Shown: piece after piece, positions 1 to 64,000 of the stretch | Layout: each line of letters begins with the position of its first letter | Position numbering within the stretch: the first letter of the stretch is position 1 | Assembly (NCBI RefSeq): GCF_000013865.1 | Contig: NC_007948.1 | Span: 1,984,001-2,048,000, forward strand | DNA: 64,000 bases | Source: Polaromonas sp. JS666 | Lineage (GTDB): Bacteria > Pseudomonadota > Gammaproteobacteria > Burkholderiales > Burkholderiaceae_C | Direction: 5' to 3' | Made by a program: the position numbers and the translations under genes | The notes under the pieces: model-generated | Database searches by the model: none | What the model was told of the DNA's origin: nothing | The model's input: the letters and a program-made list of their open reading frames with translations, nothing else

Positions 1-190
1 AGTAGCATTTGCTGCATCCGACTCCCCTGAAGTGGTGCTCGGGGGTGACCTCAAAAACGCCATGGCGGGAGCAGACAACCTTGACTTTGCTCCACATGCC
101 CGCATAACTCACCAGTTCATAGCCGTAGCGCTGGCCATGCACATTTCTAAATGCGGAGAGCACTGATTCGGCTGTTTTTCGCTTGGGCAT
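1..190 (-). CDS. DUF723-like zinc-ribbon protein, 3' end cut by window edge
   Basis: A reading frame opens at an ATG at 188-190 on the minus strand and runs off the left edge without a stop, giving 63 residues. The protein has an HG-rYgYe-v-Y segment (about residues 18-29), then a VKVVCSRHG block and a C-terminal GCSKCY with a C-x2-C pair. This spacing is typical of the small repeat domain found in phage and mobile-element proteins annotated DUF723 and often fused to homing-endonuclease-like nucleases. An in-frame stop lies upstream and the ATG is the first start, but no clear ribosome binding site precedes it. The function cannot be fixed because the C-terminal part is outside the window. 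Confidence 0.6.
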   Translation of the reverse strand, partial: MPKRKTAESVLSAFRNVHGQRYGYELVSYAGMWSKVKVVCSRHGVFEVTPEHHFRGVGCSKCY

Positions 191-393
191 GGGTGAATTT
201 TGTGCCGCAGTTCTGGAAGATGCAAGATGCGTTGCCGCAGATCAACTCCAGGTCAGTCACTACTGAATTACCACTTATTGAATCAGCGCAGCTCGGTCAG
301 TCAGACTGCCACCGCACATCCAAGACTTGCTACCTATCATGAAACTTAACAGTCGCAATTCGCTGACCATTGAACTCACTGAAGGAAGCTCTC

Positions 394-791
394 ATGAATA
401 TCACCACACCTGCCATTAATAACCACATGCTGATCAGCCTGATTTCGGAGCGCCAGATCGCATTGGGAAAATCAGATGCCGAACTCTCTACCGCACTGGG
501 ATTCGAGCGAAGCACTATCCTGACGATGACGAAATCTGGGGCCATCAAATTTCCATTGAACAAGATCCCGGCATTGGCCGAAGCGCTGGAGCTGGATGCG
601 TCTGATCTGTTAGTGACGGCAATGAAAGAATCTGCACCCGATCTGCTGGAGTTGATTGAACAGGTCTGGGGCCACGCACTTTGACACCTGAAGAGGGACG
701 CCTCATCCAGGCGTGCCGCAAGCTGGCCTCCGGGCGCAAGGTGGCCCCCATGGTGTTTAGTGAAGCCGTCATTGCTGTGGTCACGGTCTAA
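394..791 (+). pseudogene. Frameshifted small XRE-like helix-turn-helix protein
   Basis: Translation from the ATG at 394 (GAAGGA about 8 bases upstream) gives an HTH-like protein with a segment LGKSDAELSTALGF and a second helix ending FPLNKIPALAEAL. It stops at TGA 682-684. In the -1 frame, from TTG 681 to TAA 789-791, a further 37 codons continue the same protein (key words LTPEEGRLI, APMVF, VIAVVT). The intact paralogue at 23977-24375 reads through this point without a break (LTTSEMRLI, APMVF, VIALVT). The simplest reading is a one-base frameshift that split an originally ~132-residue gene. Programmed slippage is less likely because no strong slippery heptamer is present. The role is unknown; a DNA-binding regulator is the best guess. 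Confidence 0.7.
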
Positions 792-1019
792 CCAGACACC
801 ACCCAATGCATCGGGCCAGGCAGTCTCATCCCCTGAACTGGACGAAACGGCTGACCTTGCACCCCTTATCTGGAAAAACGATTGAGCATGGCCCTTGGTG
901 GCGCTTTTTTCCAGGCGATGACGAAGAGTGCTTATAGGTCGGGGGCTCGCAGGACCTCACGGCCATGCCTGATTCTGACCGAGACACCTACAAGCCTTCC
1001 ATGACCATGCCATGCTCTG

Positions 1020-1493
1020 CTACCGCCGGCGTGTCTCAGTCCAGACGGCTGCCATATCTTGCGGACTGGTGGCATCGTGCCAGCCTTCATGCCACACCTG
1101 AAAATGAAGTTCGGTCAGTGGAATGATCGCAGTGGTTGCGAACCAGTGCGCAGGGTCTGCCCCCTTTTTCTTGCCTACATTTTCCAGTATTCGTCGTGTT
1201 GCCCGTGGTGTACCGGCGACGGTGCAAGCGTCCTTCCAATTCAGCAAGCGCGGGTCGGTCGCAGAAAGGCCAAATCGAATACATCCGAAGCGTTCGGCCT
1301 GTTGCTTAAACGTCAGAGAAACCGTAGCCCCGGCATTATTTTGCAACATCTTAGTCGCGGTGGGCTCCCATTGCTGGTTTGCCGAGAACCACAACATCGG
1401 CAGTTCCCCAGCGGCACCAGCGTTGCTTCCTCTAAGGCCCCCAGATTCCACTATGGCGGGCAAGTGTGCCCACGGCGCATAGTGCCAAAACAT
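1020..1493 (-). CDS. Hypothetical protein, possible ADP-ribosyltransferase-like fold
   Basis: About 157 residues. Three ATGs lie close together (1502, 1499, 1493). A GAGGGAG motif sits right against the first, so the third (MFWHYAPW) has the best spacing and is chosen here. The N-terminus reads HYAPWAHLPAIVESGGL, followed by MLWFSANQQWEPTATKM and then FGCIRFGL. An 'HY..-hLp-I-esG-l' opening followed by a 'WFS' strand resembles the first strands of several mono-ADP-ribosyltransferase families (for example DUF4433/DarT-like). This is a pattern resemblance only, and no catalytic set can be assigned. It points toward the left edge, opposite to the cassette genes downstream. Confidence 0.55.
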   Translation of the reverse strand: MFWHYAPWAHLPAIVESGGLRGSNAGAAGELPMLWFSANQQWEPTATKMLQNNAGATVSLTFKQQAERFGCIRFGLSATDPRLLNWKDACTVAGTPRATRRILENVGKKKGADPAHWFATTAIIPLTELHFQVWHEGWHDATSPQDMAAVWTETRRR

Positions 1494-1595
1494 ACTCATC
1501 ATGCTCCCTCATCCATCGCAATTAGGCCGCGTATGGTACCTGGTTTGATCGAGCCACCCGCATGGGCTCCCTGAGTTGTCCCCGCCGCCTGTGGC

Positions 1596-1955
1596 CTACG
1601 CTGTTGATAACTTTTGGGATAAGTCCCCAAAGCATCGCCAGTACTGGGTTGGCGGGCAGTGCTTATTAATTGGGCAATGAGTCCGAGCGATTAACGTCGT
1701 AACCTGGGTAGCATCCACGCGCCATTGCGGACCGTCGAATTCGGGGGCAGCCGCTGTAAAGTCGTACACAGCTAGGGCCCATACTCCGTCAAGTTCCATT
1801 CCAATTGACCAGCCTAAACCATAGCTATGCCAGGTCAACTCGGTATCGCTTGAGTAACCGAAAAGCGAAAGCGGTCTGTCGGCAGCCCCCTCAAATGGGG
1901 GATGTTCAAACCACAACGGTTGGTCGAGAATCGCTCCAATTGTGGAGCAAGCCAT
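1596..1955 (-). CDS. Hypothetical protein, 119 residues
   Basis: The frame opens at an ATG at 1953-1955 and reads MACSTIGAILDQ, then HPPFEG and LTWHSYGLGWSIGM. No family is recognised. Its reality is supported by a second, truncated copy of its 5' end at 25515-25598, where the protein pattern M-SST-G-IL...HPPFEG is conserved at codon level. No convincing ribosome binding site is present and the C-terminus has low quality (HCPINKHCPP), so this copy may itself be decayed. Confidence 0.4.
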   Translation of the reverse strand: MACSTIGAILDQPLWFEHPPFEGAADRPLSLFGYSSDTELTWHSYGLGWSIGMELDGVWALAVYDFTAAAPEFDGPQWRVDATQVTTLIARTHCPINKHCPPTQYWRCFGDLSQKLSTA

Positions 1956-2047
1956 TTCTTGCCAGTTGCCGGGTTTGTCGCTATTTTTAATGGAGCAAAC
2001 AATCCAAGTGAGGCAGGCCTAAATGCCAGTTTTTTTAGGTCAAGTTG

Positions 2048-2087
2048 CTACGTTATACCGCAGCACCTTGCGGTATACATTACGTAG
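2048..2087. repeat. 40-bp inverted repeat upstream of the QueC-like gene
   Basis: CTACG-TTATACCGCA and TGCGGTATA-cat-TACGTAG form a near-perfect hairpin with a six-base loop, 45 bp before the GTG of the QueC-like gene. The left arm contains GTTATACCGC. The same GTTATAC core ends the attC-like site at 2895-2972, so this may also mark the 5' boundary of the first gene cassette. No partner core sequence or attI could be identified upstream. Confidence 0.5.
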
Positions 2088-2131
2088 GGTCTCAATATCC
2101 CAGCTTCCACCAACAACATAAGGAGAGAGAA

Positions 2132-2893
2132 GTGACCAAAGCTATCGTTGTGTTTTCTGGCGGCCCAGACTCCCTTGCGGCAGCTCTCTGGGCGAAATCA
2201 AAAAAGTACGACCCGTGGCTGCTGACTTTCCAGTTTAAGCAGAGGGAACAAGGCGGTGAAATGTTTGCTTCTATGCTCCTAGCGAAGACGCTTGGCTTCC
2301 CCCAAGAAATCATCGATTTCAAGTCGCCAATGCATTCATTTGAACCAACCGTTCATGTGCTCATGCACGCCGGGACGACAACAACCGCTGACCGTGCCCA
2401 ACACCACCGCATGGAGTTCGGTGCCGGTATGGTCATGGCGACTGCATGTACGTTCGCGGTTTACCACCAAATCGATGATGTCGTTTGGGGAGCAACCAAA
2501 GATGATGTCTTTGGAGGACGGTTTGAGTACAGCCAGGAGTTCGCTGACGCTTTTGCAAATCTCGTTTCCTGTACAACTGGTAGGCCGTTTCGCATCCATG
2601 TGCCTTTTGCTTCAAAGAGCAAACACCAAGTCTTGGCTGAGTTTTCAGGGAAAGAAGACCTGTTTGCAATGTCGTGGTCCTGTAAAGTCGGCTCAAGTAT
2701 CCAGTGCGGCACTTGCACGGCATGTGTCGCACGTCGGGTTGCGGCTCAAGCCTCGGGCGTCAAAGACGCCACTAGCTACCACGAACAGAATTACAAGAGC
2801 CCGCTATCCGAGGCGCAGATTGCATCACTGGATACGCTGTCCGATGAAGATCGAGCGCATATCTTCCAAAGCGAGAAGGCTCCAGTTGATTGA
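2132..2893 (+). CDS. QueC-family (7-cyano-7-deazaguanine synthase-like) ATPase
   Basis: 253 residues from the GTG at 2132, chosen because AGGAGAG lies at 2121-2127. The PP-loop SGGPDS is at residues 9-14, and the QueC-type zinc cysteines are C184, C192, C195 and C198 (C-x7-C-G-x-C-x2-C). True QueC uses ATP and ammonia to convert carboxydeazaguanine to preQ0, which feeds queuosine or 7-deazaguanine DNA modification. Relatives have been recruited into defence (QatC, type IV CBASS). Here the gene is alone, with no queD, queE, queF or dpd genes nearby, and it is directly followed by an attC-like site, so it behaves as an integron cassette. The family is well supported; the substrate is not known. 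Confidence 0.8.
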   Translation: MTKAIVVFSGGPDSLAAALWAKSKKYDPWLLTFQFKQREQGGEMFASMLLAKTLGFPQEIIDFKSPMHSFEPTVHVLMHAGTTTTADRAQHHRMEFGAGMVMATACTFAVYHQIDDVVWGATKDDVFGGRFEYSQEFADAFANLVSCTTGRPFRIHVPFASKSKHQVLAEFSGKEDLFAMSWSCKVGSSIQCGTCTACVARRVAAQASGVKDATSYHEQNYKSPLSEAQIASLDTLSDEDRAHIFQSEKAPVD

Positions 2894-2894
2894 G

Positions 2895-2972
2895 ACCCAA
2901 CCCTGCGTTCCAGCCGACCCGCTACAGCCAGCTTCGCTGGCTTACGCGGTCGGCTGAGCTTGAACGTTATAC
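2895..2972 (+). repeat. attC-like integron recombination site 1
   Basis: Begins two bases after the stop of the QueC-like gene. It has an R''-type core ACCCAAC (2895-2901) and an R'-type core GTTATAC (2966-2972, one mismatch to GTTRRRY). Imperfect complementary arms CAGCCGAC(C)CGC and GCGGTCGGCTG carry a bulged base, and there is a terminal hairpin AGCCAGC-ttc-GCTGGCT. Size (78 bp), arm layout and position after a stop codon fit attC. Confidence 0.75.
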
Positions 2973-2990
2973 GGCTGGTGCGTTCCTCAC

Positions 2991-3626
2991 GTGAAACGAC
3001 CTGCCCAACGCGGACTGCCTGATCAGCCCGGCGCATTCGCCAGGCAGTTCGTGCTGGATCGACTCGCGGGCTTTGAGAAGGACATGGGCATCTGTCTTAC
3101 CCCTGCGCCGTCGAAAACGAGGGCCGGGCCAACCCATGCTTACTTCCCGGCTCTAGCTGCGTGCTGCGGGACGCTCGAGTATTTGTCGGCCCTGTATCGC
3201 GGACGGATCAATGGCGTGGGTTGGCCCGACGTGGCGAGATGGGCAGTGCGTTACCTTCCCCAACCGGACTATGGAGAAGACGCAGTCCGGGTTCTCGTTG
3301 ATGCCTTCCGCAATGCGGTGGCGCATCGAGGAATAGCGACTGGCGTGTGGGTCGATCGCAACCCCGGGCCGGATCATGGACGCCGGCTGACGTGGAAGGT
3401 GTTAGCGGATAGCCGTCGCCCTTCCGTTCGTATCGTTTCTGAGGAGGGTAAATTGCAAAGCGATCCGCCTTGGCCCTGCGCGTACACACATAGAGTGCAT
3501 ATCCATCTGAAGTCTATGTCGGTGGACATCCGTGAGGGCGCCGTTCAGTACGCTGAAGATCTGCTTCGCGAGACTCAACTCTCGGACAGGTTCTACGGAT
3601 GTATGCGCCAGCTATATCCCCAATGA
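2991..3626 (+). CDS. Cassette-encoded HEPN-like protein
   Basis: 211 residues from the GTG at 2991, which lies 18 bp after the attC-like site; the ribosome binding site is weak. Residues 107-112 read RNAVAH, matching the R-x4-H signature of HEPN ribonucleases, in a helical context (VLVDAFRNAVAHRG). An earlier helix-rich stretch carries ALAACCGTLEYLSALYRG. HEPN proteins often act as abortive-infection RNases or toxins. No partner antitoxin is present in the cassette. Bounded by attC-like sites on both sides. The HEPN call rests on one motif and the local helical pattern. Confidence 0.6.
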   Translation: MKRPAQRGLPDQPGAFARQFVLDRLAGFEKDMGICLTPAPSKTRAGPTHAYFPALAACCGTLEYLSALYRGRINGVGWPDVARWAVRYLPQPDYGEDAVRVLVDAFRNAVAHRGIATGVWVDRNPGPDHGRRLTWKVLADSRRPSVRIVSEEGKLQSDPPWPCAYTHRVHIHLKSMSVDIREGAVQYAEDLLRETQLSDRFYGCMRQLYPQ

Positions 3627-3642
3627 GCCAAATGAAGGGACC

Positions 3643-3732
3643 GTGTAACATGTCAGTCAACGCGGACGCCCAGGGGCGTTCGGTCGTCGCGCGGCCTACC
3701 TTGAGTGGGCGCCGGTTACTTTTACGTTAGAT
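3643..3732 (+). repeat. attC-like integron recombination site 2
   Basis: Lies 16 bp after the HEPN-like gene. The R' core is a perfect GTTRRRY (GTTAGAT, 3726-3732) and the left core is GTGTAAC (3643-3649). The arms CGG-a-CGCCC and GGGCGCCG pair with one extrahelical A, a hallmark of attC. The right flank TTACTTTTACGTTAG resembles well-known attC ends. Confidence 0.8.
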
Positions 3733-3748
3733 TCCCAGGGAGACTCCT

Positions 3749-4480
3749 GTGACTCGTCAAAAACAACCTGATCCGGCTAGCAGCATTCTCGACGGCGCTA
3801 TTCGGACACTCAAGCACTTAGGTGCGCCGGTAAAAGACTATCTTCTAGCGCAGGTTGGGCTCTCAGCGCATGATCTGCGCATCTTCGTGTCGGGTGCCCA
3901 CGTTCTCAAGCTGGGCCGTCAAATCTCGCATAACCCCGAGATTCCTTTTGATTATGAATGGTCACGGAAAATGACGCCCCAACCTATTCAGATACTCAAC
4001 GCTTCGAGCACGTCTCCCGCGCTCTTGGCGTGCCACCTACTAGTTGACTGGCTTGACGCAGGGAAAGACTTCGCTGCGCTGGTCAACTCACCCGGAGGAA
4101 ATACGCACGGTCTCATTTGGGAAGAGGACTTCCTTTTGCCTGGCATCGAGAACGGAAAGCCGTCGCATGAAGTGCCGGTGCTCACGAAGGGGCATGTACA
4201 GACTCTTCGCTTTGCGTCCTCCCAGTACATTTACGACAAAGAGGTGCATGTTTGGGCAAATCACGAAGGCGCATACCGCGGCGAGCTGATCGTGGGAACT
4301 GTGCCCGAGCCGTTGTCAGCCCGAGCCAGAAGAGTCCTGTCTGGGTCCGTCGAGAACGCTCGCATCCAACTTCTTGTCATCCTTGACAACGAGGAGGTCT
4401 TGCCATTCCTATGGAACAACCAAAGCATGCGCTTTGTGCCGGGATTTAACTCACTTGGCATTACGACGCGTGAGCCATAG
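3749..4480 (+). CDS. Cassette-encoded hypothetical protein, 243 residues
   Basis: Starts with GTG at 3749, preceded by GGGAG at about 8 bases. It lies 16 bp after attC-like site 2, and its stop (4478-4480) is followed three bases later by attC-like site 3, so it fills a complete cassette. The protein is soluble-looking with no signal peptide. Features include KQPDPASSILDGAIR near the N-terminus, a helical LLACHLLVDWLDAGKDF, and a C-terminal VPEPLSARARRVLSGSV. No family is recognised. Cassette location makes an accessory or adaptive role likely but does not define it. Confidence 0.7.
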   Translation: MTRQKQPDPASSILDGAIRTLKHLGAPVKDYLLAQVGLSAHDLRIFVSGAHVLKLGRQISHNPEIPFDYEWSRKMTPQPIQILNASSTSPALLACHLLVDWLDAGKDFAALVNSPGGNTHGLIWEEDFLLPGIENGKPSHEVPVLTKGHVQTLRFASSQYIYDKEVHVWANHEGAYRGELIVGTVPEPLSARARRVLSGSVENARIQLLVILDNEEVLPFLWNNQSMRFVPGFNSLGITTREP

Positions 4481-4483
4481 GGA

Positions 4484-4562
4484 ATCTAACCAGCCCATGC
4501 AGCGGACAGTCGAAAGCGGCGCTTTGCTTGCTTTCTCCTGCCGCTGATGGGCAACGTTGAGG
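4484..4562 (+). repeat. attC-like site 3, interrupted at its right core
   Basis: Left core ATCTAAC (4484-4490), arms GCCCAT-gc-AGCGG and CCGCTG-ATGGGC, right core GTTGAGG (4556-4562). The right core deviates from GTTRRRY immediately after GTT. From there on the sequence matches the other attC-like sites at 25720 and 26790 and the left end of an IS1182-like element, which suggests insertion or recombination at this core. Confidence 0.65.
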
Positions 4563-5690
4563 CTGTATTTTTAGTCCCGCCAGGGCGTTGATCTGGCGCG
4601 CGACTTGCATGTCCTGATGCACCCAAGCTCAGGACATCGCCATGGCCCGCTACAGACCGGTTGACCGCTCGCCCAGGTTCATCCCCGTTGTGCTGGATGC
4701 GCAAATCCAGCCCGGCAGCTTTGAGTACGCACTGGACTACCTGGTCGATCACGAGCTTGATCTGTCTGCCCTGCACGTGCGTTACAGTAACGACGCCACC
4801 GGCGCGCCCGCTTATGACCCGGCAGTCCTCCTCAAGATAGTCCTGCTGGCCTACAGCCGGGGCCTCGTCTCCAGCCGCAGCATCGAGCGCGCCTGCCGCG
4901 AGAATGTCCTCTTCATGGCCCTGTCGGGAGACAGCGCACCCCAGTTCACCACCATCGCCAGATTCATCCGCGAGTTGGCCCCCCAGATTCAGGCCCTGTT
5001 CACCCAGGTGCTGCTCACCTGCGAGGCCCAGGGCCTGATTGGCCGGCAGATGTTCGCCATCGACGGCGTCAAACTTTCCAGCAACGCCAGCAAAGAGCGC
5101 AGCGGCAGCTTTGCCGAATTGGCCCACCAGGCTGACCGCATGGAGCGTGCAGTAAAGAAGATGATTGCAGCCCATCAAAACCGTGACAGCACCAGCGTTG
5201 ACGAAGACGATGTGGGGATAAATACCCAGCGCATGACCTGCCTGCAAACCGAAGCTGCCCGCATCCGCGACTTCCTGGTGCGCCACACCGAGCGCAAAAG
5301 CGGCAAAGGCGCTATCCGCAAAAGCAACGTCACCGACAACGACAGCGCCAAGATGGCCACGGCCAAAGGCGTGATCCAGGGCTACACGGCAGTTGCGGCC
5401 GTAGACAGCACCCACCAGGTCATCGTGGCGGCCCAGGCCCACGGCTCAGGCTCCGAGCAAAGCACACTGCTGCCCACCGTAGCGCAAACCGATGCGGTGC
5501 GCAGCCCCAACACCCTGATCACGGCAGATGCGGGCTATCACAGCGAAGCCAATCTCAAAGCCCTGGATGACCAGGGCATACCGGCCCTGGTGGCCGATGG
5601 CCTGATGCGCAGGCGCGATGAGCGTTTCAAAAACCAGGGCAAGTACAAGGGGCTGCCTGATCCGCTTTACGACAAGGGCGAGTCCACCCA
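4557..5690 (+). mobile_element. IS1182-like element, left end plus truncated transposase
   Basis: The left part, from within the attC right core through the 5' leader, is shared with 26791-26860 (65 of 70 positions by eye, no gaps). The transposase gene starts at 4642 and loses its C-terminus at about 5685, where it abuts the PLD gene. No right-hand terminal repeat is visible, so the element is a 5' fragment. The exact left boundary is uncertain because the terminal repeat cannot be compared with an intact right end. Confidence 0.65.
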
Positions 5691-5703
5691 CTGTGCAAAC
5701 TGA
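4642..5703 (+). pseudogene. Truncated IS1182-family transposase
   Basis: 353 residues. The N-terminal domain (YALDYLVDHELDLSALHVRYSND, then YDPAVLLKIVLLAYSRGLVSSRSIERAC) is the DUF772-type region of IS1182/IS5-like transposases. The DDE core is visible at FAIDGVKLSSN and TADAGYHSE. Family members are usually nearer 450-500 residues and continue past the sequence KGLPDPLYDK. Here the last eight residues (GESTHCAN) look foreign and the frame stops at TGA 5701-5703. The stop overlaps the ATG of the next gene. The protein is probably inactive for lack of the C-terminal part. Confidence 0.8.
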
Positions 5704-6245
5704 TGCGCCTGCGCCTCCTCTTCGTTCTCGCCCTTGCCGTGCCGGCCGGTTGCGCGATCCAGCCGCCCGCCGTTATTCCAACTGCGCAAATCGAAGTCAC
5801 ATTTTCACCGGAGGCGGGCTCAGAAAAGCTGGTTCTAAAGGTCATTGGCAGCGCACGTCAGTCCATACGTTTGGCTGGTTATTCATTCACCTCTCCGGTG
5901 GTGGTCCGTGGCTTGATTGAGGCGAAGCGTCGAGGCGTTGACGTGAGGGTTCTGGTTGACGATAGAGGCAACCGGAGCCAGGCCAGCATCGCCGCGCTTA
6001 ACCTGCTCCTTGGCGCAGAAATACCAACTCGGGTGATCTCGACCTATGCGATTCACCACGATAAGTACATCGTCGTCGATGGCAGGCATACGCAGACGGG
6101 CTCATTTAATTACAGCCAGGCGGCGGCAAAGTCCAACTCCGAAAACGTCTTGACAGTTTGGGACAACCCCAGCGTCGCCAGCCTATATCTTGCTCATTGG
6201 GAAAGCAGATGGGCTCAAGGTATTCTGATTGACCGGAAATACTAG
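5703..6245 (+). CDS. Phospholipase D-family endonuclease, predicted lipoprotein
   Basis: 180 residues. A signal peptide with lipobox-like LAVPAGC ends at about residue 17, so export and lipid attachment are likely. One HKD motif is present: HHDKYIVVDGRHTQTGSFNYS, the pattern of the small Nuc/EDTA-resistant nuclease group carried on plasmids. These work as dimers that pool two HKD motifs and cut DNA or RNA without metal. The start codon overlaps the stop of the truncated transposase (TGATG), so expression may now depend on read-in from the IS fragment. A role in limiting incoming DNA is an inference. Confidence 0.85.
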   Translation: MRLRLLFVLALAVPAGCAIQPPAVIPTAQIEVTFSPEAGSEKLVLKVIGSARQSIRLAGYSFTSPVVVRGLIEAKRRGVDVRVLVDDRGNRSQASIAALNLLLGAEIPTRVISTYAIHHDKYIVVDGRHTQTGSFNYSQAAAKSNSENVLTVWDNPSVASLYLAHWESRWAQGILIDRKY

Positions 6246-6660
6246 CTCCAACGGGTGATGAATTAATGGAATTCTGGGCCTGCCAAGCTACCATGGGAAC
6301 TGCCGCCGGTTAGCGCTCGACCCAACGGGGTAGGTCGGCGCTAAACCCGTGAATGGCCGAAATGCAGCGTATGCTGCCGATCATCGGTGTCGGCTTACCG
6401 GCAACCCCATTAAATTTCAGCCAACTTGTTGCATCGATCGGTTGAATCCGCCACCCAAAGCGGACATTTGCAGCTAGGCGGGTGGGAGCCGCAGTGTCGC
6501 TAGTCAATCCAGCCCGTGGAACATCACCCGCTAATATGACAAGCCGTATAAAGCCTGGCAGCACGGAAGAACAGGACCCCAGGTCTTCGCGCAATCGACC
6601 TCGCGATATCCAGCTGCGAATCACGGCATGACACCAATATGAGACGAAAGGGATGGATTT
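6246..6660. other. 415-bp stretch without a supported gene
   Basis: Lies between the PLD nuclease and the DUF6602-like gene. A minus-strand open frame covers much of it but overlaps the downstream gene, lacks a ribosome binding site and has no recognisable domain. The fragment 6416-6460 has the look of decayed coding sequence. Nothing further can be supported. Confidence 0.4.
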
Positions 6661-7593
6661 ATGTCTGATGAAGAAGGGCGGAAGGCGCCTGGCAAGCTGA
6701 ACATTGTGGGCCTGTTCGAGGCCGAGGCTGCTTCCTTGTTGCATGCTGTCGAACGCGGACGTCTACTCCATAAGACCAGGAACATCAGGGACTCGGGTGC
6801 CCTCCTGGAGAGCCGGTTCTGTGAGATCATCGGCAGCAGACTCCCGCCACAAACGCAGCTTGCCCACGGCTACCTGTTCGACGTGGACTCGACCTGCACG
6901 CCCCAGATCGATGCAATGCTACTAAGCGCCGCCGACAACCATCCCATGATGGCAGGGGAAGGTGGTGCTATCTATGCTCCTTTCACGAGCTGCAAAGCCT
7001 ACGTGGAAATCAAGTCAGCCGTCGGTGATGCCGCGAAGCAATTGGGGCAAACCGCAAAGATTGCCGAACGGATCAAGGAGATGAGAACTTCACTTCTGAG
7101 TCGGCAGCCCGACTCATTCAGGTTTGAGCGCATTGCTTCAGTGCTGTTATTCGTGCAATCCGAAGGCGCGAAAGCGGCTGACTTCATCAATTGGTACAAG
7201 GAATCGCGCTGGCCCCCGACTTTGGTTGTCTTCCTTGACAAGGCACTGGTCATTGCGCAACGCCCAGCCTTGTACAATTTCGTGAAAATGTACAACGAGG
7301 AGACACTCACCTTTGAAGAGTCGCTTTCTGGCACGGATGCATGGCTTTATCGGCCCGCAGGTGATGACCCGACTGAGGCGAGAGGGCGCGTTCTTCTATG
7401 GCTCTACTATTTCCTGCTCTATTGCGCGACGGAACGTGAGGTCAAAAAAGCGTCGGAAGATGGAAACAACGACCACGGCCAAGCTAGGGCTGAGATTCCT
7501 CCGGTCAAGGCATTCATAATCGCTGCAAGTCGGCAGTTCCCCTTAGTTCCTGTTCAGGAGCTGCAAAAGGTAACGGATTTTGGGGGCTCGTGA
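6661..7593 (+). CDS. DUF6602-like nuclease-fold protein
   Basis: 310 residues from the ATG at 6661. The layout is that of DUF6602: SGALLESRFCEIIGSRLP (residues 45-62), then GYLFDVDSTCTPQIDAMLL with QID at 82-84, then YAPFTSCKAYVEIKSAV with E116-x-K118. The D...E-x-K arrangement is that of a PD-(D/E)XK nuclease core, so DNA cleavage is plausible although the residues were only identified by eye. DUF6602 proteins are common in defence islands. No partner gene is tightly linked; the next gene starts 400 bp away on the same strand. Confidence 0.7.
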   Translation: MSDEEGRKAPGKLNIVGLFEAEAASLLHAVERGRLLHKTRNIRDSGALLESRFCEIIGSRLPPQTQLAHGYLFDVDSTCTPQIDAMLLSAADNHPMMAGEGGAIYAPFTSCKAYVEIKSAVGDAAKQLGQTAKIAERIKEMRTSLLSRQPDSFRFERIASVLLFVQSEGAKAADFINWYKESRWPPTLVVFLDKALVIAQRPALYNFVKMYNEETLTFEESLSGTDAWLYRPAGDDPTEARGRVLLWLYYFLLYCATEREVKKASEDGNNDHGQARAEIPPVKAFIIAASRQFPLVPVQELQKVTDFGGS

Positions 7594-7995
7594 ACGCCGG
7601 CTGATGCTACTGGACGACCGGGGTTACCAACTAGACAGCCGGGCGTTTGCCCCTCCCTTTTCTCGGCAATAGGACGATGTCTGCCTCTGGCCGGGTGCGG
7701 GTGCCGCAATCATCTCAATCGGCGCCACATTGCCGACACCCAACCTACCGATGTCAACGTCGGGCATGGAGCGAGCAGCTTGGATAACCCTATGTCGTCA
7801 GTCAGTCTTTGGCAGAAGATCTCTTTTGAACGATGCGCTCACCCGCCAGCTTGCCGAGGCGACCGGCCAGACCGTAACAGGGCGGGTGCCAAGGGCCGCG
7901 TGAGTAAGATCGTTAGCCATCCCGCAGGGTAGACTCAGACAACCTCGACGGTTCAAAATGCCCGGGCTCTTTAACCCCTTTCTGATCAATCCTTG
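7594..7995. other. 402-bp stretch without a supported gene
   Basis: No frame with a start, ribosome binding site and coherent protein was found on either strand. It contains several short GC-rich partial palindromes (for example GGGCGTTTGCCC near 7640), but nothing that could be named as a promoter or terminator. Confidence 0.4.
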
Positions 7996-8685
7996 ATGCG
8001 GAAGTTTAGCGAAAACATGCCCGAACACCCGAACAGCGAAGCCCTTGCTCGTCGTGTTGTGCGACGAAACCACGGAGAGGATGGCGCGGCTTCGGAGATA
8101 GCCCCCTCGGAGGGGTCACCGACCCGCTCCGAGCGCTACCCCGTCCAACTGATGAGCTGGGCGACCTCCCCCTACTTCGGGGCGCAGGAGAATGAAGACA
8201 TGGTTCGGTGCATCCTAGGGGCCAGCAAGCCAGCTCGACGTATGAACTGGGATGCCGAGATCGGCAACTGGCGGGTTGAAATAAAACTCAGTACGGACAG
8301 GACGCGTCCCAAATGGAGCGGCCTCCTCAGGAAGGGAAAACTTCCCTGGCATCACATCGTGCTTGTTTGGCGCCGCCCGGTTCCAGCGCCGAACAAAGAC
8401 CATCCGTTGGACGCTCGTTTCATTTTCATCGTCCTTCGGCGTCAGACGGTCGTCGCGCTGGTAGGGCACCAGACGAATAACAACAAGAATGGCGGCCAGT
8501 TCAACATCCCGGCCTACATCCTTCGGGGCGGCATGCCCAGGTTCGGCTGCAGGCCGCCTGGGCGAGAAGTCCCGTACTTGCGAGCAGGGAGGCGCAGCCT
8601 GCAGGAGTTGGAGGCGTTCGGCGCTGACCTCGCAGCCACCCCGCCTAAGCCGCCGCTGATGCGTCGTCCGCGCCCCCACCTGTGA
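7996..8685 (+). CDS. Hypothetical protein with possible restriction-nuclease core
   Basis: 229 residues if started at the ATG at 7996; a TTG directly before it and an internal ATG at 8017 are alternatives. The central part reads MNWDAEIGNWRVEIKLSTD, a D-x(n)-E-x-K pattern like that of PD-(D/E)XK nucleases. It is followed by WHHIVLVWRRP and FIFIVLRRQTVVALVGH, which look like core beta strands. The C-terminus is Pro/Arg-rich. No family is recognised. The neighbourhood of nuclease and defence genes supports, but does not prove, a nuclease role. Confidence 0.55.
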   Translation: MRKFSENMPEHPNSEALARRVVRRNHGEDGAASEIAPSEGSPTRSERYPVQLMSWATSPYFGAQENEDMVRCILGASKPARRMNWDAEIGNWRVEIKLSTDRTRPKWSGLLRKGKLPWHHIVLVWRRPVPAPNKDHPLDARFIFIVLRRQTVVALVGHQTNNNKNGGQFNIPAYILRGGMPRFGCRPPGREVPYLRAGRRSLQELEAFGADLAATPPKPPLMRRPRPHL

Positions 8686-8977
8686 CGCTGCATCAGCGGC
8701 GTTCGACCGCAGATGGCCTCACCACAGTCCAAGAGCCATGGCCGCATGACTCAGCTCCCACGCGAGATCTCATCGAGTTAGGGAGAAATGGCCTGGAACA
8801 CAAGCAGCGAAGGAGCAAGTCTCGCCCAACTAGGACGAACCACGTCTTCGTCGAAGGGGGCCAGCCCCAGGGCCTTGGCCTGCTGGTGGTCTGAGCTGAA
8901 ATAGGTGTACTTGCCCATCAACCAAGGACTAGTGGACTGTAACGATTGAATCGAAAGTGCTCTACACAGGGAAAAGT

Positions 8978-9595
8978 TCACCACTTTCTTCCGTTACAGG
9001 TCACTAGAAGGTCTGGCTGCCAAGTAGGCTGAAGTAGGCTGGCCAACAGGGCGGCTTCTTCTTTTGGGGCGGCCATCCTCGAGTGATGAATCGCTTGTTC
9101 CACAAGGCTCTTGGCCCGAGCAGCACCCCAGCCAGCGCGATGTGCGCTCGTGAGTACAAGCCGGAGGGTGCTCACAACAATGATGTTGGGAACCGCTGCT
9201 GCCGCTCGGCGTCTCGCCCTGCGCTCATCAATGACAACGCAGGCACCGCGGCCAGCCACGGCCAGTGCGGCGCTCTCGCCGTCGTCTAGCCGTGTGCCGA
9301 GCGGAGGAGAGACGTAGCTCAAATAGACCTCGTACTCGTCGTCTGTCATCCGGACCACCTCAAGTAGGTCGCGCGATATCAAATCGGCCAGCACCGGCTC
9401 CGCGAGTAAGCCGGGAACAGGGTGCCGGCAGACTTCGCGTAACGTTCGCTGCTCGATGAGGCACTTGTGTCCAAGAGCATCGAAAATCGCAACTGGCTCC
9501 TTGGTGCCGAGCAAGTTGATGATGACGCTGGCGTCCAGGACCGGCTGGCCGCTCGGCAGATAGTCACTCAGCAAGTTCAAGCACCATCTCCCCAT
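8978..9595 (-). CDS. PIN-domain ribonuclease (DUF3368-like), last gene of the QueC operon
   Basis: 205 residues from the ATG at 9593-9595, which overlaps the end of the metallopeptidase gene by about 30 bases; a longer version starting further upstream is less likely. PIN acidic residues are visible at D21 (VLDASVIINLLG), E54, the D-G-E of DDGESAALA (residues 105-107) and D123 (VVIDERRAR). The motif set resembles the DUF3368/COG2405 group. PIN proteins cleave RNA and are frequent toxins or effectors. Its position directly after an XRE-ImmA protein matches toxin-antitoxin pairs in which a COG2856-type regulator controls a PIN toxin. Confidence 0.8.
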   Translation of the reverse strand: MGRWCLNLLSDYLPSGQPVLDASVIINLLGTKEPVAIFDALGHKCLIEQRTLREVCRHPVPGLLAEPVLADLISRDLLEVVRMTDDEYEVYLSYVSPPLGTRLDDGESAALAVAGRGACVVIDERRARRRAAAAVPNIIVVSTLRLVLTSAHRAGWGAARAKSLVEQAIHHSRMAAPKEEAALLASLLQPTWQPDLLVTCNGRKW

Positions 9596-10724
9596 CCCCC
9601 TGGTGCTCCTCGAGCGCCTGGCGCACATCGACGAGGTTCAGCTCTAGCATGGAAGCAATTTGCTGCTCGGAAAGGAGTTCGCGCTCGTGGGCAATACTTG
9701 CGAGCATAAGTGCCCGAGGCGTAAATGGCCGTCCTTCCTCGATAACGCTCATCTCCTCTGCGACTCGTCGGCGGTGCTCAAGGCCGACCTTCTGCGTGCG
9801 AAGCGACTCGAAAGTTCCTAGAGGCAGCATTTCCAAGGTTTCCATGCGTCGCGTTATTGCCTCAATGGAAACGCCAAAAAAGACGGCCAGCATTAACAGC
9901 TGCCTGACCGAGAACTCCCCTGACATCTCCTTGAGTTCCTTCGCTTTGCGCCGCAACGCGGCAGCTGGCGTCAGGAAGGCAATGCCCAGGAGGTCGCAGA
10001 ACCGCTCAGTGCGGTCGGAGGACGGCTGCCCGTCGAAATGAACGGAGATGCCCGTGGTGCGGGTGACAATATGGCCAGCCTCGTGGACGCCAGTTACACG
10101 CCGCCTGGGTAAAGGATGCAGTGAGTTCAACAAGACGAAGCCGCCGACCTTCGCGTCAAATGCTACTGCGCCGGAAATCCTTGAGGGTAGAGGGCGCTCG
10201 AACACACGAAGGCCCATTTCAAACTCCATCAATGCCCAGAGATTCTGGATGGGGCCCATCCCGATGCCAAAGCGAGAGCGCAAGTTGAGTGCGGCATCCT
10301 CTGCGTGCCGTTCAAGTGAACCCGTCTTTGGAACATCTACGGTTGGCAGGTCAACGTTGCGAGGGGCCTGGCCCAGCAATGCCTCAATCTGGAGGGTGGA
10401 GTTAGCCAGGCGGTTAAGCATGTTGGCCACTAGAACTTCGTCGTCAGCTTGTTTGGCCGTGGGAGAGCTGCGGAAGTGGACTCCAAGCTCAATGTGGGCT
10501 TCCCTCTCGTTGAGGAGCTCGCTCTCCGAGATGTCGTATAGCTCGGAAAACTGCCGAAGCTCTTGGCTCGATACAGGTCGTTTGCCAGCTTCAATTGCGA
10601 CTAGCGTGGTGCGGGCTAAGTCGAGCTTCGTTGCGGCAACCTCCTGCGTAAGCCTGTGTATCGTGCGGGCATGCCGCAGCTTTGCTCCGAGGGTGTCGGC
10701 GCGGATGTTGAGTTCGGTAGCCAT
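9564..10724 (-). CDS. XRE helix-turn-helix / ImmA-IrrE metallopeptidase fusion
   Basis: 386 residues. Residues about 12-66 form an XRE-type HTH (LGAKLRHARTIHRLTQEVAATKLDLARTTLVAIEAGKR). After a linker, residues 214-218 are HEAGH, the HExxH zinc site of the COG2856 ImmA/IrrE family, with a downstream acidic segment (RTERFCDLLGIAFLTP) as the likely third ligand region. Such proteins repress a target and cleave a regulator, or self-cleave, on signal. The start at 10724 is one base from the stop of the QueC-like gene, so translation is coupled. It is the natural candidate to bind the two palindromes in front of the operon. Confidence 0.88.
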   Translation of the reverse strand: MATELNIRADTLGAKLRHARTIHRLTQEVAATKLDLARTTLVAIEAGKRPVSSQELRQFSELYDISESELLNEREAHIELGVHFRSSPTAKQADDEVLVANMLNRLANSTLQIEALLGQAPRNVDLPTVDVPKTGSLERHAEDAALNLRSRFGIGMGPIQNLWALMEFEMGLRVFERPLPSRISGAVAFDAKVGGFVLLNSLHPLPRRRVTGVHEAGHIVTRTTGISVHFDGQPSSDRTERFCDLLGIAFLTPAAALRRKAKELKEMSGEFSVRQLLMLAVFFGVSIEAITRRMETLEMLPLGTFESLRTQKVGLEHRRRVAEEMSVIEEGRPFTPRALMLASIAHERELLSEQQIASMLELNLVDVRQALEEHQGDGEMVLELAE

Positions 10725-10725
10725 G

Positions 10726-12126
10726 TCAGTTCCTGGCGAGGTCCGCGACCCACGACTGTGGGCCGCATTCATCGAGAAATTGTGACCACTCAGTCTGGTG
10801 TTGTTTAAGGAATTTCTCCAACTGTGTTCTCACTTCTTGTATAGGCTCGCCTAGCGCACGAGACAGGCTGGCAGCCTCTGTGGCCACGCGAGTGTTCTGC
10901 GGGCTGTTTGCCAGGTCTGCCATACGCTGCATGGCGCGAATGCTGTTGAAAGCTACGTCGTGGTTCGACTTGTGGATGCGCGGCACGATACCTCGGAACG
11001 ACCCTTCAAAGGTGGTCGCAGTTAAGTCGTCAGCACGATAGTCAGTGGTGTCTTCGATGCCTGTCCACTTCAGGGCAACACGTCGTAAAAGGCAGTTACC
11101 ACACACGCCGCAGTGCATGCTCCTCTTGTCTTGACTAGAGTGGCGGGCATCGTAAGAGCACGAGCGATGGCCAGCCAGCCATGCCTCACTGGCTGACTTT
11201 TGAGAGGCCAGTTGAGCAAGCACTTGGCCTTTCGTCTGAAAGAGTGCAGGGTGCTCGAATCGTACCGTGACGTTGGTCAGCGCATTGACGAGCCTGGTCA
11301 GCCGAGAAGTGAAGCCGGGGTGGCAGCTGCGGTGTGGGGCTTCGTCACCCAGAGGCACCAGTGAGCCGCCGAGGCTACCTTGACCGTTTTCCGGGATGAC
11401 TACCTTCGCAGGCTGAGCCAAGGATGCGCCGTACCCAGCCAACATGTCGTAAATGAAGGGCCTGGACCTGAAGCTCGGTTCGGTGCGATGAGGCTCATTG
11501 AAAAAGACGGCTACCTGGACGGCCTGCATGTCTTTGTCACGCGCTCGCCCCAAGTTTTTCCAGTTCGTCAGTCGGTGGGCGGCTTGAACATTGATCAGAA
11601 TGAGTTCAGTCGTGGAAGAATCTCTCTGAACCTGATTGGCCAGTGCGAAGGAGTCCAGGCCGTTGCTGTACGGCATGAAGACTCGTTCCTGCGCCGGCAG
11701 GTCCACAAGGTGTGCTTGCCCAGAGTTGCCGGGGCGTTCCTTACGCTGCTTGAATTCAAAGTGCCACTGGTCGCCGGTCAAGTACCGAAGGGCGTCGGTG
11801 AGGCTGCCCATGACCTCTGCCGACTGCCACTTGCAGAGGTCATAGACGGGGACCTCGACGTTCAAGTTCCGGGCCCAGCCTTTGCTGTGCTGGCGGTTGC
11901 AGGCTCGGTCGGCCATGCGAACTCCGCTTAGGACAGCAGCGAGGTCATCTTGCAACGGGTCGCCTTCGACGAAGCAGTACCGTTGGATGTGCTCTGCCTT
12001 AATACGGACATGGTCTCCGAGCTTCAGTTTGATGGAATTGTTGGCGCGGCGCGGTGCCCTGTGCTCGTAAAGCAGCACCGAGCAGCTAGCCGCGGGTGAA
12101 TGGGATTCCTGCAGTTGGGTGTTCAT
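10726..12126 (-). CDS. Large QueC-like ATPase with extended N-terminus
   Basis: 466 residues, about twice the length of housekeeping QueC. An unrecognised N-terminal extension of about 148 residues precedes the PP-loop (MPYSNGLDSFAL; S154, D158, S159; the usual second Gly-rich residue is Asn). QueC-type zinc cysteines are C323, C339, C342 and C345 (SCSYDARH...HCGVCGNC). A C-terminal helical tail of about 110 residues follows. It shares little obvious sequence with the cassette-borne QueC-like protein at 2132-2893. QueC-like enzymes in defence modify bases or proteins with a deazaguanine group (known for QatC-like and CBASS type IV contexts). The start is three bases after the stop of the upstream gene. 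Confidence 0.82.
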   Translation of the reverse strand: MNTQLQESHSPAASCSVLLYEHRAPRRANNSIKLKLGDHVRIKAEHIQRYCFVEGDPLQDDLAAVLSGVRMADRACNRQHSKGWARNLNVEVPVYDLCKWQSAEVMGSLTDALRYLTGDQWHFEFKQRKERPGNSGQAHLVDLPAQERVFMPYSNGLDSFALANQVQRDSSTTELILINVQAAHRLTNWKNLGRARDKDMQAVQVAVFFNEPHRTEPSFRSRPFIYDMLAGYGASLAQPAKVVIPENGQGSLGGSLVPLGDEAPHRSCHPGFTSRLTRLVNALTNVTVRFEHPALFQTKGQVLAQLASQKSASEAWLAGHRSCSYDARHSSQDKRSMHCGVCGNCLLRRVALKWTGIEDTTDYRADDLTATTFEGSFRGIVPRIHKSNHDVAFNSIRAMQRMADLANSPQNTRVATEAASLSRALGEPIQEVRTQLEKFLKQHQTEWSQFLDECGPQSWVADLARN

Positions 12127-12129
12127 GGC

Positions 12130-12684
12130 TCAGAAGTTAGTTGGTAAGGCCATGTCGAGCGCCTGCTCGACGGACTTGCGTCGCTGGCGCGGCTTCGGTG
12201 CAGGGGGCTCCGATAAGTTGCAGCTCGGAAGCTCAGCGCGCATGCGTCGCCGTACTTCCCTTGCTTGATATTCTGGATGTTCTGCCTCGATTCGCGCAGC
12301 AACATGCTCGAAGCAGTCCTCGGCGTGGGTCTCAAGAGCGGAGTGGATGACCTGCTTATAGAGGTTGAGACTGGGCTCGGCGTTCAAGATTACCGCTCGA
12401 GCAATTTCACAGACTCGCTGTGCAGAATGGTCAGGGCTAGTGTTCTCCAGTTTCACCAGGCTCCTTTCCAGTCTTTCCTGGCCAAACATGTCGAACTCCT
12501 TGGCGGTGAGGAGAGCCCTCAGTTCCTGCTCCCATGCGGTGTCCCACCAAGCTGCGCCCGAGGCCCAGACAGCCCGCGTAATGGCATCTCTAAGGGTTCC
12601 ATCCCAGCCGGGGGAGCAAGCCGCTTTCACGGCGGCTCGCCAGAGACTGGTTTGCGGTAGCGAGTGGTGAAGGTCATCGCGCAT
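12130..12684 (-). CDS. Unknown protein, first gene of the QueC-ImmA-PIN operon
   Basis: 184 residues from the ATG at 12684, chosen because AAGGAGTG lies 8 bases upstream; longer frames reach into the promoter. The protein is helical, with WRAAVKAACSPGWDGTLRDAITRAVWASGAAWWDTAWEQELRALL near the N-terminus and a charged middle. A basic, proline-containing C-terminus (PPAPKPRQRRKSVEQ) could contact nucleic acid. No family is recognised. It is translationally coupled to the QueC-like gene, so it is probably its partner or substrate carrier. That is inference from position alone. Confidence 0.7.
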   Translation of the reverse strand: MRDDLHHSLPQTSLWRAAVKAACSPGWDGTLRDAITRAVWASGAAWWDTAWEQELRALLTAKEFDMFGQERLERSLVKLENTSPDHSAQRVCEIARAVILNAEPSLNLYKQVIHSALETHAEDCFEHVAARIEAEHPEYQAREVRRRMRAELPSCNLSEPPAPKPRQRRKSVEQALDMALPTNF

Positions 12685-12724
12685 AAATGCACTCCTTACG
12701 TCGTTGGACGCAAGTTTAGTAGCA

Positions 12725-12775
12725 TTTTCGACATTGTCAAATTTTAATAAACAAATCAATGACATTGTCAATATG
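12725..12775 (-). promoter_or_regulatory. Promoter with paired palindromic operators for the four-gene operon
   Basis: Two copies of the near-perfect dyad TTGACAATGTC (minus strand) lie at 12761-12771 and 12730-12740, exactly 31 bp (three helical turns) apart. The first supplies a -35 TTGACA, followed after 16 bp by TATTAA as a possible -10. The second sits just downstream. This is the layout of a cooperative dimer-bound autorepressor, most simply the XRE-ImmA protein of the same operon. Confidence 0.7.
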
Positions 12776-12795
12776 CCTGCGAACGGACCAGGTCA

Positions 12796-13116
12796 TCAGC
12801 GTGCTGGGAGGCGTCCTCGGCTGGCATTTCGGCGTTGAGAGAGGAGTTGGCTTTGGCGACTGGCAGGCGAATCCGTCGTCTCGTCATCGACTTCGTCGTC
12901 ATAGGCGCACCATGCCTCGCCATCGTCAGCCTCCCTGCGCAGTGGAATGCCAGACTGGTAGAGGCTGATCTCGTACACCTGCTTCTTGACATCGTGGTCG
13001 GGGGGCGGGGCGTCGCTTAGGTACCAAGGTCTCACTGCAGGTAGTTGAGTTACGGTCTTGATTCCTGGCCTGAATCGTGACTCTAGTACCGCCGGAGTGC
13101 AGCCGTCTTTCAACAT
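12796..13116 (-). CDS. Possible small protein or gene fragment upstream of the operon
   Basis: An open frame of 106 residues with a moderately convincing middle (VRPWYLSDAPPPDHDVKKQVYEISLYQSGIPLRRE) and an acidic DDGEAWCAYDDEVDDE segment. No ribosome binding site is evident, and the C-terminal 25 residues look non-coding. It may be a small accessory gene or the remains of a gene disrupted near the IS21 insertion. No family is recognised. Confidence 0.3.
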   Translation of the reverse strand: MLKDGCTPAVLESRFRPGIKTVTQLPAVRPWYLSDAPPPDHDVKKQVYEISLYQSGIPLRREADDGEAWCAYDDEVDDETTDSPASRQSQLLSQRRNASRGRLPAR

Positions 13117-13279
13117 TTACAGGCTCGCTTATGTGACCGGGACGATGGCACCAGAAGCCCCAAACGCAAATTTAATGCTGGCTTTGGAAGGTCAAATTGG
13201 CGAAGTGCGTTTTAACGCTATTTTTTGGCAAAAAAGGCGCAAGCGGAGCGCGTTTGTGCGCAAATTCAGGGGTGGTTGC

Positions 13280-13398
13280 GTATTTCAGCCCATCGTGGAC
13301 GGCGTTTCAGGCTGATGGTGGACGGCATTTCAGCATGATCGTGGACGGTGTTTCAGACTGATCGTGGACGCTGTTTCAGCGTGATCGTGGACGATTGG
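13280..13398. repeat. IS21 left-end subterminal repeats (five copies)
   Basis: Five directly repeated copies of TTTCAG-(5-6)-ATCGTGGACG at 20-23 bp spacing, the first at about 13283 and the last ending in ACGATTGGGG. They fit multiple IstA binding sites at the left end. Confidence 0.8.
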
Positions 13399-13459
13399 GG
13401 GGCGCGCAGGTGATTTTTTGAACCGGCATAGGCTTATCGTTTTTTTGCGATGGAAGCCG

Positions 13460-14998
13460 ATGCCCACAAACAGAATCACTATGCGCCGAATCAGAGAGAC
13501 ATTGCGCCTGCACCTGCAGGCAGGGCTGAGCTACAACGAGGTCGGCCGAGCGCTGAAGATTTCCAAGAGCGCGGCGGGCAAGTACGTGTCGCTGGCCCGC
13601 GTTGCCGGGGTGGACTGGGCGCTCGCTCAGACCCTCACCGACGAGCAACTGGAAGCCAGGCTGTATCGTCCGGCGCTGCCGCGCTCGAGCCACCAGTTGG
13701 CCCCCGACTTTGCGCTGGTGCACCAAGAGCTCAAGCGTGCCGGCGTCACCCTGCAGCTGCTGTGGGAGGAGTACGCCCGGGGCAACGCGCTGGCCTACAA
13801 GTACACAAGCTTTTGCGTCAAGTACCGGTTGTTCGCGCAGAGCTTGAAGCTCTCGATGCGCCAGGTCCACATTGGCGGCGAGAAGCTGTTCGTCGATTAC
13901 GCCGGACAGACCGTGCCGCTGATCAACGCGACCACCGGCGAGATCACCGCCGCGCAGATCTTCGTGGCCACGCTGGGGGCTTCGAACTATACCTACGCCT
14001 GTGCCACCGCGCGTCAGACCACCGCTGACTGGATCGGCGCTCAGGTGCGCGCACTCGAGTTCATCGGCGGCGTGGTGCGCCTGATCGTGCCCGACCAGAC
14101 CCGCGCCTTGATCAAGTACCCCGACCGCTATGACCCCGAGCCCAATCGAACCTACGAGGAGTTTGCCGCCCACTACGGCTGCGCCCTGCTGGCCGCGCGT
14201 CCAGGTCATCCCCGTGATAAACCCAAAGTCGAAGGCTCGGTGCTCCTGGTAGAGAGGTGGATTCTGGCGCGCCTGCGCAACCGCCGATTCTTCAGCCTAG
14301 GCGAGCTCAACCGCGCCATCGCCGAGCTTCTCATCGATCTGAACCAGCGCCCCTTCAAGAAGCTGCCCGGCTGCAGGAGAAGCGCCTTCGAGGCGCTGGA
14401 CGCCCCAGCGCTCAAGCCTTTGCCGGCTACCCGCTACGAGGTCAGTCGCTGGAAGAGTGCCAAGGTAAACATCGACTATCACGTCGAGTTCGACGCTCAC
14501 TACTACAGCGTGCCACACGCCCTGGTGGGCACGACGGTCGAGATGCGCATCACCGACAGCCTGGTGGAGTGCTTTGCGGCCAACCAGCGCGTGGCCTGCC
14601 ACGCCTTGAGCCACAAGCGTGGCGCCCACACCACGATTGCCGAGCACATGCCGGCGTCCCACCGCGCGCACCTGCAGTGGACGCCCGGCAAGCTGATCGA
14701 CTGGGGCAAGCGCATCGGCGTGAGCACCGCTGCCGTGGTGACCTGGCAGCTTGAGCACCGCCCGCACCCCGAGCAGGGCTACCGCGCCTGCCTGGGGCTG
14801 CAGCGCCTGGCGCGCCAGTACACGCCCGCTCGGCTGGAGGCGGCCTGTACCCGGGCGCTGTCGATCCGCTCACCCACCTACCGCAGCGTGGCCTCGATCC
14901 TCAAGAACGGGCTGGACCGCCAGCCCTCGTTGTTCACGCCCGCGACGCCCCCGCTGCCGGTCCACGAGAACGTGCGCGGCCCCGACTACTACCACTGA
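13460..14998 (+). CDS. istA: IS21-family transposase IstA
   Basis: 512 residues from the ATG at 13460; a TTG at 13418 opens a longer frame but is less likely. An N-terminal HTH (LSYNEVGRALKISKSAAGKYVSLA) is followed by an rve/DDE catalytic core: D in FVDYAGQTVPL, D in VPDQTRALI and E in KPKVEGSV. Length fits the family (about 500). IstA cuts the ends and joins them to target DNA with help from IstB. It ends four bases before the leader of istB. Confidence 0.93.
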   Translation: MPTNRITMRRIRETLRLHLQAGLSYNEVGRALKISKSAAGKYVSLARVAGVDWALAQTLTDEQLEARLYRPALPRSSHQLAPDFALVHQELKRAGVTLQLLWEEYARGNALAYKYTSFCVKYRLFAQSLKLSMRQVHIGGEKLFVDYAGQTVPLINATTGEITAAQIFVATLGASNYTYACATARQTTADWIGAQVRALEFIGGVVRLIVPDQTRALIKYPDRYDPEPNRTYEEFAAHYGCALLAARPGHPRDKPKVEGSVLLVERWILARLRNRRFFSLGELNRAIAELLIDLNQRPFKKLPGCRRSAFEALDAPALKPLPATRYEVSRWKSAKVNIDYHVEFDAHYYSVPHALVGTTVEMRITDSLVECFAANQRVACHALSHKRGAHTTIAEHMPASHRAHLQWTPGKLIDWGKRIGVSTAAVVTWQLEHRPHPEQGYRACLGLQRLARQYTPARLEAACTRALSIRSPTYRSVASILKNGLDRQPSLFTPATPPLPVHENVRGPDYYH

Positions 14999-15034
14999 GC
15001 CTTGAACCATCCACCACTGAAAGAGAGAAGACCG

Positions 15035-15772
15035 ATGTTGAATGAACACACCCTCAACCAACTGCGCAGCCTGCGCCTGGACGGCATGGTGCGCGCCATC
15101 GAGGAGCAAGCCACCAGCACCGCCGCCACGGCGCTGGGGTTTGATGAGCGGCTGACCCTGTTGGTGCAGCGCGAGGTTGCCTGGCGTGACGACCGGCGCG
15201 TCACGCGCCTGCTCAAAGCCGCCAAGCTCAAAGTCAGCACCGCTTGCGTGGAGGACCTCAACTGGCGTGCCAGCCGCGCGCTGGACCGCTCGTTGGTGGC
15301 CGCGCTGGCCGGTGGCGACTGGTTGCGCCACGGACAGAATTTGTTGATCACGGGCGCGACCGGTTGCGGCAAGACTTGGCTTGCATGCGCTCTGGCGCAT
15401 CAGGCAGCAAGATCCGGCTTCTCGGTGCTGTACACCCGCGCTGCGCGTCTGTTTGATGAACTGCAAGTGGCTCATGGCGACGGCAGCTTCGCGCGCCGCC
15501 TGACGCAGCTGGCCAAGCTCGATCTGCTGGTCATTGATGACTTTGCAATTTCTCCGATGGGCGCTGCTGAGCGCAACGACCTGCTTGAGGTGCTCGATGA
15601 CCGCGTGGGAAGCCGCTCAACTTTGATCACGAGCCAGTTGCCGGTGAAGGCCTGGCACACTTACCTGGACGACCCCACACTCGCTGACGCGATCCTTGAC
15701 CGCGTCGTGCACAGCAGCCACAAGATCGAGCTCAAAGGCAAATCGCTGCGCGACCAAGAGCAAACCCAATGA
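15035..15772 (+). CDS. istB: IS21-family helper ATPase IstB
   Basis: 245 residues, AAA+ ATPase. Walker A is [14 protein letters not shown], Walker B is LLVIDDFAI, and the N-terminus [16 protein letters not shown] is typical of IstB. The ATG at 15035 follows GAGAGAAG. It forms oligomers on target DNA and activates IstA. Intact together with istA, so the element may still be mobile. Confidence 0.93.
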
Positions 15773-15898
15773 CCCCGAGCACCACCGCCCGGGCGCCGCA
15801 GACGACTTATCCACCGCGTCGGCCGGTACGTCGCAAGCGCCGTCCGCCGCCGTGGATAAGTCTGCATCGCGCAGCTCCAACAATCGCTTCGCGACAGA

Positions 15899-16029
15899 GC
15901 GTTTCACACTGATCGTGGACGATTGAGATACATTAAACCCCTCGCTTGCGCGCACCCCCCGCGCGTCCACCATCAGCCTGAAACACCGTCCGCGATCAGC
16001 CTGAAACAGGCGTCCACGATCGCTGAAAT
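15899..16029. repeat. IS21 right-end subterminal repeats
   Basis: One direct copy of the motif (TTTCAC-ACTGATCGTGGACGATTGAG) is followed by three inverted copies (CGTCC-a-C-CATCAGCCTGAAAC and variants), the last near 16006-16027. It mirrors the left end. Confidence 0.75.
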
Positions 16030-16124
16030 CCGCAGGTGGTCGCGATTGGTCAATAGCAATGGACCTTGCACCCCCTATGGAGGAATTCGGACTTCGTGGC
16101 CCTTGGTTAGAAGTTTTTCCAGGT

Positions 16125-16183
16125 TTTTTTGATTGGCTCTATAAGCAGGGGCATCTGCTTTAGCCCTTCCTGCAATCAAAAAA
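16125..16183. repeat. Long-range inverted repeat upstream of hsdM
   Basis: TTTTTTGATTG (16125-16135) and CAATCAAAAAA (16173-16183) are perfectly complementary across a 37-base loop that itself contains AAGCAG...CTGCTT. It could form a cruciform or hairpin. It is placed just outside the IS21 right end; no function is assigned. Confidence 0.5.
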
Positions 16184-16238
16184 GTCGAAGTTTTTCTGAA
16201 CTTGAATTGGCGTCATGACATTTGCGCGATGCAGCGGG

Positions 16239-16384
16239 GGATGCCAACGTGGTTTTACCCGTCAGGTGCCCATTTCAGCCGCGGCCCCGAGGGCGCTATG
16301 CAGGACCGTAACCTGATCATTGAGGGCGACAATTTCGACGGTCTGCGCCTGCTACGCACCGCTTAAGCTGGCAAAGTGCATGGC
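16239..16384 (+). pseudogene. Remnant of a DNA methyltransferase (Mod-like) N-terminus
   Basis: The plus strand reads an interrupted peptide with the words RNLIIEGDNFDGLRLL, then a TAA, then AGKVH. 'LIIEGDNLDGLRLL...AGKV' is the start of the beta-class Mod methyltransferases (type III and related). A second, more decayed version lies at 23716-23838 on the other side of the type I locus, with an in-frame stop at the same place. It is not expressed as a functional enzyme. Confidence 0.5.
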
Positions 16385-16514
16385 CAGCTCGTAAGGGGCA
16401 TATTTCAGCCATCCCTACATCGGGTTCCGCCAGAGCTCAACACCCTGCTATTTACTAGAACTGCATAATCCGTGGTGATATCAAAACTAGACGAAAAAGG
16501 GAGGGCGCCGCTGC

Positions 16515-18122
16515 ATGCTTGACGACATCAAAAAAACACTCTGGGCGACCGCCGACAAGTTGCGCGCCAATATGGACGCCGCCGAATACAAGCACCTGGT
16601 GCTGGGCCTGATCTTCGTCAAGTACATCTCCGACACCTTCGCCGCCCGCCGGTCAGAAGTCGCCACCCGGCTGGCAGATCCCAAAGACGAATACTTTTTT
16701 GAAGGCGCCACGCCCAAAACCTTGGCTGTTGAGCTAGAAGACCGCGATTACTACAAGTCGGTCAACGTCTTCTGGGTACCCGAAGCTGCCCGCTGGGAAA
16801 GCCTGCGCGCCGCGGCCAAACAGCCTGACATCGGCAAGCGCATTGACGAAGCCCTGACGCTGGTCGAAGTGGAAAACCCAAAGCTCAAGGGCATCCTCGA
16901 CAAGCGTTACGCCCGCGCCCAGTTGCCCGATGGCAAGCTCGGCGAGCTGGTGGACTTGATTTCGACTGTCGGGTTTGGCGACAACCCTTCGGTAGCGCGC
17001 GACATCCTGGGCCAAGTGTACGAATACTTCCTCGGCATGTTCGCCAGTGCGGAAGGCAAACGCGGCGGGCAGTTTTACACGCCGGCCAGCATCGTCAAAA
17101 CCCTGGTCGCCGTGCTCAACCCGCACAGCGGCAAGGTGTACGACCCGTGCTGCGGCTCGGGTGGCATGTTTGTCCAGAGTGAAAAGTTCATTGAAGCGCA
17201 CGGCGGCAAGCTGGGAGATGCATCCATCTACGGACAAGAGGCCAACCCCACCACCTGGCGCCTGGCCGCTATGAATCTGGCAATTCGCGGCATTGACTTC
17301 AACCTGGGACGCGAACCCGCCGACACCTTTGTGCGCAACCAGCACCCCGACCTGCGCGCCGACTTTATCCTGGCCAACCCGCCTTTCAACATCAGCGACT
17401 GGTGGCACGCCAGCCTCACGGGTGACGCCCGCTGGCAGTACGGCGACCCGCCGACCGGCAATGCCAACTACGCTTGGCTGCAGCACATGCTGCACCACCT
17501 CAAACCCACGGGTCGTGCCGGCATTGTGCTGGCCAATGGCAGCATGAGCTCAAGTCAGAACAGCGAGGGCCAGATCCGCGCCGCGATGGTTGAGGCCGAC
17601 GTGGTTGAGGTCATGATTGCACTGCCGGGCCAACTGTTCTTCAACACGCAAATTCCTGCCTGCCTGTGGTTTCTGGTCAAGAAGAAAACCCGCAGACAAG
17701 GCGAAGTGCTGTTCATTGATGCCCGCAAGCTCGCCACCATGATCAGTCGGGTGCAGAGCGAGTTCACCGACGAGGTCATAGCCCGAATTGCCAACACAGT
17801 GGCAGCCTGGCGCGGCGAATCACTCCCTCTCCCCCTGGGACTGGGTGAGGGTGAGGGTGAGGGTGAGGGCTCCCCGGCCCCAGCTCCCTACGCCGACATC
17901 CCGGGCTTCTGCCGCAGCGTCAAGCTCAAAGAAATCGCCCAGCACGGCCATGTCCTCACCCCTGGCCGGTACGTAGGTGCAGAAGAGGTGGAAGACAACG
18001 ATGAAGACTTCGCCACCAAGATGCAGCAGCTCACTGAAAAGCTGGGTGAGCAGATGGCGAAGGGGGCGGAACTGGATCAGTTGATTCGGCAAAAGCTGGG
18101 GGGGCTGGGGTATGAGTTCTGA
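16515..18122 (+). CDS. hsdM: Type I restriction-modification DNA methyltransferase subunit HsdM
   Basis: 535 residues from the ATG at 16515 (GGGAGG upstream). The N-terminal HsdM domain (LGLIFVKYISDTF) precedes SAM-binding motif I DPCCGSGGMF (about residues 209-218) and catalytic NPPFN (about 288-292), the adenine-N6 type. It acts with HsdS as an M2S methylase and with HsdR as the full restriction complex. Odd feature: a low-complexity segment LPLPLGLGEGEGEGEG at about residues 437-452, encoded by four GGTGAG repeats, lies just before the conserved C-terminal helix region. It is in frame and probably tolerated as a loop. Overlaps hsdS by 11 bases. Confidence 0.95.
   Translation: MLDDIKKTLWATADKLRANMDAAEYKHLVLGLIFVKYISDTFAARRSEVATRLADPKDEYFFEGATPKTLAVELEDRDYYKSVNVFWVPEAARWESLRAAAKQPDIGKRIDEALTLVEVENPKLKGILDKRYARAQLPDGKLGELVDLISTVGFGDNPSVARDILGQVYEYFLGMFASAEGKRGGQFYTPASIVKTLVAVLNPHSGKVYDPCCGSGGMFVQSEKFIEAHGGKLGDASIYGQEANPTTWRLAAMNLAIRGIDFNLGREPADTFVRNQHPDLRADFILANPPFNISDWWHASLTGDARWQYGDPPTGNANYAWLQHMLHHLKPTGRAGIVLANGSMSSSQNSEGQIRAAMVEADVVEVMIALPGQLFFNTQIPACLWFLVKKKTRRQGEVLFIDARKLATMISRVQSEFTDEVIARIANTVAAWRGESLPLPLGLGEGEGEGEGSPAPAPYADIPGFCRSVKLKEIAQHGHVLTPGRYVGAEEVEDNDEDFATKMQQLTEKLGEQMAKGAELDQLIRQKLGGLGYEF
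17844..17867 (+). repeat. Hexanucleotide tandem repeat (GGTGAG)x4 inside hsdM
   Basis: Four exact GGTGAG units encode Gly-Glu repeats. The flanking CTCCCTCTCCCCCTGGG is of a type common in intergenic repeats. Because the unit is six bases, length change would alter the loop but not the frame. Confidence 0.85.
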
Positions 18123-19467
18123 CGTTTCTTGGCAACGACAGACGTTGAAGGCGGCGGGAATTAGCCTGATTGACTGTGACCACCGCACGCCACCAGCCGC
18201 AAATGAAGGCTACCCATATATCGCCATACCTCAGTTAAAGAACGGGCATGTTTCATTGGATGGCGTCCGACGTATTTCTCCGGAGGACTATCTGGAGTGG
18301 ACCAAGAAGCTCAAGCCTCAAACGCATGACGTAATTGTTGTTCGGCGATGCAATTCCGGAGATAGTGCGCTTATCCCGCCGGGCCTTGAATGCGCTATTG
18401 GTCAAAACCTTGTCATTCTTCGTTCAGATGGAAAAACCGTCCAACCACAGTTTCTGAGGTGGCTTCTCAATGGGCCAGATTGGTGGGAACAGGTCTCGAA
18501 ATTTATTAACGTTGGCGCTGTTTTTGATAGTCTGCGTTGTAGAGACATTCCTAACTTTGAGCTGACCATCCCGCCGATAGACGATCAGCGAGAAATCGCA
18601 ATCGTGTTGGATGCCCTCGACGACCGCATCGCTCTCCTACGCGAAATCAACACCACGCTTGAAGCCATCGCCCAGGCGCTGTTCAAGTCGTGGTTTGTCG
18701 ATTTCGACCCCGTGCGCGCCAAGATGGAAGGCCGCGTCCCCGAAGGCATGGACGAAGCCACAGCGGCGCTATTTCCAGATGGGTTTGAGGAGTCAGAGCT
18801 GGGGCTGGTGCCGCGAGGATGGACGGTGGACAGGCTTGATACCTGGCTGAGTGTTCTTGAAACAGGACGGCGACCGAAGGGCGGTGTTGGCGGCATTTCC
18901 GACGGCGTACCAAGTATTGGGGCTGAAAGTATTGTGCGTATCGGTCAGTTTGACTTTGGGAAAACCAAGTATGTGTCGCATGATTTTTTTGCCAACATGA
19001 AGTCAGGCGCTTTGATTTCTCACGATGTCTTGCTGTACAAAGATGGTGGTAAGCCGGGTGTTTTTTTGCCACGTGTCTCAATGTTTGGTGATGATTTTCC
19101 GTTTGAAAGGTGTGGCATTAATGAGCATGTTTTTAGGATGAGACTCAAGGCACCTTTCAATCAACCATTTCTATATTTTTGGCTTTGGAGTGATGCCGTA
19201 ATGCATGAATTGAAGCATCGGGGGGGGAAGGCGGCAATTCCAGGAATCAACCAGTCTGATGTAAGGGAGCAGGAGCTTTCAGTTCCAAATGCGTCTGTTT
19301 TGAACCGATTCGACGAACTAGTTTCTCCATTGGTCGGCCGGATATTCAGCAATGCAAAGCAAGCCCAAACCCTCGCCACCCTCCGCGACACGTTGCTCCC
19401 ACGCCTGATCTCCGGGCAGTTGCGGCTACTGGAAGTTGAAGACGACATAGTTACTGCTGCCGCCTGA
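18112..19467 (+). CDS. hsdS: Type I restriction-modification specificity subunit HsdS
   Basis: 451 residues. Two target recognition domains are present, residues about 1-155 and about 225-400. They are separated by the conserved helical spacer LDALDDRIALLREINTTLEAIAQALFKSWFVDFDPVRAK, and repeated at the end as LVGRIFSNAKQAQTLATLRDTLLPRLISGQL. Each domain reads one half of a bipartite target; the target cannot be predicted by eye. The AT content of the second recognition domain is noticeably higher than its surroundings, as expected for domains exchanged by recombination. The start overlaps hsdM. Confidence 0.95.
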   Translation: MSSDVSWQRQTLKAAGISLIDCDHRTPPAANEGYPYIAIPQLKNGHVSLDGVRRISPEDYLEWTKKLKPQTHDVIVVRRCNSGDSALIPPGLECAIGQNLVILRSDGKTVQPQFLRWLLNGPDWWEQVSKFINVGAVFDSLRCRDIPNFELTIPPIDDQREIAIVLDALDDRIALLREINTTLEAIAQALFKSWFVDFDPVRAKMEGRVPEGMDEATAALFPDGFEESELGLVPRGWTVDRLDTWLSVLETGRRPKGGVGGISDGVPSIGAESIVRIGQFDFGKTKYVSHDFFANMKSGALISHDVLLYKDGGKPGVFLPRVSMFGDDFPFERCGINEHVFRMRLKAPFNQPFLYFWLWSDAVMHELKHRGGKAAIPGINQSDVREQELSVPNASVLNRFDELVSPLVGRIFSNAKQAQTLATLRDTLLPRLISGQLRLLEVEDDIVTAAA

Positions 19468-19511
19468 ACACCCAGGGTTTACACGGCTCTTCGCTCAACA
19501 ATAATCTGAAC

Positions 19512-20438
19512 ATGAGTCAACGCCCCCGCACCATTCAAATTTTTCTGCCAGCGGGCGATCCGCGAGGTATTCGCGTAGCGGCGCTGACGACAAGTATTGT
19601 GCAGGTGATCGAGGTACCCAGGCCGCTACTGCCGGAGTTCCTTCTGATGCCTGAATCACGGCAGGTCGGCGTCTATTACCTGATCGGCGACGACGAAGAA
19701 AAAGACCAGTTGTCTGTTTATGTCGGGCAAACTGGGGCCTTGGGCAAGCGGCTCAATGAGCACGACCTTGACCCGAAGCGCGAGTTTTGGAACCGTGCGC
19801 TGGTCGCGATATCGCTGACACACAGCCTGACACAGACGCATGCGATGTATCTGGAGTGGCGCAGCATCCTGCAAGCCAACGCGGCTCAGCGTTATTCGGT
19901 TGAAAACGGGAACGCCGGGACAAAGCCTCACACGCCAGCCTGGCTGGAAGCGGATTGCCAGGAAATTTTCGACACCATTCGCACGCTGGTCGCGACCATG
20001 GGCCAGCCGATCTTTGAGCCGTTTGCTCTTCGGCAGAGCACCCTGGAGGACAGCGGGGCCCCTGTGACTGCCATTGCGCAGGCCGATTCACCGGTTTTGC
20101 TTCGATGCAAAGGCGCTGGCAGCGACGCGACGGGCCAATACACCGAAGAGGGAATGGTGGTTCTCAAGGGCTCCCGCGGCCGATTTGAAGTTGCTAAAAG
20201 CATGATCCCGATGTCTGCAGGAAAGCACCGGCAGCGCTTGATTGATGCAGGTGATCTTAAGATCGAAGACGAGGCCTACGTGTTTCAGCGGGACGTGCTG
20301 TTCCGGTCGCCCAGTGGAGCTTCAGATGTGGTGCTTGGGCGGAGTTCCAACGGCTGGATGGAATGGAAAGACGCAGCTGGGAAAACGCTGGATGAGTTGA
20401 AGCGCCAGAAGGTTGTGGCCTCGGGCGCCTTGGCATGA
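19512..20438 (+). CDS. GIY-YIG nuclease with C-terminal DUF4357
   Basis: 308 residues. The GIY-YIG core is GVYYLIG (53-59) and SVYVGQTG (68-75), with catalytic R80 and then a W-x-R-A region (FWNRALVAIS). It is followed by YLEWRSILQA typical of this subgroup. The last ~90 residues (YTEEGMVVLKGS... to LDELKRQK) are DUF4357. This protein type is often encoded within type I restriction loci, between hsdS and hsdR as here. It may act as an accessory nuclease. The hsdR gene follows after a 150-bp stretch holding a fic remnant. Confidence 0.88.
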   Translation: MSQRPRTIQIFLPAGDPRGIRVAALTTSIVQVIEVPRPLLPEFLLMPESRQVGVYYLIGDDEEKDQLSVYVGQTGALGKRLNEHDLDPKREFWNRALVAISLTHSLTQTHAMYLEWRSILQANAAQRYSVENGNAGTKPHTPAWLEADCQEIFDTIRTLVATMGQPIFEPFALRQSTLEDSGAPVTAIAQADSPVLLRCKGAGSDATGQYTEEGMVVLKGSRGRFEVAKSMIPMSAGKHRQRLIDAGDLKIEDEAYVFQRDVLFRSPSGASDVVLGRSSNGWMEWKDAAGKTLDELKRQKVVASGALA

Positions 20439-20544
20439 AGTGCAGAAGGTGTTGGAGGATCTGGGCATCGTGACCGAGCTGACTGGACAGAAGAAAAACC
20501 GCAGCTTCAGTTATCAGCCATACATCGAACTGATGACGCGTTGA
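20437..20544 (+). pseudogene. Remnant of a Fic-family protein C-terminus
   Basis: A 35-codon frame without start reads EVQKVLEDLGIVTELTGQ, then KKNRSFSYQPYIELMTR and a stop at 20542-20544. 'VL..LGIv-E-TG..RnR.f.Y..Y..l' is the winged-helix tail of many Fic-domain AMPylases. Everything upstream of it, including the HPFxxGNGR motif, is gone and replaced by the end of the GIY-YIG gene. It indicates that a fic gene once stood between hsdS and hsdR. Confidence 0.65.
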
Positions 20545-20589
20545 CCATCGCAAATGCAACAACCCGACAGGTGACATCAGGGAGGCGTC

Positions 20590-23500
20590 ATGACCGAAGA
20601 CCAACTTGAACAGGAAACCTTAGCCTGGCTGGCCGATGTGGGATACACCCATCGCTATGGTCCCGACATCGCCCATGATGGTGCTATGCCCGAGCGCAGC
20701 AGCTACCGCCAGGTGTTGCTGCCGTTTCGCCTGCGCGAGGCCATCCAGAAGCTCAATCCCGGGATCCCTACTGCCGCCCGTGAAGATGCCCTCAAGCAGG
20801 TGCTTGATCTTGGCATACCCGCATTGCTGACGGCCAACCAGCACTTCCACCGGCTGCTGGTGGCCGGTGTGCCGGTGCGGTACCAGAAGGACGGTGAAAC
20901 TCGGGGCGACTTTGTGCGCCTGATTGACTGGGCTGATCCTGAGCGCAACGAGTGGCTGGCGGTTAACCAGTTCAGCATCAAGGGCCCTCACCACACACGC
21001 CGGCCCGACATTGTCTTGTTCGTCAACGGCCTGCCGCTGGTGCTGCTAGAACTGAAGAACCCGGCGGATAAAAACGCCGACATCTGGCGAGCTTACGACC
21101 AGATTCAGACGTACAAAGAGCAGATTCCCGACGTATTTCAGACTAATGAGGTGCTGGTCATCACCGACGGTACCGAGGCGTTGATGGGGTCGTTGTCGGC
21201 CGATGCCGAGCGTTTCATGGCCTGGCGCACCATCGACGGCGTGACGCTGGATCCCTTGGGCGAGTTCAACGAACTGCAAACCCTGGTGCGCGGCGTGCTG
21301 GCGCCGGCCTATTTCCTGGACTTCCTCCGTTACTTTGTGCTGTTCGAGGACGATGGCGCCCTGGTCAAAAAGATCGCCGGTTACCACCAGTTCCACGCTG
21401 TGCGTGCTGCCATTCTCCAGGTGGTGGACGCATCGCGTCCGGGAGGCTCCCAAAAAGGCGGTGTGGTCTGGCACACCCAGGGTAGCGGCAAGAGCATCAC
21501 CATGACCTGCTTTGCCGCCCGCGTCATGCAGGAACCGGCGATGGAGAACCCCACCATCGTCGTCATCACCGACCGCAACGACCTGGACGGGCAGTTGTTT
21601 GGCGTGTTCAGCCTGGCACAAGACCTGTTGCGCGAGCAGCCGGTGCAGGTGAGTACCCGTCAGGATCTACGCGCCAAATTGGCCAACCGACCTTCTGGCG
21701 GCATCGTATTTGCAACTATCCAGAAATTCATGCCTGGCGAGGACGAGGACACGTTCCCAATGCTGTCCGACAGGCACAACATCGTCGTGATCGCCGATGA
21801 GGCTCACCGCACACAATATGGCTTTGAGGCTAAGCTCAAAGGCAAACAAGGGCAGGAAAGTTACCAGGGCGGCTATGCCCAGCACTTGCGCGATGCGTTG
21901 CCTAACGCGACCTTTGTTGCATTTACCGGCACTCCCGTCAGCAGCACCGACCGCGACACCCGGGCCGTGTTCGGCGACTACATCCATATCTACGACATGC
22001 AACAGGCCAAGGACGATGGCGCCACCGTGGCCATCTACTACGAGTCGCGCCTGGCCAAACTCAGCCTGATTGAGTCCGACCTGTCGCAGATGGACGAGGA
22101 GGTCGACGAACTGGCCGAGGACGACGAGGAAAGCCAGCAGGCCGTCCTCAAAAGCCGCTGGGCCGCTCTCGAGAAGGTTGTTGGCGCGGAACCGCGCGTG
22201 GCCAGCGTGGCAGCCGATTTGGTAACTCACTTCGAGGAACGCAACAAGGCACAGCCCGGCAAGGCGATGGTTGTGGCCATGAGCCGCGACATCTGCGTCC
22301 ACCTGTACAACGAGATCGTAAAGCTGCGCCCGGACTGGCACGATGCTGACCCGGAGAAGGGCGCCGTCAAGATCGTCATGACCGGCTCGGCAAGTGACAA
22401 ACCACTGCTGCGTCCGCACATTTACAGCGCCCAGACCAAGAAGCGGCTGGAAAAGCGCTTCAAGGACCCGGCCGATCCGCTGCGCCTCGTGATCGTGCGT
22501 GACATGTGGCTGACTGGCTTTGACGCCCCTTGCGTGCATACCCTGTACGTGGACAAGCCCATGAAGGGCCATAACCTGATGCAGGCCATAGCCCGCGTGA
22601 ATCGTGTGTTCAAGGACAAGCAAGGCGGCCTGGTGGTGGACTATATCGGCATCGGCAACGAGCTGAAGTCGGCCATGAAGGAATACACCCAATCAAAGGG
22701 CCGTGGCCGTCCCACGGTGGACGCGCATGAGGCGTATAGCGTGCTCGCGGAAAAGCTTGATGTGCTGCGCTCCATGCTGCACGGCTTTGATTACACCGGA
22801 TTCTTGACTGGCGGACACAAAACCCTGGCCGGTGCCGCCAACCATGTGCTGGGCCTCAACACCGGCTCGTCCCGGGACGGCAAGAAGCGATTTGCCGACA
22901 CTGCGCTGGCCATGAGCCAGGCGTTTACGCTGTGCTGCACGCTTGACGAAGCCAAGGCAGTGCGCGAGGAAGTGGCCTTTATGCAGGGCGTGAAGGTCAT
23001 CTTGACGAAGAAGGAGCTGACGGCCAAGAGGCGCACGGATGAGGCGCGCGAACTGGCTATCCGGCAGATCATCAGCTCGGCGGTGGTGTCCGAGAGTGTG
23101 GTGGACATCTTTGACGCCGTGGGCCTGGACAAGCCCAACATCGGCCTGCTGGATGACGAATTCCTTGCCCAGGTCAAAAACCTGCCGGAAAAGAACCTGG
23201 CTGTGGAGCTGCTGGAGCGGCTGCTGGAGGGGGAAATCAAAAGTCGCTTCACAAGCAATGTCGTACAGGACAAGAAGTTCTCGGAGATGCTGGCCAACGT
23301 CATCACTCGCTATCAAAACCGCTCGATTGAAACAGCGCAGGTCATGGAAGAGCTGGTGGAAATGGCCAAGAAATTCCGTGAAGCGGCATCCCGCGGAGAG
23401 TCGCTGGGGCTGACCGAGGACGAGGTGCGCTTTTACGATGCGCTGGCTAACAACGAGTCAGCGGTACGCGAGCTGACCGACGAAACCCTCAAGAAGATCG

Positions 23501-23694
23501 CCCACGAGCTGACCGAGAACCTGCGTCAGAACCTGAGCGTGGACTGGTCAGAACGCGAGAGCGTGCGAGCCAAATTGCGCTTGATGGTCAAGCGCATTCT
23601 GCGCAAATACAAATACCCACCGGATCTGCAGGACGCTGCTGTGGAGCTGGTGCTGAAGCAGGCGCAGGTGATGGGGGAGAGTTGGTCGGTGTGA
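20590..23694 (+). CDS. hsdR: Type I restriction endonuclease subunit HsdR
   Basis: 1034 residues from the ATG at 20590 (GGGAGG upstream). The N-terminal nuclease domain has [22 protein letters not shown] (D140, E154-x-K156). The SF2 translocase motor has Walker A TQGSGKS (about residue 297) and DEAHRTQYG (about 403), then FTGTPV and the motif VI region [12 protein letters not shown]-terminal DUF3387/helical region binds the methylase. It cuts unmodified DNA after ATP-driven translocation. No frame damage is seen, so the whole system looks functional. Confidence 0.95.
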
Positions 23695-23715
23695 TGCCAA
23701 TATGACCGACAGGGA

Positions 23716-23838
23716 CCATGGTTACGGTGCCTACTTGATCCTTGCCCCAGAGGGCACTAGGCAACACTGCGACCAGATCATCACGTGTCACACCTTTGAC
23801 AGCCTGCGCCTGCCAGGCACCGCATAAGCGGGCAAGGT
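23716..23838 (+). pseudogene. Second remnant of a Mod-like methyltransferase N-terminus
   Basis: An interrupted frame reads LAPEGTRQ...HTFDSLRLPGTA, stop, AGKVRV. It aligns with the remnant at 16239-16384 (PEGAMQ...DNFDGLRLLRTA, stop, AGKVHG), including the position of the stop codon. It is more decayed than the first copy. The pair brackets the entire type I locus. Confidence 0.4.
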
Positions 23839-23976
23839 ACGTGTGTCTCAAGTGCCTGATGATTGCCATGTGGGCCATCCACCTTGCCACCCGTTCCGCC
23901 CGACTGTGCTCCCTATAGTGAATTGCGAGGTCTGCAACGTTGCAGACCGGTTCCCCAGTTCACAAAGGAGAAAGCA

Positions 23977-24375
23977 TTGTCAACAACCACGCCTACCATG
24001 TCAGTTCCCTTGGTCCAGCAAATCGAAGCGCGCCAGGCTGAGCTCGGCCTGACTGACCGGCAGCTTTGCGATGCCCTCGGGTTTGAGCGCGAAATCACCC
24101 TCGTGCTGATCAAGCAGGGCACGATGAAGCTACCCATCACCAAGGTGCCGGCCCTGGCCGCGGCACTGTCGCTTGAGCCCGTCGACGTGTTCCGGGCGGC
24201 TCTTCAGGGGTCCTCGCCCGACTTGATCTCGGTCATCGAGGAGGTCTTTAACCCACTGCACCTGACCACCAGCGAGATGCGCCTGATCCGCCACCTGCGC
24301 GACCTGGCAGGAGACCGACCAGCTGCGCCTATGGTCTTTGATGGCAAGGGCGTGATTGCCTTGGTGACCCCTTGA
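23977..24375 (+). CDS. Small XRE-like helix-turn-helix protein
   Basis: 132 residues from the TTG at 23977, chosen because AAAGGAG lies at 23964-23970 and because the resulting N-terminus (MSTTTPTM) aligns with that of the paralogue at 394 (MNITTPAI). The HTH-like part is LGLTDRQLCDALGFEREITLVLIKQGTMKLPITKVPALAAALSL. The C-terminal half (SEMRLIRHLRDLAGDRPAAPMVFDGKGVIALVT) is helical. It is the intact version of the frameshifted gene at the left end of the window, about 23.6 kb away. No partner gene is obvious, and a regulatory DNA-binding role is presumed. Confidence 0.75.
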   Translation: MSTTTPTMSVPLVQQIEARQAELGLTDRQLCDALGFEREITLVLIKQGTMKLPITKVPALAAALSLEPVDVFRAALQGSSPDLISVIEEVFNPLHLTTSEMRLIRHLRDLAGDRPAAPMVFDGKGVIALVTP

Positions 24376-24640
24376 AACCAGGAGGGCAAGGATATGAGTT
24401 GAACTGACGCGGTTTTCCTTAGTGAAACCGAAGGACCCCGGCTGATGCAGGCGCTGCAGCTGTTAATAAGCGCTATGGGCATGGGACGGCCTTGTCGGAT
24501 GCTGCAGGACTGGCCGGGGAGCGCCGGGTCAACACCTTCTGTCCCGATCGAAATATACGACCCTTAGATCCCAATTAAACTCATTTTGTGCCTATGCTTC
24601 TGCATCACGTCATGTTGACTTTAAGCCCTATACAGATCCG

Positions 24641-25141
24641 ATGCCCCGACTCTTTATTGCTGCATGGCCCGACTCCGTAGTGTGCGCTCAGCTCGCTGAG
24701 TACTCGGCGAAGTGTGAATGGGCCAACCACGCCAAGCTTGTTGCAGCAACGGATTTCCACCTAACGCTGCGTTTTATTGGCGAGGTGGATTTGCCCATGC
24801 TAAACACCATTCGGGAATCCCTGGCGCTGAACTTTGAACCAATCGACATTGAGCTCGGACGCCCTCAACTATGGGAGGAGGTGGCGGTTCTTCGTCCCAT
24901 CTCGACATCTACTAAGTTGACTGCATTGCACGATTCAATTGAAGAGAAATTGGGTTGCCTCGGTCTTACGGCAGACCGCCGCGGCTACCGCCCCCACGTG
25001 ACACTTGCACATCGAGCAAAACACTCGCGCCTGCCACAGTCCAGCGTGATAGCCTGGCGCATCAATGCGTTTTGCCTCGTGGAGTCGATCTCTTCACCAG
25101 CTGGACGATATCGCATCCTGCAGACCTATTTGGCGCACTAG
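24641..25141 (+). CDS. 2H phosphoesterase, ThpR/LigT-like (2'-5' RNA ligase family)
   Basis: 166 residues. The two signature H-x-T-L motifs are H40 (HLTLRF) and H119 (HVTLAH), with the N-terminal MPRLFIAAWP typical of the ThpR group. These enzymes act on 2'-5' or cyclic phosphodiester bonds in RNA. In phages and bacteria, 2H enzymes can hydrolyse cyclic nucleotide signals. No start signal beyond the ATG is obvious. It sits in the accessory region between the type I system and attC-bounded genes. Whether it does RNA repair or signal breakdown cannot be told. Confidence 0.85.
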   Translation: MPRLFIAAWPDSVVCAQLAEYSAKCEWANHAKLVAATDFHLTLRFIGEVDLPMLNTIRESLALNFEPIDIELGRPQLWEEVAVLRPISTSTKLTALHDSIEEKLGCLGLTADRRGYRPHVTLAHRAKHSRLPQSSVIAWRINAFCLVESISSPAGRYRILQTYLAH

Positions 25142-25145
25142 GGTG

Positions 25146-25349
25146 CTATGGGTTGGCCTTCGTAAACTCGTCCTTGGCCACCTCGGCGGCATCGCGCGCG
25201 CCGTGCGTCGGCCAAAGTTCATAGCCCCAGTCAATCAGGTGATGTATGTCCCCATCGCCCCCTGAGAGAGAAAGGTACATCGTGGCGAATGCCTCCGCCC
25301 AGATGATTTCGGGCGTCTGGCCAGGATGGGTGTCGGTGCTGGATTCCAT
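25146..25349 (-). CDS. Small hypothetical protein, 67 residues
   Basis: Convergent with the 2H phosphoesterase gene. Started at the ATG at 25347-25349 (MESSTDTHPG) rather than a longer frame. It reads EIIWAEAFATMYLSLSGGDGDIHHLIDWGYELWPTHG, a compact helical pattern that looks like real protein. Upstream TTTAGGTCATACTTTAG may hold a promoter. No family is recognised. Confidence 0.5.
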   Translation of the reverse strand: MESSTDTHPGQTPEIIWAEAFATMYLSLSGGDGDIHHLIDWGYELWPTHGARDAAEVAKDEFTKANP

Positions 25350-25514
25350 AGCTAAAGTATGACCTAAACCGGGCTGCTTTGATATTCTGCGCAATTGAAG
25401 TCGTAGACACGGTTCCAGCATCCATGCGGGTTAGCGGGCCGATGGTTTATCGAGACGGGTTTCTAAAGTGGTCAATATGTGCTCAACCCAGGATGTCGAT
25501 CGGACGCAATGCAG

Positions 25515-25598
25515 CTACTTTCGGCACCCTCCTTCAAATGGAGGATGTCCCAACCGTTGAGTTGGGGCGAGAATGTCTCCCAATGTGGAGCTAACCAT
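25515..25598 (-). pseudogene. Truncated 27-codon copy of the gene at 1596-1955
   Basis: Read on the minus strand from ATG 25596-25598: MVSSTLGDILAPTQRLGHPPFEGG, ending at TAG 25515-25517. It matches the first 25 residues of the protein at 1596-1955 (MACSTIGAIL...HPPFEG), and the DNA match continues through most of the fragment. Only the 5' end of the gene remains. Confidence 0.6.
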
Positions 25599-25669
25599 GC
25601 GTCGGCTACAGCCAGCATCGACGACGCGACAGGAAAGAGGCCACAAGGCGACTATTGGCAATTGTCGGA

Positions 25670-25726
25670 GCCTAACAACCGGTTCAGCGGACGGCGTTCC
25701 GCCGCCGCTGAACCGGGGCGTTGAGG
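25670..25726 (+). repeat. attC-like site 4
   Basis: 57 bp. Perfect left core GCCTAAC (25670-25676), nearly perfect arms CCGGTTCAGCGG(a)CGGCG and GCCGCCGCTGAACCGG around TTCC, right core GTTGAGG (25720-25726). The right core is followed by TGTATTTTTAGTCC, shared with sites 3 and 5. It lies upstream of the cassette-like gene at 25999. Confidence 0.75.
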
Positions 25727-25998
25727 CTGTATTTTTAGTCCAAAAACTTGAAATGAATTCTTCAACGAGAATACTGACCTCTCAGAATCGCGCATACGGC
25801 GCGATCGGAACCTGGGGAATGGTAAAAGTACTCTCGATTTGCCCTTGTCAGAGTGAATGCGGACTAACAATACGGCCTCGTTGGGCCTCGCAAGTACACG
25901 CCTGCAGACCGTCCGAACAGTCGTGCAGAACCCGAGAAAGGAGGAGGTCTGGTTCGGCACCGTTTTTGGTTTCCATTCAAACTTTCTTGGAGCGACAA

Positions 25999-26733
25999 AT
26001 GCAGACTTCCTTTGAACATAATCGTTCGTACAACAAACTCCCGACAGTGTTTGATGCAGACTTGGCACTTCGGCAGAGAGACCGCGACTCAGTCATCGAG
26101 GAACTTCTAATCGTAATTGAGGACCATGGCCTTCAGAACTCGGTTGGCCTACGCCTCCTACATCGGCACAACGAAATCGCCGAAAGCGAAGTAATGCTGG
26201 AGGAAGCTCGCTTCGACGAACATGGTCTTGCGTTGGTCACACTGGCAAGCCCAGTGGCGGCTGTCGATTCAACAGTTGCAGCCAACAGCTGGATGCTCGA
26301 CGGAGACGAGTTCATTGCCGTCGAGTACTCACGCGCATCCCTGTTGCAGTCCCCTGGAGTTAGCCCGAAGACTCAACCACTATTCTTCAGCGCACTTCAG
26401 CGAAAGCTGCGTGAGTTCGATGTTGAAACGTGGGTTGGTCCTGCGCTGATTGAAAGCGACTTCGTATCCTCGCACTCACAAGGCCGTGAGCTACTTCTTG
26501 AACAAAGTGCGTTCGATGATCGTGCAAACGTCCTGCGATATGTATCGATCGACGAAATCGCTCCAAGTGGCGTCGTAGAAACTTTTTGGGTAGCCTCCGT
26601 AGAGGCCGCAACAAGGAAGTCACCTGCCACCAAAGCCCCAGGCGGGACAAAGACGATAAAAAAGGTCTGCAAACGAATCTGCCCGTCAGTACAGAATCCG
26701 CCTGTGCATCAAGGCACATTCATCCACACGTGA
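25999..26733 (+). CDS. Cassette-encoded hypothetical protein, 244 residues
   Basis: Started at the ATG at 25999, with GGAGCG about 7 bases upstream; a longer open frame from 25573 runs across an attC-like site and is rejected. The protein is acidic and soluble. An N-terminal helical segment LALRQRDRDSVIEELLIVIEDHGLQNSVGLRLLHRH is followed by beta-rich repeats (HGLALVTLASP, DEFIAVEYSRAS, VLRYVSIDEI) and a lysine-rich tail. It is bounded by attC-like sites 4 and 5, so it forms a cassette unit. No family is recognised. Confidence 0.7.
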   Translation: MQTSFEHNRSYNKLPTVFDADLALRQRDRDSVIEELLIVIEDHGLQNSVGLRLLHRHNEIAESEVMLEEARFDEHGLALVTLASPVAAVDSTVAANSWMLDGDEFIAVEYSRASLLQSPGVSPKTQPLFFSALQRKLREFDVETWVGPALIESDFVSSHSQGRELLLEQSAFDDRANVLRYVSIDEIAPSGVVETFWVASVEAATRKSPATKAPGGTKTIKKVCKRICPSVQNPPVHQGTFIHT

Positions 26734-26738
26734 GCGAG

Positions 26739-26796
26739 GCCTAACCCAGCATTCCAGCGGACCGCCTTCGGCGGCCGCTGAATTCAACCGTTGAGG
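26739..26796 (+). repeat. attC-like site 5
   Basis: 58 bp. Left core GCCTAAC (26739-26745) starts five bases after the stop of the preceding gene. The arms are CCAGCGGACCGCC and GGCGGCCGCTG around TTC, with right core GTTGAGG (26790-26796). It continues into the IS1182-like left-end sequence. Confidence 0.75.
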
Positions 26797-26860
26797 GTGT
26801 ACTTTTAGTCCCGCCAGGGCGTTGATCTGGCGCGCGACTTCCATGGCTTGATGCACCCAA
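26797..26860 (+). mobile_element. Left-end remnant of an IS1182-like element
   Basis: With the last bases of the attC core, 26791-26860 matches 4557-4626 at 65 of 70 positions without gaps. At 4557 the sequence leads into a transposase; here the coding part is missing. It ends at ATGCACCCAA. Confidence 0.6.
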
Positions 26861-27005
26861 CCGCAGCACATCGACGTCCAATTGAAGGTTCCGAAGATGC
26901 TTTTCAGGGTGCCCGTATGGCTGAAACCACCACCTGGGCGAGATCCTACCGACACAAAAGCGTTATGGATTTGTGACTGTAGGTGGCTGGCGTTATCCTG
27001 CGGGA

Positions 27006-27284
27006 ATGAGCAAACCTTCAGTCAACCGCCCAGCGGCTTCTCAGCGCTTGCGTCGCATTGCCATTCTTGTCGATGAGCCAGATCCTGGTCAGTTTTACTG
27101 GGTGCTGCACGAAAGCACTGAAGATGCAACCGTGTGGCTGGATTTACAGTCGTCTGAAGCGACTTTCCCCAGCTGGCTTGCCGCCCATGATGCTGGCAAC
27201 AAAGAATTGCTGAGGATGGTCAGGGACAAGAAAACAGGCCCACTTGCAGCTGGTGAAGACGAAAACACCAGCCCGGTCGGCTGA
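27006..27284 (+). CDS. Small hypothetical protein upstream of the SRAP gene
   Basis: 92 residues from the ATG at 27006. It reads RRIAILVDEPDPGQFYWVLHESTEDATVWLDLQSSEATFPSWLAAHDAGNKELLRMV, a plausible alpha/beta domain. It ends 24 bases before the SRAP gene on the same strand, suggesting co-transcription. No family is recognised. Confidence 0.6.
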   Translation: MSKPSVNRPAASQRLRRIAILVDEPDPGQFYWVLHESTEDATVWLDLQSSEATFPSWLAAHDAGNKELLRMVRDKKTGPLAAGEDENTSPVG

Positions 27285-27308
27285 CCGCACCGCGCCTACA
27301 GGTACGCC

Positions 27309-28046
27309 ATGTGCAACCTTTACGTGCCTCCAGATTACCATCGCTTGGGCACACCCAACATGAAGGGCTTATGGGGCAGCTACGTTGCGCCGCTCAAGCC
27401 AGGGCCCTACATGCGCGGCAATGGTGACATCACAGTGGGTCAGTGGGGCATGATCCCGCCGGGCTGCAAGATTCGCGTTCCTACTGCGCCCAATGGCACG
27501 CGGCTGAGCACCAACAACGCGCGGCGTGAGGGCCTGGCTGTCGCCAACACCTTCAAGGGGCCGTGGCTGGTCGGTCAGCGCTGCCTGATCCCGGCCGAGA
27601 GCTTTCAGGAGCCCTACTACCCACCGGGCAGTGCCAAGAGCATCGCGTGGCAGTTCCAACGTGCCGATGGCGAGCTGTGGGCCTTGGCCGGGCTTTATGC
27701 CGAGTGGACAGAGCCGGAAACCGGAGACATCGTGCCCAGCTACACCATGATCACGCAAAACTGCGACGGCCACCCGCTGCTCGCGCTGATGCACAAACCC
27801 GAGGTGGACAAGACCACCAAGGGGGTGCTGCCGGCAGATAAGCAGGACAAGCGGGCCGTGGTGCCCATCGAACGGGACCGCTGGGACGAGTGGCTGAACG
27901 GTAGCATCGAGCAGGCTGAAGCCCTGATCCAGGTGCCGCCGCTGGAGATTTTCAGGCACGGCGCCGTCGACGGGGCCAAGAACATCCCTCTGCCTGGCGC
28001 AGCGCGAAATACCCAGGTTGTGACCTCGGGAGAAGGATTATTCTAG
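27309..28046 (+). CDS. SRAP-domain protein (YedK/HMCES type)
   Basis: 245 residues. The protein begins MCNLY, giving Cys2 after Met removal as the nucleophile and covalent crosslinker. Other signature elements are the TNNARREG segment, the glutamate in PAESFQEPYY, and the histidine of ALMHKPE. YedK-type proteins crosslink to abasic sites in single-stranded DNA and shield them during SOS repair. The following gene carries a LexA-like box at its start, consistent with DNA damage context. This version is diverged at MCNLYVPPDYHRLGTPN compared with the common MCGR opening. Confidence 0.92.
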   Translation: MCNLYVPPDYHRLGTPNMKGLWGSYVAPLKPGPYMRGNGDITVGQWGMIPPGCKIRVPTAPNGTRLSTNNARREGLAVANTFKGPWLVGQRCLIPAESFQEPYYPPGSAKSIAWQFQRADGELWALAGLYAEWTEPETGDIVPSYTMITQNCDGHPLLALMHKPEVDKTTKGVLPADKQDKRAVVPIERDRWDEWLNGSIEQAEALIQVPPLEIFRHGAVDGAKNIPLPGAARNTQVVTSGEGLF

Positions 28047-28055
28047 TCAGAATCA

Positions 28056-28071
28056 CTGTATATTAAACCAG
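28056..28071 (+). promoter_or_regulatory. LexA (SOS) box-like sequence
   Basis: CTGTATATTAAACCAG matches the CTG-N10-CAG frame of LexA boxes with an AT-rich centre (one half is CTGT, the other CCAG). It overlaps the GTG at 28071, so it either represses transcription of the downstream gene directly or the true start of that gene is further in. Confidence 0.45.
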
Positions 28072-28535
28072 TGATTTATGACGTTTACGACCTTGGGCCA
28101 CCTGGCCCCGACGCTGATCCGGTCAGCGCCCTGAATCGCGGCCGCCGCGGCGATCTGATCATTGCTAAGCGATTCCCGAATTCGCCCTGGGACAACGCGC
28201 GCGAAGCACGCCTCTATGAGCCAGGCACGCGCAATGAGTTGCTGCCCCCGCTCCTCTATGTCGACCGCATCCTGATGAACAGCCACAGCATGGTGCTTGA
28301 GGGCCAAGTCGTTGTGGCCAGGCGGCAGACTGCGAAGTCAAAAACCGAGACCCACGCCGCTCGCTGGCTGTGCAAGCTACCTGGCACGCCAGCCGTAGTA
28401 AACACCGCGAAGTTGCAGGCCCGTCAGGCGAAGCTAAAGGCCGACATGGCCGGTGACGGGTTCCATCCGGCCTATGACGACATCGCCGACCAACAAAGCA
28501 CCTACGGTCCGCTGGACGATTCCATCAACCCATAG
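28071..28535 (+). CDS. Hypothetical protein in the SRAP neighbourhood
   Basis: 154 residues from the GTG at 28071, 24 bases after the SRAP gene. It reads VYDLGPPGPDADPVSALNRGRRGDLIIAKRFPNSPWDNAREARLYEPG, then a basic tail with RRQTAKSKTETHAARW and QARQAKLKADM. No family is recognised. The start codon lies inside a LexA-like box, so the start is uncertain; co-regulation with DNA damage is possible. Confidence 0.55.
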   Translation: MIYDVYDLGPPGPDADPVSALNRGRRGDLIIAKRFPNSPWDNAREARLYEPGTRNELLPPLLYVDRILMNSHSMVLEGQVVVARRQTAKSKTETHAARWLCKLPGTPAVVNTAKLQARQAKLKADMAGDGFHPAYDDIADQQSTYGPLDDSINP

Positions 28536-28624
28536 AAAACCTCGCCATACGTACATCGAACGGTGGCGAAGAGGTTGCCGGTTACCATTCTGGAATCAGG
28601 AATGTCGGCAAGACAGGGTGGGAC

Positions 28625-31600
28625 ATGGAAAACGAAAAAACAAACGGTGAATACCAAGCCAACGACGCGGACGCTCTCGTAGGAGAGCTTTTTTCGGGGG
28701 GTATAACCGTCGGTGATGCGATAGAGAGGCTCAGGACGCGCCTGCTGGATCTGTCTGCTCGGAACCGCCTGCTCAACTACCGGCACCCCAAGGGGCGGTG
28801 CGTCCAGATCGCCGAGGCGCCGAATGTCGACTTGGTGTTCGACCGCCTCTACATTGACGGCAGGGGCGTCCCCTTCAAGTACGTGCCCGAGCCGCCGCCC
28901 GACACCTACGAGGGCAGGCGACCTGAGGCGCGGCTTTACGCCCCCCGCGTTGGTATTTCGACTTCGTTCGAGTTGGCACCAAATCCGGACGGTCCCAACG
29001 GGCGCCGGCTCCACGGGATGCAGACCTTGCTCTACCCGGCCGATCTGGAACGCCAACTGCGCAAGATAGCCAGCGAGGCCAAGACGGCCGTCGAGGAAAC
29101 CGGCTCCAACATGCTATTCCTCGTTTTCGGTTTTCTCGAGTTCTACGATAGCGAGGACTCGGAGCGCCCGATGCTCGCTCCGCTCCTGTCGCTACCGGCC
29201 CAACTTGTCCGGGGAGAAATCGACAAAGAAACGCGCACCTACCAGTACACCGTTCAGCACAACGGCGAGGATTTAGCCGAGAACCACACCCTACGCGAGA
29301 AACTGCGCCGCGACTTCATGCTTTCCATCCCCGAGTTCGGCGAGGAGGACGAGCCGGAAACCTATTTCGGTCGCATCGAGCAGGCGATAAGAAACAAGCG
29401 CCGATGGAAGGTTCGGCGCCAGATCACGCTCGGCATGCTCTCCTTTGGCAAGCTGGCGATATGGGCCGATTTGGACACAAAGAAGAATCCTGGCCTCACG
29501 GATCACAAGTTGATCAAGTCCGTCTTCTCCGGGGCATCCGGCGGGGGCGGGGACGGCGGACTGCACGCCGAGGACTACCGAATCGATGAGCGACCTGAGG
29601 CCGCGCAGCCGCTCATCTATGACGCCGACTCGTCCCAGCACAGCGCGATCATCGACGTCCTCTCGGGCAAGAACCTCGTGGTCAACGGGCCACCGGGCAC
29701 CGGTAAGTCCCAGACCATTACGAACATCATCGCGGCGGCCCTTTCCAAGGGCAAGAAGGTCCTGTTCGTATCCGAGAAGCTGGCCGCCCTCGAAGTTGTA
29801 CGGCACCGCCTAAACCACGCCGGCCTCGGTCACTTCTGCCTCGAATTGCATTCACACAAGACGCAGAAGAAGAAGTTCCTCGAGGACGTCCAAGCCCGCA
29901 TCGAGGAGCGCTTTCCCGCCCCGGCCCAATTCCAGGCCAAGCTCGCGACGCTTCAGCGGCAGAAGACCGAACTTGGCCGCTACGCCGAACTGATGGGCAG
30001 CCGCGTCGGCAATGCTTTGGGGCTGACGGTCAACGAGGTGTTCTGGGCTGCCGAGCGACGCAGACAGGATCTTGGCGAGCTTTCCGCCGAGGTCAACGCC
30101 ATCGGCTTCCCCGACGCGTCACAGTGGACGCACGACGACATCGAGTCCCGCAGGTCCCGGCTCGCTGGGCTCGCGGAGCTTTACGACGCGACCGGACGGT
30201 TCGACTCCGTCCATCCCTGGTGGGGTTTCCGGCCCAATCCCCTGGCCCCTTCGGACGACGAGACGATTGCCAGAACAGTGCAACAGGCCTTGGCGCACGC
30301 CCGCAGCGCCGACGCGGCAGCCGACGAGGCTGTTGAGTTCTTCGGATTCACGGAACAGCCGGACACCGCCGCTGCTGGCAAGACCAGGGTGGCGCTGGAC
30401 CTTGCACCCCCAGTGCCTGAAGGCGCCGATCCGGCTCTGCTGGCCCGAATGTTCGACGCAGAGTCCGACCCGAAGGGGCAGCGCAGTTCGCGACTGCTCT
30501 CGGACGTGGCCTCCGGCGTGACCAAAACCAGGAGGCTTTTCGAGTCCGCTGCCCGCGTGCTGGCCGACGGCGAAAGACTCCCTTTGGAAGAAACGGAGGA
30601 GGCGCGGAGACTCGCCGAGAAGCGGAATCTGTCCTCCGCAGTGCTCGCCGCCGACATCGGCGACGCACTGGAAACAACGTCTAGGCTCGAGAAGGCCATT
30701 GATGTTTTCGAGGCATCGGCTCTTTCCGCCGCAGCCCCCTATGGACCTGCGGGCAAAACCGCATTGGAAGCGTTCCTCTCGAACTGTGGGAAAGCCCCGG
30801 CGTCGAGGTTGGCCCCGTTCCTGGTGCGCTCCATAGCCGACCGCGCGTCGGCGGTTCTCGCAACGGCCAAAATTATTTCCGAAGCCGCCGTGCGGGTCGG
30901 CGCCATTGCGGCACGCCGCGGCCTGGACTTCGATTCCACGCCGGATTCCGTCGCGAGGCTTGCCGATCCCGACGGTCTCCCCGGCCTCACAAATAAAACA
31001 CCGATCGACGCCGCGGTGCTGGCCGAAGCCCAGCGCCTCGCCGCGCGGCCACTTGCCGAAAAGCCTACGGCCGAAATCGAGCGGCTCAAATCGCTTCTGG
31101 AAGCCGAGACTTCGGCCTGTGCCGACGCTCTGGCACGCTGCCGCCAAGCCACCGAACGACTCGGAATATCCTTCGACCGCACCGAACGAGCAGTGGCAGA
31201 GGCCGCGGCCCTCGCCAAGGTCGCCGCGGACGCCCCAGGCGATCTGCTTGATTACCGCCGATCGTCCTTCGGCCACGCGCGTGCGGGTGAACTAGTCGGA
31301 AAGATCCGCTCCGCGCTCGCCGTCGAACGGGACGGCAAAGTAGTGTTCGCTCCTCTGTTCTACCTCGATGCCCTGCCGCCCCCCGCGGAAATCAAATCCG
31401 CAGTGGCTGCCCTGCGGCGCAAGGAAGGCTTCTTCGCATTTTTCGACGGGGAGTGGCGCAAGGCAAAAAAACTGCATGCGGGTCTCTCCAAGGAAAAGCG
31501 CAAGGTTTCCGGTAGGCAGCGCGCCAATGAGTTGGTCGGCCTAGTTTCGTGGATCGAGGCACGGGAGTCCTTCGTCGCATCTCCCGAACTCAAGGAGTGT

Positions 31601-34600
31601 TTCGGCGGGCTGTTCCGAGGCATGGAAACCGATCCCGACAGGATCGCCCGGCTCAACGACTGGTATCTGGCCAGCCGAGCTGCTTTGGTCGAATGCCCCG
31701 GCCTTACCGATAGAGTCGACCTGACAACCATCCCTTCCGACCGGATTTCCGAACTAGCCGCCAAAGCCGCTTCAGTCCGGGCCGACGCCGAAAGGTTGGC
31801 CGGCGCAGAGGCGGCCGTGAGGGAAATCCTCGGAGCCGGCGTTGTCGGATTTCGCGAGGCCAAGGGGCGCGGATGGGACGAGGGCTTGGAGTTGCTTGGC
31901 AAGGCGGTGGAGAGCCTCGGGACCGTCTCGGGATTCTTCGCGGCCCGAGCCGAGTCGAACCTCTCACCGAAGGATGCCCTGCGTCTTATGGAGGCCCGAT
32001 CCGAACTTGACGCGGCCGCGTCCGATCTGGCGCTATTGATGTGCGGCGAGAAGACTCTGCGGGACGCAGGCGGGGAGGAACTGGGCTGGCTGGCCGACCT
32101 GGCCGGAGGCCGCTGGTCCGATGCCGTTTTCGCCATCTCCGCCCAGGCGTCGCTCGCCGCGGAAACGGCATTACAGGCACTCGTTTTCACCGGGGAGAAT
32201 CCTCCCCTGTCCGTAGCCGAGGCGTTCGCCAAAGCCAAATCCGGACTCGACGGCGCATGGTCGGCCGTGGCCTCCCTTCCCGCATGGAACCGTTTCGACG
32301 GTTGGACCGCGCTGATCGAATTCGCCAAGGAAGACGCGGCGGCCGCTAGGAACATCCTCGAAAAGCTTGCACCGTTTGCCAGAGGCGGGGCCTCGGTAGA
32401 CGAGGTTTTCGCGGCGTCTGCCGAAGAGTCCGAGGCCCGCTCCATCCTAGAGCGCTTCGCCGTATCGGTCGAGGTGTGCCGGATGCTGGGGGACGTCTTC
32501 CAAGGCGCCGACACAAACCTAGACCGCCTTTCGCAGACCCACGGATGGGGCAACGCCGTGTGCGTGCTCGAACTTCCGATGGAGGTGCGCCGGCGCCTGC
32601 TGTCGGAAGGCGCCCGGGAAGCGCTGGATGCATCCAAACGACTTTACGGCGCGATTGATCGCGGCTGCAGTGGCGCGAGGCAGCATATGGAAAGCCTCAC
32701 GTCCTACGGCTCCTTCTCGTGGGAAGAGTGGCAGAAACAGGTGAGAACCGGCTCCGGACGCGACCTGCCTTCCGAAATGGCGGCCCGGCTGAAGGCCGTG
32801 GCGGAATCCCCGGGATCGGTCCTGCCATGGTCGAAATATCTCTCGCTCCGGCAGCAGGCGCGGCAGGAGGGGCTGGCCGACTTCGTGTCCGCTCTAGAGT
32901 CCGGACGGATGCCTTCAGTGGCTCTAGCCTCGGCCTTTGAATTGGCGGGTTACCAGTCCATCGGGCGTTCCGCCTATCAGGCCTTCCCCGAACTTTCTAG
33001 GTTCAATGGTTCCGCCCACGAGAAGACGCGTTCTGACTACAGGGCGCTCGACGCCGAAATCGTGTCGCTGACAGGCAAGGACTTCGCCAGCCAAATCGAA
33101 AAGCGCACGCGCGTGCCCGAAGGCCAACGCGGGACGACAGTCGGAGACTTCACGGACATGCACCTGCTACGCCGGGAAATCAACAAGCAGCGCAGGCACA
33201 TTCCGATCCGCCAGTTAGTGAAACGCGCAGGGAACGCCCTGCAAGAACTCAAACCCTGCTTCATGATGGGGCCGCTGTCCGTGGCCCAGTATCTTGAGCA
33301 GGGCGCCCTAAAGTTCGATTTGGTCGTCATGGACGAGGCGTCCCAACTGCGGCCGGAGGAAGCCCTCGGCGCCGTCGCCCGCGGCTCTCAACTGGTCGTG
33401 GTTGGCGATCCCAAGCAGCTACCGCCTACTAGCTTCTTCGATCGCATGCTCGACTCGGGGGACGACGAGGACGAAGACGAGGCACCGGCCGCCATCAGCG
33501 GCATGGAGAGCATTCTGGACATTTGCCAACAGTTGTTCACGCCTGTGCGGAGCCTTCGCTGGCACTACCGCTCGCACCACGAATCCCTCATCGCGTTCTC
33601 AAACCACCACTTCTACAAGAACCTGATCGTCTTCCCATCACCCTATGCCAAGAATCCTGGCCTCGGGGTGAAGTACCGTTACGTCAGGGGCGGCTCGTAC
33701 AAGGACAGGCAGAACGTGCCCGAGGCCCAGCGTCTGGTCGACGCCGTCCTCGAACACATGATCAAGCGTCCCGACGAATCGCTTGGCGTGGTGACCCTGA
33801 ACCAGACCCAGCGCGAACTCATCGAAGAACTGCTCGACAAGAAATTCAAGACCTTCGCGGAAGGGGCGGACTTCATGGGCCGCTGGGAGACCGAGGGCTG
33901 GCCATTTTTCGTTAAAAACCTCGAGAACGTGCAAGGCGACGAACGTGACGTAATCTTCATCTCCACCACGTTCGGCAAGGCCCCCGGCACGGACAAGGTC
34001 CGCCAAAACTTTGGGCCCATAAGCCGGCCGGACGGCTGGCGCCGTCTCAACGTGCTTTTCACTCGTTCCAAACGCCGCATCGAACTCTTCACGTCCATGG
34101 CACCGGAGGACATCGTCGTCGACGAACGCACCCCGCTCGGCACCAAGGCGCTACGTGACTATCTCGACTTCGCCAAGCGAGGCGTGCTGGTCACGACGGA
34201 CGAAGGCGAGCGCGATCCGGACAGCGATTTCGAGGTGTCGGTGGCCAACGTGGTCACGGCCATGGGCTATGGGGTCAAGCCACAATTGGGCGTCGCGGGG
34301 TTCTTCATTGACATGGCGGTGCGCAACCCAGACCGGCCCGGCGAATTCCTGGCAGGCATCGAGTGCGATGGGGCGACCTACCACAGCGGCTTCTCGGTCC
34401 GCGATCGCGACCGTATCCGCCAGGAGATTCTCGAGTCGCTCGGATGGCGGGGACGCATCCATCGCATCTGGTCAACCGACTGGTTCTACAACCCGCGCAG
34501 GGAAATGGAACGCCTCAGAAACTTCCTTGAAGAACGCCGCCGCCTGAGCGCGGCTGAGGATCCGGGGACATGGGAGGAAGAGGACTTCGAGGCGGAAAAC

Positions 34601-34915
34601 GAGGCGGTGGAAAAGGTTTCGGAAGAGTTGGCCGAGGTCCTGTCGGCCGTAGCAGGTGGAAACGAAGACCTGTTCGTGGAAGTCGGGGACCGCGTCACGT
34701 ACTGCCTGGTAAACGAACCGAACGACAGGCACTGCGTCCTCATTGTGGACAGCCCGAGCAACGCCAAGATGGGCATCGTCAACGAGGAGACTCCGCTGGC
34801 ACAGGCGCTTCTCGGGCTTTCGCCGGGAGACGTGGGCGAGTTAGAGGTAGCCGGACAGAAGAACAGACAACTGCGCGTCCTCAAAGTTCAGCGACAAGAG
34901 GAACTGCTGGCATGA
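28625..34915 (+). CDS. DUF4011 - SF1 helicase - Vsr/DUF559-like nuclease giant protein (antiphage type)
   Basis: 2096 residues from the ATG at 28625. DUF4011 is at the N-terminus (RLRTRLLDLSARNRLLNYRHP, about residues 36-60). Next comes SF1 helicase motif I GPPGTGKSQTITNI (about 354-367), then a very long helical insertion of about 1,150 residues. Helicase motif II is VVMDEASQLRPEEALG (about 1567), followed by GDPKQLPPT. The C-terminal endonuclease fold has FFIDMAVRNPDRPG...GIECDGATYH (about 1893-1918) and a DUF3320-like end. This domain order corresponds to the single-gene antiphage protein called Hhe (DUF4011-helicase-Vsr) in published defence screens, as I recall it. It stands alone and is intact. 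Confidence 0.88.
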   Translation: MENEKTNGEYQANDADALVGELFSGGITVGDAIERLRTRLLDLSARNRLLNYRHPKGRCVQIAEAPNVDLVFDRLYIDGRGVPFKYVPEPPPDTYEGRRPEARLYAPRVGISTSFELAPNPDGPNGRRLHGMQTLLYPADLERQLRKIASEAKTAVEETGSNMLFLVFGFLEFYDSEDSERPMLAPLLSLPAQLVRGEIDKETRTYQYTVQHNGEDLAENHTLREKLRRDFMLSIPEFGEEDEPETYFGRIEQAIRNKRRWKVRRQITLGMLSFGKLAIWADLDTKKNPGLTDHKLIKSVFSGASGGGGDGGLHAEDYRIDERPEAAQPLIYDADSSQHSAIIDVLSGKNLVVNGPPGTGKSQTITNIIAAALSKGKKVLFVSEKLAALEVVRHRLNHAGLGHFCLELHSHKTQKKKFLEDVQARIEERFPAPAQFQAKLATLQRQKTELGRYAELMGSRVGNALGLTVNEVFWAAERRRQDLGELSAEVNAIGFPDASQWTHDDIESRRSRLAGLAELYDATGRFDSVHPWWGFRPNPLAPSDDETIARTVQQALAHARSADAAADEAVEFFGFTEQPDTAAAGKTRVALDLAPPVPEGADPALLARMFDAESDPKGQRSSRLLSDVASGVTKTRRLFESAARVLADGERLPLEETEEARRLAEKRNLSSAVLAADIGDALETTSRLEKAIDVFEASALSAAAPYGPAGKTALEAFLSNCGKAPASRLAPFLVRSIADRASAVLATAKIISEAAVRVGAIAARRGLDFDSTPDSVARLADPDGLPGLTNKTPIDAAVLAEAQRLAARPLAEKPTAEIERLKSLLEAETSACADALARCRQATERLGISFDRTERAVAEAAALAKVAADAPGDLLDYRRSSFGHARAGELVGKIRSALAVERDGKVVFAPLFYLDALPPPAEIKSAVAALRRKEGFFAFFDGEWRKAKKLHAGLSKEKRKVSGRQRANELVGLVSWIEARESFVASPELKECFGGLFRGMETDPDRIARLNDWYLASRAALVECPGLTDRVDLTTIPSDRISELAAKAASVRADAERLAGAEAAVREILGAGVVGFREAKGRGWDEGLELLGKAVESLGTVSGFFAARAESNLSPKDALRLMEARSELDAAASDLALLMCGEKTLRDAGGEELGWLADLAGGRWSDAVFAISAQASLAAETALQALVFTGENPPLSVAEAFAKAKSGLDGAWSAVASLPAWNRFDGWTALIEFAKEDAAAARNILEKLAPFARGGASVDEVFAASAEESEARSILERFAVSVEVCRMLGDVFQGADTNLDRLSQTHGWGNAVCVLELPMEVRRRLLSEGAREALDASKRLYGAIDRGCSGARQHMESLTSYGSFSWEEWQKQVRTGSGRDLPSEMAARLKAVAESPGSVLPWSKYLSLRQQARQEGLADFVSALESGRMPSVALASAFELAGYQSIGRSAYQAFPELSRFNGSAHEKTRSDYRALDAEIVSLTGKDFASQIEKRTRVPEGQRGTTVGDFTDMHLLRREINKQRRHIPIRQLVKRAGNALQELKPCFMMGPLSVAQYLEQGALKFDLVVMDEASQLRPEEALGAVARGSQLVVVGDPKQLPPTSFFDRMLDSGDDEDEDEAPAAISGMESILDICQQLFTPVRSLRWHYRSHHESLIAFSNHHFYKNLIVFPSPYAKNPGLGVKYRYVRGGSYKDRQNVPEAQRLVDAVLEHMIKRPDESLGVVTLNQTQRELIEELLDKKFKTFAEGADFMGRWETEGWPFFVKNLENVQGDERDVIFISTTFGKAPGTDKVRQNFGPISRPDGWRRLNVLFTRSKRRIELFTSMAPEDIVVDERTPLGTKALRDYLDFAKRGVLVTTDEGERDPDSDFEVSVANVVTAMGYGVKPQLGVAGFFIDMAVRNPDRPGEFLAGIECDGATYHSGFSVRDRDRIRQEILESLGWRGRIHRIWSTDWFYNPRREMERLRNFLEERRRLSAAEDPGTWEEEDFEAENEAVEKVSEELAEVLSAVAGGNEDLFVEVGDRVTYCLVNEPNDRHCVLIVDSPSNAKMGIVNEETPLAQALLGLSPGDVGELEVAGQKNRQLRVLKVQRQEELLA

Positions 34916-34945
34916 CCACCCGCAGGCCTTGACGGCGGCGGCCTT

Positions 34946-36946
34946 TCAGGACGGATACCTCTTCGTTTTTTTGTGGGATTCCTTTGTCTTCAATGCGTCC
35001 TTGATCGCCTGGATTCCGTCTTTGATATTGAAGTGGGCAATGGGCGGCAAGGCGTATTGAATTGCGTCAATGACTTTTTTTCGCTCAAGCAAATCTCCTC
35101 CCTTGTCGTAGCGGGCCTCTACCAGTGCAAGCCCGCGGGAATGTCCCATTAGGTCAGACTTTATGGTGGTAGGCGTAGCAGTGGCGCCCAGTGCTGTGGC
35201 AAAGTTGTGGCGCATCGAATGAAACGTCTTACGTCCATTTCTTGGGATACCGAGTTCTTTGCCGAGAAAACGCTCGTTGAACCAGCTCCCGGCCGCCTTG
35301 CCGTAGCCCTTAGCCTTGTTAAAACGCAACTCCGGGAAAAGTCGCTTGTAGCCGGCGTCCCGCAATGCACTCACATATTCCCGGAAGCCCAGGTCCACCA
35401 GGTGCTTGTGCATGGGGACTACGCGCTGCGAACTCACTGTTTTTAATGACTTGTCGGTGGCGGCGCTCCGGTCTGCTTCGTCGACGTCCATCTTGTCTTC
35501 GCCCAACAAATTAAAGTCGAGATAAGGAACGCCGCTTTCACTTGTCTTGATGTCGTCGAGGTAGAGTTGTGACAGCTCATTCAGTCGCCCACCGTGATAG
35601 ATGGCGAGCAAGGGCAGCCAGAAGTAATGCGGCCTGTAGGTGTAGAACTTGCCTTTGGCAGTTTTTAGGCCGCTTCCCGTGGTGAACCAGACTGCAGAAA
35701 ATATCTTCTGAAGGTCCACGTCGGAGAGCGGGTCGCGTTGCTCATGCGCTTTGACCTTGGTGCTTCCTGAGCGTTTTTTCAGTTCACCGCCGAGCCCCTT
35801 GGCTGGATTGCTGGTGATTAGCGTTTCTCGTTCAGCCCACGCGAAAATTTCCGAAATTCCATCGAGCATCCGTTGCTGAGCAGAGACCGTTAACCTGGGC
35901 AAGTTGTGTTTTTCGGCCAGCTCGATCAATTCTTGATAGTCTGCGTCGGGGCGCTTGAATTTACGGCGAACGTTATGTCGCTCATCGGGAATTTTTGCGA
36001 TCTCGTCTGAAAATGTCCGTATCGTGGCCCGGTCTATTTTGGCGAGTTGAAGATCCCCCATCAGTTCAAGAAATGCCTCAAACTGGTCCTGGCGTCGGCG
36101 CACCTGGTCGGCCTTCCAGAAGCCCGCGTTGCGTTTCAAATATTCATCGCGGAACACCAAAAAGGTCATACCCGTTGAAGGCGTGGGTAGGGTGGTCGTT
36201 GTGTCCGGCTGGGGCAGGGTTGGATGTGCCGAGGCCAGCATATCCGGGGTGAGCTGTGCCGCCAGGTCCAGGCGCATGGCCTCAACATCGATCCGGCGGA
36301 TCTGCAACATCTGGCTGTCAACCGGCTGGCCTGGTAGGTCGCATACAAAACCACGATCGGGGGATGGCCACAGCAGGAACTGACACAGTCCAGCCGGTTG
36401 ATTGGTGCGCACCATCGCGATCACTTCTTCAGGAAAGCGGATCCGGAGCAGGCCACTGAACCGACGCTGTGCTGCCGGCCCGCCCATCTTGTTCGCATCG
36501 ATGACGACCTCGACCTGTCCAAGCTCGTCCTGGATGTGCTCCAGAGACTCGTGGATGTCTTCTACCGCCCAGCCGAGCCAGTCGTTCGCCTCGACAAAGA
36601 AATGAGCCTGGCGGATGGTAAGCCGTTGGGCAAGAGATGAGGGGGTGGTGCCTAACGCCTCAGCCGCATCGGTTAACGGGATGTAACCGTCACCAAGCAG
36701 CTTGATGGATCCGGCCTTGATCTTCGAGATGTCCATGCGTTCCAGCGCTTGAATCGCCCGGTGCCAGTGTGCGGCAAGTTCGGCTGCCACGATCTTGGCA
36801 AGCCGGTAATCCCGGCAGCCCGTGGTTCGATGGATTTCACCTTTGCCGACCGCCACCTTCAAACGCGCTGGCACGCAAAGGCGAATATAGTAAGTGCCGC
36901 TGTCGCGGCGATATAGGTACTGAGCTCCCGACACTTTGGTCCCCAC
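34946..36946 (-). CDS. Tyrosine recombinase (integrase) with DUF6538 N-terminus
   Basis: 666 residues, large for the family. The N-terminus LYRRDSGTYYIRLCVPARLK is DUF6538, followed by a long middle part and a SAM-like/core-binding region. Catalytic residues are visible: R in YHGGRLNEL (about 452), H-x-x-R in FHSMRHNF (about 577) and the tyrosine in VEARYDKGG (about 612). The gene begins 72 bp from the 3' end of tRNA-Gly, pointing away from it. It is therefore the likely integrase of the island covering the left part of the window. The C-terminal KKTKRYPS ends close to the helicase gene, which is convergent. Confidence 0.9.
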   Translation of the reverse strand: MGTKVSGAQYLYRRDSGTYYIRLCVPARLKVAVGKGEIHRTTGCRDYRLAKIVAAELAAHWHRAIQALERMDISKIKAGSIKLLGDGYIPLTDAAEALGTTPSSLAQRLTIRQAHFFVEANDWLGWAVEDIHESLEHIQDELGQVEVVIDANKMGGPAAQRRFSGLLRIRFPEEVIAMVRTNQPAGLCQFLLWPSPDRGFVCDLPGQPVDSQMLQIRRIDVEAMRLDLAAQLTPDMLASAHPTLPQPDTTTTLPTPSTGMTFLVFRDEYLKRNAGFWKADQVRRRQDQFEAFLELMGDLQLAKIDRATIRTFSDEIAKIPDERHNVRRKFKRPDADYQELIELAEKHNLPRLTVSAQQRMLDGISEIFAWAERETLITSNPAKGLGGELKKRSGSTKVKAHEQRDPLSDVDLQKIFSAVWFTTGSGLKTAKGKFYTYRPHYFWLPLLAIYHGGRLNELSQLYLDDIKTSESGVPYLDFNLLGEDKMDVDEADRSAATDKSLKTVSSQRVVPMHKHLVDLGFREYVSALRDAGYKRLFPELRFNKAKGYGKAAGSWFNERFLGKELGIPRNGRKTFHSMRHNFATALGATATPTTIKSDLMGHSRGLALVEARYDKGGDLLERKKVIDAIQYALPPIAHFNIKDGIQAIKDALKTKESHKKTKRYPS

Positions 36947-37018
36947 TTTCGTAGTAGACCTGCAAGCGGCGTGTCAGCCTCACAGAATCATAAGCAAGAT
37001 CAATAGCTTACGAAACTA

Positions 37019-37092
37019 TGGAGCGGGTGAAGGGAATCGAACCCTCGTATGAAGCTTGGGAAGCTGCCGTTCTGCCATTGAACTACACCCGC
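37019..37092 (-). tRNA. tRNA-Gly (anticodon CCC), CCA end encoded
   Basis: 74 nt on the minus strand. Acceptor stem GCGGGTG/CACCCGC, D-arm GTTCAATGGCAGAAC, anticodon loop TTCCCAA (anticodon CCC), T-arm AGGGTTCGATTCCCT, then T-CCA. The sequence closely follows bacterial glycine CCC tRNAs such as E. coli glyU. One anticodon-stem pair (position 28-42) is a C-U mismatch. The 3' end faces the integrase gene. Confidence 0.95.
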
Positions 37093-37466
37093 ATATTCAC
37101 TTCCATTGATTCTCAATGGATTTTCTCTGTAAGTGCTTGATTTTAATCATTGAATTTGGGTTATGAGGCTGGTGACCATTCCCATCTGCGCCCAAGATTT
37201 CATCAATAACACTTACGCCATCAGCGTAGGTTTTGGCGTGGTTTTTTGAAATCTTACGCCGCCGCCTCACTGGATCGACCTGCCGTGAATGCAGCCGAAT
37301 CACAGATAGGAGTATATCGGGCATGTTCTTCGATGTGCGCGCCGCCAAGCTTGTTGGTGCCGATCCACTTTTGCCCCATGTGCAGCGTTCGTGCTGACCC
37401 ATCCACCAGCCTTGCGAACCATGTACAGCATTGGGATTGCAAGGATTTAGCTTGGGCCAGCTCATC

Positions 37467-37530
37467 GTTGGCGCCGGCGGCCATCAGCTCGGGTACACGG
37501 GTCATGCCGCGGCGCTTGGGGTAGGTGTTG
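37467..37530 (-). pseudogene. Short cytosine deaminase fragment
   Basis: On the minus strand it reads NTYPKRRGMTRVPELMAAGA, identical over most of its length to the same part of the cytosine deaminase at 42011-43288 (DTYPKRRGMTRVPELMAAGV). Flanking sequence on both sides is unrelated. The fragment at 40542-40931 begins almost exactly where this one ends in the protein, so the two could be the separated halves of one lost gene. Confidence 0.7.
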
Positions 37531-37617
37531 CGAAGAACCTTTTATCGATTTCGTTCAGCTTGCGTTCACCTGCCTCTTTGTAAGCTCTGCTCTACATATC
37601 AACCAAGGAGCCTCTTC

Positions 37618-38238
37618 ATGAAACGTTCTGCCATTCTTTGCCTGACCACGCTGCTGGCAGCGGGCGCCCAGGCCCAGACCTTCAACGACACGGCCCGCGT
37701 GCGCAATGTCAACCCACAGTACGAGAACGTCTCCGTGCCGCGCAACGAGTGCACCAGCCAGTGGGTGACCGAGCAGCAACCCGTGGCGGCTTCGCGCAAT
37801 TACGGCGGGCTGGCGGTTGGCGGTGTGGCCGGCGCCGTGCTGGGCAACCAGGTCGGCAAGGGGCACGGCCGCGAAGCCGCCACCGCGCTCGGTGCCGTGG
37901 TCGGCGCGCTGGCCGGCGAGCACTTTGCCAACCAGAACGGCTGGGGTGGTGGCTACCAGCAGGCAGCGCAGCCGCAGCAGCGCCAGGTGCAAACCTGCAA
38001 CACCGTCAACGACGTGCAGTCCCGCCTGACGGGCTACCAGGTCGAGTACGAGTACCGCGGTCAGGTCTACAGCACGGTGACCCGCGAGAACCCGGGCCGC
38101 ACCTTGCCCGTGCGCGTCTCGGTGGCCCCGGTGGAGCCGGTGGCGTCGGTGGGGCGCGAGCTCCAGGGCGCACGCGAATACCAGGGCCGGCGCGATGACC
38201 GTGGCGGTCGCGAGTACTATGGTGCTTACAACCGATGA
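37618..38238 (+). CDS. Glycine-zipper 2TM-domain outer-envelope protein
   Basis: 206 residues from the ATG at 37618 (AAGGAG 8 bases upstream). A signal peptide MKRSAILCLTTLLAAGAQAQ is followed by the glycine-zipper hairpin GGLAVGGVAGAVLGNQVGKGHGREAATALGAVVGALAGEHFANQ (about residues 60-103). Next is a Gln-rich linker and a beta-rich domain (CNTVNDVQSRLTGYQVEYEYRGQVYSTV). This is the common 17-kDa-antigen-like envelope protein of beta-proteobacteria. First gene after the tRNA on the core side. Confidence 0.85.
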   Translation: MKRSAILCLTTLLAAGAQAQTFNDTARVRNVNPQYENVSVPRNECTSQWVTEQQPVAASRNYGGLAVGGVAGAVLGNQVGKGHGREAATALGAVVGALAGEHFANQNGWGGGYQQAAQPQQRQVQTCNTVNDVQSRLTGYQVEYEYRGQVYSTVTRENPGRTLPVRVSVAPVEPVASVGRELQGAREYQGRRDDRGGREYYGAYNR

Positions 38239-38245
38239 ACGCACG

Positions 38246-38482
38246 ATGAACGCATTTGCCAAACTGCTCTGCGCCACCTTGCTGGTGGCGTCCAGCCTGG
38301 CCTGGGCCGACCTGAGCCGCGACGACGCGGCCGCGGCGGCCCAGCGGGCCAGTGGCGGCCGCGTGCTGTCCGTCGAAAAGTCCGAGTCTTCGGGCCAGCC
38401 GGTATGGCGCGTCAAGGTGGTCACGCCGGCTGGTGAGGTCCGCGTGATCCAGGTGGACGTCGCCACCGGCCAGGTCCGATAG
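38246..38482 (+). CDS. PepSY-domain periplasmic protein
   Basis: 78 residues from the ATG at 38246. Signal peptide MNAFAKLLCATLLVASSLAWA, then a single PepSY unit: DDAAAAAQRASGGRVLSVEKSESSGQPVWRVKVVTPAGEVRVIQVDVATGQV. Located 25 bp upstream of the response regulator, the usual order in PepSY-regulator-kinase operons. It may modulate the sensor or a peptidase. Confidence 0.85.
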   Translation: MNAFAKLLCATLLVASSLAWADLSRDDAAAAAQRASGGRVLSVEKSESSGQPVWRVKVVTPAGEVRVIQVDVATGQVR

Positions 38483-38507
38483 GGCCGGCCTGCGGCAGCT
38501 TTAACCC

Positions 38508-39179
38508 ATGCGCCTGTTACTGATCGAGGACGATGCCGCGCTGCGGCTCACACTGGCCCGCCAGCTGGAGGCCGATGGCTACCGGGTCGACCAGGCCAAG
38601 GACGGCGAAGAGGGCCTGTTCCTGGCGCGCGAGTACCCGGTCGACCTGGTCATCGTCGACCTGGGGCTGCCCAAGCTGAACGGGCTGACCATCGTGCAGC
38701 GCCTGCGCCAGGAGGGGCGTGCCATACCCATCCTGATCCTCACCGCACGCGGCAGCTGGCAAGACAAGGTTGTGGGGCTGGAGGCCGGGGCCGACGACTA
38801 CCTGGTCAAGCCTTTCGAATACCCGGAGCTGGCGGCGCGGCTCAAGGCCTTGTTGCGGCGCTCGCTCAAGACTGCCTCTGACGTGCTGACGCTCGGCCCC
38901 CTCAGCATTGACCTGTCGGCGCAGGCGGCGCGGCTCAATGGCGCGGCGTTGGAGCTCACGGCGTTCGAGTACCGCCTGCTCGAGTATCTGGTGCGCCAGC
39001 GCCCGGGCATCGTCACCAAGCAGGCGCTGTCGGACTACCTGTACCCGCACGGGGAAGACCGCGACAGCAACGTGCTGGAGGTGCTGGTGGGTCGGCTGCG
39101 GCGCAAGCTCGACCCGGACGGCAGCCTCGGCCCGATCGAGACCGTGCGAGGGCGTGGCTACCGGTTCACCCTGGAATGA
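38508..39179 (+). CDS. OmpR/PhoP-type response regulator
   Basis: 223 residues. Receiver domain with the acidic pair D8-D9, phospho-acceptor D51 (DLVIVDLGLPKLNG), the conserved T in ILTARGSW and K in LVKPFEYPEL. The C-terminal winged-helix DNA-binding domain ends RGRGYRFTLE. It overlaps the downstream kinase gene by four bases (ATGA). Resembles PhoP; the target genes are not evident, although the upstream PepSY and glycine-zipper genes are probably in the same transcript. Confidence 0.93.
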   Translation: MRLLLIEDDAALRLTLARQLEADGYRVDQAKDGEEGLFLAREYPVDLVIVDLGLPKLNGLTIVQRLRQEGRAIPILILTARGSWQDKVVGLEAGADDYLVKPFEYPELAARLKALLRRSLKTASDVLTLGPLSIDLSAQAARLNGAALELTAFEYRLLEYLVRQRPGIVTKQALSDYLYPHGEDRDSNVLEVLVGRLRRKLDPDGSLGPIETVRGRGYRFTLE

Positions 39180-40507
39180 GAGCCAGCTATTCCATCCGTG
39201 CCCGCCTGCTTCTGGGGGCTGCGCTGGTACTGCTGGCCTTTATGGCCGGCGCCGGGCTGGCGGTGCAGCGCGCCCATGAGGACAGTGTGCGCACGGTCCA
39301 CTTCGGCCGGCTGCAGAGCACTATCTACCTGCTACTGGCTGCTGCCGAACTCGATGTCGGCGGTGCGCTGGTGATGCCGCCGGAGTTTGCCGAGCCGCGC
39401 CTGTCGCTGCCGGGTTCCGGCCTGTACGCGGGTATCCATAACGTGTTGCGGGGGGAGCAGTGGCAGTCGGCCTCGACCCTGGGCTTTCAGCCACCCTTTC
39501 GGCGCAGCCTGCAACCCGGTCAATGGCGCAACGAGACGGTGGACGGGACCGGCGGGTCCTTCCTGTCGGTCAGCTATGCCGTCACCTGGAAGGCCTCCTC
39601 GCGTGAGGTACCGCTGGTGCTCACAGTGCTGGAAGACCGCGCGGCCTTCGACCGCGAGGTCGGCGCCTTTACCCGCACCCTGTGGCTCTGGCTGGGCGGC
39701 GCCGCCGTGCTGCTGTTGCTGGCCCAGCTGTGGCTGTTGCGATGGGGCCTGGCGCCGCTGCGGCACGTGGCCAGCGAGATCCGGCGTATCGAAGAGGGCG
39801 AGCAATCGCGCATTGAGGGCCGCTACCCCACCGAAATCTCGGGCCTCACGGACAACCTGAACACCCTGATCCAGCAGGAGCGCGAGCGCCAGGCCCGGCA
39901 TCGCGACGCACTGAGCTTTTTGGCCCACAGCCTGAAGACTCCGCTGGCCGTGCTGCGCAGCGCCCTGGCCGAGCCGGCGCAACTGCCGGCCACCGTGGCC
40001 CAGCAGGTGAGCCGCATGGACGACATCGTGCAGCACCAGCTGGGGCGCGCCATCGCCGGGGGCGCCGCGCGCTTTGCGCCGCCGCTTCTGGTGGCGCCGA
40101 TCCTGGAGCGTATTCGCGACGCGCTGGCCAAGGTGCATGCCGAGAAGGCGTTGGACTTCAGCGTCGAGTGCCCGGCCGACCTGGCCTGGCGCATCGACGA
40201 GGGCGACTTGTTCGAGATGATGGGCAACCTGCTGGATAACGCGGCCAAGTGGGCGCGCAGCCGGGTCGGGGTGCGGGTGTGGCGCGAAGCCGGGCGCTTG
40301 TGCATCCGCATCGAGGACGATGGCCCCGGGTTCAGCGACACCGAGTCCGTCCTGCGGCTCCACGTGCGGGGGGACGAGCGCGTGCCCGGGCACGGCGTCG
40401 GGCTGGCCGTGGTGAGCGACCTGGTGGCCAGCCACCAGGGGGAACTGAAGCTCACACGCGGCTCGATGGGCGGCGGGCGGGTCGACATCGTGTTGCCGGT
40501 GGCTTGA
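39176..40507 (+). CDS. PhoQ-like sensor histidine kinase
   Basis: 443 residues. TM1 at about 8-28, a periplasmic domain of about 130 residues, TM2 (LWLWLGGAAVLLLLAQLWLL), then a HAMP segment. The phosphorylation site is H251 in SFLAHSLKTPLAVLR. The ATPase domain shows N (MGNLLDNAAKWA), G1 (EDDGPGF) and G2 (GHGVGLAVV). Cognate partner of the preceding response regulator. The stop is followed by inverted copies of a TTCAAGG motif. Confidence 0.93.
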   Translation: MRASYSIRARLLLGAALVLLAFMAGAGLAVQRAHEDSVRTVHFGRLQSTIYLLLAAAELDVGGALVMPPEFAEPRLSLPGSGLYAGIHNVLRGEQWQSASTLGFQPPFRRSLQPGQWRNETVDGTGGSFLSVSYAVTWKASSREVPLVLTVLEDRAAFDREVGAFTRTLWLWLGGAAVLLLLAQLWLLRWGLAPLRHVASEIRRIEEGEQSRIEGRYPTEISGLTDNLNTLIQQERERQARHRDALSFLAHSLKTPLAVLRSALAEPAQLPATVAQQVSRMDDIVQHQLGRAIAGGAARFAPPLLVAPILERIRDALAKVHAEKALDFSVECPADLAWRIDEGDLFEMMGNLLDNAAKWARSRVGVRVWREAGRLCIRIEDDGPGFSDTESVLRLHVRGDERVPGHGVGLAVVSDLVASHQGELKLTRGSMGGGRVDIVLPVA

Positions 40508-40541
40508 GAGGCATGCTTTTCAAGGTGAAGGCTGGAAGTTC

Positions 40542-40931
40542 TTAATTTGCCTTGAAGAAGGCGGTCTTGGTGGGTCGGTTTGCGACTGTCAAGCTCGCCA
40601 CCACCTCCGCTGTCTCTGCCACCAGTTTGCCCTTCTTCCAGACCTTCAACCGATTCGCCCGCAACCGAATCGCCTCCACCGGGTCCCGCGCCTGCAGCAG
40701 CACAAAGCTCGCATCGCATCCCACCTCCAGCCCATAGCCTTGCAGGTGCATCACCTTCGCCGCATTGGTCGTCACCGCGTCGAAGCATTGGCGAATGCCT
40801 TTCTGGCTCGTCATCTGCGCCACATGCAGGCCCATGTGCGCCACCTCCAGCATGTCGCCCGAGCCCATGCCGTACCACGGGTCCATCACGCAGTCGTGGC
40901 CGAAGGCGACGTTGACGCCAGCGGCCAGACT
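40542..40931 (-). pseudogene. Cytosine deaminase C-terminal fragment
   Basis: The minus strand encodes GVNVAFGHDCVMDPWYGMGSGDMLEV and continues to a natural-looking C-terminus ending TKTAFFKAN. It is close to, but clearly diverged from, the same region of the gene at 42011-43288. About 120 residues remain; the N-terminal two thirds including the HxH metal site are absent. Its left-over C-terminus is probably closer to the ancestral end than that of the nearly complete copy. Confidence 0.85.
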
Positions 40932-40933
40932 TC

Positions 40934-40994
40934 TTCAAGGTAAAAATAGAATTCCATAGATTTACCTTGAAATTCAATGTCTTCAAGGTAAAAT
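40934..40994 (+). promoter_or_regulatory. Promoter with three TTCAAGGTAAA operator repeats
   Basis: TTCAAGGTAAA occurs at 40934-40944 and 40982-40992, and its exact inverse TTTACCTTGAA at 40961-40971. A -35 TTGAAA (40967-40972) and a -10 TAAAAT (40989-40994) at 16-bp spacing overlap the second and third copies. A regulator binding these sites would block the nucleotidyltransferase gene starting at 41014. Confidence 0.65.
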
Positions 40995-41013
40995 TTACAA
41001 ATCAATATTTACA

Positions 41014-42027
41014 TTGAAGACGCCCTTGAACTCCTTTTATGAGCTGAACGAGCAGCAAAAACGGCAACTCATCGATGCCGAGATGCTTTTCTCCGCGCTG
41101 GAGCAGGCGGAGGCGGAGGCTATTCGCCACCGGGGCTCGATGTTCTGGCGGGAGCAGGATGGCGGGCGCTACCTTATTTCGCTCTCGGCTCACTCCAGGC
41201 AGCGGTCTCACGGACCCGCTTCACCCGAGAACGAGTTGAAGTATGAGCGGTTCACCCAAAGAAAGATTGAGGTCGAGGCCCGGCTCAAGACTCTGCGAGG
41301 CAAAGCTGAGGAATACAGGCGCATGAACAAGGCGTTGCGCGTGGGTCGGACGCCGGATATTCTGATCGAGGTGCTTAACGCGATGATGCGCTATGGGGTG
41401 TCCGAGCACTTTCTTGTGGTGGGAACCCACGCACTGTTTGCTTACGAGACCGCCGCGGGCGTGCGCCTTCCGAGCGACGTGATGGCTACCCAGGACGCTG
41501 ACCTGCTTTTCGACACCGCCAGGAAGGCGGCCTTCATGGAAGTGATGAAGGACCGCAAGATGTCATTCCTGGGCATCCTGAAGAAGGTCGACAAGACCTT
41601 CGAGCGTGATGAGCTTGACAACTCCACCGCGCGCAACGCCTCAGGCTACGAGATTGACCTCATCCGCCGCTTTCCGCCGGACCCGGAGGACACATTGGAG
41701 CACCCGCTTCAGCTGACGCCTGAAGAAGGGGACCTGTGGCCTGTTCGCGCGTCCATGGGGCAAAAGCTGTTGTCTGTGCCCCGCTTCGATCAGGTCGTGG
41801 TCGGCGTGAATGGGGCCATGGCGCGCATGCGCACTGTGCATCCACTGGACTTTGCCCGGATCAAGCGCCAGCTTTCCAAAGATATCAATCGCGAGCCCCT
41901 CAAGAAAGCCAAGGACCTGGCGCAGGCGGACATGGTGGAAACGCTGGTTCGGGAGTACCTGCCGCACCTGGCAAAAGATCTGGCCAACGACTCTGCGGGC
42001 AGTGAAGCCACTATCGGGAAGGCATAA
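41014..42027 (+). CDS. GSU2403-family nucleotidyltransferase-fold protein (AbiEii-like)
   Basis: 337 residues from the TTG at 41014, close behind the predicted -10, so the message has a very short leader and no clear ribosome binding site. The nucleotidyltransferase fold shows VVGTHALFAYE followed by ATQDADLLFDT (the DxD metal site) and, further on, a third acidic strand GYEIDLIRR. Such proteins resemble the toxin half of AbiE type IV systems, but no AbiEi-like antitoxin gene is next to it. It has been inserted between two copies of cytosine deaminase sequence, and its 3' end overlaps the altered end of the nearly complete copy. Confidence 0.8.
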   Translation: MKTPLNSFYELNEQQKRQLIDAEMLFSALEQAEAEAIRHRGSMFWREQDGGRYLISLSAHSRQRSHGPASPENELKYERFTQRKIEVEARLKTLRGKAEEYRRMNKALRVGRTPDILIEVLNAMMRYGVSEHFLVVGTHALFAYETAAGVRLPSDVMATQDADLLFDTARKAAFMEVMKDRKMSFLGILKKVDKTFERDELDNSTARNASGYEIDLIRRFPPDPEDTLEHPLQLTPEEGDLWPVRASMGQKLLSVPRFDQVVVGVNGAMARMRTVHPLDFARIKRQLSKDINREPLKKAKDLAQADMVETLVREYLPHLAKDLANDSAGSEATIGKA

Positions 42028-43288
42028 AGCTGGTTGCCGGTGATCGCAGTGGCATCCGCAACTGCGCCGTGGCCGCTGGCGTCTCGGCCAGCAGCGTTCC
42101 CTTCTTCCATACCTTCAACCGATTCGCCCGCAACCGAATCGCTTCCACCGTGTCTCGCGCCTGCAGCAGCACAAAGCTCGCATCGCAACCCACTTCCAGT
42201 CCGTAGCCCTGCAGGTGCATCACCTTCGCAGCCGTGGTCGTCACCGCGTCGAAGCACGCGCGAATGCCTTTCTGGCTCGTCATCTGCGCCACATGCAGGC
42301 CCATGTGGGCCACCTCCAACATGTCGCCGCTGCCCATGCCGTACCAGGGGTCCATCACGCAGTCGTGGCCGAAGGCGACGTTGACGCCTGCGGCCATGAG
42401 TTCGGGCACGCGGGTCATGCCTCGGCGCTTGGGGTAGGTGTCGTGGCGGCCTTGCAGGGTGATGTTGATGAGTGGGTTGGCGATGACGCTGACTTGAGAC
42501 TCGGCTATTAGCGGAATCAACTTGCTCACGTAGTAGTTGTCCATGCTGTGCATGGAGGTGCAGTGCGAGCCGTTGACGCGGCCCTGCAGGCCCAGTCGCT
42601 GGGTTTCAAAGGCCAGGGTTTCGATGTGGCGCGAGAGGGGGTCGTCGGACTCATCGCAGTGCATGTCTGTCAGCAGGTCGCGCTCGGCGGCGATTTCGCA
42701 GAGCAGCTTTACGCTGGCGGCACCCTGTTCAGAAGTACGCTCAAAGTGGGGGATGCCGCCGACCACGTCCACGCCCCTGTCCAGCGCGCGCTTGAGGTTG
42801 TCCACACCGCCTTTTGTGCGCAGTACGCCGTCTTGCGGGAAGGCGACGAGTTGCAGGTCGATGTAGGGCGCGACTTGTTTCTTGACCTCCAGCAGCGCGT
42901 CCACGGCCAGCAGGCTGGGGTCGCTGGTGTCCACATGGCTGCGTATGGCCAGCAGGCCCTTGGCGACGGCCCAGTCGCAGTAGGTGAGGGCGCGTTCAAT
43001 GATGGCGTCGGCCGTGAGTGTGGGTTTCAGCTCGCCCCACACGGCGATGCCTTCGAGCAGTGTGCCGCTTTCGTTGACGCGCGGCAGGCCGTAGCTGAGG
43101 GTGGCGTCCATGTGGAAGTGCGGGTCCACAAAATGCGGGCTGAGCAGGTAACCGCCTGCATCTACCGTTTCATGGGCGGGGGCGCTGAGGCCAGGCTCCA
43201 CCGCGGTGATGCGGCCGCCCTGCACGGCAATAGACATGTTGGTTCGGCCGTCGGGCAACGTCGCGTTGGTGATCAGTAAATCGAGCAT
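42011..43288 (-). CDS. codA: Cytosine deaminase (amidohydrolase), C-terminus replaced
   Basis: 425 residues from the ATG at 43286-43288. Metal and catalytic residues of the amidohydrolase fold: H57-x-H59 (VDPHFHMD), HVDTSD, the HCDESDDP segment and the aspartate in FGHDCVMDPWYG. The enzyme converts cytosine to uracil and fits the nearby upp and URC genes. From about residue 400 onward (AETPAATAQLRMPLRSPATS) the sequence differs from the fragment at 40542-40931 (AETAEVVASLTVANRPTKTAFFKAN). It comes from the inserted nucleotidyltransferase module. The active site is complete, so activity is likely retained. Confidence 0.88.
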   Translation of the reverse strand: MLDLLITNATLPDGRTNMSIAVQGGRITAVEPGLSAPAHETVDAGGYLLSPHFVDPHFHMDATLSYGLPRVNESGTLLEGIAVWGELKPTLTADAIIERALTYCDWAVAKGLLAIRSHVDTSDPSLLAVDALLEVKKQVAPYIDLQLVAFPQDGVLRTKGGVDNLKRALDRGVDVVGGIPHFERTSEQGAASVKLLCEIAAERDLLTDMHCDESDDPLSRHIETLAFETQRLGLQGRVNGSHCTSMHSMDNYYVSKLIPLIAESQVSVIANPLINITLQGRHDTYPKRRGMTRVPELMAAGVNVAFGHDCVMDPWYGMGSGDMLEVAHMGLHVAQMTSQKGIRACFDAVTTTAAKVMHLQGYGLEVGCDASFVLLQARDTVEAIRLRANRLKVWKKGTLLAETPAATAQLRMPLRSPATSFMPSR

Positions 43289-43310
43289 GAAACCTCCGCG
43301 GATGGAATGC

Positions 43311-43345
43311 GTCAGTGGTCAGTGGTCAGTGGTCAGTGGTCAGTG
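43311..43345. repeat. Heptanucleotide tandem repeat (GTCAGTG)x5
   Basis: Five exact seven-base units lie 23 bp upstream of the start codon of the cytosine deaminase gene, inside its likely promoter/leader. Slippage would change spacing by seven bases per unit. Confidence 0.95.
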
Positions 43346-43498
43346 GAACGGGAGCGCTGCTGCCAGCCAGCACGCCACACCGTGCCGGCTTCACCCTCAC
43401 CCTCGAGGCAGGGTCTCCTCAGCGTCTGCGCCATCGCCGGGTCCGTGATCGACCTTGGCAATCGTCGCAGAAAGAGAATGCATAGCCGAAAAACAATA

Positions 43499-44647
43499 CT
43501 ACAGATCAAACAGCCTTTGCACCAGCCACCAGCTCGCGAGCAAGGCCACCAGCAGCGAGCCGACCTTGAGCACGCCCACGCGGTAGAACCGGGTGGCGCG
43601 CAGCCAGAACGCCAGCGGCAAAAACACGGCGACGATGGCCAGCTGGCCCACTTCCACGCCGGCATTGAAGCCGACCAGCGCCAGCACCAGGGCGTTTTGC
43701 GGCAGGCCCAGGTCGGCCAGCACCGAGGCAAAACCGAAGCCATGGAGCAGGCCAAACACGAAGGCCATCACCCAGCGCCGGCCCTCAATCGTGCCGCGCA
43801 AATTGTTCAGCGCCGCCACGACCACCGAGGCGGCGATGGCCGACTCCACCAGCCGCGTAGGCAGGCTGATGATCTGCAGCGCCGCCAGGCTCAGCGTGAT
43901 GGAATGGGCCAGCGTGAAGGCCGTGACCACCTTGACCACCTCTTTGACAGCGCCGCTCAGCCGAGGGGCGGGTTCCCATTGACCCTGGCGCCGCATCAGT
44001 ACGGACGGTAGCAGCAGCGCCAGCAGGAACAGGATATGGTCATAGCCGATCCAGATATGCCAGACACCATCGAGCAGGTACTGGCGCAGGGTCTGCCAGG
44101 CACCGGCGGGTTGCAGCGCCAGTGCCTGCTCGGCCGAGTCGGTGCCGAAGACCAGCGCCTGGGCGCTTTCGGCGCCGGGCGCTATCCATTGCACCAGGCC
44201 GCGGTGGGAAGGGTCTACATCGAACAGCAGGGAATAGCGCGCCTTGAGGGCGCTGGTGAGGCTGGCGCACTGCGCGGTGAGGCTGAGCACGGCGTAGGTG
44301 CCGTCGCTGTGTTTGTCGAGCGCGAGCGGGCCGCTGGTGACCCAAGCGCAGGGCTTGTCGGCCACGGTGAGCTCCAGCCGGCTGGTGGCCAGCCGCGTGA
44401 TCTCGTCGCTGCGCTGCCTGACTTCGCCCCAGGTCAGTTCGCCATTGCCGTCGCGGTCGAGCTGCAGCACGTAGTCGAGGTCGCGCAGGGCGATGTCCCA
44501 GCGCACGGCAATATCGCTGCTGCCAGAGGCGGCGCGCAGGGTCAGGTAGCTGTCGCTGGGCTTGTGGGCCCAGGCCGTGCCTTGCAAGACTTGCAGGAGC
44601 AGGGCGGCCAGCAGTACAAGGAAGCGCTTCACAAGGCCGCGCTTCAT
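43499..44647 (-). CDS. HupE/UreJ-like membrane protein
   Basis: 382 residues. Signal peptide (LLLQVLQGTAWA), an extracytoplasmic domain with an EF-hand-like DRDGNGELTWGEV at about 64-76, then six or so membrane segments. These include HIWIGYDHILFLLALLLPSVL, the hallmark of the HupE/UreJ_2 group, and FGLLHGFGFASVLADLGLP. These are thought to handle metal ions (nickel in hydrogenase or urease clusters), but no such enzymes are nearby. Its ATG overlaps the stop of the upstream TPR gene. Confidence 0.82.
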   Translation of the reverse strand: MKRGLVKRFLVLLAALLLQVLQGTAWAHKPSDSYLTLRAASGSSDIAVRWDIALRDLDYVLQLDRDGNGELTWGEVRQRSDEITRLATSRLELTVADKPCAWVTSGPLALDKHSDGTYAVLSLTAQCASLTSALKARYSLLFDVDPSHRGLVQWIAPGAESAQALVFGTDSAEQALALQPAGAWQTLRQYLLDGVWHIWIGYDHILFLLALLLPSVLMRRQGQWEPAPRLSGAVKEVVKVVTAFTLAHSITLSLAALQIISLPTRLVESAIAASVVVAALNNLRGTIEGRRWVMAFVFGLLHGFGFASVLADLGLPQNALVLALVGFNAGVEVGQLAIVAVFLPLAFWLRATRFYRVGVLKVGSLLVALLASWWLVQRLFDL

Positions 44648-45852
44648 CGTGTGGCTCCCTGGGCGGCCAGCTGCGTGGCGAGTTTGTCAAATGCCGGATC
44701 TTCGTAGCGGCTGGTGCGCAACCAGTCGAGGGCGGGCTGCGCGGCCTTGGCCTGGCCGGCGGCGAGCGCGGCACGCAGCAGGATGCCGGCATCGCGCGGC
44801 TCTTTCTGGACCTGGTAGTTGCGGGCCGCCAGTTCCAGCGCCTTGGCGGCGTTGTGTTCGATGTCTAGCTCGAAGCGTGCCGCCTCTTGCTCGTGCAGGC
44901 GGTCGCCACGCTGCGCCGCGGCCTGGAAGCGATCGCGTAGCTGCCCGGCCCAGTCGCCTGCGCGTGTGTCGCCCGCCGAAGCGCCCGCCAGCGCCAGCCG
45001 CAGCAGCAGGACGTCGGAACGTTCCCAGCCCGCCAGCAGCTTCAGCACCTCTGCCGGTCGCTGGTGTGCCAGCAGGAAATCCGCATAGGCTCCCAGCAGA
45101 AACTGGTCGGTGATGCCTTGCTTGAGCGCATCCCGGAAGTAGCCCTCCGCGGCGTCGTGACGCTGCAGCCGCCACGCCATTTCCGCCAGCCGGGTGTCAA
45201 GCCACAGCAGCAATTCAGGGGAGGTTTGCGGTGCGGCCTTGCCAGCGGCGGCCAGTTGCCCGAAGGCGGCCTCGAGCTGGCCTGTGGTGGCCCGGACGTA
45301 GGCGATGCAGCCCGCACCTAGCAGCGGCTCGGCCAGCGGCGTCAGCCGCTCGCAGTCGGCCAGGGCTTCGGCGTAGCGCGCCTGCACCATGAAGACGGCG
45401 GCCCGCCACGACAGGGGCTCGGGCGAGGCGGGGTCCAGCTGGCTGGCTTTGGCCAGGCTGGCCAGAGCGCCTTCGAAGTTGTGGCTGTATTGCTGGATCA
45501 GCCCATGCAGCAGCCAGTAGCCGGACCCGGCCGCAGCCGGCGAGGCCAGCGGAGCGATCGTCGCGGAGGCGTAACCCACGTAGCGCGGGTCGCCCTCGGC
45601 CATGGCCATGTCGAAATAGCGCCGCGCGATTTCTACCCGCAGGGTGGCGTCGTCCGGGCGGGCAGCGAGTTGCCGGCGCAGCGACTCGACACGCCTGAGC
45701 GCCGGGTCGCTGGCCCGGCCGGGCAGGCGCTCGACGACTTCTGAATCACTGGCGGGGGTATAGGGGGCGGCCTGAATGGCCGGACAAAGCAGGCTGGCAA
45801 GGCCCAGCAGCGCGGCGCCGGCGGCGCGCCGTGCATACGTAGGTAAAAACAT
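44644..45852 (-). CDS. Periplasmic tetratricopeptide-repeat protein
   Basis: 402 residues. Signal peptide MFLPTYARRAAGAALLGLASLLCPAIQA, then helical TPR-like units such as SHNFEGALASLAKASQLDPASPEPLSWRAAVFMVQARYAEALADCERL. Translationally coupled to the HupE-like gene (four-base overlap), so it is probably a partner of that transporter-like protein in the envelope. No enzyme motif. Confidence 0.8.
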   Translation of the reverse strand: MFLPTYARRAAGAALLGLASLLCPAIQAAPYTPASDSEVVERLPGRASDPALRRVESLRRQLAARPDDATLRVEIARRYFDMAMAEGDPRYVGYASATIAPLASPAAAGSGYWLLHGLIQQYSHNFEGALASLAKASQLDPASPEPLSWRAAVFMVQARYAEALADCERLTPLAEPLLGAGCIAYVRATTGQLEAAFGQLAAAGKAAPQTSPELLLWLDTRLAEMAWRLQRHDAAEGYFRDALKQGITDQFLLGAYADFLLAHQRPAEVLKLLAGWERSDVLLLRLALAGASAGDTRAGDWAGQLRDRFQAAAQRGDRLHEQEAARFELDIEHNAAKALELAARNYQVQKEPRDAGILLRAALAAGQAKAAQPALDWLRTSRYEDPAFDKLATQLAAQGATR

Positions 45853-45911
45853 GCGGGGAGTGTAGCGGCTGCCTACCGGTTGCCTGGCGATTGCTAGCGA
45901 TTGCCTGACGG

Positions 45912-46553
<642 letters not shown>

Positions 46554-46583
46554 GTTGCGATGTGCTTTATTCAAAAGCGGTGT

Positions 46584-47900
46584 TCAAAAAACGGTGCCGT
46601 CGCTCTGGATGTTCAGGGGCGGCTTGCCGCCGTGCAGTTGCTGTGCCAGTGCCCGCCCGGCGGCCCAGGTGCCACCCTCGAGCACGCAGGCCAGCGGCAT
46701 CTGCTCAGCGGTCAATCCTAACTGCTCGCGAACCAGTGGTGCCAGTTCGTCCAGCAGGGCGACAGTCAGCGCGCGCCACTCCACAATCAGCTCATCACTG
46801 GCCGCGTGCAGCTGGTCCGCCTGCGAGGGGTCTTTCAGGCGCAGCACGCCAGCGTCCAGGAACAGGCCGCCGTTGCGGTATTCGGGCAGCCCGGTCAAGG
46901 CGTCCAGCCCTTGCACACGAATGCCGGCCCATTCAAACGGCTCCAGCAGCGAATAGGCGAGCCACTGCGACAGTTTGTGAAACGGCATCCAGCCGTCGGT
47001 GAGGCTGGCCGCCGCGCCCTTGGCTACGCTGCCGCTGCACGCGGCAACGTGGCGCCAGCAGTCTCCCAGTGCGATGTTTTCAATGGCGTTCTGCGCGGGC
47101 CAGATGGGCGCCAGCGCCGTCAACAGCACGGACAGCAGTTCATGCGCGAGGATGGTGGGCTGCGCCTCCTGAGCGCTTTGTTCCGCAGGCGCAGGCTGAG
47201 GCGACTTGTTGACCAGCATGTCGAACAGATGGCCGGGGCGAGCGGGCCGGCCAAACACGGCGGGTTGGTCCTGCAGCGCCTGCCCGAGACGGCGCAGCAG
47301 GGCCGCACGCCCCTCCAGGCCCACCAGCGGGTTGCTCGCCGTGACCTGGAAGGCCTGGCCCAGCCGTTCGGCCGTGACGGCTTGCAGACCCTGGGCATCC
47401 GCCTGCAAGGGTCGCGATGGGTCACTGGAAAACAGGCCCGCCATGAAGGCGTGGAAGCTGGCCACGCCCAAACCTTCCGACCGGCTGTATTCGTGCCCGG
47501 GGTGTTCCGCCTGCGCGGGCTCCCGGTAGGTCCAGTCGGGGCCGGCGCCGGCATCCAGCAGCACGCTGACCAGGGCCAGGTCGATCTGGGCGCGTGCCCG
47601 TTCGGCCGCCGAAACCTGTGCCAGCGCCGCGTTTAACTGACCGGTCCGGTCCACGCCGCCAGCTTCAAAATGCCGCCACCGGCTGTGGTACGGAATCTTC
47701 AGATCGGGGTAGCGGGCGCGGGTCAGTTCGGCGACCAACACGGCGGCCGTGTCCAGCGCCCCGTCGTTGACGGTGAACCAGGCCGACTCGCCGCGGCGTG
47801 CTCGTTCGAGCAGGCCCCGGGCCCGCGTCCGTATCGTTTCTGTAGACCGTAGTTCGGCCGCAGCCGACAGCAGTTGGGCGTCACCAGCTATTTTTTTCAT
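46584..47900 (-). CDS. URC4/Urg3-family (DUF1688) protein
   Basis: 438 residues. Key words: RARGLLERARRGESAWFTVNDGALDTAA, KIPYHSRWRHFEAGGVDR, LFDMLV and PEYRNGGLFLDAGVL. This family is required for uracil use through the URC pathway of fungi and some bacteria; its chemistry is not established. It lies between the GTP cyclohydrolase II-like gene (27 bp upstream) and upp (30 bp downstream) in one transcription unit, the arrangement that defines the pathway. Confidence 0.88.
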   Translation of the reverse strand: MKKIAGDAQLLSAAAELRSTETIRTRARGLLERARRGESAWFTVNDGALDTAAVLVAELTRARYPDLKIPYHSRWRHFEAGGVDRTGQLNAALAQVSAAERARAQIDLALVSVLLDAGAGPDWTYREPAQAEHPGHEYSRSEGLGVASFHAFMAGLFSSDPSRPLQADAQGLQAVTAERLGQAFQVTASNPLVGLEGRAALLRRLGQALQDQPAVFGRPARPGHLFDMLVNKSPQPAPAEQSAQEAQPTILAHELLSVLLTALAPIWPAQNAIENIALGDCWRHVAACSGSVAKGAAASLTDGWMPFHKLSQWLAYSLLEPFEWAGIRVQGLDALTGLPEYRNGGLFLDAGVLRLKDPSQADQLHAASDELIVEWRALTVALLDELAPLVREQLGLTAEQMPLACVLEGGTWAAGRALAQQLHGGKPPLNIQSDGTVF

Positions 47901-47927
47901 GGCTGATGTGTCCGTGAAATCAGGGGC

Positions 47928-49283
47928 TCAGGTATCAAGTTCCCGTCCCTTGGCCTTTTTGAGCTCTTCGGCGTCGGGCACCGGCCCCGGCGTGAAATAG
48001 CCCGCGGCCATCTTGGCATCCATTTCCACGCGCGCATCTTCGGGGATCAGCGCGTCCGGAATATTCACGCGCTCGCCGATCTCGATGCCGGCCTTGATGA
48101 TGGCATCGAACTTCATGTTGCTCATGGACACCAGGCGGTGAATCTTGCGCACGCCCAGCCAGCTCAGCACATCGGGCATGAGCTCCTGAAAACGCATGTC
48201 CTGCACGCCCGCCACGCATTCGGTGCGGGCAAAGTACTGGTCGGCGGTGTCGCCGCCCACCTGGCGTTTGCGCGCGTTGTAGACCAGGAACTTGGTGACC
48301 TCGCCGAGCGCCCGGCCTTCCTTGCGTGAATAGGCCACCAGGCCCACGCCGCCGCGTTGCGCACCCTGGATGCACTCCTCGATGGCGTGGGTGAGGTAAG
48401 GGCGGCAGGTGCAGATGTCCGAGCCAAACACGTCCGAGCCGTTGCATTCGTCATGCACCCGGGCGGTCAGCTCGATCGCGGGGTTGGCCAGGTCTTGCGG
48501 GTTGCCGAAGATGTAGACCGTCTGCCCACCGATGGACGGTAAAAACACCTCCAGGTCGCTGCGGGTGACGAGCTCGGGGTACATGCCGCCGGTTTCCTCG
48601 AACAGCACACGGCGCAAATCGGTTTCGCTGCAGCCAAAGCGCCGGGCTACCTCGGGCAAATACCAGACGGGCTCGATGGCGGCCTTGGTGACCATGGCGG
48701 CGCCGCCATCAGTCAGGTACTTGCCGTCGGCCTTGAGGCGCCCCGACTGCAGCGCCTCGATGACTTCGGGCAGGATGACATGGGCCTTGGTGATCGCAAT
48801 CGTTGGACGGATGTCGTAGCCGGCGGCCAGCTCGGCCGAAAACACGTCGGCCACCGCAGCGCCCCACGGGTCCAGTGACACGATGCGGCCGGGTTCGCTC
48901 CACTGCGGATACGGGCCGATCAGGTCGGTGGGCGAGGTGTTGGTGAGGTCTGCCCGGTGCTGGCGCGACAGCGCGCCTGACGCGATGGCCAGCGCGCGGT
49001 AGACGCTGTAGGAGCCGCTGTGCGTCCCGATGACGTTGCGGTGGCTGCGCCGTGTGGTGGTGCCCACCACCGGCCCGCGCTCGGCTGCACTGGCCGCACC
49101 CCAGTGGATGGGCAGGGCGCCCTCGCCGCTGGCGTGCGAGGTCAGGCGGATATGGCGGGGCGAGGTGGAGAAAGCGGCAGGAGCAGCGGGAACGGGCGAA
49201 ATGTACGAAGGGGCGGAAGGCGCAAGGGATGAGGCTGGCGCGGACGCGGTATCGACAGATTTCGCGGCAACTTCAGAGGGCAT
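47928..49283 (-). CDS. URC1-type GTP cyclohydrolase II-like protein
   Basis: 451 residues from the ATG at 49281-49283 (GGAAGGA seven bases upstream). A Pro/Ala/Ser-rich N-terminal extension of about 45 residues is followed by a family-specific domain. The RibA-like domain has the zinc triad in CNGSDVFGSDICTCRPY, but lacks the usual RibA context of riboflavin genes. The homologue URC1 is the first enzyme-like component of uracil degradation in yeast. First gene of the operon with DUF1688 and upp. Confidence 0.87.
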   Translation of the reverse strand: MPSEVAAKSVDTASAPASSLAPSAPSYISPVPAAPAAFSTSPRHIRLTSHASGEGALPIHWGAASAAERGPVVGTTTRRSHRNVIGTHSGSYSVYRALAIASGALSRQHRADLTNTSPTDLIGPYPQWSEPGRIVSLDPWGAAVADVFSAELAAGYDIRPTIAITKAHVILPEVIEALQSGRLKADGKYLTDGGAAMVTKAAIEPVWYLPEVARRFGCSETDLRRVLFEETGGMYPELVTRSDLEVFLPSIGGQTVYIFGNPQDLANPAIELTARVHDECNGSDVFGSDICTCRPYLTHAIEECIQGAQRGGVGLVAYSRKEGRALGEVTKFLVYNARKRQVGGDTADQYFARTECVAGVQDMRFQELMPDVLSWLGVRKIHRLVSMSNMKFDAIIKAGIEIGERVNIPDALIPEDARVEMDAKMAAGYFTPGPVPDAEELKKAKGRELDT

Positions 49284-49461
49284 TGCGTGTCCTTCCAAAA
49301 TCCCAATGTAGCGACGGGCGTTGTGCTTGACAAGCCCGGCGCTTGTTGCCGGTCGCTAAATTGCGACAAATGACACGAAGTGGCTCGCGTCGATAACATC
49401 CCGTTGATGAAGAGGACGGCTGGCCCGTCCCTGAACGCCGGGCTGCAGACTGCCTCGACGC

Positions 49462-49503
49462 GCATGCCGCATGCCGCATGCCGCATGCCGCATGCCGCAT
49501 GCG
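49462..49503. repeat. Heptanucleotide tandem repeat (GCATGCC)x6
   Basis: Five exact units plus a sixth with one change, each self-complementary (GCATGC is a palindrome). Lies between the convergent-side end of the HerA-like gene and the URC operon promoter region. Capable of hairpin or cruciform formation. No gene is affected. Confidence 0.95.
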
Positions 49504-49565
49504 GGGCAGTGTGTCGCTGGTTGATGAACTTGAAAGGGAGCCGCGCTATTGCCGGCCATGCTGTT

Positions 49566-51083
49566 TCAGCGCCGCTTGCCGCCAAAGATACCGCCCAGCA
49601 CGCCGCGGATGATCTCTCGCCCCACGGCGGAGCCCATGGTGCGGACGGCGGACTTGGCCATGCTCTGCGCCAGGCCTTCATGCCGGCCGCCGCGCGGCCC
49701 GGTGCTGCCAAAGAGTACGTCGTTCAGGCCACCCAGAATGCCGCCCGAGGCAGACTCGCCCGCCGCGCCGCCACCGGGAGCTTTTGCAGCCGCTTCGGCC
49801 GCCGCATCGGCGCGGTCCTTGATTTTTTCGTAAGCGGACTCGCGGTCGACTTCTTTTTCGTAGACGCCCGCGACCAGCGAATTTTGCAGCAGCGACTGGC
49901 GTTGTTGCGGGGTGATCGGGCCGATCTGGCTACCCGGAGGCAGCACATAGACGCGCTCGGTGATGCTGGGGCGGCCCTTGCTGTCGAGAAAGCTCACCAG
50001 CGCCTCGCCCACGGCCAGCTCGGTAATGGCGGTCTCGATGTCCAGCCCGGGCTTTTGCCGCATGGTCTGGGCGGTCGCCTTGACGGCTTTCTGGTCGCGA
50101 GGCGTGAAGGCGCGCAGGGCGTGCTGCACCCGGTTGCCCAGCTGGGCCAGGACGGAGTCGGGAATGTCCAGCGGGTTTTGCGTCACAAAATACACGCCCA
50201 CGCCCTTGGAGCGCACCAGGCGCACCACCAGCTCGATGCGCTCAACCAGCACCTTGGGGGCTTCGTTGAACAGCAAATGCGCTTCGTCAAAGAAGAACAC
50301 CAGCTTGGGTTTTTCAGGGTCGCCGATTTCGGGCAGTTGCTCGAACAGCTCGGACAGCATCCACAGCAGGAAGGTGGCGTACAGGCGCGGCGAATTCATC
50401 AGCCGGTCGGCCGCCAGGATGTTGATCATCCCGTGCCCGGCGCCGTCGGTCTGCATGAAGTCGCTGATGTTGAGCATGGGCTCGCCAAAGAACTTGTCTG
50501 CGCCCTGGCTTTCGATCTGCATCAGGCCACGCTGAATGGCGCCCACGCTGGCGGCGCTGACGTTGCCGTATTGCGTGGTGAACTGGCCGGCGTTGTCGCC
50601 CACATACTGCAGCATGGCCCGCAGGTCCTTCAGGTCCAGCAGCAGCAGGCCGTTGTCGTCGGCGATCTTGAACACCAGGTTGAGCACGCCGGCCTGGGTC
50701 TCGTTGAGGTTGAGCATGCGGCCCAGCAGCAGCGGGCCCATGTCGGACACGGTGGCGCGAACGGGGTGCCCCTGCTCGCCGAAGACGTCCCACAGCGTGG
50801 CGGGGCAGGCCAGGGGTTCTGGCGTCTCAATGCCGCGCTCCTTGAGGATGCCGGCCATTTTTTCACCAATGCTGCCGGCCTGGCTGATGCCGGTCAGGTC
50901 ACCCTTGACGTCCGCCATGAAGACGGGCACGCCGATTTTCGAGAAATTTTCAGCCAGCGTCTGCAGCGTGACGGTCTTGCCCGTCCCGGTGGCGCCGGTA
51001 ATCAGGCCGTGGCGGTTGGCAAGCCCCGGAATAAGCTCACAATGGACAGACGCGTTTCTGGCAATCAATAAGGGTTCGACCAT
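49566..51083 (-). CDS. HerA-like ATPase, DUF853/YjgR family
   Basis: 505 residues. Walker [15 protein letters not shown] (about residues 30-43), [10 protein letters not shown], and Walker [13 protein letters not shown]. The C-terminal region has an Ala/Gly-rich linker ([24 protein letters not shown]) and a glycine-rich end GGIFGGKRR. YjgR proteins are hexameric HerA/FtsK-superfamily ATPases of unclear function. Divergent from yebC, with a 130-bp shared upstream region. Confidence 0.9.
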
Positions 51084-51213
51084 GGCAGTGTCCTGGGGTG
51101 TAAGGAAGCTTGCAGCTCATCCCGATCCGGGCTGCAGGGCCTCGCGGGGGCTATGCAGCGCTTCCTAAAAGTAAAATGATGGACGTAGATTAAATCAATT
51201 ACGAAGGATTTCC

Positions 51214-51945
51214 GTGGCTGGTCATAGCAAATGGGCGAATATTCAACACCGTAAGGGTCGCCAGGACGAAAAACGCCAGCGCGTCTGGACGCGCGTGATG
51301 CGGGAAATCATGGTCGCGGCCCGTATGGGTGGGGGCGACCTGGGAACCAACCCGCGACTGCGCCTGGCTGTTGACAAAGCCAAGGCTGCCAACATGCCGG
51401 CTGATAACGTGAAGTACGGTATCGCCAAAGCCACCGGCAGCCTGGAAGGCGTTCACTATGAAGAAGTCCGCTATGAAGGCTACGGCTTTGGCGGGGCGGC
51501 CATCATTGTCGACTGCATGACGGACAACCGGGTGCGCACCGTGGCGGAGGTTCGCCATGCGTTTTCCAAGCATGGCGGCCACATGGGGACCGAAGGTTCG
51601 GTGGCGTTTCAGTTCAAGCACTGCGGCCAACTGATCTTTGCGCCGGGCACCAGCGAGGACAAGGTCATGGAAGTGGCGCTGGAAGCGGGTGCCGACGATG
51701 TGATCACGCATGACGACGGTGCCATCGAGGTGCTGACGCCCTACACCGATTTTGAAGCCGTCAAAAAAGCGCTGGAGGCTGCCGGGCTCAAGCCCGAGCT
51801 GGCCGAAGTCACCATGCGTGCCGACAACATGATCGAGCTGACCGGCGAAGATGCCCGGAAGATGCAAAAGCTGCTGGATGTGCTGGAAGACCTGGACGAC
51901 ACGCAGGAAGTCTTTCACAATGCCGCGCTGGACGCATCTGAGTGA
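51214..51945 (+). CDS. yebC: YebC/PmpR-family transcriptional or translational regulator
   Basis: 243 residues from the GTG at 51214 (GAAGGA upstream). The N-terminal [21 protein letters not shown] is family-defining, as are [16 protein letters not shown] and GPGG-equivalent residues. Length is as expected. It binds DNA or ribosomes to aid translation of difficult motifs. First gene of the long housekeeping run. Confidence 0.95.
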
Positions 51946-51947
51946 CC

Positions 51948-52238
51948 ATGGAGGGGAACATCGATACTGCGGAGCGGTTGGCTCGCATCGAAAACCTGCT
52001 GCAGGAAGGAAATCGTCTGCGCAGCCAGGCAATGGACCTGCAAAAGGAATCCCTTGCCATGCAGAAGTCGCTGGTTGATGAGACCCGCGCCAATATTGTG
52101 AAGGCCGGTACGGTCAATGATCAGGCGCTCGAATTGCAGCGCCGCGGTCGGGCCGTCGTCAAAGTCATTCTCGGTGTCGTCATTTTTCTTATTTTGTACC
52201 TCAGCTATTTGCTGTTTTTTAGATTGAACCTCCCGTGA
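51948..52238 (+). CDS. Small membrane protein with coiled-coil N-terminus
   Basis: 96 residues from the ATG at 51948. The N-terminal 65 residues form an amphipathic coiled coil (ARIENLLQEGNRLRSQAMDLQKESLAMQKSLV). One C-terminal membrane helix follows (VVKVILGVVIFLILYLSYLLFF). It ends overlapping the GTG of purD (GTGA). No family is recognised; it is probably anchored in the inner membrane with the coil in the cytoplasm. Confidence 0.75.
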   Translation: MEGNIDTAERLARIENLLQEGNRLRSQAMDLQKESLAMQKSLVDETRANIVKAGTVNDQALELQRRGRAVVKVILGVVIFLILYLSYLLFFRLNLP

Positions 52239-53536
52239 AAGTTCTTGTTATTGGTGGCGGCGGCCGTGAGCACGCGCTGGCCTGGAAACTGGCCCAATCG
52301 CCCAAGGTGCAGGCGGTCTATGTGGCGCCGGGCAATGGCGGTACGGCGCTCGATGCGCGGCTGGAGAACATCAACATCACCGACGTCCAGGCGCTGCGCG
52401 AATGGGCGGTGGCCGAGAAAATAGCCCTCACCGTGGTGGGGCCGGAGCAGCCTCTGGCGGCCGGCATTGTCGACGAATTCCGCGCCCATGGCCTGAGGGT
52501 GTTTGGCCCGACGAAAGCGGCCGCCCAGCTGGAGAGCTCCAAGGCGTTTTCCAAGGCCTTCATGAAGCGCCACGGCATTCCGACGGCTGAATACGAAACC
52601 TTTACCGACGCGGTGGCGGCCCACGCCTATGTCGATGAAAAGGGCGCGCCCATCGTGGTCAAGGCCGATGGCCTGGCGGCCGGCAAGGGCGTGGTGGTGG
52701 CCATGACGCTGCATGAGGCGCATGAGGCGATCGAGTTCATGCTGGCCACCAGCCCGGACCACAACGTGCTGGGCGTCACCCACAACGAAGGGGGCGCGCG
52801 CGTCGTCATCGAGGAGTTTTTGCAGGGCGAGGAAGCCAGTTTCATTGTCATGTGCGACGGCAAAAACGTGACCCCCATGGCCACCAGCCAGGACCACAAG
52901 CGCCTGCTGGACGGCGACCAGGGCCCGAATACGGGCGGCATGGGCGCGTATTCACCGGCACCCGTGGTCACGCCGGACGTGCACGCCCGCACCATGCGCG
53001 AGATCATTCTGCCCACCATCAAGGGCATGGAAAAAGACGGGATTCCCTTCACCGGTTTCCTGTACGCCGGCCTGATGATTGATGCCCAGGGCCGGCCCAA
53101 GACGCTCGAGTTCAACTGCCGCATGGGCGACCCGGAAACCCAGCCTATCATGATGCGCCTGAAAACCGATCTGTTTGACGTGATGATGGCGGCCACGTCC
53201 GGCGCCCTCGACCAGGTCGAACTGGACTGGGACCGCCGCCCGGCCCTCGGTGTGGTGATGGCGGCGCACGGCTATCCGCTCAATCCGCGCAAGGGCGATG
53301 TCATCCACGGCCTGCTCAAACCCAGCGAAGCGGCGGACGATGCGATGGTGTTCCACGCCGGCACCCGCAAGCAGGACAACATCACGGTGACTGCTGGCGG
53401 CCGCGTGCTGTGCGTCACCGCGCTGGGCAGCACGGTCAAGGCGGCGCAGCAGCGTGCCTACGAGGTCGCCCAGTCAATTCAATTTGACGGCGCCCAATAC
53501 CGCAAGGACATCGGCTACAGGGCCATCAAGTCCTGA
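52235..53536 (+). CDS. purD: Phosphoribosylamine-glycine ligase
   Basis: 433 residues. MKVLVIGGGGREHALAWKLAQS opens the protein (GTG start at 52235). ATP-grasp motifs are KADGLAAGKGVVVA, QDHKRLLDGDQGPNTGGMGAYSP, and EFNCRMGDPETQ. It catalyses the second step of purine synthesis. The stop TGA overlaps the ATG of a small ORF at 53536. Confidence 0.97.
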   Translation: MKVLVIGGGGREHALAWKLAQSPKVQAVYVAPGNGGTALDARLENINITDVQALREWAVAEKIALTVVGPEQPLAAGIVDEFRAHGLRVFGPTKAAAQLESSKAFSKAFMKRHGIPTAEYETFTDAVAAHAYVDEKGAPIVVKADGLAAGKGVVVAMTLHEAHEAIEFMLATSPDHNVLGVTHNEGGARVVIEEFLQGEEASFIVMCDGKNVTPMATSQDHKRLLDGDQGPNTGGMGAYSPAPVVTPDVHARTMREIILPTIKGMEKDGIPFTGFLYAGLMIDAQGRPKTLEFNCRMGDPETQPIMMRLKTDLFDVMMAATSGALDQVELDWDRRPALGVVMAAHGYPLNPRKGDVIHGLLKPSEAADDAMVFHAGTRKQDNITVTAGGRVLCVTALGSTVKAAQQRAYEVAQSIQFDGAQYRKDIGYRAIKS

Positions 53537-53640
53537 TGGGCACCTATGGGCACATGTTGGAGCCCTGGACGGGTGGTGCCGCAGGTAAATTCATCGATGA
53601 ATTCATCGGCAAATTTATTGGCAAATACACGGGCAAATGA
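53536..53640 (+). CDS. Candidate 34-residue small protein overlapping purD and hemF
   Basis: The ATG (53536-53538) overlaps the purD stop (TGATG), and its TGA (53638-53640) overlaps the hemF ATG (ATGA), so the frame fills the gap exactly. The peptide starts [17 protein letters not shown] and ends [17 protein letters not shown], an amphipathic, lysine/aromatic-rich repeat. The repeat corresponds to a degenerate 12-base unit (AAATTCATCGGC) in DNA. It may be a real, translationally coupled peptide, or a repeat expansion that happens to stay open and keeps ribosomes loaded for hemF. No homologue is known to me. Confidence 0.5.
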
Positions 53641-54563
53641 GCATGACTGAGCTTTCAGGCGTTCGCACCTTTTTGCTGGGGCTGCAGGAGCGGGTTACCG
53701 CCGCTGTGGCCGAAGTGGATGGCGGGGATTTCATTACCGACGCCTGGCAAAAGGAGCCGGGTGAGCCTTTGCAGGGCAACGGCATCACCAAAATCCTGGA
53801 GAACGGCGAAGTGTTCGAGCGCGCGGGTTGCGGGTTTTCGCACGTGCAGGGCTCTCGCTTGCCGCCGTCGGCGACGCAGCACCGGCCTGAACTGGCCGGC
53901 GCGCCCTTTGAGGCGATGGGCGTGTCGCTGGTGTTTCACCCCCGTAACCCCTACGTGCCCACAGTGCACATGAATGTGCGCATGCTGGCCGCCACACCGG
54001 TTTCCGCCGGTCCGGCCGAGGCCGTGTGCTGGTTTGGCGGCGGCATGGACTTGACGCCCTATTACGGTTTTGATGAGGATGCGGTGCATTTTCACCAGAC
54101 CTGCAAGGACGCGCTGGCGCCGTTCGGCGGTGACAAATATCCGCGCTTCAAACAATGGTGTGACGAGTATTTTTACCTCAAGCACCGGCAGGAGCAGCGC
54201 GGCATCGGCGGCATATTTTTCGATGATTTCCAGGAGCTGGGCCTGGAGCAGAGTTTTGCCATGATGCAAAGCGTGGCGGACTCCTTTCTGCCAGCCTACC
54301 TCCCCATCGTCAGGCGGCGCCAGAGCCAGCCCTATGGTGCGCGCGAGCGCGATTTTCAGCTTTACCGACGTGGCCGCTATGTGGAGTTCAACCTGGTCTG
54401 GGACCGCGGCACCCACTTTGGCCTGCAATCGGGCGGTCGCACCGAGTCCATTTTGATGTCCATGCCGCCGCTGGCCAGCTGGTCCTACCAGCACCGGGCT
54501 GAAGCCGGCTCGCCTGAAGAGCGTCTGTACAAAGAGTTCCTGATCAGACGGGACTGGGTTTGA
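53637..54563 (+). CDS. hemF: Oxygen-dependent coproporphyrinogen III oxidase
   Basis: 308 residues. Conserved blocks: [67 protein letters not shown] and [30 protein letters not shown]. It converts coproporphyrinogen III to protoporphyrinogen IX in haem synthesis, needing oxygen. Ends overlapping the TTG of nadD. Confidence 0.97.
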
Positions 54564-55216
54564 GTGCCGCGTCGCCGTCACCGCAAGAGCTTGCCGCCCC
54601 GCGGGAGGTCAAGCGCATCGGCGTGTTTGGCGGGGCATTTGACCCGCCCCACAACGCCCACGTAGCGTTGGCGCTGGTAGCCCTGGCCCAGCTGGAGCTG
54701 GACGCGCTGCACATCATTCCGACCGGGCAGGCCTGGCACAAGGCCAGGCCGCTGAGCCCGGCCGTCCACCGGCTGGCCATGGCCCGGCTGGCGTTTCAGG
54801 GCCTGCCGCGCGTGGTGCTGGATGAGCGCGAGGTGCAGCGTGCGGGCCCGACCTTCACGATTGACACGCTGGAGGCCCTGCAGGCGGAAAATCCGCAGGC
54901 CCAGCTCTACCTGATCATTGGTGCAGACCAGTTTTTGGCGTTCCGGCAATGGCACCGTTGGAGGGACATTCTGCAACTTGCTATAATTTGTATAGCTGGA
55001 CGTACAGAGTCCACGCTGGATGAAGCCCAATTTGAGGCCTACACGGGGCAAAGCAGCCGCTTTTTGACGCTTGAGCTGCCCCTGATGCCCGTCAGCGCCA
55101 CCCATATTCGCCATCTGATGGCCTCGGGTGCAGCCACCGGCGGGGAAATAGCGCACTTGGTCCCTGAGCCGGTTGCGCGTTATATTTCACTTCACCAGCT
55201 TTACCGCCTCCCTTAA
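54560..55216 (+). CDS. nadD: Nicotinate-nucleotide adenylyltransferase
   Basis: 218 residues from the TTG at 54560. The nucleotidyltransferase motif [15 protein letters not shown] is present. The C-terminal ISATHIR-like segment is [13 protein letters not shown]. It adenylates nicotinate mononucleotide in NAD synthesis. Odd: codons around 54980-54996 contain a dyad GCTATA-atttg-TATAGC of a type scattered in related genomes, giving [14 protein letters not shown] where the family usually has a VVxRPG stretch. The reading frame remains open. Confidence 0.93.
54980..54996. repeat. AT-rich palindrome inside nadD
   Basis: GCTATAATTTGTATAGC is a 6-bp perfect dyad around five bases in otherwise GC-rich coding sequence. 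It resembles the short dispersed palindromes seen throughout Comamonadaceae genomes, as I recall them. Confidence 0.6.
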
Positions 55217-55244
55217 TTCCACCCACATTGAAGCAAAGCACTGC

Positions 55245-56069
55245 ATGACCTCTACCACTGCCAAAACCTCCAGCACCGCCGACAAGAAAGATGTGCAGAA
55301 ATTGCAGCGCGCCATCGTTGACGGCCTGGAAGACGTCAAGGCACAGGACATACAGGTCTTTGACACAGAACACATCACCTCGCTCTTCGAGCGCGTGATC
55401 GTTGCCTCCGGAACCTCCAACCGTCAGACCAAGGCTCTTGCGGCCAGTGTGCGCGACGCCGTGCGCGACGCGGGTTTTGCCAAGCCACGCATTGAAGGCG
55501 AAGCCAACGGAGAGTGGATCATCGTGGATTGCGGTGCTGCCGTGGCCCACATCATGCAGCCCACGATCCGCCAGTACTACCATCTTGAAGAGCTCTGGGG
55601 CGACAAGCCGGTCAAGCTGAAACTGGGCGCTCCGGCACCGCTGGTGAAGGCGTCCAAGGCCGAGCCCGCGGCGGAGCCGAAAGCGGGCGCCAAACCGAAA
55701 GCCGCGAAAGCCGGTGCAAAGTCCACCGCCGTGCGCGGTGCACGCACTGCCAAACCCGCTGTGAAAACAGCCGTCAAGGACCATGCCCCGGGGTATGTGG
55801 GCAAGGTCGGGAAAACCAGCGACTGGACCGCCAAACGGAACCAGGCGGCACCCGCCGCCGAGCCGGCAGTGAAAGCGGGCAGGGCAACGGCCAAGCCTGC
55901 GGCCGCGAAATCTGCCGCCAAGCCAGCCACCAAAACACCGATCGTGAAAGTGCCAGCGCCCAAAAGGGCACCGGCCAAGAAGGCTGCCACCAAGACCGCG
56001 GCCAGGACTACAGCCAAGACTGCAGCCGGGAAGCCGGCCGCCAGGAAATCTGTCCCCCGGAGCAAATGA
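55245..56069 (+). CDS. rsfS: Ribosome silencing factor RsfS with long basic tail
   Basis: 274 residues from the ATG at 55245. The RsfS fold covers about residues 15-125 ([74 protein letters not shown]). Beyond it is about 145 residues of Lys/Ala/Pro repeats like histone H1 tails, which ordinary RsfS proteins (about 105-120 residues) lack. RsfS binds ribosomal protein uL14 to block subunit joining; the tail could add RNA binding. Overlaps rlmH by four bases. Confidence 0.93.
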
Positions 56070-56533
56070 GGCTGACGATCGTAGCGGTCGGCCAGAAGGT
56101 GCCCGACTGGGCGCAAACGGCTTACGACGACTACGCCAAGCGTTTTCCGCCCGAGCTGAAGGTCGAACTCAAGGCCGTTAAAACCGAGCCGCGCGCATCC
56201 AAAACCCTCGAGAACCTGCTGGCGGCTGAACGTGCGCGCATTGAAAGCGTCATCACCCGCGGTACCCGTGTGGTGGCGCTCGATGAACGCGGCACCGCGG
56301 TGACCACCGTGGCGCTGGCCGAAAAACTCAAGGCATGGCAGTTGTCGGGTGATGACGTGGCCATCGTGATCGGCGGGCCGGACGGGCTGGACCCGGCCTT
56401 CAAGCAATCGGCGCACGAACGCCTGCGCCTGTCGGACCTGACCCTGCCGCATGCGATGGTGCGGGTGTTGCTGATCGAGCAGCTTTACCGGGCCTGGAGC
56501 ATCACCATCAACCATCCCTATCACCGCGAATAG
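56066..56533 (+). CDS. rlmH: 23S rRNA pseudouridine-1915 N3-methyltransferase
   Basis: 155 residues, SPOUT methyltransferase. [28 protein letters not shown], the knot region [15 protein letters not shown], and C-terminal [33 protein letters not shown] with catalytic tail YHRE. Linked to rsfS as in most bacteria. Confidence 0.97.
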
Positions 56534-56631
56534 CATGGTGTTCATGCTTGGCGCCGTGTCTGTTTTTTTATGGGTCAACCGCGGGCAACCGGGTAGCCAT
56601 GTGAGTAGCCGTGTGAGTAATGTGAGTAGCC

Positions 56632-57240
56632 ATGCCTGCTGCTGATTTTGTTTACCTGGCTTCGCAAAGCCCGCGGCGAGCCCAGTTGCTGGAGCAGCTC
56701 GGCGTGCGCTACCAGCGTCTGGCGCCCGCTCCCGACGAGGACACCGAAGCGCTGGAAGCCGTGCTGGGCAAGGAGTCTCCGGTGGCTTATGTCAAGCGCG
56801 TGACGCGCCTCAAGCTTGACGCCGCGAGCGAACGCGCGAAGCGCCAGGGGCTGGCCCCGGCGCCCATTCTGTGCTCGGACACCACCGTGGCCCTGGGCCG
56901 GTCGATTCTGGGTAAGCCCGCAAACGCGGCTGAAGCGACCCGCATGTTGCGACAGCTCTCCGGCGCCACCCATCGCGTGCTCACCGCAGTGGCCGTGCAG
57001 CAGGGACGCCGGCGGATTGAGGCGCTCAGCATTTCCCGCGTCACGTTTGCACCGATGACCGCGGCCCAGATCAGCTCCTACGTCGCGTCGGGCGAACCCA
57101 TGGGGAAAGCCGGCGCCTACGCGGTGCAGGGCAGGGTGGCCATGTATATCTCGCATATCAGCGGCAGTTATTCCGGGATCATGGGATTGCCCCTGCATGA
57201 GACTGCATGGCTCCTGCGCGCCGCCGGCCTCAAAATCTAG
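56632..57240 (+). CDS. Maf-family nucleotide pyrophosphatase
   Basis: 202 residues. [17 protein letters not shown] near the N-terminus, [17 protein letters not shown], and [31 protein letters not shown]. It hydrolyses non-canonical or modified nucleoside triphosphates (dTTP/UTP type). Just upstream, GTGAGTAGCC is repeated three times. Follows rlmH by about 100 bp. Confidence 0.93.
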
Positions 57241-57285
57241 CAGTGGCCAGCCAGCAGCGAAGCCACTAGCGGCTACGATAGAGCC

Positions 57286-58791
57286 ATGCAACAAGACATA
57301 CTGATCAACTGGTCGCCCCAGGAAACCCGTGTGGCCGTGGTGGAGCTCGGTGCGGTGCAGGAGTTGCAGGTCGAACGCACGCTGGAGCGCGGCCTGGTTG
57401 GCAATGTTTACCTGGGCAAGGTTGCACGCGTGTTGCCGGGCATGCAGTCGGCCTTTATCGACATTGGCCTGGACCGGGCGGCATTTCTGCATGTTGCCGA
57501 TCTGATGAGCAGCATCAACAGCCGTCATGCAGAGACAGAACTCCAGGCTGCCGGCACGTCGACCTCGGCGTCGCCGGCAACGGTAGCCCTGCAGCCCATT
57601 GAAAAACAGCTGTTCGAGGGGCAGGCCGTGATGGTCCAGGTTCTCAAGGATCCGATTGGCACCAAGGGCGCACGGCTGACGGCGCAAATCAGCATCGCCG
57701 GCCGCTTGCTGGTTTTTCTGCCGCAGGACAATCACATTGGCGTGTCGCAAAAAATACCCCCGCGCCAGCGCGAGGACCTGCGCCAGCGTGTCCAGGCCCT
57801 GACCGAGGACATGGGCGGCGGCTTTATCCTCCGGACCAATGGCGAGGATGCCACCGATGCCGAACTGGGAGAGGACATTGCCTACCTGCGCAAAACCTGG
57901 TCGCGCATCAAGGAGGCCTCGCTGCGCCTGCCGCCTGCGTCTGTCCTGCACCAGGACCTCAACCTGCTGCAGCGCGTGTTGCGTGACGTGGTGGTGGAGG
58001 GCACGCAAACCATACGCATCGATTCCCGCGAGCAGTTTGACAACCTGAAGGCCTTCGCGGTGGAGTTCATGCCGGCAACCGTGCAAAAGCTTCAGCTTTA
58101 TAGCGGTGAACGCCCGATCTTTGACCTTTACAACATTGACGAAGACATTGCCAGGGCGCTGGGCCGGCGTGTTGACCTCAAGTCAGGCGGCTACCTGATC
58201 ATTGACCAGACCGAAGCCCTGACGACCATTGACGTCAATACGGGCGGATTTGTCGGTGCCCGGAATTTTGACGACACCATTTTCAAGACCAACCTGGAAG
58301 CCTCGCAGGCGATTGCCCGGCAGCTTCGCCTGCGCAACCTCGGCGGCATTGTGATTGTCGATTTCATTGACATGATCAAGGAAAACCACCGCGATGCGGT
58401 GCTGGCCGAGTTCCAGAAGCAGCTGGCGCGGGACCGCATCAAGACCGCAGTCAACGGCTTTTCGGCGCTGGGACTGCTGGAAATGACCCGCAAGCGAACA
58501 CGCGAGTCTCTGGCCCACCAGTTGTGCGAGCCCTGCAGCGCCTGCATGGGAAAAGGGGTGGTCAAGACGGCGCGCAGTGTGGGTTACGACATCCTGCGCG
58601 AGATCCTGCGCGAAGCGCGCCAGTTCAACCCGCGGGAGTTCAGGGTGGTGGCTTCGCCCAAGGTGATCGAGCTTTTCCTTGACGAGGAAAGCCAGCACCT
58701 GGCCGGCCTGAGCGACTTCATCGGCAAGCCCATTTCGCTGCAGGCGGAAGCGGCCATGGCGCAGGAACAGTACGACATCGTTCTGCTATGA
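57286..58791 (+). CDS. rng: Ribonuclease G
   Basis: 501 residues. ILINWSPQETRVAVVE opens the protein. The S1-like domain has GNVYLGKVARVLPGMQSAFIDIGLDRAAFLHV, metal-binding DVNTGGFVG and VDFIDMIKENHRD, and a C-terminal zinc link CEPCSACMG. It processes the 5' end of 16S rRNA and decays mRNA. Ends overlapping the ATG of the deacetylase gene. Confidence 0.96.
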   Translation: MQQDILINWSPQETRVAVVELGAVQELQVERTLERGLVGNVYLGKVARVLPGMQSAFIDIGLDRAAFLHVADLMSSINSRHAETELQAAGTSTSASPATVALQPIEKQLFEGQAVMVQVLKDPIGTKGARLTAQISIAGRLLVFLPQDNHIGVSQKIPPRQREDLRQRVQALTEDMGGGFILRTNGEDATDAELGEDIAYLRKTWSRIKEASLRLPPASVLHQDLNLLQRVLRDVVVEGTQTIRIDSREQFDNLKAFAVEFMPATVQKLQLYSGERPIFDLYNIDEDIARALGRRVDLKSGGYLIIDQTEALTTIDVNTGGFVGARNFDDTIFKTNLEASQAIARQLRLRNLGGIVIVDFIDMIKENHRDAVLAEFQKQLARDRIKTAVNGFSALGLLEMTRKRTRESLAHQLCEPCSACMGKGVVKTARSVGYDILREILREARQFNPREFRVVASPKVIELFLDEESQHLAGLSDFIGKPISLQAEAAMAQEQYDIVLL

Positions 58792-59561
58792 GCGCAAGCT
58801 TTCCGGCCATCCTGGCAACAGCTTGCACCGCCAACCGCAGGCCCATTCCCATTCTGGTCTATCACCAGATTGCCGAGGCGCCGCCCAAGGGTAGTCCTTT
58901 TCGCAGCCTCTATGTGTCTCCCCGGGCTTTCGCCCGGCAAATGGCCTGGCTCAAGCTGCTGGGCTACACCGGTTTGTCCATGAGCGGCCTGCAGCCCTAC
59001 CTCAGTGGCGAGCGCGACGGCCGGGTTGTTGGCATCACCTTCGACGATGGCTACCAGAACAACCTCGTGCATGCCTTGCCGGCCTTGTTGAAGCAGGGCT
59101 TTTCGTCGACCTGTTATGCGGTGAGCGGGCTGCTGGGCAAGACCAATGTGTGGGATGAGGGGCTGGGTATTGCGCAGACGCCGCTGATGAACGAAGCGGA
59201 AATACGCCAATGGGTGGCCGCCGGGCAGGAGATTGGCTCACACACACACCAGCACGTGAATTTGCTGGCGATTGACGAGGCTGGGTGCCGCGTGGAGATG
59301 GCGCAGGGAAAAGCCGGGCTTGAATCGGTTATCGGGCAGCCCGTGCATCACTTTTGTTATCCGTATGGCAACTATGAGCCCAAGCACGTGGCCATGGCGC
59401 GTGAACAGGGCTTTGTGACGGCCACGACCACCGGGCGGAGCCGTTGCCATGCACAGATGGATTTGCTGCAACTGCCGCGGGTGCCGGTGCTTCGCTCGAC
59501 CAGCCTGCCGGTTTTCTGGCTCAAGATCGCCACCGGCTACGAAGACCGCCGAAACAAATGA
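58788..59561 (+). CDS. Polysaccharide deacetylase (CE4 family)
   Basis: 257 residues. NodB-type motifs: PILVYHQIAE, GITFDDGYQNN (catalytic DD), SHTHQHVNL and HFCYPYGNYEPKHV. No signal peptide is clear, so it may act in the cytoplasm or be secreted atypically. It is coupled to the glycosyltransferase gene that follows (four-base overlap), suggesting a step in cell-surface glycan or LPS modification. Confidence 0.9.
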   Translation: MSASFPAILATACTANRRPIPILVYHQIAEAPPKGSPFRSLYVSPRAFARQMAWLKLLGYTGLSMSGLQPYLSGERDGRVVGITFDDGYQNNLVHALPALLKQGFSSTCYAVSGLLGKTNVWDEGLGIAQTPLMNEAEIRQWVAAGQEIGSHTHQHVNLLAIDEAGCRVEMAQGKAGLESVIGQPVHHFCYPYGNYEPKHVAMAREQGFVTATTTGRSRCHAQMDLLQLPRVPVLRSTSLPVFWLKIATGYEDRRNK

Positions 59562-60772
59562 GCCTGCCTTCCTTGAGCCCGGTGGAGCATTCAGGCCTCG
59601 CCCGGCAGAAACTGCGGATCGCGGTTCTCAACCGGACTTTCTCATCTACCGGTGGTGGTGCCGAGCGCTATTCCATCGCGCTGGTCGAGCAATTGTCTGC
59701 CGCGCATGAGGTGCATGTGTTTGCCCAGGAGATCGATCACCACTGGCCGGGCGTCAGTTACCACCGTATTTCTGCGCCTTTGCGCAAGCCCCGCTGGGTC
59801 AACCAGTTGTGGTTTGCCACGGCCACCTGGTGGGCCACGCGGCGCGGCTTTGATGTGGTGCATTCCCATGAAAACACCTGGCATGGAAACGTCCAGACGG
59901 TTCACGTGTTGCCGGTCAAATACAACCTGCTCCATGGGATCAGCGGCTGGCGCCTGCTGCTGCGGTGGATCAAGGTCGTGACCAGCCCGCGTTTACTGAC
60001 GTATCTAGGGCTGGAGCGCTTGCGGTATGTGGCCCGCCCCGGCCGTCAGGTAGTGGTGACCTCTGGCAGCCTGCAGGCCATCATGGCCGCCAGCTATCCG
60101 GCCTGCAAGGAAATGGTCTCTGTTGTCACGCCGGGCATCACGATGCCGGCGCAAGCTGTGACGCCCGCGCTAAAGCGGGAGGCGCGGGCGCTGCTGGGCT
60201 TGCCGGCGCAAGCGCGCTGCCTGCTGTTTGCAGGCAACGATTACCGCAAAAAAGGCTTGCAGGCCCTGCTGGAAGCGATGGTGCACCTGCCTTCCGATGT
60301 GGTGCTGGCGGTGGTCGGCAACCCGGCGCATATTCCAGCGTTCAGGGTGCAGGCCGAGGCCTGCAAGCTGGGTGCGCGGGTCTTTTTCCTGGGCTCGCTG
60401 AAGGATGTTGGGCCTGCCTACACAGCCGTGGATGGCCTGGTGCATCCAACGCTGGAAGATACCTTTGCCATGGTGGTGTTGGAGGCCATGGCATATGGCC
60501 TGCCTGTGGTGGTCAGCGGCCCTCGCTATTGCGGTATTTCCGGGCTGCTGCAGGACGGCGTTAATGCCATGATTCTTGAGGATCCCCGGGATGCCAACAA
60601 GTTGGCGCAGCTCATTCAGCAGGTGCTGGGCCAGCCAGCACTTCAAGGCCGGTTGATGCAGGGTGCCACCGAGTTCGCCAGGCATTACCAGTGGCGCGAG
60701 ATCGCCTTACAGCAGGAAGCACTGTATTTTGCGGCGCTGGCCGCCTCGAAAGCGGCCGGCAGCGCGCAATAG
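59558..60772 (+). CDS. Glycosyltransferase family 4
   Basis: 404 residues from the ATG at 59558; a longer frame starts inside the previous gene and is rejected. GT-B fold: GGGAERYSIALVEQL at the N-terminus, then DVVHSHENTWHGN, FAGNDYRKKGLQALLEAMV, and C-terminal EDTFAMVVLEAMAYGLPVVVSG (the E-x7-E site). Likely adds a sugar to LPS core or surface polysaccharide. Confidence 0.9.
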   Translation: MSLPSLSPVEHSGLARQKLRIAVLNRTFSSTGGGAERYSIALVEQLSAAHEVHVFAQEIDHHWPGVSYHRISAPLRKPRWVNQLWFATATWWATRRGFDVVHSHENTWHGNVQTVHVLPVKYNLLHGISGWRLLLRWIKVVTSPRLLTYLGLERLRYVARPGRQVVVTSGSLQAIMAASYPACKEMVSVVTPGITMPAQAVTPALKREARALLGLPAQARCLLFAGNDYRKKGLQALLEAMVHLPSDVVLAVVGNPAHIPAFRVQAEACKLGARVFFLGSLKDVGPAYTAVDGLVHPTLEDTFAMVVLEAMAYGLPVVVSGPRYCGISGLLQDGVNAMILEDPRDANKLAQLIQQVLGQPALQGRLMQGATEFARHYQWREIALQQEALYFAALAASKAAGSAQ

Positions 60773-60802
60773 CAGCGGGTCAACAACCGCTGCTGGCGTG
60801 AG

Positions 60803-61675
60803 TCAGGCCACCAGCTTGAAATGCTTGCGGCTGAAATCCAGCCCGGTCAGAGTTTCAAGCTGTCGCATGAAGTGGTACTTGTTTTCCTTGGGCGTAGGCC
60901 TGTACCCAGGGTCGATGTTCAGCTCTGGCTCGGCCTCCGTGGCCAGCCATTCCTGCACGGCCAGGGGGTGTGTGCCGGTAAACGGCCTGAGGGCACGGCG
61001 GTCAAACTGGCTGTAGGTGATTTGCGCGGCAGTCTCTTCGCCCCAGTACTTGCTCACATGGTCGAGTTTTTTCTGCATCTCCTCGTTGCGGCGTATCCAC
61101 CCGTAGTGGTAGATGTGGGCATTGGCGAGTGCGGCGCGCGGGTTGCGACCGCGCTTGTGATCGGTGGTGACCAGCCAGTACTGGCCATCGGGCGCGTAGC
61201 TGCGAATGGTGTTGCGAATCAAGCGGCATTCGCGGCGGTACCAGCCCGGGCTGATGGAGATCCAGTCGGGTGAGCCGTAAAAATGAAGGTAGTCAAACAC
61301 CAGCGCTTCGACGGCGGGGTTGGTGTGATGGCGCTCCACGCTGGCGCGTATGGCAGCCAGCTCACCCTCATGCACGACTTCATCGCCTTCGAGGTAGAAC
61401 GCCCAGTCGCCCGTGCAAGAGTACTGGGCAATCATTTTCTGTTGTGCATAGACAAACCCGCGGTCGGCCATGCGTTCGTTCCACCGGGTCTCGACGATTC
61501 GTATCTTTGGGTCTGCAATGGCCCGCACGCGTGCCAGCGTGTCGTCGGCGCCCTGGCCAACGGCCACAACAAATTCATCGACGAGCGGCAGCAGGGAGCG
61601 TATGGACGCCTCGAAAGGGAAGCCGAGGTCTACGCCGTTGCGAATGAAGGTGAAGCCGCTGATTGAAACACTCAT
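60803..61675 (-). CDS. Glycosyltransferase family 2-like protein
   Basis: 290 residues. GT-A start SISGFTFIRNGVDLGFPFEASIRSLLPLVDEFVVAVG, a metal-site-like YLEGDEVVHEGE, and a C-terminal region with WIRRNEEMQKKLDHVSKYWGEE. Convergent to the GT4 gene and in line with msbA on the minus strand, so it probably acts in LPS core or O-antigen assembly. Confidence 0.87.
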   Translation of the reverse strand: MSVSISGFTFIRNGVDLGFPFEASIRSLLPLVDEFVVAVGQGADDTLARVRAIADPKIRIVETRWNERMADRGFVYAQQKMIAQYSCTGDWAFYLEGDEVVHEGELAAIRASVERHHTNPAVEALVFDYLHFYGSPDWISISPGWYRRECRLIRNTIRSYAPDGQYWLVTTDHKRGRNPRAALANAHIYHYGWIRRNEEMQKKLDHVSKYWGEETAAQITYSQFDRRALRPFTGTHPLAVQEWLATEAEPELNIDPGYRPTPKENKYHFMRQLETLTGLDFSRKHFKLVA

Positions 61676-61733
61676 CTGAATTGACTCTCGGGTATTCTAT
61701 GGATGGCAACGCACGGGAGCGTCACACCAGGTG

Positions 61734-63503
61734 TCAGGTATTCCGGAAACCAAGCCGGTAAAGGTGAGCGTAGGCCCCGTTTCTGGCCAGCAGCTCCGCA
61801 TGGGTGCCGGATTCGATCATTCGACCGGCCTCCATCATGATGATGCGGTCGGCATGCTGCACCGTGGACAGTCGATGAGCAATGACCAGCGAGGTGCGGC
61901 TGGCGGTGAGCCGTTTGATCGCTTCCTGCACAGCCAGTTCTGATTCGGTATCCAGCGCCGACGTAGCCTCGTCCAGCACCAGAATGGGCGCGTTTTTATA
62001 AAGGGCGCGTGCAATAGCCAGCCGCTGGCGCTGGCCACCCGACAGCTGCATGGCGTTATGGCCAAGAATTGTGTCGATGCCGCCTGGCAATTCGGCCAGT
62101 AGCCCGGACAGATTGGCTGCGGCCAGGCATTCGGTCACCCGGGCTCGGTCAACGGGCTGGCCCAGCGCGACGTTCACGGCGATGCTGTTGTTGAGCATCA
62201 CGACATGCTGGCTCACAAATGCAAACTGCGCACGCAGCGACGCCAGGTTCCACGCACGAAGGTCCTGACCATCGAGGTAGATATTGCCCGAACTCATTTC
62301 GACAAATCGGGGCAGCAGATTCACCAGGGTCGTCTTGCCGGAGCCGGATGCGCCCACGATGGCGAGCGTTTCTCCCGCCTTGATGGAAAGGCTGAACTGG
62401 TCAAGGGCTGCAGCGGCGTCGGCTTTGTAGATGACGCTGACATCGGCAAACTCAATGTCGCCATGCGCCCTGGCCTTGACAAACGAGCCGCCGCTTTCGT
62501 CAGGCGTCAGATTCATCAGGTCAAGGCCGCGCTCGAGCGCGGCCAATCCGCGGGTCACCGGCGTGGCAGCATCCGACAGGCTTTTGACGGGGGCAATCAG
62601 CAGCAGCATGGCCGTCACAAAGGCCACGAACCCGCCGACGGTCGTGGTATTTTCGGCGCTCTGCAGCAAGGCAATGGAAATGACTGCCGACAGGGCCATT
62701 GCGGCCAGCACCTGGGTGATCGCGCTCATGCCCGCATAGGCGGCGGTGGATTTCATCGAGAGACGGCGCAGCGAGTTGCTGAGATGATTGAAGCGGCTGG
62801 CCTGGCCGGCCTGCGCGCCATGCAGGCGGACATCGCGGTGCGCCATGACGTTTTCTTCGACCACATACGCGAGATCGTCCGTAGCGGTCTGGCTTTCCTT
62901 GGTGAGTCGGTAGAGGCGCTTGGACAACACCTGGATGACAAATGCCACGGCCGGAAACAGCAACGCGACTACCAGCATCAGCTTCCAGTTGAGGTAGACC
63001 AGATAGCCAATCAATGCCAGCAGGGTCAGCACATCCCGCGCCAGCTTCATGATGGCGTTGATCAACATCGAGGAGCCGTTGAAGACCTCATAGACCACTG
63101 TATTGGCGATGGCGCTGGAGCTTTGGTCGGCAAACAGGGTGAGCCGTGCGCTCAGCAGTTTGTCAAACATGGCTCCCCGCAGCTTGAGCAAGCCGTCATT
63201 GGTGACTTTGGCCAGCGCAAACTGGGCCAAAAACCCGGACAACCCGCGCACGGTGAACAGCAGCATCAGCGCAAGCGGCACCAGCCAGAGGTTGAAGGAA
63301 TCCCTCTGAAAGCCACGGTCGAGCAGCGGTTTGAGCAGCGCGGGTACAAAGGGCTCGGTTGCGGAGGCAACAATGGTCGCACCAATTGCCAGCGCCCAGC
63401 CTGCCCGCGAGCCGCTGAAATAGGGCCAGACGCGCGCGACCCTTTGCCACAAGGATCGCCTGGCGGCTAAGCTAACGGGTACGGGCTCTGACAGCTGCGT
63501 CAT
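61734..63503 (-). CDS. msbA: Lipid A export ATP-binding/permease protein MsbA
   Basis: 589 residues, a half-size ABC exporter. Six membrane helices in the first ~310 residues, then Walker A VGASGSGKTTLVNLL, signature LSGGQRQRLAIARAL and Walker B ILVLDEATSALD. It flips lipid A-core across the inner membrane. The start overlaps the end of the O-antigen ligase gene by four bases. Confidence 0.95.
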   Translation of the reverse strand: MTQLSEPVPVSLAARRSLWQRVARVWPYFSGSRAGWALAIGATIVASATEPFVPALLKPLLDRGFQRDSFNLWLVPLALMLLFTVRGLSGFLAQFALAKVTNDGLLKLRGAMFDKLLSARLTLFADQSSSAIANTVVYEVFNGSSMLINAIMKLARDVLTLLALIGYLVYLNWKLMLVVALLFPAVAFVIQVLSKRLYRLTKESQTATDDLAYVVEENVMAHRDVRLHGAQAGQASRFNHLSNSLRRLSMKSTAAYAGMSAITQVLAAMALSAVISIALLQSAENTTTVGGFVAFVTAMLLLIAPVKSLSDAATPVTRGLAALERGLDLMNLTPDESGGSFVKARAHGDIEFADVSVIYKADAAAALDQFSLSIKAGETLAIVGASGSGKTTLVNLLPRFVEMSSGNIYLDGQDLRAWNLASLRAQFAFVSQHVVMLNNSIAVNVALGQPVDRARVTECLAAANLSGLLAELPGGIDTILGHNAMQLSGGQRQRLAIARALYKNAPILVLDEATSALDTESELAVQEAIKRLTASRTSLVIAHRLSTVQHADRIIMMEAGRMIESGTHAELLARNGAYAHLYRLGFRNT

Positions 63504-64000
63504 ATCGCCCCGGGTTGAGCGGACATGGCGGAGGGCTTACTTGCGTTGGCAGTGAGTCCCAGAGCCAGCAATAAGCCGAGCGTCACAGCAAAAAAATCGC
63601 CTATCAGGGCGTCGTAAATGCTTGCGTTGAAAAGGCAGGCGACGGCCAAAGCCACTACGGTGGATTGCACGACTCGCGCATAGGGTTTCTCCATAGTCCA
63701 CGAATCCCGAATCATCGCCAGCATTAAACCGCAAAGAAGCAGAAGACCCGGAATTCCCAATTGAACCGCCCACAAGAGAAATTCCTGATGCGGGTTAAAG
63801 TTGCCTGCTATATCTTTATGCGCCGGATCAAGATCGCGTTGGATGCGGTTGTATTCGGTGCTCCAGCTACCAACCCCCGATCCAGCAACCGGATGCCGGG
63901 CAATCATTTGAATAGAGTTCATCCAAAAATGGAGCCGGAGACCCGACGACGTATTGGGTTGAGCGTGTGCTGAATGCGACTCCACTTCCATCTTCATCAT
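63500..64000 (-). CDS. O-antigen ligase family protein, N-terminal part outside window
   Basis: At least 166 residues of the C-terminal half. A large periplasmic loop with ARHPVAGSGVGSWSTEYNRIQRDLDP and NFNPHQEFLLWAVQLGIPGLLLL has the H-x-E signature of Wzy_C/WaaL proteins. Two more membrane helices follow. The gene continues past the right edge, so the apparent start at the edge is not real. It ligates O-antigen to lipid A-core or is a polymerase of the same fold. Confidence 0.85.
   Translation of the reverse strand: MMKMEVESHSAHAQPNTSSGLRLHFWMNSIQMIARHPVAGSGVGSWSTEYNRIQRDLDPAHKDIAGNFNPHQEFLLWAVQLGIPGLLLLCGLMLAMIRDSWTMEKPYARVVQSTVVALAVACLFNASIYDALIGDFFAVTLGLLLALGLTANASKPSAMSAQPGAI

Follow-up and report, generated by a model that had tools for sequence, protein, structure and literature searches.

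What might an operon do in which a QueC-like enzyme is joined to a metallopeptidase-bearing XRE protein and a PIN nuclease? In the window analysed here, a 64,000-nucleotide stretch of the Polaromonas sp. JS666 genome, a frame scan places four minus-strand open reading frames at 8978..12775 in a single operon (Table 1), and the frame coordinates confirm the two short gaps and the final overlap that an earlier note on this DNA had described. Judged from its make-up, the operon is probably an undescribed kind of phage defence. No description of the four-gene combination was found in the open-access literature that we searched. Its half formed by the XRE-ImmA and PIN genes is of a toxin-antitoxin kind that is already recognised (Makarova 2009, Ernits 2023). 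The reading that we favour, with about as much doubt as confidence, is that of a two-module conditional-toxicity system, probably directed against phages, in which QatBC-like tagging would gate a RosmerTA-like switch.

Table 1. Features of the operon and of the island end, in window coordinates
Feature	Coordinates	Strand	Remarks
Upstream operator-like copy	12760..12770	-	TGACAATGTCA; 31 bp from next copy
Sigma-70-like promoter, TTGACA-N16-TAAACT	12713..12740	-	Consensus match only; TTGACA at 12740, TAAACT ends 12713
Second operator-like copy	12729..12739	-	TGACAATGTCG; overlaps -35 hexamer
Protein 1	12130..12684	-	184 aa; AAGGAG 5' of ATG; candidate substrate, N-terminal tail MRDDLHHSLPQTSLW; without known family
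QueC-like ATP-pyrophosphatase, QatC superfamily	10726..12126	-	466 aa; 3 bp past protein 1 stop
XRE HTH and ImmA/IrrE (Peptidase_M78) fusion, RmrA-like	9564..10724	-	386 aa; 1 bp past QueC-like gene
PIN-domain nuclease, presumed toxin	8978..9595	-	205 aa; start as chosen in the earlier note
Tyrosine-recombinase-type integrase of island	34946..36946	-	Pfam DUF6538 41.1 bits; Phage_integrase 22.5 bits, below cut-off 27.1
Island right end, 3' end of tRNA-Gly(CCC)	37019..37041	-	Exact duplicate 45.1 kb away; left copy outside window

The four-gene unit and its surroundings

The order protein 1, QueC-like, XRE-ImmA, PIN is kept at all 28 loci examined, which comprise the window, Burkholderiales, alphaproteobacterial plasmids and three further genomes, so that the arrangement is beyond chance and extends far outside the window's lineage, which was a check that the earlier note had proposed. 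Twenty-seven of these loci were gathered via the QueC-like protein (L095, a repeat of L002, is uncounted), and the set contains close relatives (L049/L056, L051/L063 and L004/L005); one frame is broken in two of the 28 copies. The other three genes are present at 27/27 of the loci gathered in this way. Among strong plasmid matches, the QueC-like and XRE-ImmA proteins share one set of 25 records (in listings of 40 of the 126 and 60 of the 128 matching records, respectively), and all nine PIN plasmid matches lie inside those 25 records, which include near-copies (four from Labrenzia and three from R. rhizogenes/A. radiobacter). As a unit, the operon is conserved across distant bacteria, both on the chromosome and on plasmids. 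A phage-borne origin was rejected, given that the phages collection gave no match and that the viral contigs gave no confirmed match with the Burkholderiales alignment and, with the wider alignment, a single weak partial locus (L077, 27% identity, E 1e-6).

In the window, the cassette sits in a 45-kb island at tRNA-Gly together with type I restriction and an Hhe gene. Several copies of the cassette have defence or toxin-antitoxin genes nearby, among them those in seven of the 12 annotated plasmid stretches, in support of the earlier note's reading; four of the 12 name neither kind of gene near the cassette and a fifth names only Fic. It is possible, even if unlikely, that the operon is an addiction or stabilisation module in which the PIN/XRE-ImmA pair keeps the plasmid or island, protein 1 and the QueC-like enzyme tune antitoxin stability, and phage defence is incidental. 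The 25 plasmid records and the integrase-bearing island are consistent with such a role, as is the classical toxin-antitoxin candidacy of fused COG2856-Xre proteins paired with PIN (available text of Makarova 2009, PMC2701414); restriction, Shedu, AbiE, Lit or Hhe genes near several copies, however, argue for defence, and the QatC superfamily is best known for its defence proteins.

The QueC-like enzyme and its partner

By sequence, the QueC-like enzyme is a relative of QatC and not a generic QueC. The earlier assignment to the QueC family stands; its more generic form does not, since the cassette proteins form their own clade beside QatC in our tree (27/27 rows, support 100/100). The window enzyme matches PADLOC QatC (3.1e-41) and two PDB QatC chains (2e-21 and 9.5e-18), with an alignment to these chains that spans residues 60-376 of 466. 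It keeps the N- and C-terminal extensions of QatC and reaches 149.3 bits with NCBIfam QatC (NF041925), under the cut-off of 280. Residues 154-159 read S-N-G-L-D-S, a variant of SGGxDS, and zinc cysteines C323, C339, C342 and C345, previously noted as intact, are kept in 24/24 rows. Identity with canonical QueC was rejected on the basis of a PF06508 score below cut-off (16.8 bits against 22), the absence of the YPDC motif, and the presence of a separate canonical QueC elsewhere in the host genome (C1:749361, 231.9 bits). As to linkage with queuosine biosynthesis, which the earlier note had set against its own proposal, no queuosine gene other than the QueC-like one is named, queD and queE included, across the 12 annotated plasmid stretches. 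At L058 and L063 a gene named just "radical SAM protein" lies a few kb from the cassette.

The predicted pocket differs from that of QatC. In a sequence alignment, the invariant T278 and T280 of QatC correspond to H265 and S267 of the window enzyme, and the TRTTHP motif occurs in 0/24 cassette rows, being replaced by HRSCHP in the window and by a YxD-type motif in 17 of the 18 readable non-Burkholderiales copies. In QueC, the Y-x-D residues recognise 7-carboxy-7-deazaguanine, and the non-Burkholderiales enzymes, with the exception of L046, appear to retain them. Such retention would suit an enzyme whose product is a free small molecule of the deazaguanine type, serving XRE-ImmA as ligand or signal, with protein 1 merely a chaperone or subunit. 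We regard this as improbable, however, as the window enzyme carries Ala-Pro-His at the Y-x-D position, the host already has its canonical QueC, and the invariance of the precise N-terminal sequence in protein 1 would go unexplained.

That tail belongs to a protein for which Pfam, PADLOC and NCBIfam profiles gave no significant family match and a PDB sequence search nothing under E 0.2. M1, D3 and W15 are found in 120/120 of the homologues listed, of 267 matches, a set retrieved by shared 5-residue words and hence biased toward the conserved N-terminus; in 11 of the 120, the database gene model is longer and encloses the conserved block. The tails at the 28 loci are free of this bias because, the window aside, these loci were found via the QueC-like protein, and here too the start is M-[RST]-D at 28/28, with M1 and D3 invariant and R, S or T at residue 2 (MRDD in the window). 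The protein 1 of L046, which matches the profiles weakly (E 6.9e-4 and 1.9e-3), was assigned from its position and start. Met-Arg-Asp is found in the window's lineage and Ser/Thr-Asp in most non-Burkholderiales copies, and residue 2 co-varies with the pocket motif of the enzyme at 27/27 readable loci, a co-variation which may represent one change on the tree. Protein 1, with this tail, is best seen as a specific candidate for the substrate of the QueC-like enzyme, and not as the loose partner that the earlier note had envisaged. Gly2 is the acceptor in CBASS and the presumed acceptor in Qat; it is absent from protein 1, which counts against a tagging explanation. A Met-Arg start, as in the window protein, should escape trimming by methionine aminopeptidase, a further point against it. 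The N-terminal Met-Gly of the PIN protein was considered as an acceptor and rejected, its glycine being unconserved among PIN copies.

The closest precedent is QatB, the presumed modification substrate of QatC (Gao et al. 2026, PMC13279940). According to the available text of that paper, QatC binds QatB and requires its own active site and the N-terminal MGTS tail of QatB, the QatB-QatC pair is enough to protect against lambda-vir, and the reaction of QatC on QatB could not be reconstituted. With the cassette enzyme standing beside QatC, the earlier suggestion that it modifies with its small partner is plausible by analogy. Like qatABCD, the cassette has a QueC-like protein with extensions at both ends and zinc cysteines, encoded directly 3' of a partner with a conserved, tryptophan-containing N-terminal tail. 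Homology and extensions of this order might suggest an ordinary qatABCD variant minus QatA and QatD, but we find this very hard to sustain, and Qat membership was rejected: the enzyme misses the QatC cut-off, forms a separate clade and has its threonine motif replaced, and the partner lacks MGTS and detectable QatB homology (no PADLOC match; hhalign probability <=1.3%, in a test of limited reach, since one of two pairs intended as positive controls, A3 vs alpha-b, failed at 1.1%, the other, A3 vs alpha-a, giving E 1.8e-10). The cassette has no QatA (a KAP NTPase) or QatD (TatD) and continues with XRE-ImmA and PIN; no KAP or TatD match was obtained in ten neighbouring frames scanned in the window, and the gene names of the 12 annotated cassette stretches include no QatA, QatD or TatD.

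Type IV CBASS also pairs a QueC-family enzyme, Cap9, with a dedicated protein partner, and the Y-x-D pocket, which most non-Burkholderiales cassette copies appear to retain, is a further likeness. Unlike in CBASS, none of the four cassette proteins matches a CD-NTase (Pfam, PADLOC and NCBIfam profiles), the cassette enzyme is more than twice as long as Cap9, and its partner lacks the N-terminal glycine. A third QatC-related clade (L087, L088 and L020) similarly has a partner gene preceding the QueC-like gene, with P10 and W15 in the register of protein 1, and this partner aligns with protein 1 profile A6 at hhalign E 2.2e-4 and 45% probability (40% and 4% with two other profiles). There, however, the partner starts MGH[IV], the enzyme frames measure 637-710 aa, TRTTHP is present (read in L087 and L088), and the 10-kb stretches of L087 and L088 gave no XRE-ImmA or PIN match.

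The XRE-ImmA/PIN pair and the operator-like palindrome

The third protein matches Pfam Peptidase_M78 (3e-13) and HTH_31 (4.7e-10), and PADLOC RmrA (2.9e-25) across residues 14-369. The PIN protein scores below cut-off with Pfam PIN (E=0.013), matches PADLOC PDC-S70 (1.7e-7) and is matched by no model named RmrT; RmrT toxins are diverse. The HEXXH of the former and the complete active-site pattern of the latter (D21, E54, E107, D123), both pointed out earlier, are kept at 28/28 loci. The pair resembles RosmerTA in that an XRE and ImmA antitoxin-like protein matching most of RmrA adjoins a toxin-like gene, and differs in the PDC-S70 match of its PIN protein and in two extra upstream genes. PIN-like partners have in fact been reported for RmrA-type proteins (Ernits 2023). 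In the COG2856-Xre/PIN operons (Makarova 2009), a fused HTH-HEXXH protein likewise overlaps the PIN gene; as far as the available text describes them, those consist of the fusion and the toxin gene, to which the cassette adds the protein 1/QueC-like pair.

The single upstream promoter claimed earlier was recovered as a sigma-70-like match, and the scan adds one site within the operon (2 sites vs 0.9 expected by chance). Upstream of the cassettes, the palindrome TGACAWTGTCA occurs at 30 sites with <=1 mismatch in 25 stretches of 150 bp, against 0.07 expected, with copies spaced 30-33 bp across loci; in the 5.9-Mb genome, TTGACAWTGTC has six copies, two of them at this operon. The standard form (<=1 mismatch) is missing at 5/25 loci, of which L048, L050 and L054 have a 10-bp variant, and L046 and L062 have 2-mismatch sites only. 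TGACAWTGTCA is probably the XRE operator.

The palindromes sit 5' of all four genes, an arrangement that would also suit two stacked functions, with protein 1 and the QueC-like enzyme as a complete QatBC-like effector and XRE-ImmA/PIN mainly as regulator and back-up killer, ImmA sensing ssDNA or damage and derepressing the operon upon infection with no signal from protein 1. XRE-ImmA also matches PADLOC capP (1.3e-8), and the ImmA domains of CapP and PprI are reported to sense ssDNA or damage. The available texts on ssDNA sensing by PprI (PMC10904395) and on the sufficiency of QatB and QatC against lambda-vir (PMC13279940) are in keeping with such a division, and since QatBC alone suffices against some phages, the second module might be independent. 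We nonetheless consider stacked functions rather doubtful, because a functional toxin is indicated by the 32-bp overlap of the XRE-ImmA and PIN genes (with the PIN start of Table 1) together with the invariance of the PIN active site, and the two halves are never apart among the strong plasmid matches listed.

A candidate mechanism and what it would mean

In the two-module reading that we favour, the QueC-like ATP-pyrophosphatase would spend ATP on modifying protein 1 at its N-terminal tail, while XRE-ImmA would repress the shared promoter by binding the TGACAWTGTCA operators that lie over the -35 box and hold the PIN nuclease in check. Upon infection, the modification state of protein 1 would act on XRE-ImmA, whose peptidase would then inactivate the repressor/antitoxin, so that the operon is derepressed and the freed PIN nuclease cuts RNA and stops the cell. 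The earlier note had the peptidase cleave a repressor; because a single RmrA-like polypeptide carries both XRE and peptidase, this would mean itself or another copy. It is conceivable, although here we can only be tentative, that the operon represents a third QueC-family protein-conjugation immunity, with a tag placed on a non-glycine tail, a nucleobase pocket remodelled together with the acceptor residue, and a tag that unlocks a peptidase-gated toxin-antitoxin pair.

The operon offers a natural experiment, in that one enzyme superfamily is found with varied partner tails (G2, S/T2, R2) and varied pocket motifs. It also has a definable output, namely a PIN nuclease and a putative repressor/antitoxin whose operator-like site can be read, and could provide a reporter for Qat-type modification, based on operator-driven expression or PIN toxicity. 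If our reading is true, protein tagging by QueC-family enzymes can be coupled to toxin-antitoxin systems.

The operon and its four products

Re-reading the sequence bore out the four minus-strand genes described in the earlier note, with their motifs and with spacings of 3 bp, 1 bp and a 32-bp overlap, behind a sigma-70-like promoter (table below). Catalytic positions are conserved: the QueC-like protein keeps S154, G156, D158, S159 and four zinc cysteines in 24 of 24 aligned rows, HEXXH is retained in 28/28 XRE-ImmA proteins, and the acidic residues D21, E54, E107 and D123 are present in 28/28 PIN proteins. For protein 1, the first product, searches of Pfam, NCBIfam, PADLOC and PHROGs gave no significant family match. 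The QueC-like protein matches QatC in PADLOC (3.1e-41) and among PDB chains (9vlk_A, 2e-21; 9zee_B, 9.5e-18); its NCBIfam QatC score is 149.3 bits, below the cut-off of 280, and its Pfam QueC match also falls under the cut-off. The XRE-ImmA protein carries HTH and Peptidase_M78 domains, with RmrA of RosmerTA as top PADLOC match (2.9e-25), and the PIN protein gave a weak Pfam PIN match (E 0.013) and PADLOC PDC-S70 (1.7e-7).

Conservation of the unit and of its upstream region

The same gene order occurs in 28 of 28 loci (the window plus 8, 16 and 3), and the question raised in the earlier note, whether it is kept outside the lineage, is answered affirmatively by alphaproteobacterial plasmids. 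A scan of genome contigs with 36 QueC-like rows gave 8 confirmed loci, judged by the genera in the record titles to be Burkholderiales; all eight have the four genes in order, the PIN frame of L007 reaching the contig end. On plasmids, tblastn of the QueC-like protein matched 126 records and, among the best 40 examined, the first 25 (E <=3e-35) stand apart from the next matches, many of them named QatC. Sixteen of these 25 were fetched, and the four genes are in order in every one, with protein 1 broken in L054, the QueC-like frame broken in L055, and a plus-strand PIN frame in L050 where the record annotates a different frame. When XRE-ImmA was searched alone (128 plasmid records, best 60 examined), its best 25 (E <=3e-35; next listed 1e-11) were the same 25; all 9 PIN matches in plasmids fall inside this set, and in the 9 unfetched records the QueC-like and XRE-ImmA matches lie 26-51 bp apart. 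A putative functional link between the QatBC-like and XRE-ImmA/PIN halves is supported by gene association, since the two share an operon and were not seen apart among strong matches. The main rival, two stacked functions with ImmA as a damage sensor, has to be set against this same association, and we consider it rather unlikely.

The system is rare, since protein 1 was present in 2 of 399 sampled genomes of the window's family, one being the window's own. Across the phylum, 12 of 398 sampled genomes matched the QueC-like protein at E 1e-20: 4 with the cassette (the window's own included), 6 with an adjoining QatB and 2 with neither. In one retrieved locus (L086) the cassette is immediately preceded by a further pair of short XRE-ImmA-like frames, which may be left over from a duplication.

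Upstream of protein 1 the palindrome TGACAWTGTCA recurs, with 30 sites (at most one mismatch) in 25 regions of 150 bp, not all independent because some loci are close relatives, where the remaining sequence of the 24 loci predicts 0.07. At least one copy is found in 20/25 regions, adjacent sites, allowing two mismatches, are spaced 30-33 bp, and half-sites counted separately number 79, versus 7.0 on average and 15 at most over 500 mononucleotide shuffles. One copy in the window overlies the -35 box, and TTGACAWTGTC occurs 6 times in the 5.9-Mb genome, twice at this operon. Among candidate binders of these sites, the operon's own XRE domain is the most probable.

The protein 1 tail and the QueC-like clade

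Copies of the QueC-like protein from outside Burkholderiales, except L046, have Y-x-D-type motifs (e.g. Y-E-D-Y-R-N-H-P), which MAFFT places, in a register drawn from sequence alone, on Y-P-D-C-R of QueC, the residues recognising CDG; H265-R-S267-C-H-P of the window protein aligns with T278-R-T280-T-H-P of QatC. In 27/27 readable loci, residue 2 of protein 1 is R where the Tyr position holds Ala (10) and S/T where Y-x-D is present (17), a hint, not proof, that this residue and the pocket may be co-adapted, because the co-variation may be a single change on the tree.

According to PMC13279940, the QatB tail (MGTS start, conserved Pro16 and Trp18) is needed in Qat and lies inside the QatC active site in an AlphaFold 3 model, and Cap9 attaches CDG to a CD-NTase at the latter's N-terminal glycine (also PMC11996544). 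Protein 1 shares with QatB a conserved N-terminal tail and Trp: in 30 diverse sequences, down to 9% identical to the window protein, M1 and D3 are the sole invariant residues and W15 falls just short of this. All three are present in 120/120 listed of 267 homologues, with residue 2 being T in 77, R in 27 and S in 16, in a search biased by shared 5-residue words towards a conserved N-terminus. In the 16 alphaproteobacterial plasmid loci GGAG stands just 5' of the start codon (15 ATG, 1 GTG), which coincides exactly with the conserved block. Given this tail and the QatB and Cap9 precedents, protein 1 looks by analogy like a functional counterpart of QatB, although hhalign detected no homology between them. 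That a non-glycine N-terminal tagging system gates a toxin is a tentative possibility. A conserved acidic C-terminal tail, [DN][DQE]G[VP], is found in 13/16 alphaproteobacterial plasmid copies of protein 1 (L047-L063) and is absent from the window copy.

In a tree of 43 QueC-like proteins, midpoint-rooted and hence silent on which clade is older, 27/27 cassette rows lie on one side of a branch (support 100/100), 13/13 Qat rows form a separate group (fork 96/90), and 3 rows form a third. This third QatC-related clade is a candidate for another QueC-family system: its QueC-like frame (637-710 aa) follows a partner starting MGH[IV].LG..P....W, and L087 and L088 gave no QatB, XRE-ImmA or PIN matches. 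The partner's P10 and W15 are in register with those of protein 1 in 3/3, and its two-row profile aligns in register by hhalign with protein 1 profile A6 (E 2.2e-4, probability 45%; 40% with A3, 4% with alpha-a), which is only suggestive. An IMG/VR viral contig (L077) holds a weak partial QueC-like relative (27% identity over ~210 residues).

Genomic setting and novelty

The window cassette lies in a 45.1-kb island bounded by tRNA-Gly repeats, which also encodes a PDC-S14 protein.

Features of the window, its genome contig (C1) and retrieved loci (L)
Feature	Position	Remark
Promoter TTGACA	window 12740 (-)	5' of operon
Promoter TAAACT	window, ending 12713 (-)	5' of operon
Island	C1:1975931-2021041	window part 1-37041
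tRNA-Gly 3' end	window 37019-37041	island boundary
Exact repeat of tRNA-Gly 3' end	C1:1975931-1975953	23 bp
Integrase-like gene	window 34946-36946	island
Hhe/PDC-S37 protein	window 28625-34915	island; 2096 aa
Type I restriction genes	window 16515-23694	island
IS21 pair	window 13418-15772	island
Further transposase	window 4642-5703	island
Short QueC-family gene	window 2045-2893 (+)	SGGPDS
Two following frames	window 2991-3626, 3749-4480	no Pfam or PADLOC match
XRE-ImmA-like frames	L086:2530-3086
Third clade	L087:3718-6415, L088:3854-6579, L020:522-3450
Radical SAM and HD-domain proteins	L058:8177-11260	Rhizobiaceae plasmid, near cassette
Radical SAM protein and dGTP triphosphohydrolase	L063:166-3050	Rhizobiaceae plasmid, near cassette

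The short QueC-family gene, ~6 kb from the operon (Pfam QueC 80.5 bits), lacks the YPDC motif, is 31% identical to its best-ranked plasmid relative, and may be a separate QueC-based module; the radical SAM neighbours possibly form an unrelated nucleotide-related module.

In 12 annotated plasmid stretches, read 5 kb each side of the cassette, a further defence or toxin-antitoxin gene is named in 7, as a raw count. Neighbours include Shedu (L046), AbiE/AbiJ (L047), RelE/ParE with an Eco57I-type methylase (L049), Lit (L050), a PHD/PIN pair (L051), AbiEii (L056) and VapBC (L063); Fic lies near the cassette in L060, and no such gene is named within these distances in L048, L052, L055 and L058. Around the Burkholderiales cassettes, 10 of 80 flanking frames, chosen by size or nearness in 6/7 loci, were run against PADLOC, and 8/10 matched at E 1e-15, again a raw count: a type III methylase and an HKD/SNF2 protein (L001), type I restriction genes and PDC-M65B (L004), Shedu (L005) and type IIG (L006). 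The single frames from L002 and L003 had no match at that threshold.

No description of the four-gene combination was found in the open-access PMC texts consulted, among them PMC13279940, PMC13329287, PMC10440598, PMC2701414, PMC12421847 and PMC11996544. The terms 'PIN domain', 'toxin' and 'ImmA' are absent from PMC13279940, and the main text of PMC13329287 has 'toxin' and 'XRE' 0 times and 'PIN' a single time, within the word 'pincer' in its reference list. The cassette is a real, conserved four-gene unit, present on plasmids and in one island or more, in which a QatBC-like pair and a RosmerTA-like pair, both of known kinds, come together in a new combination.
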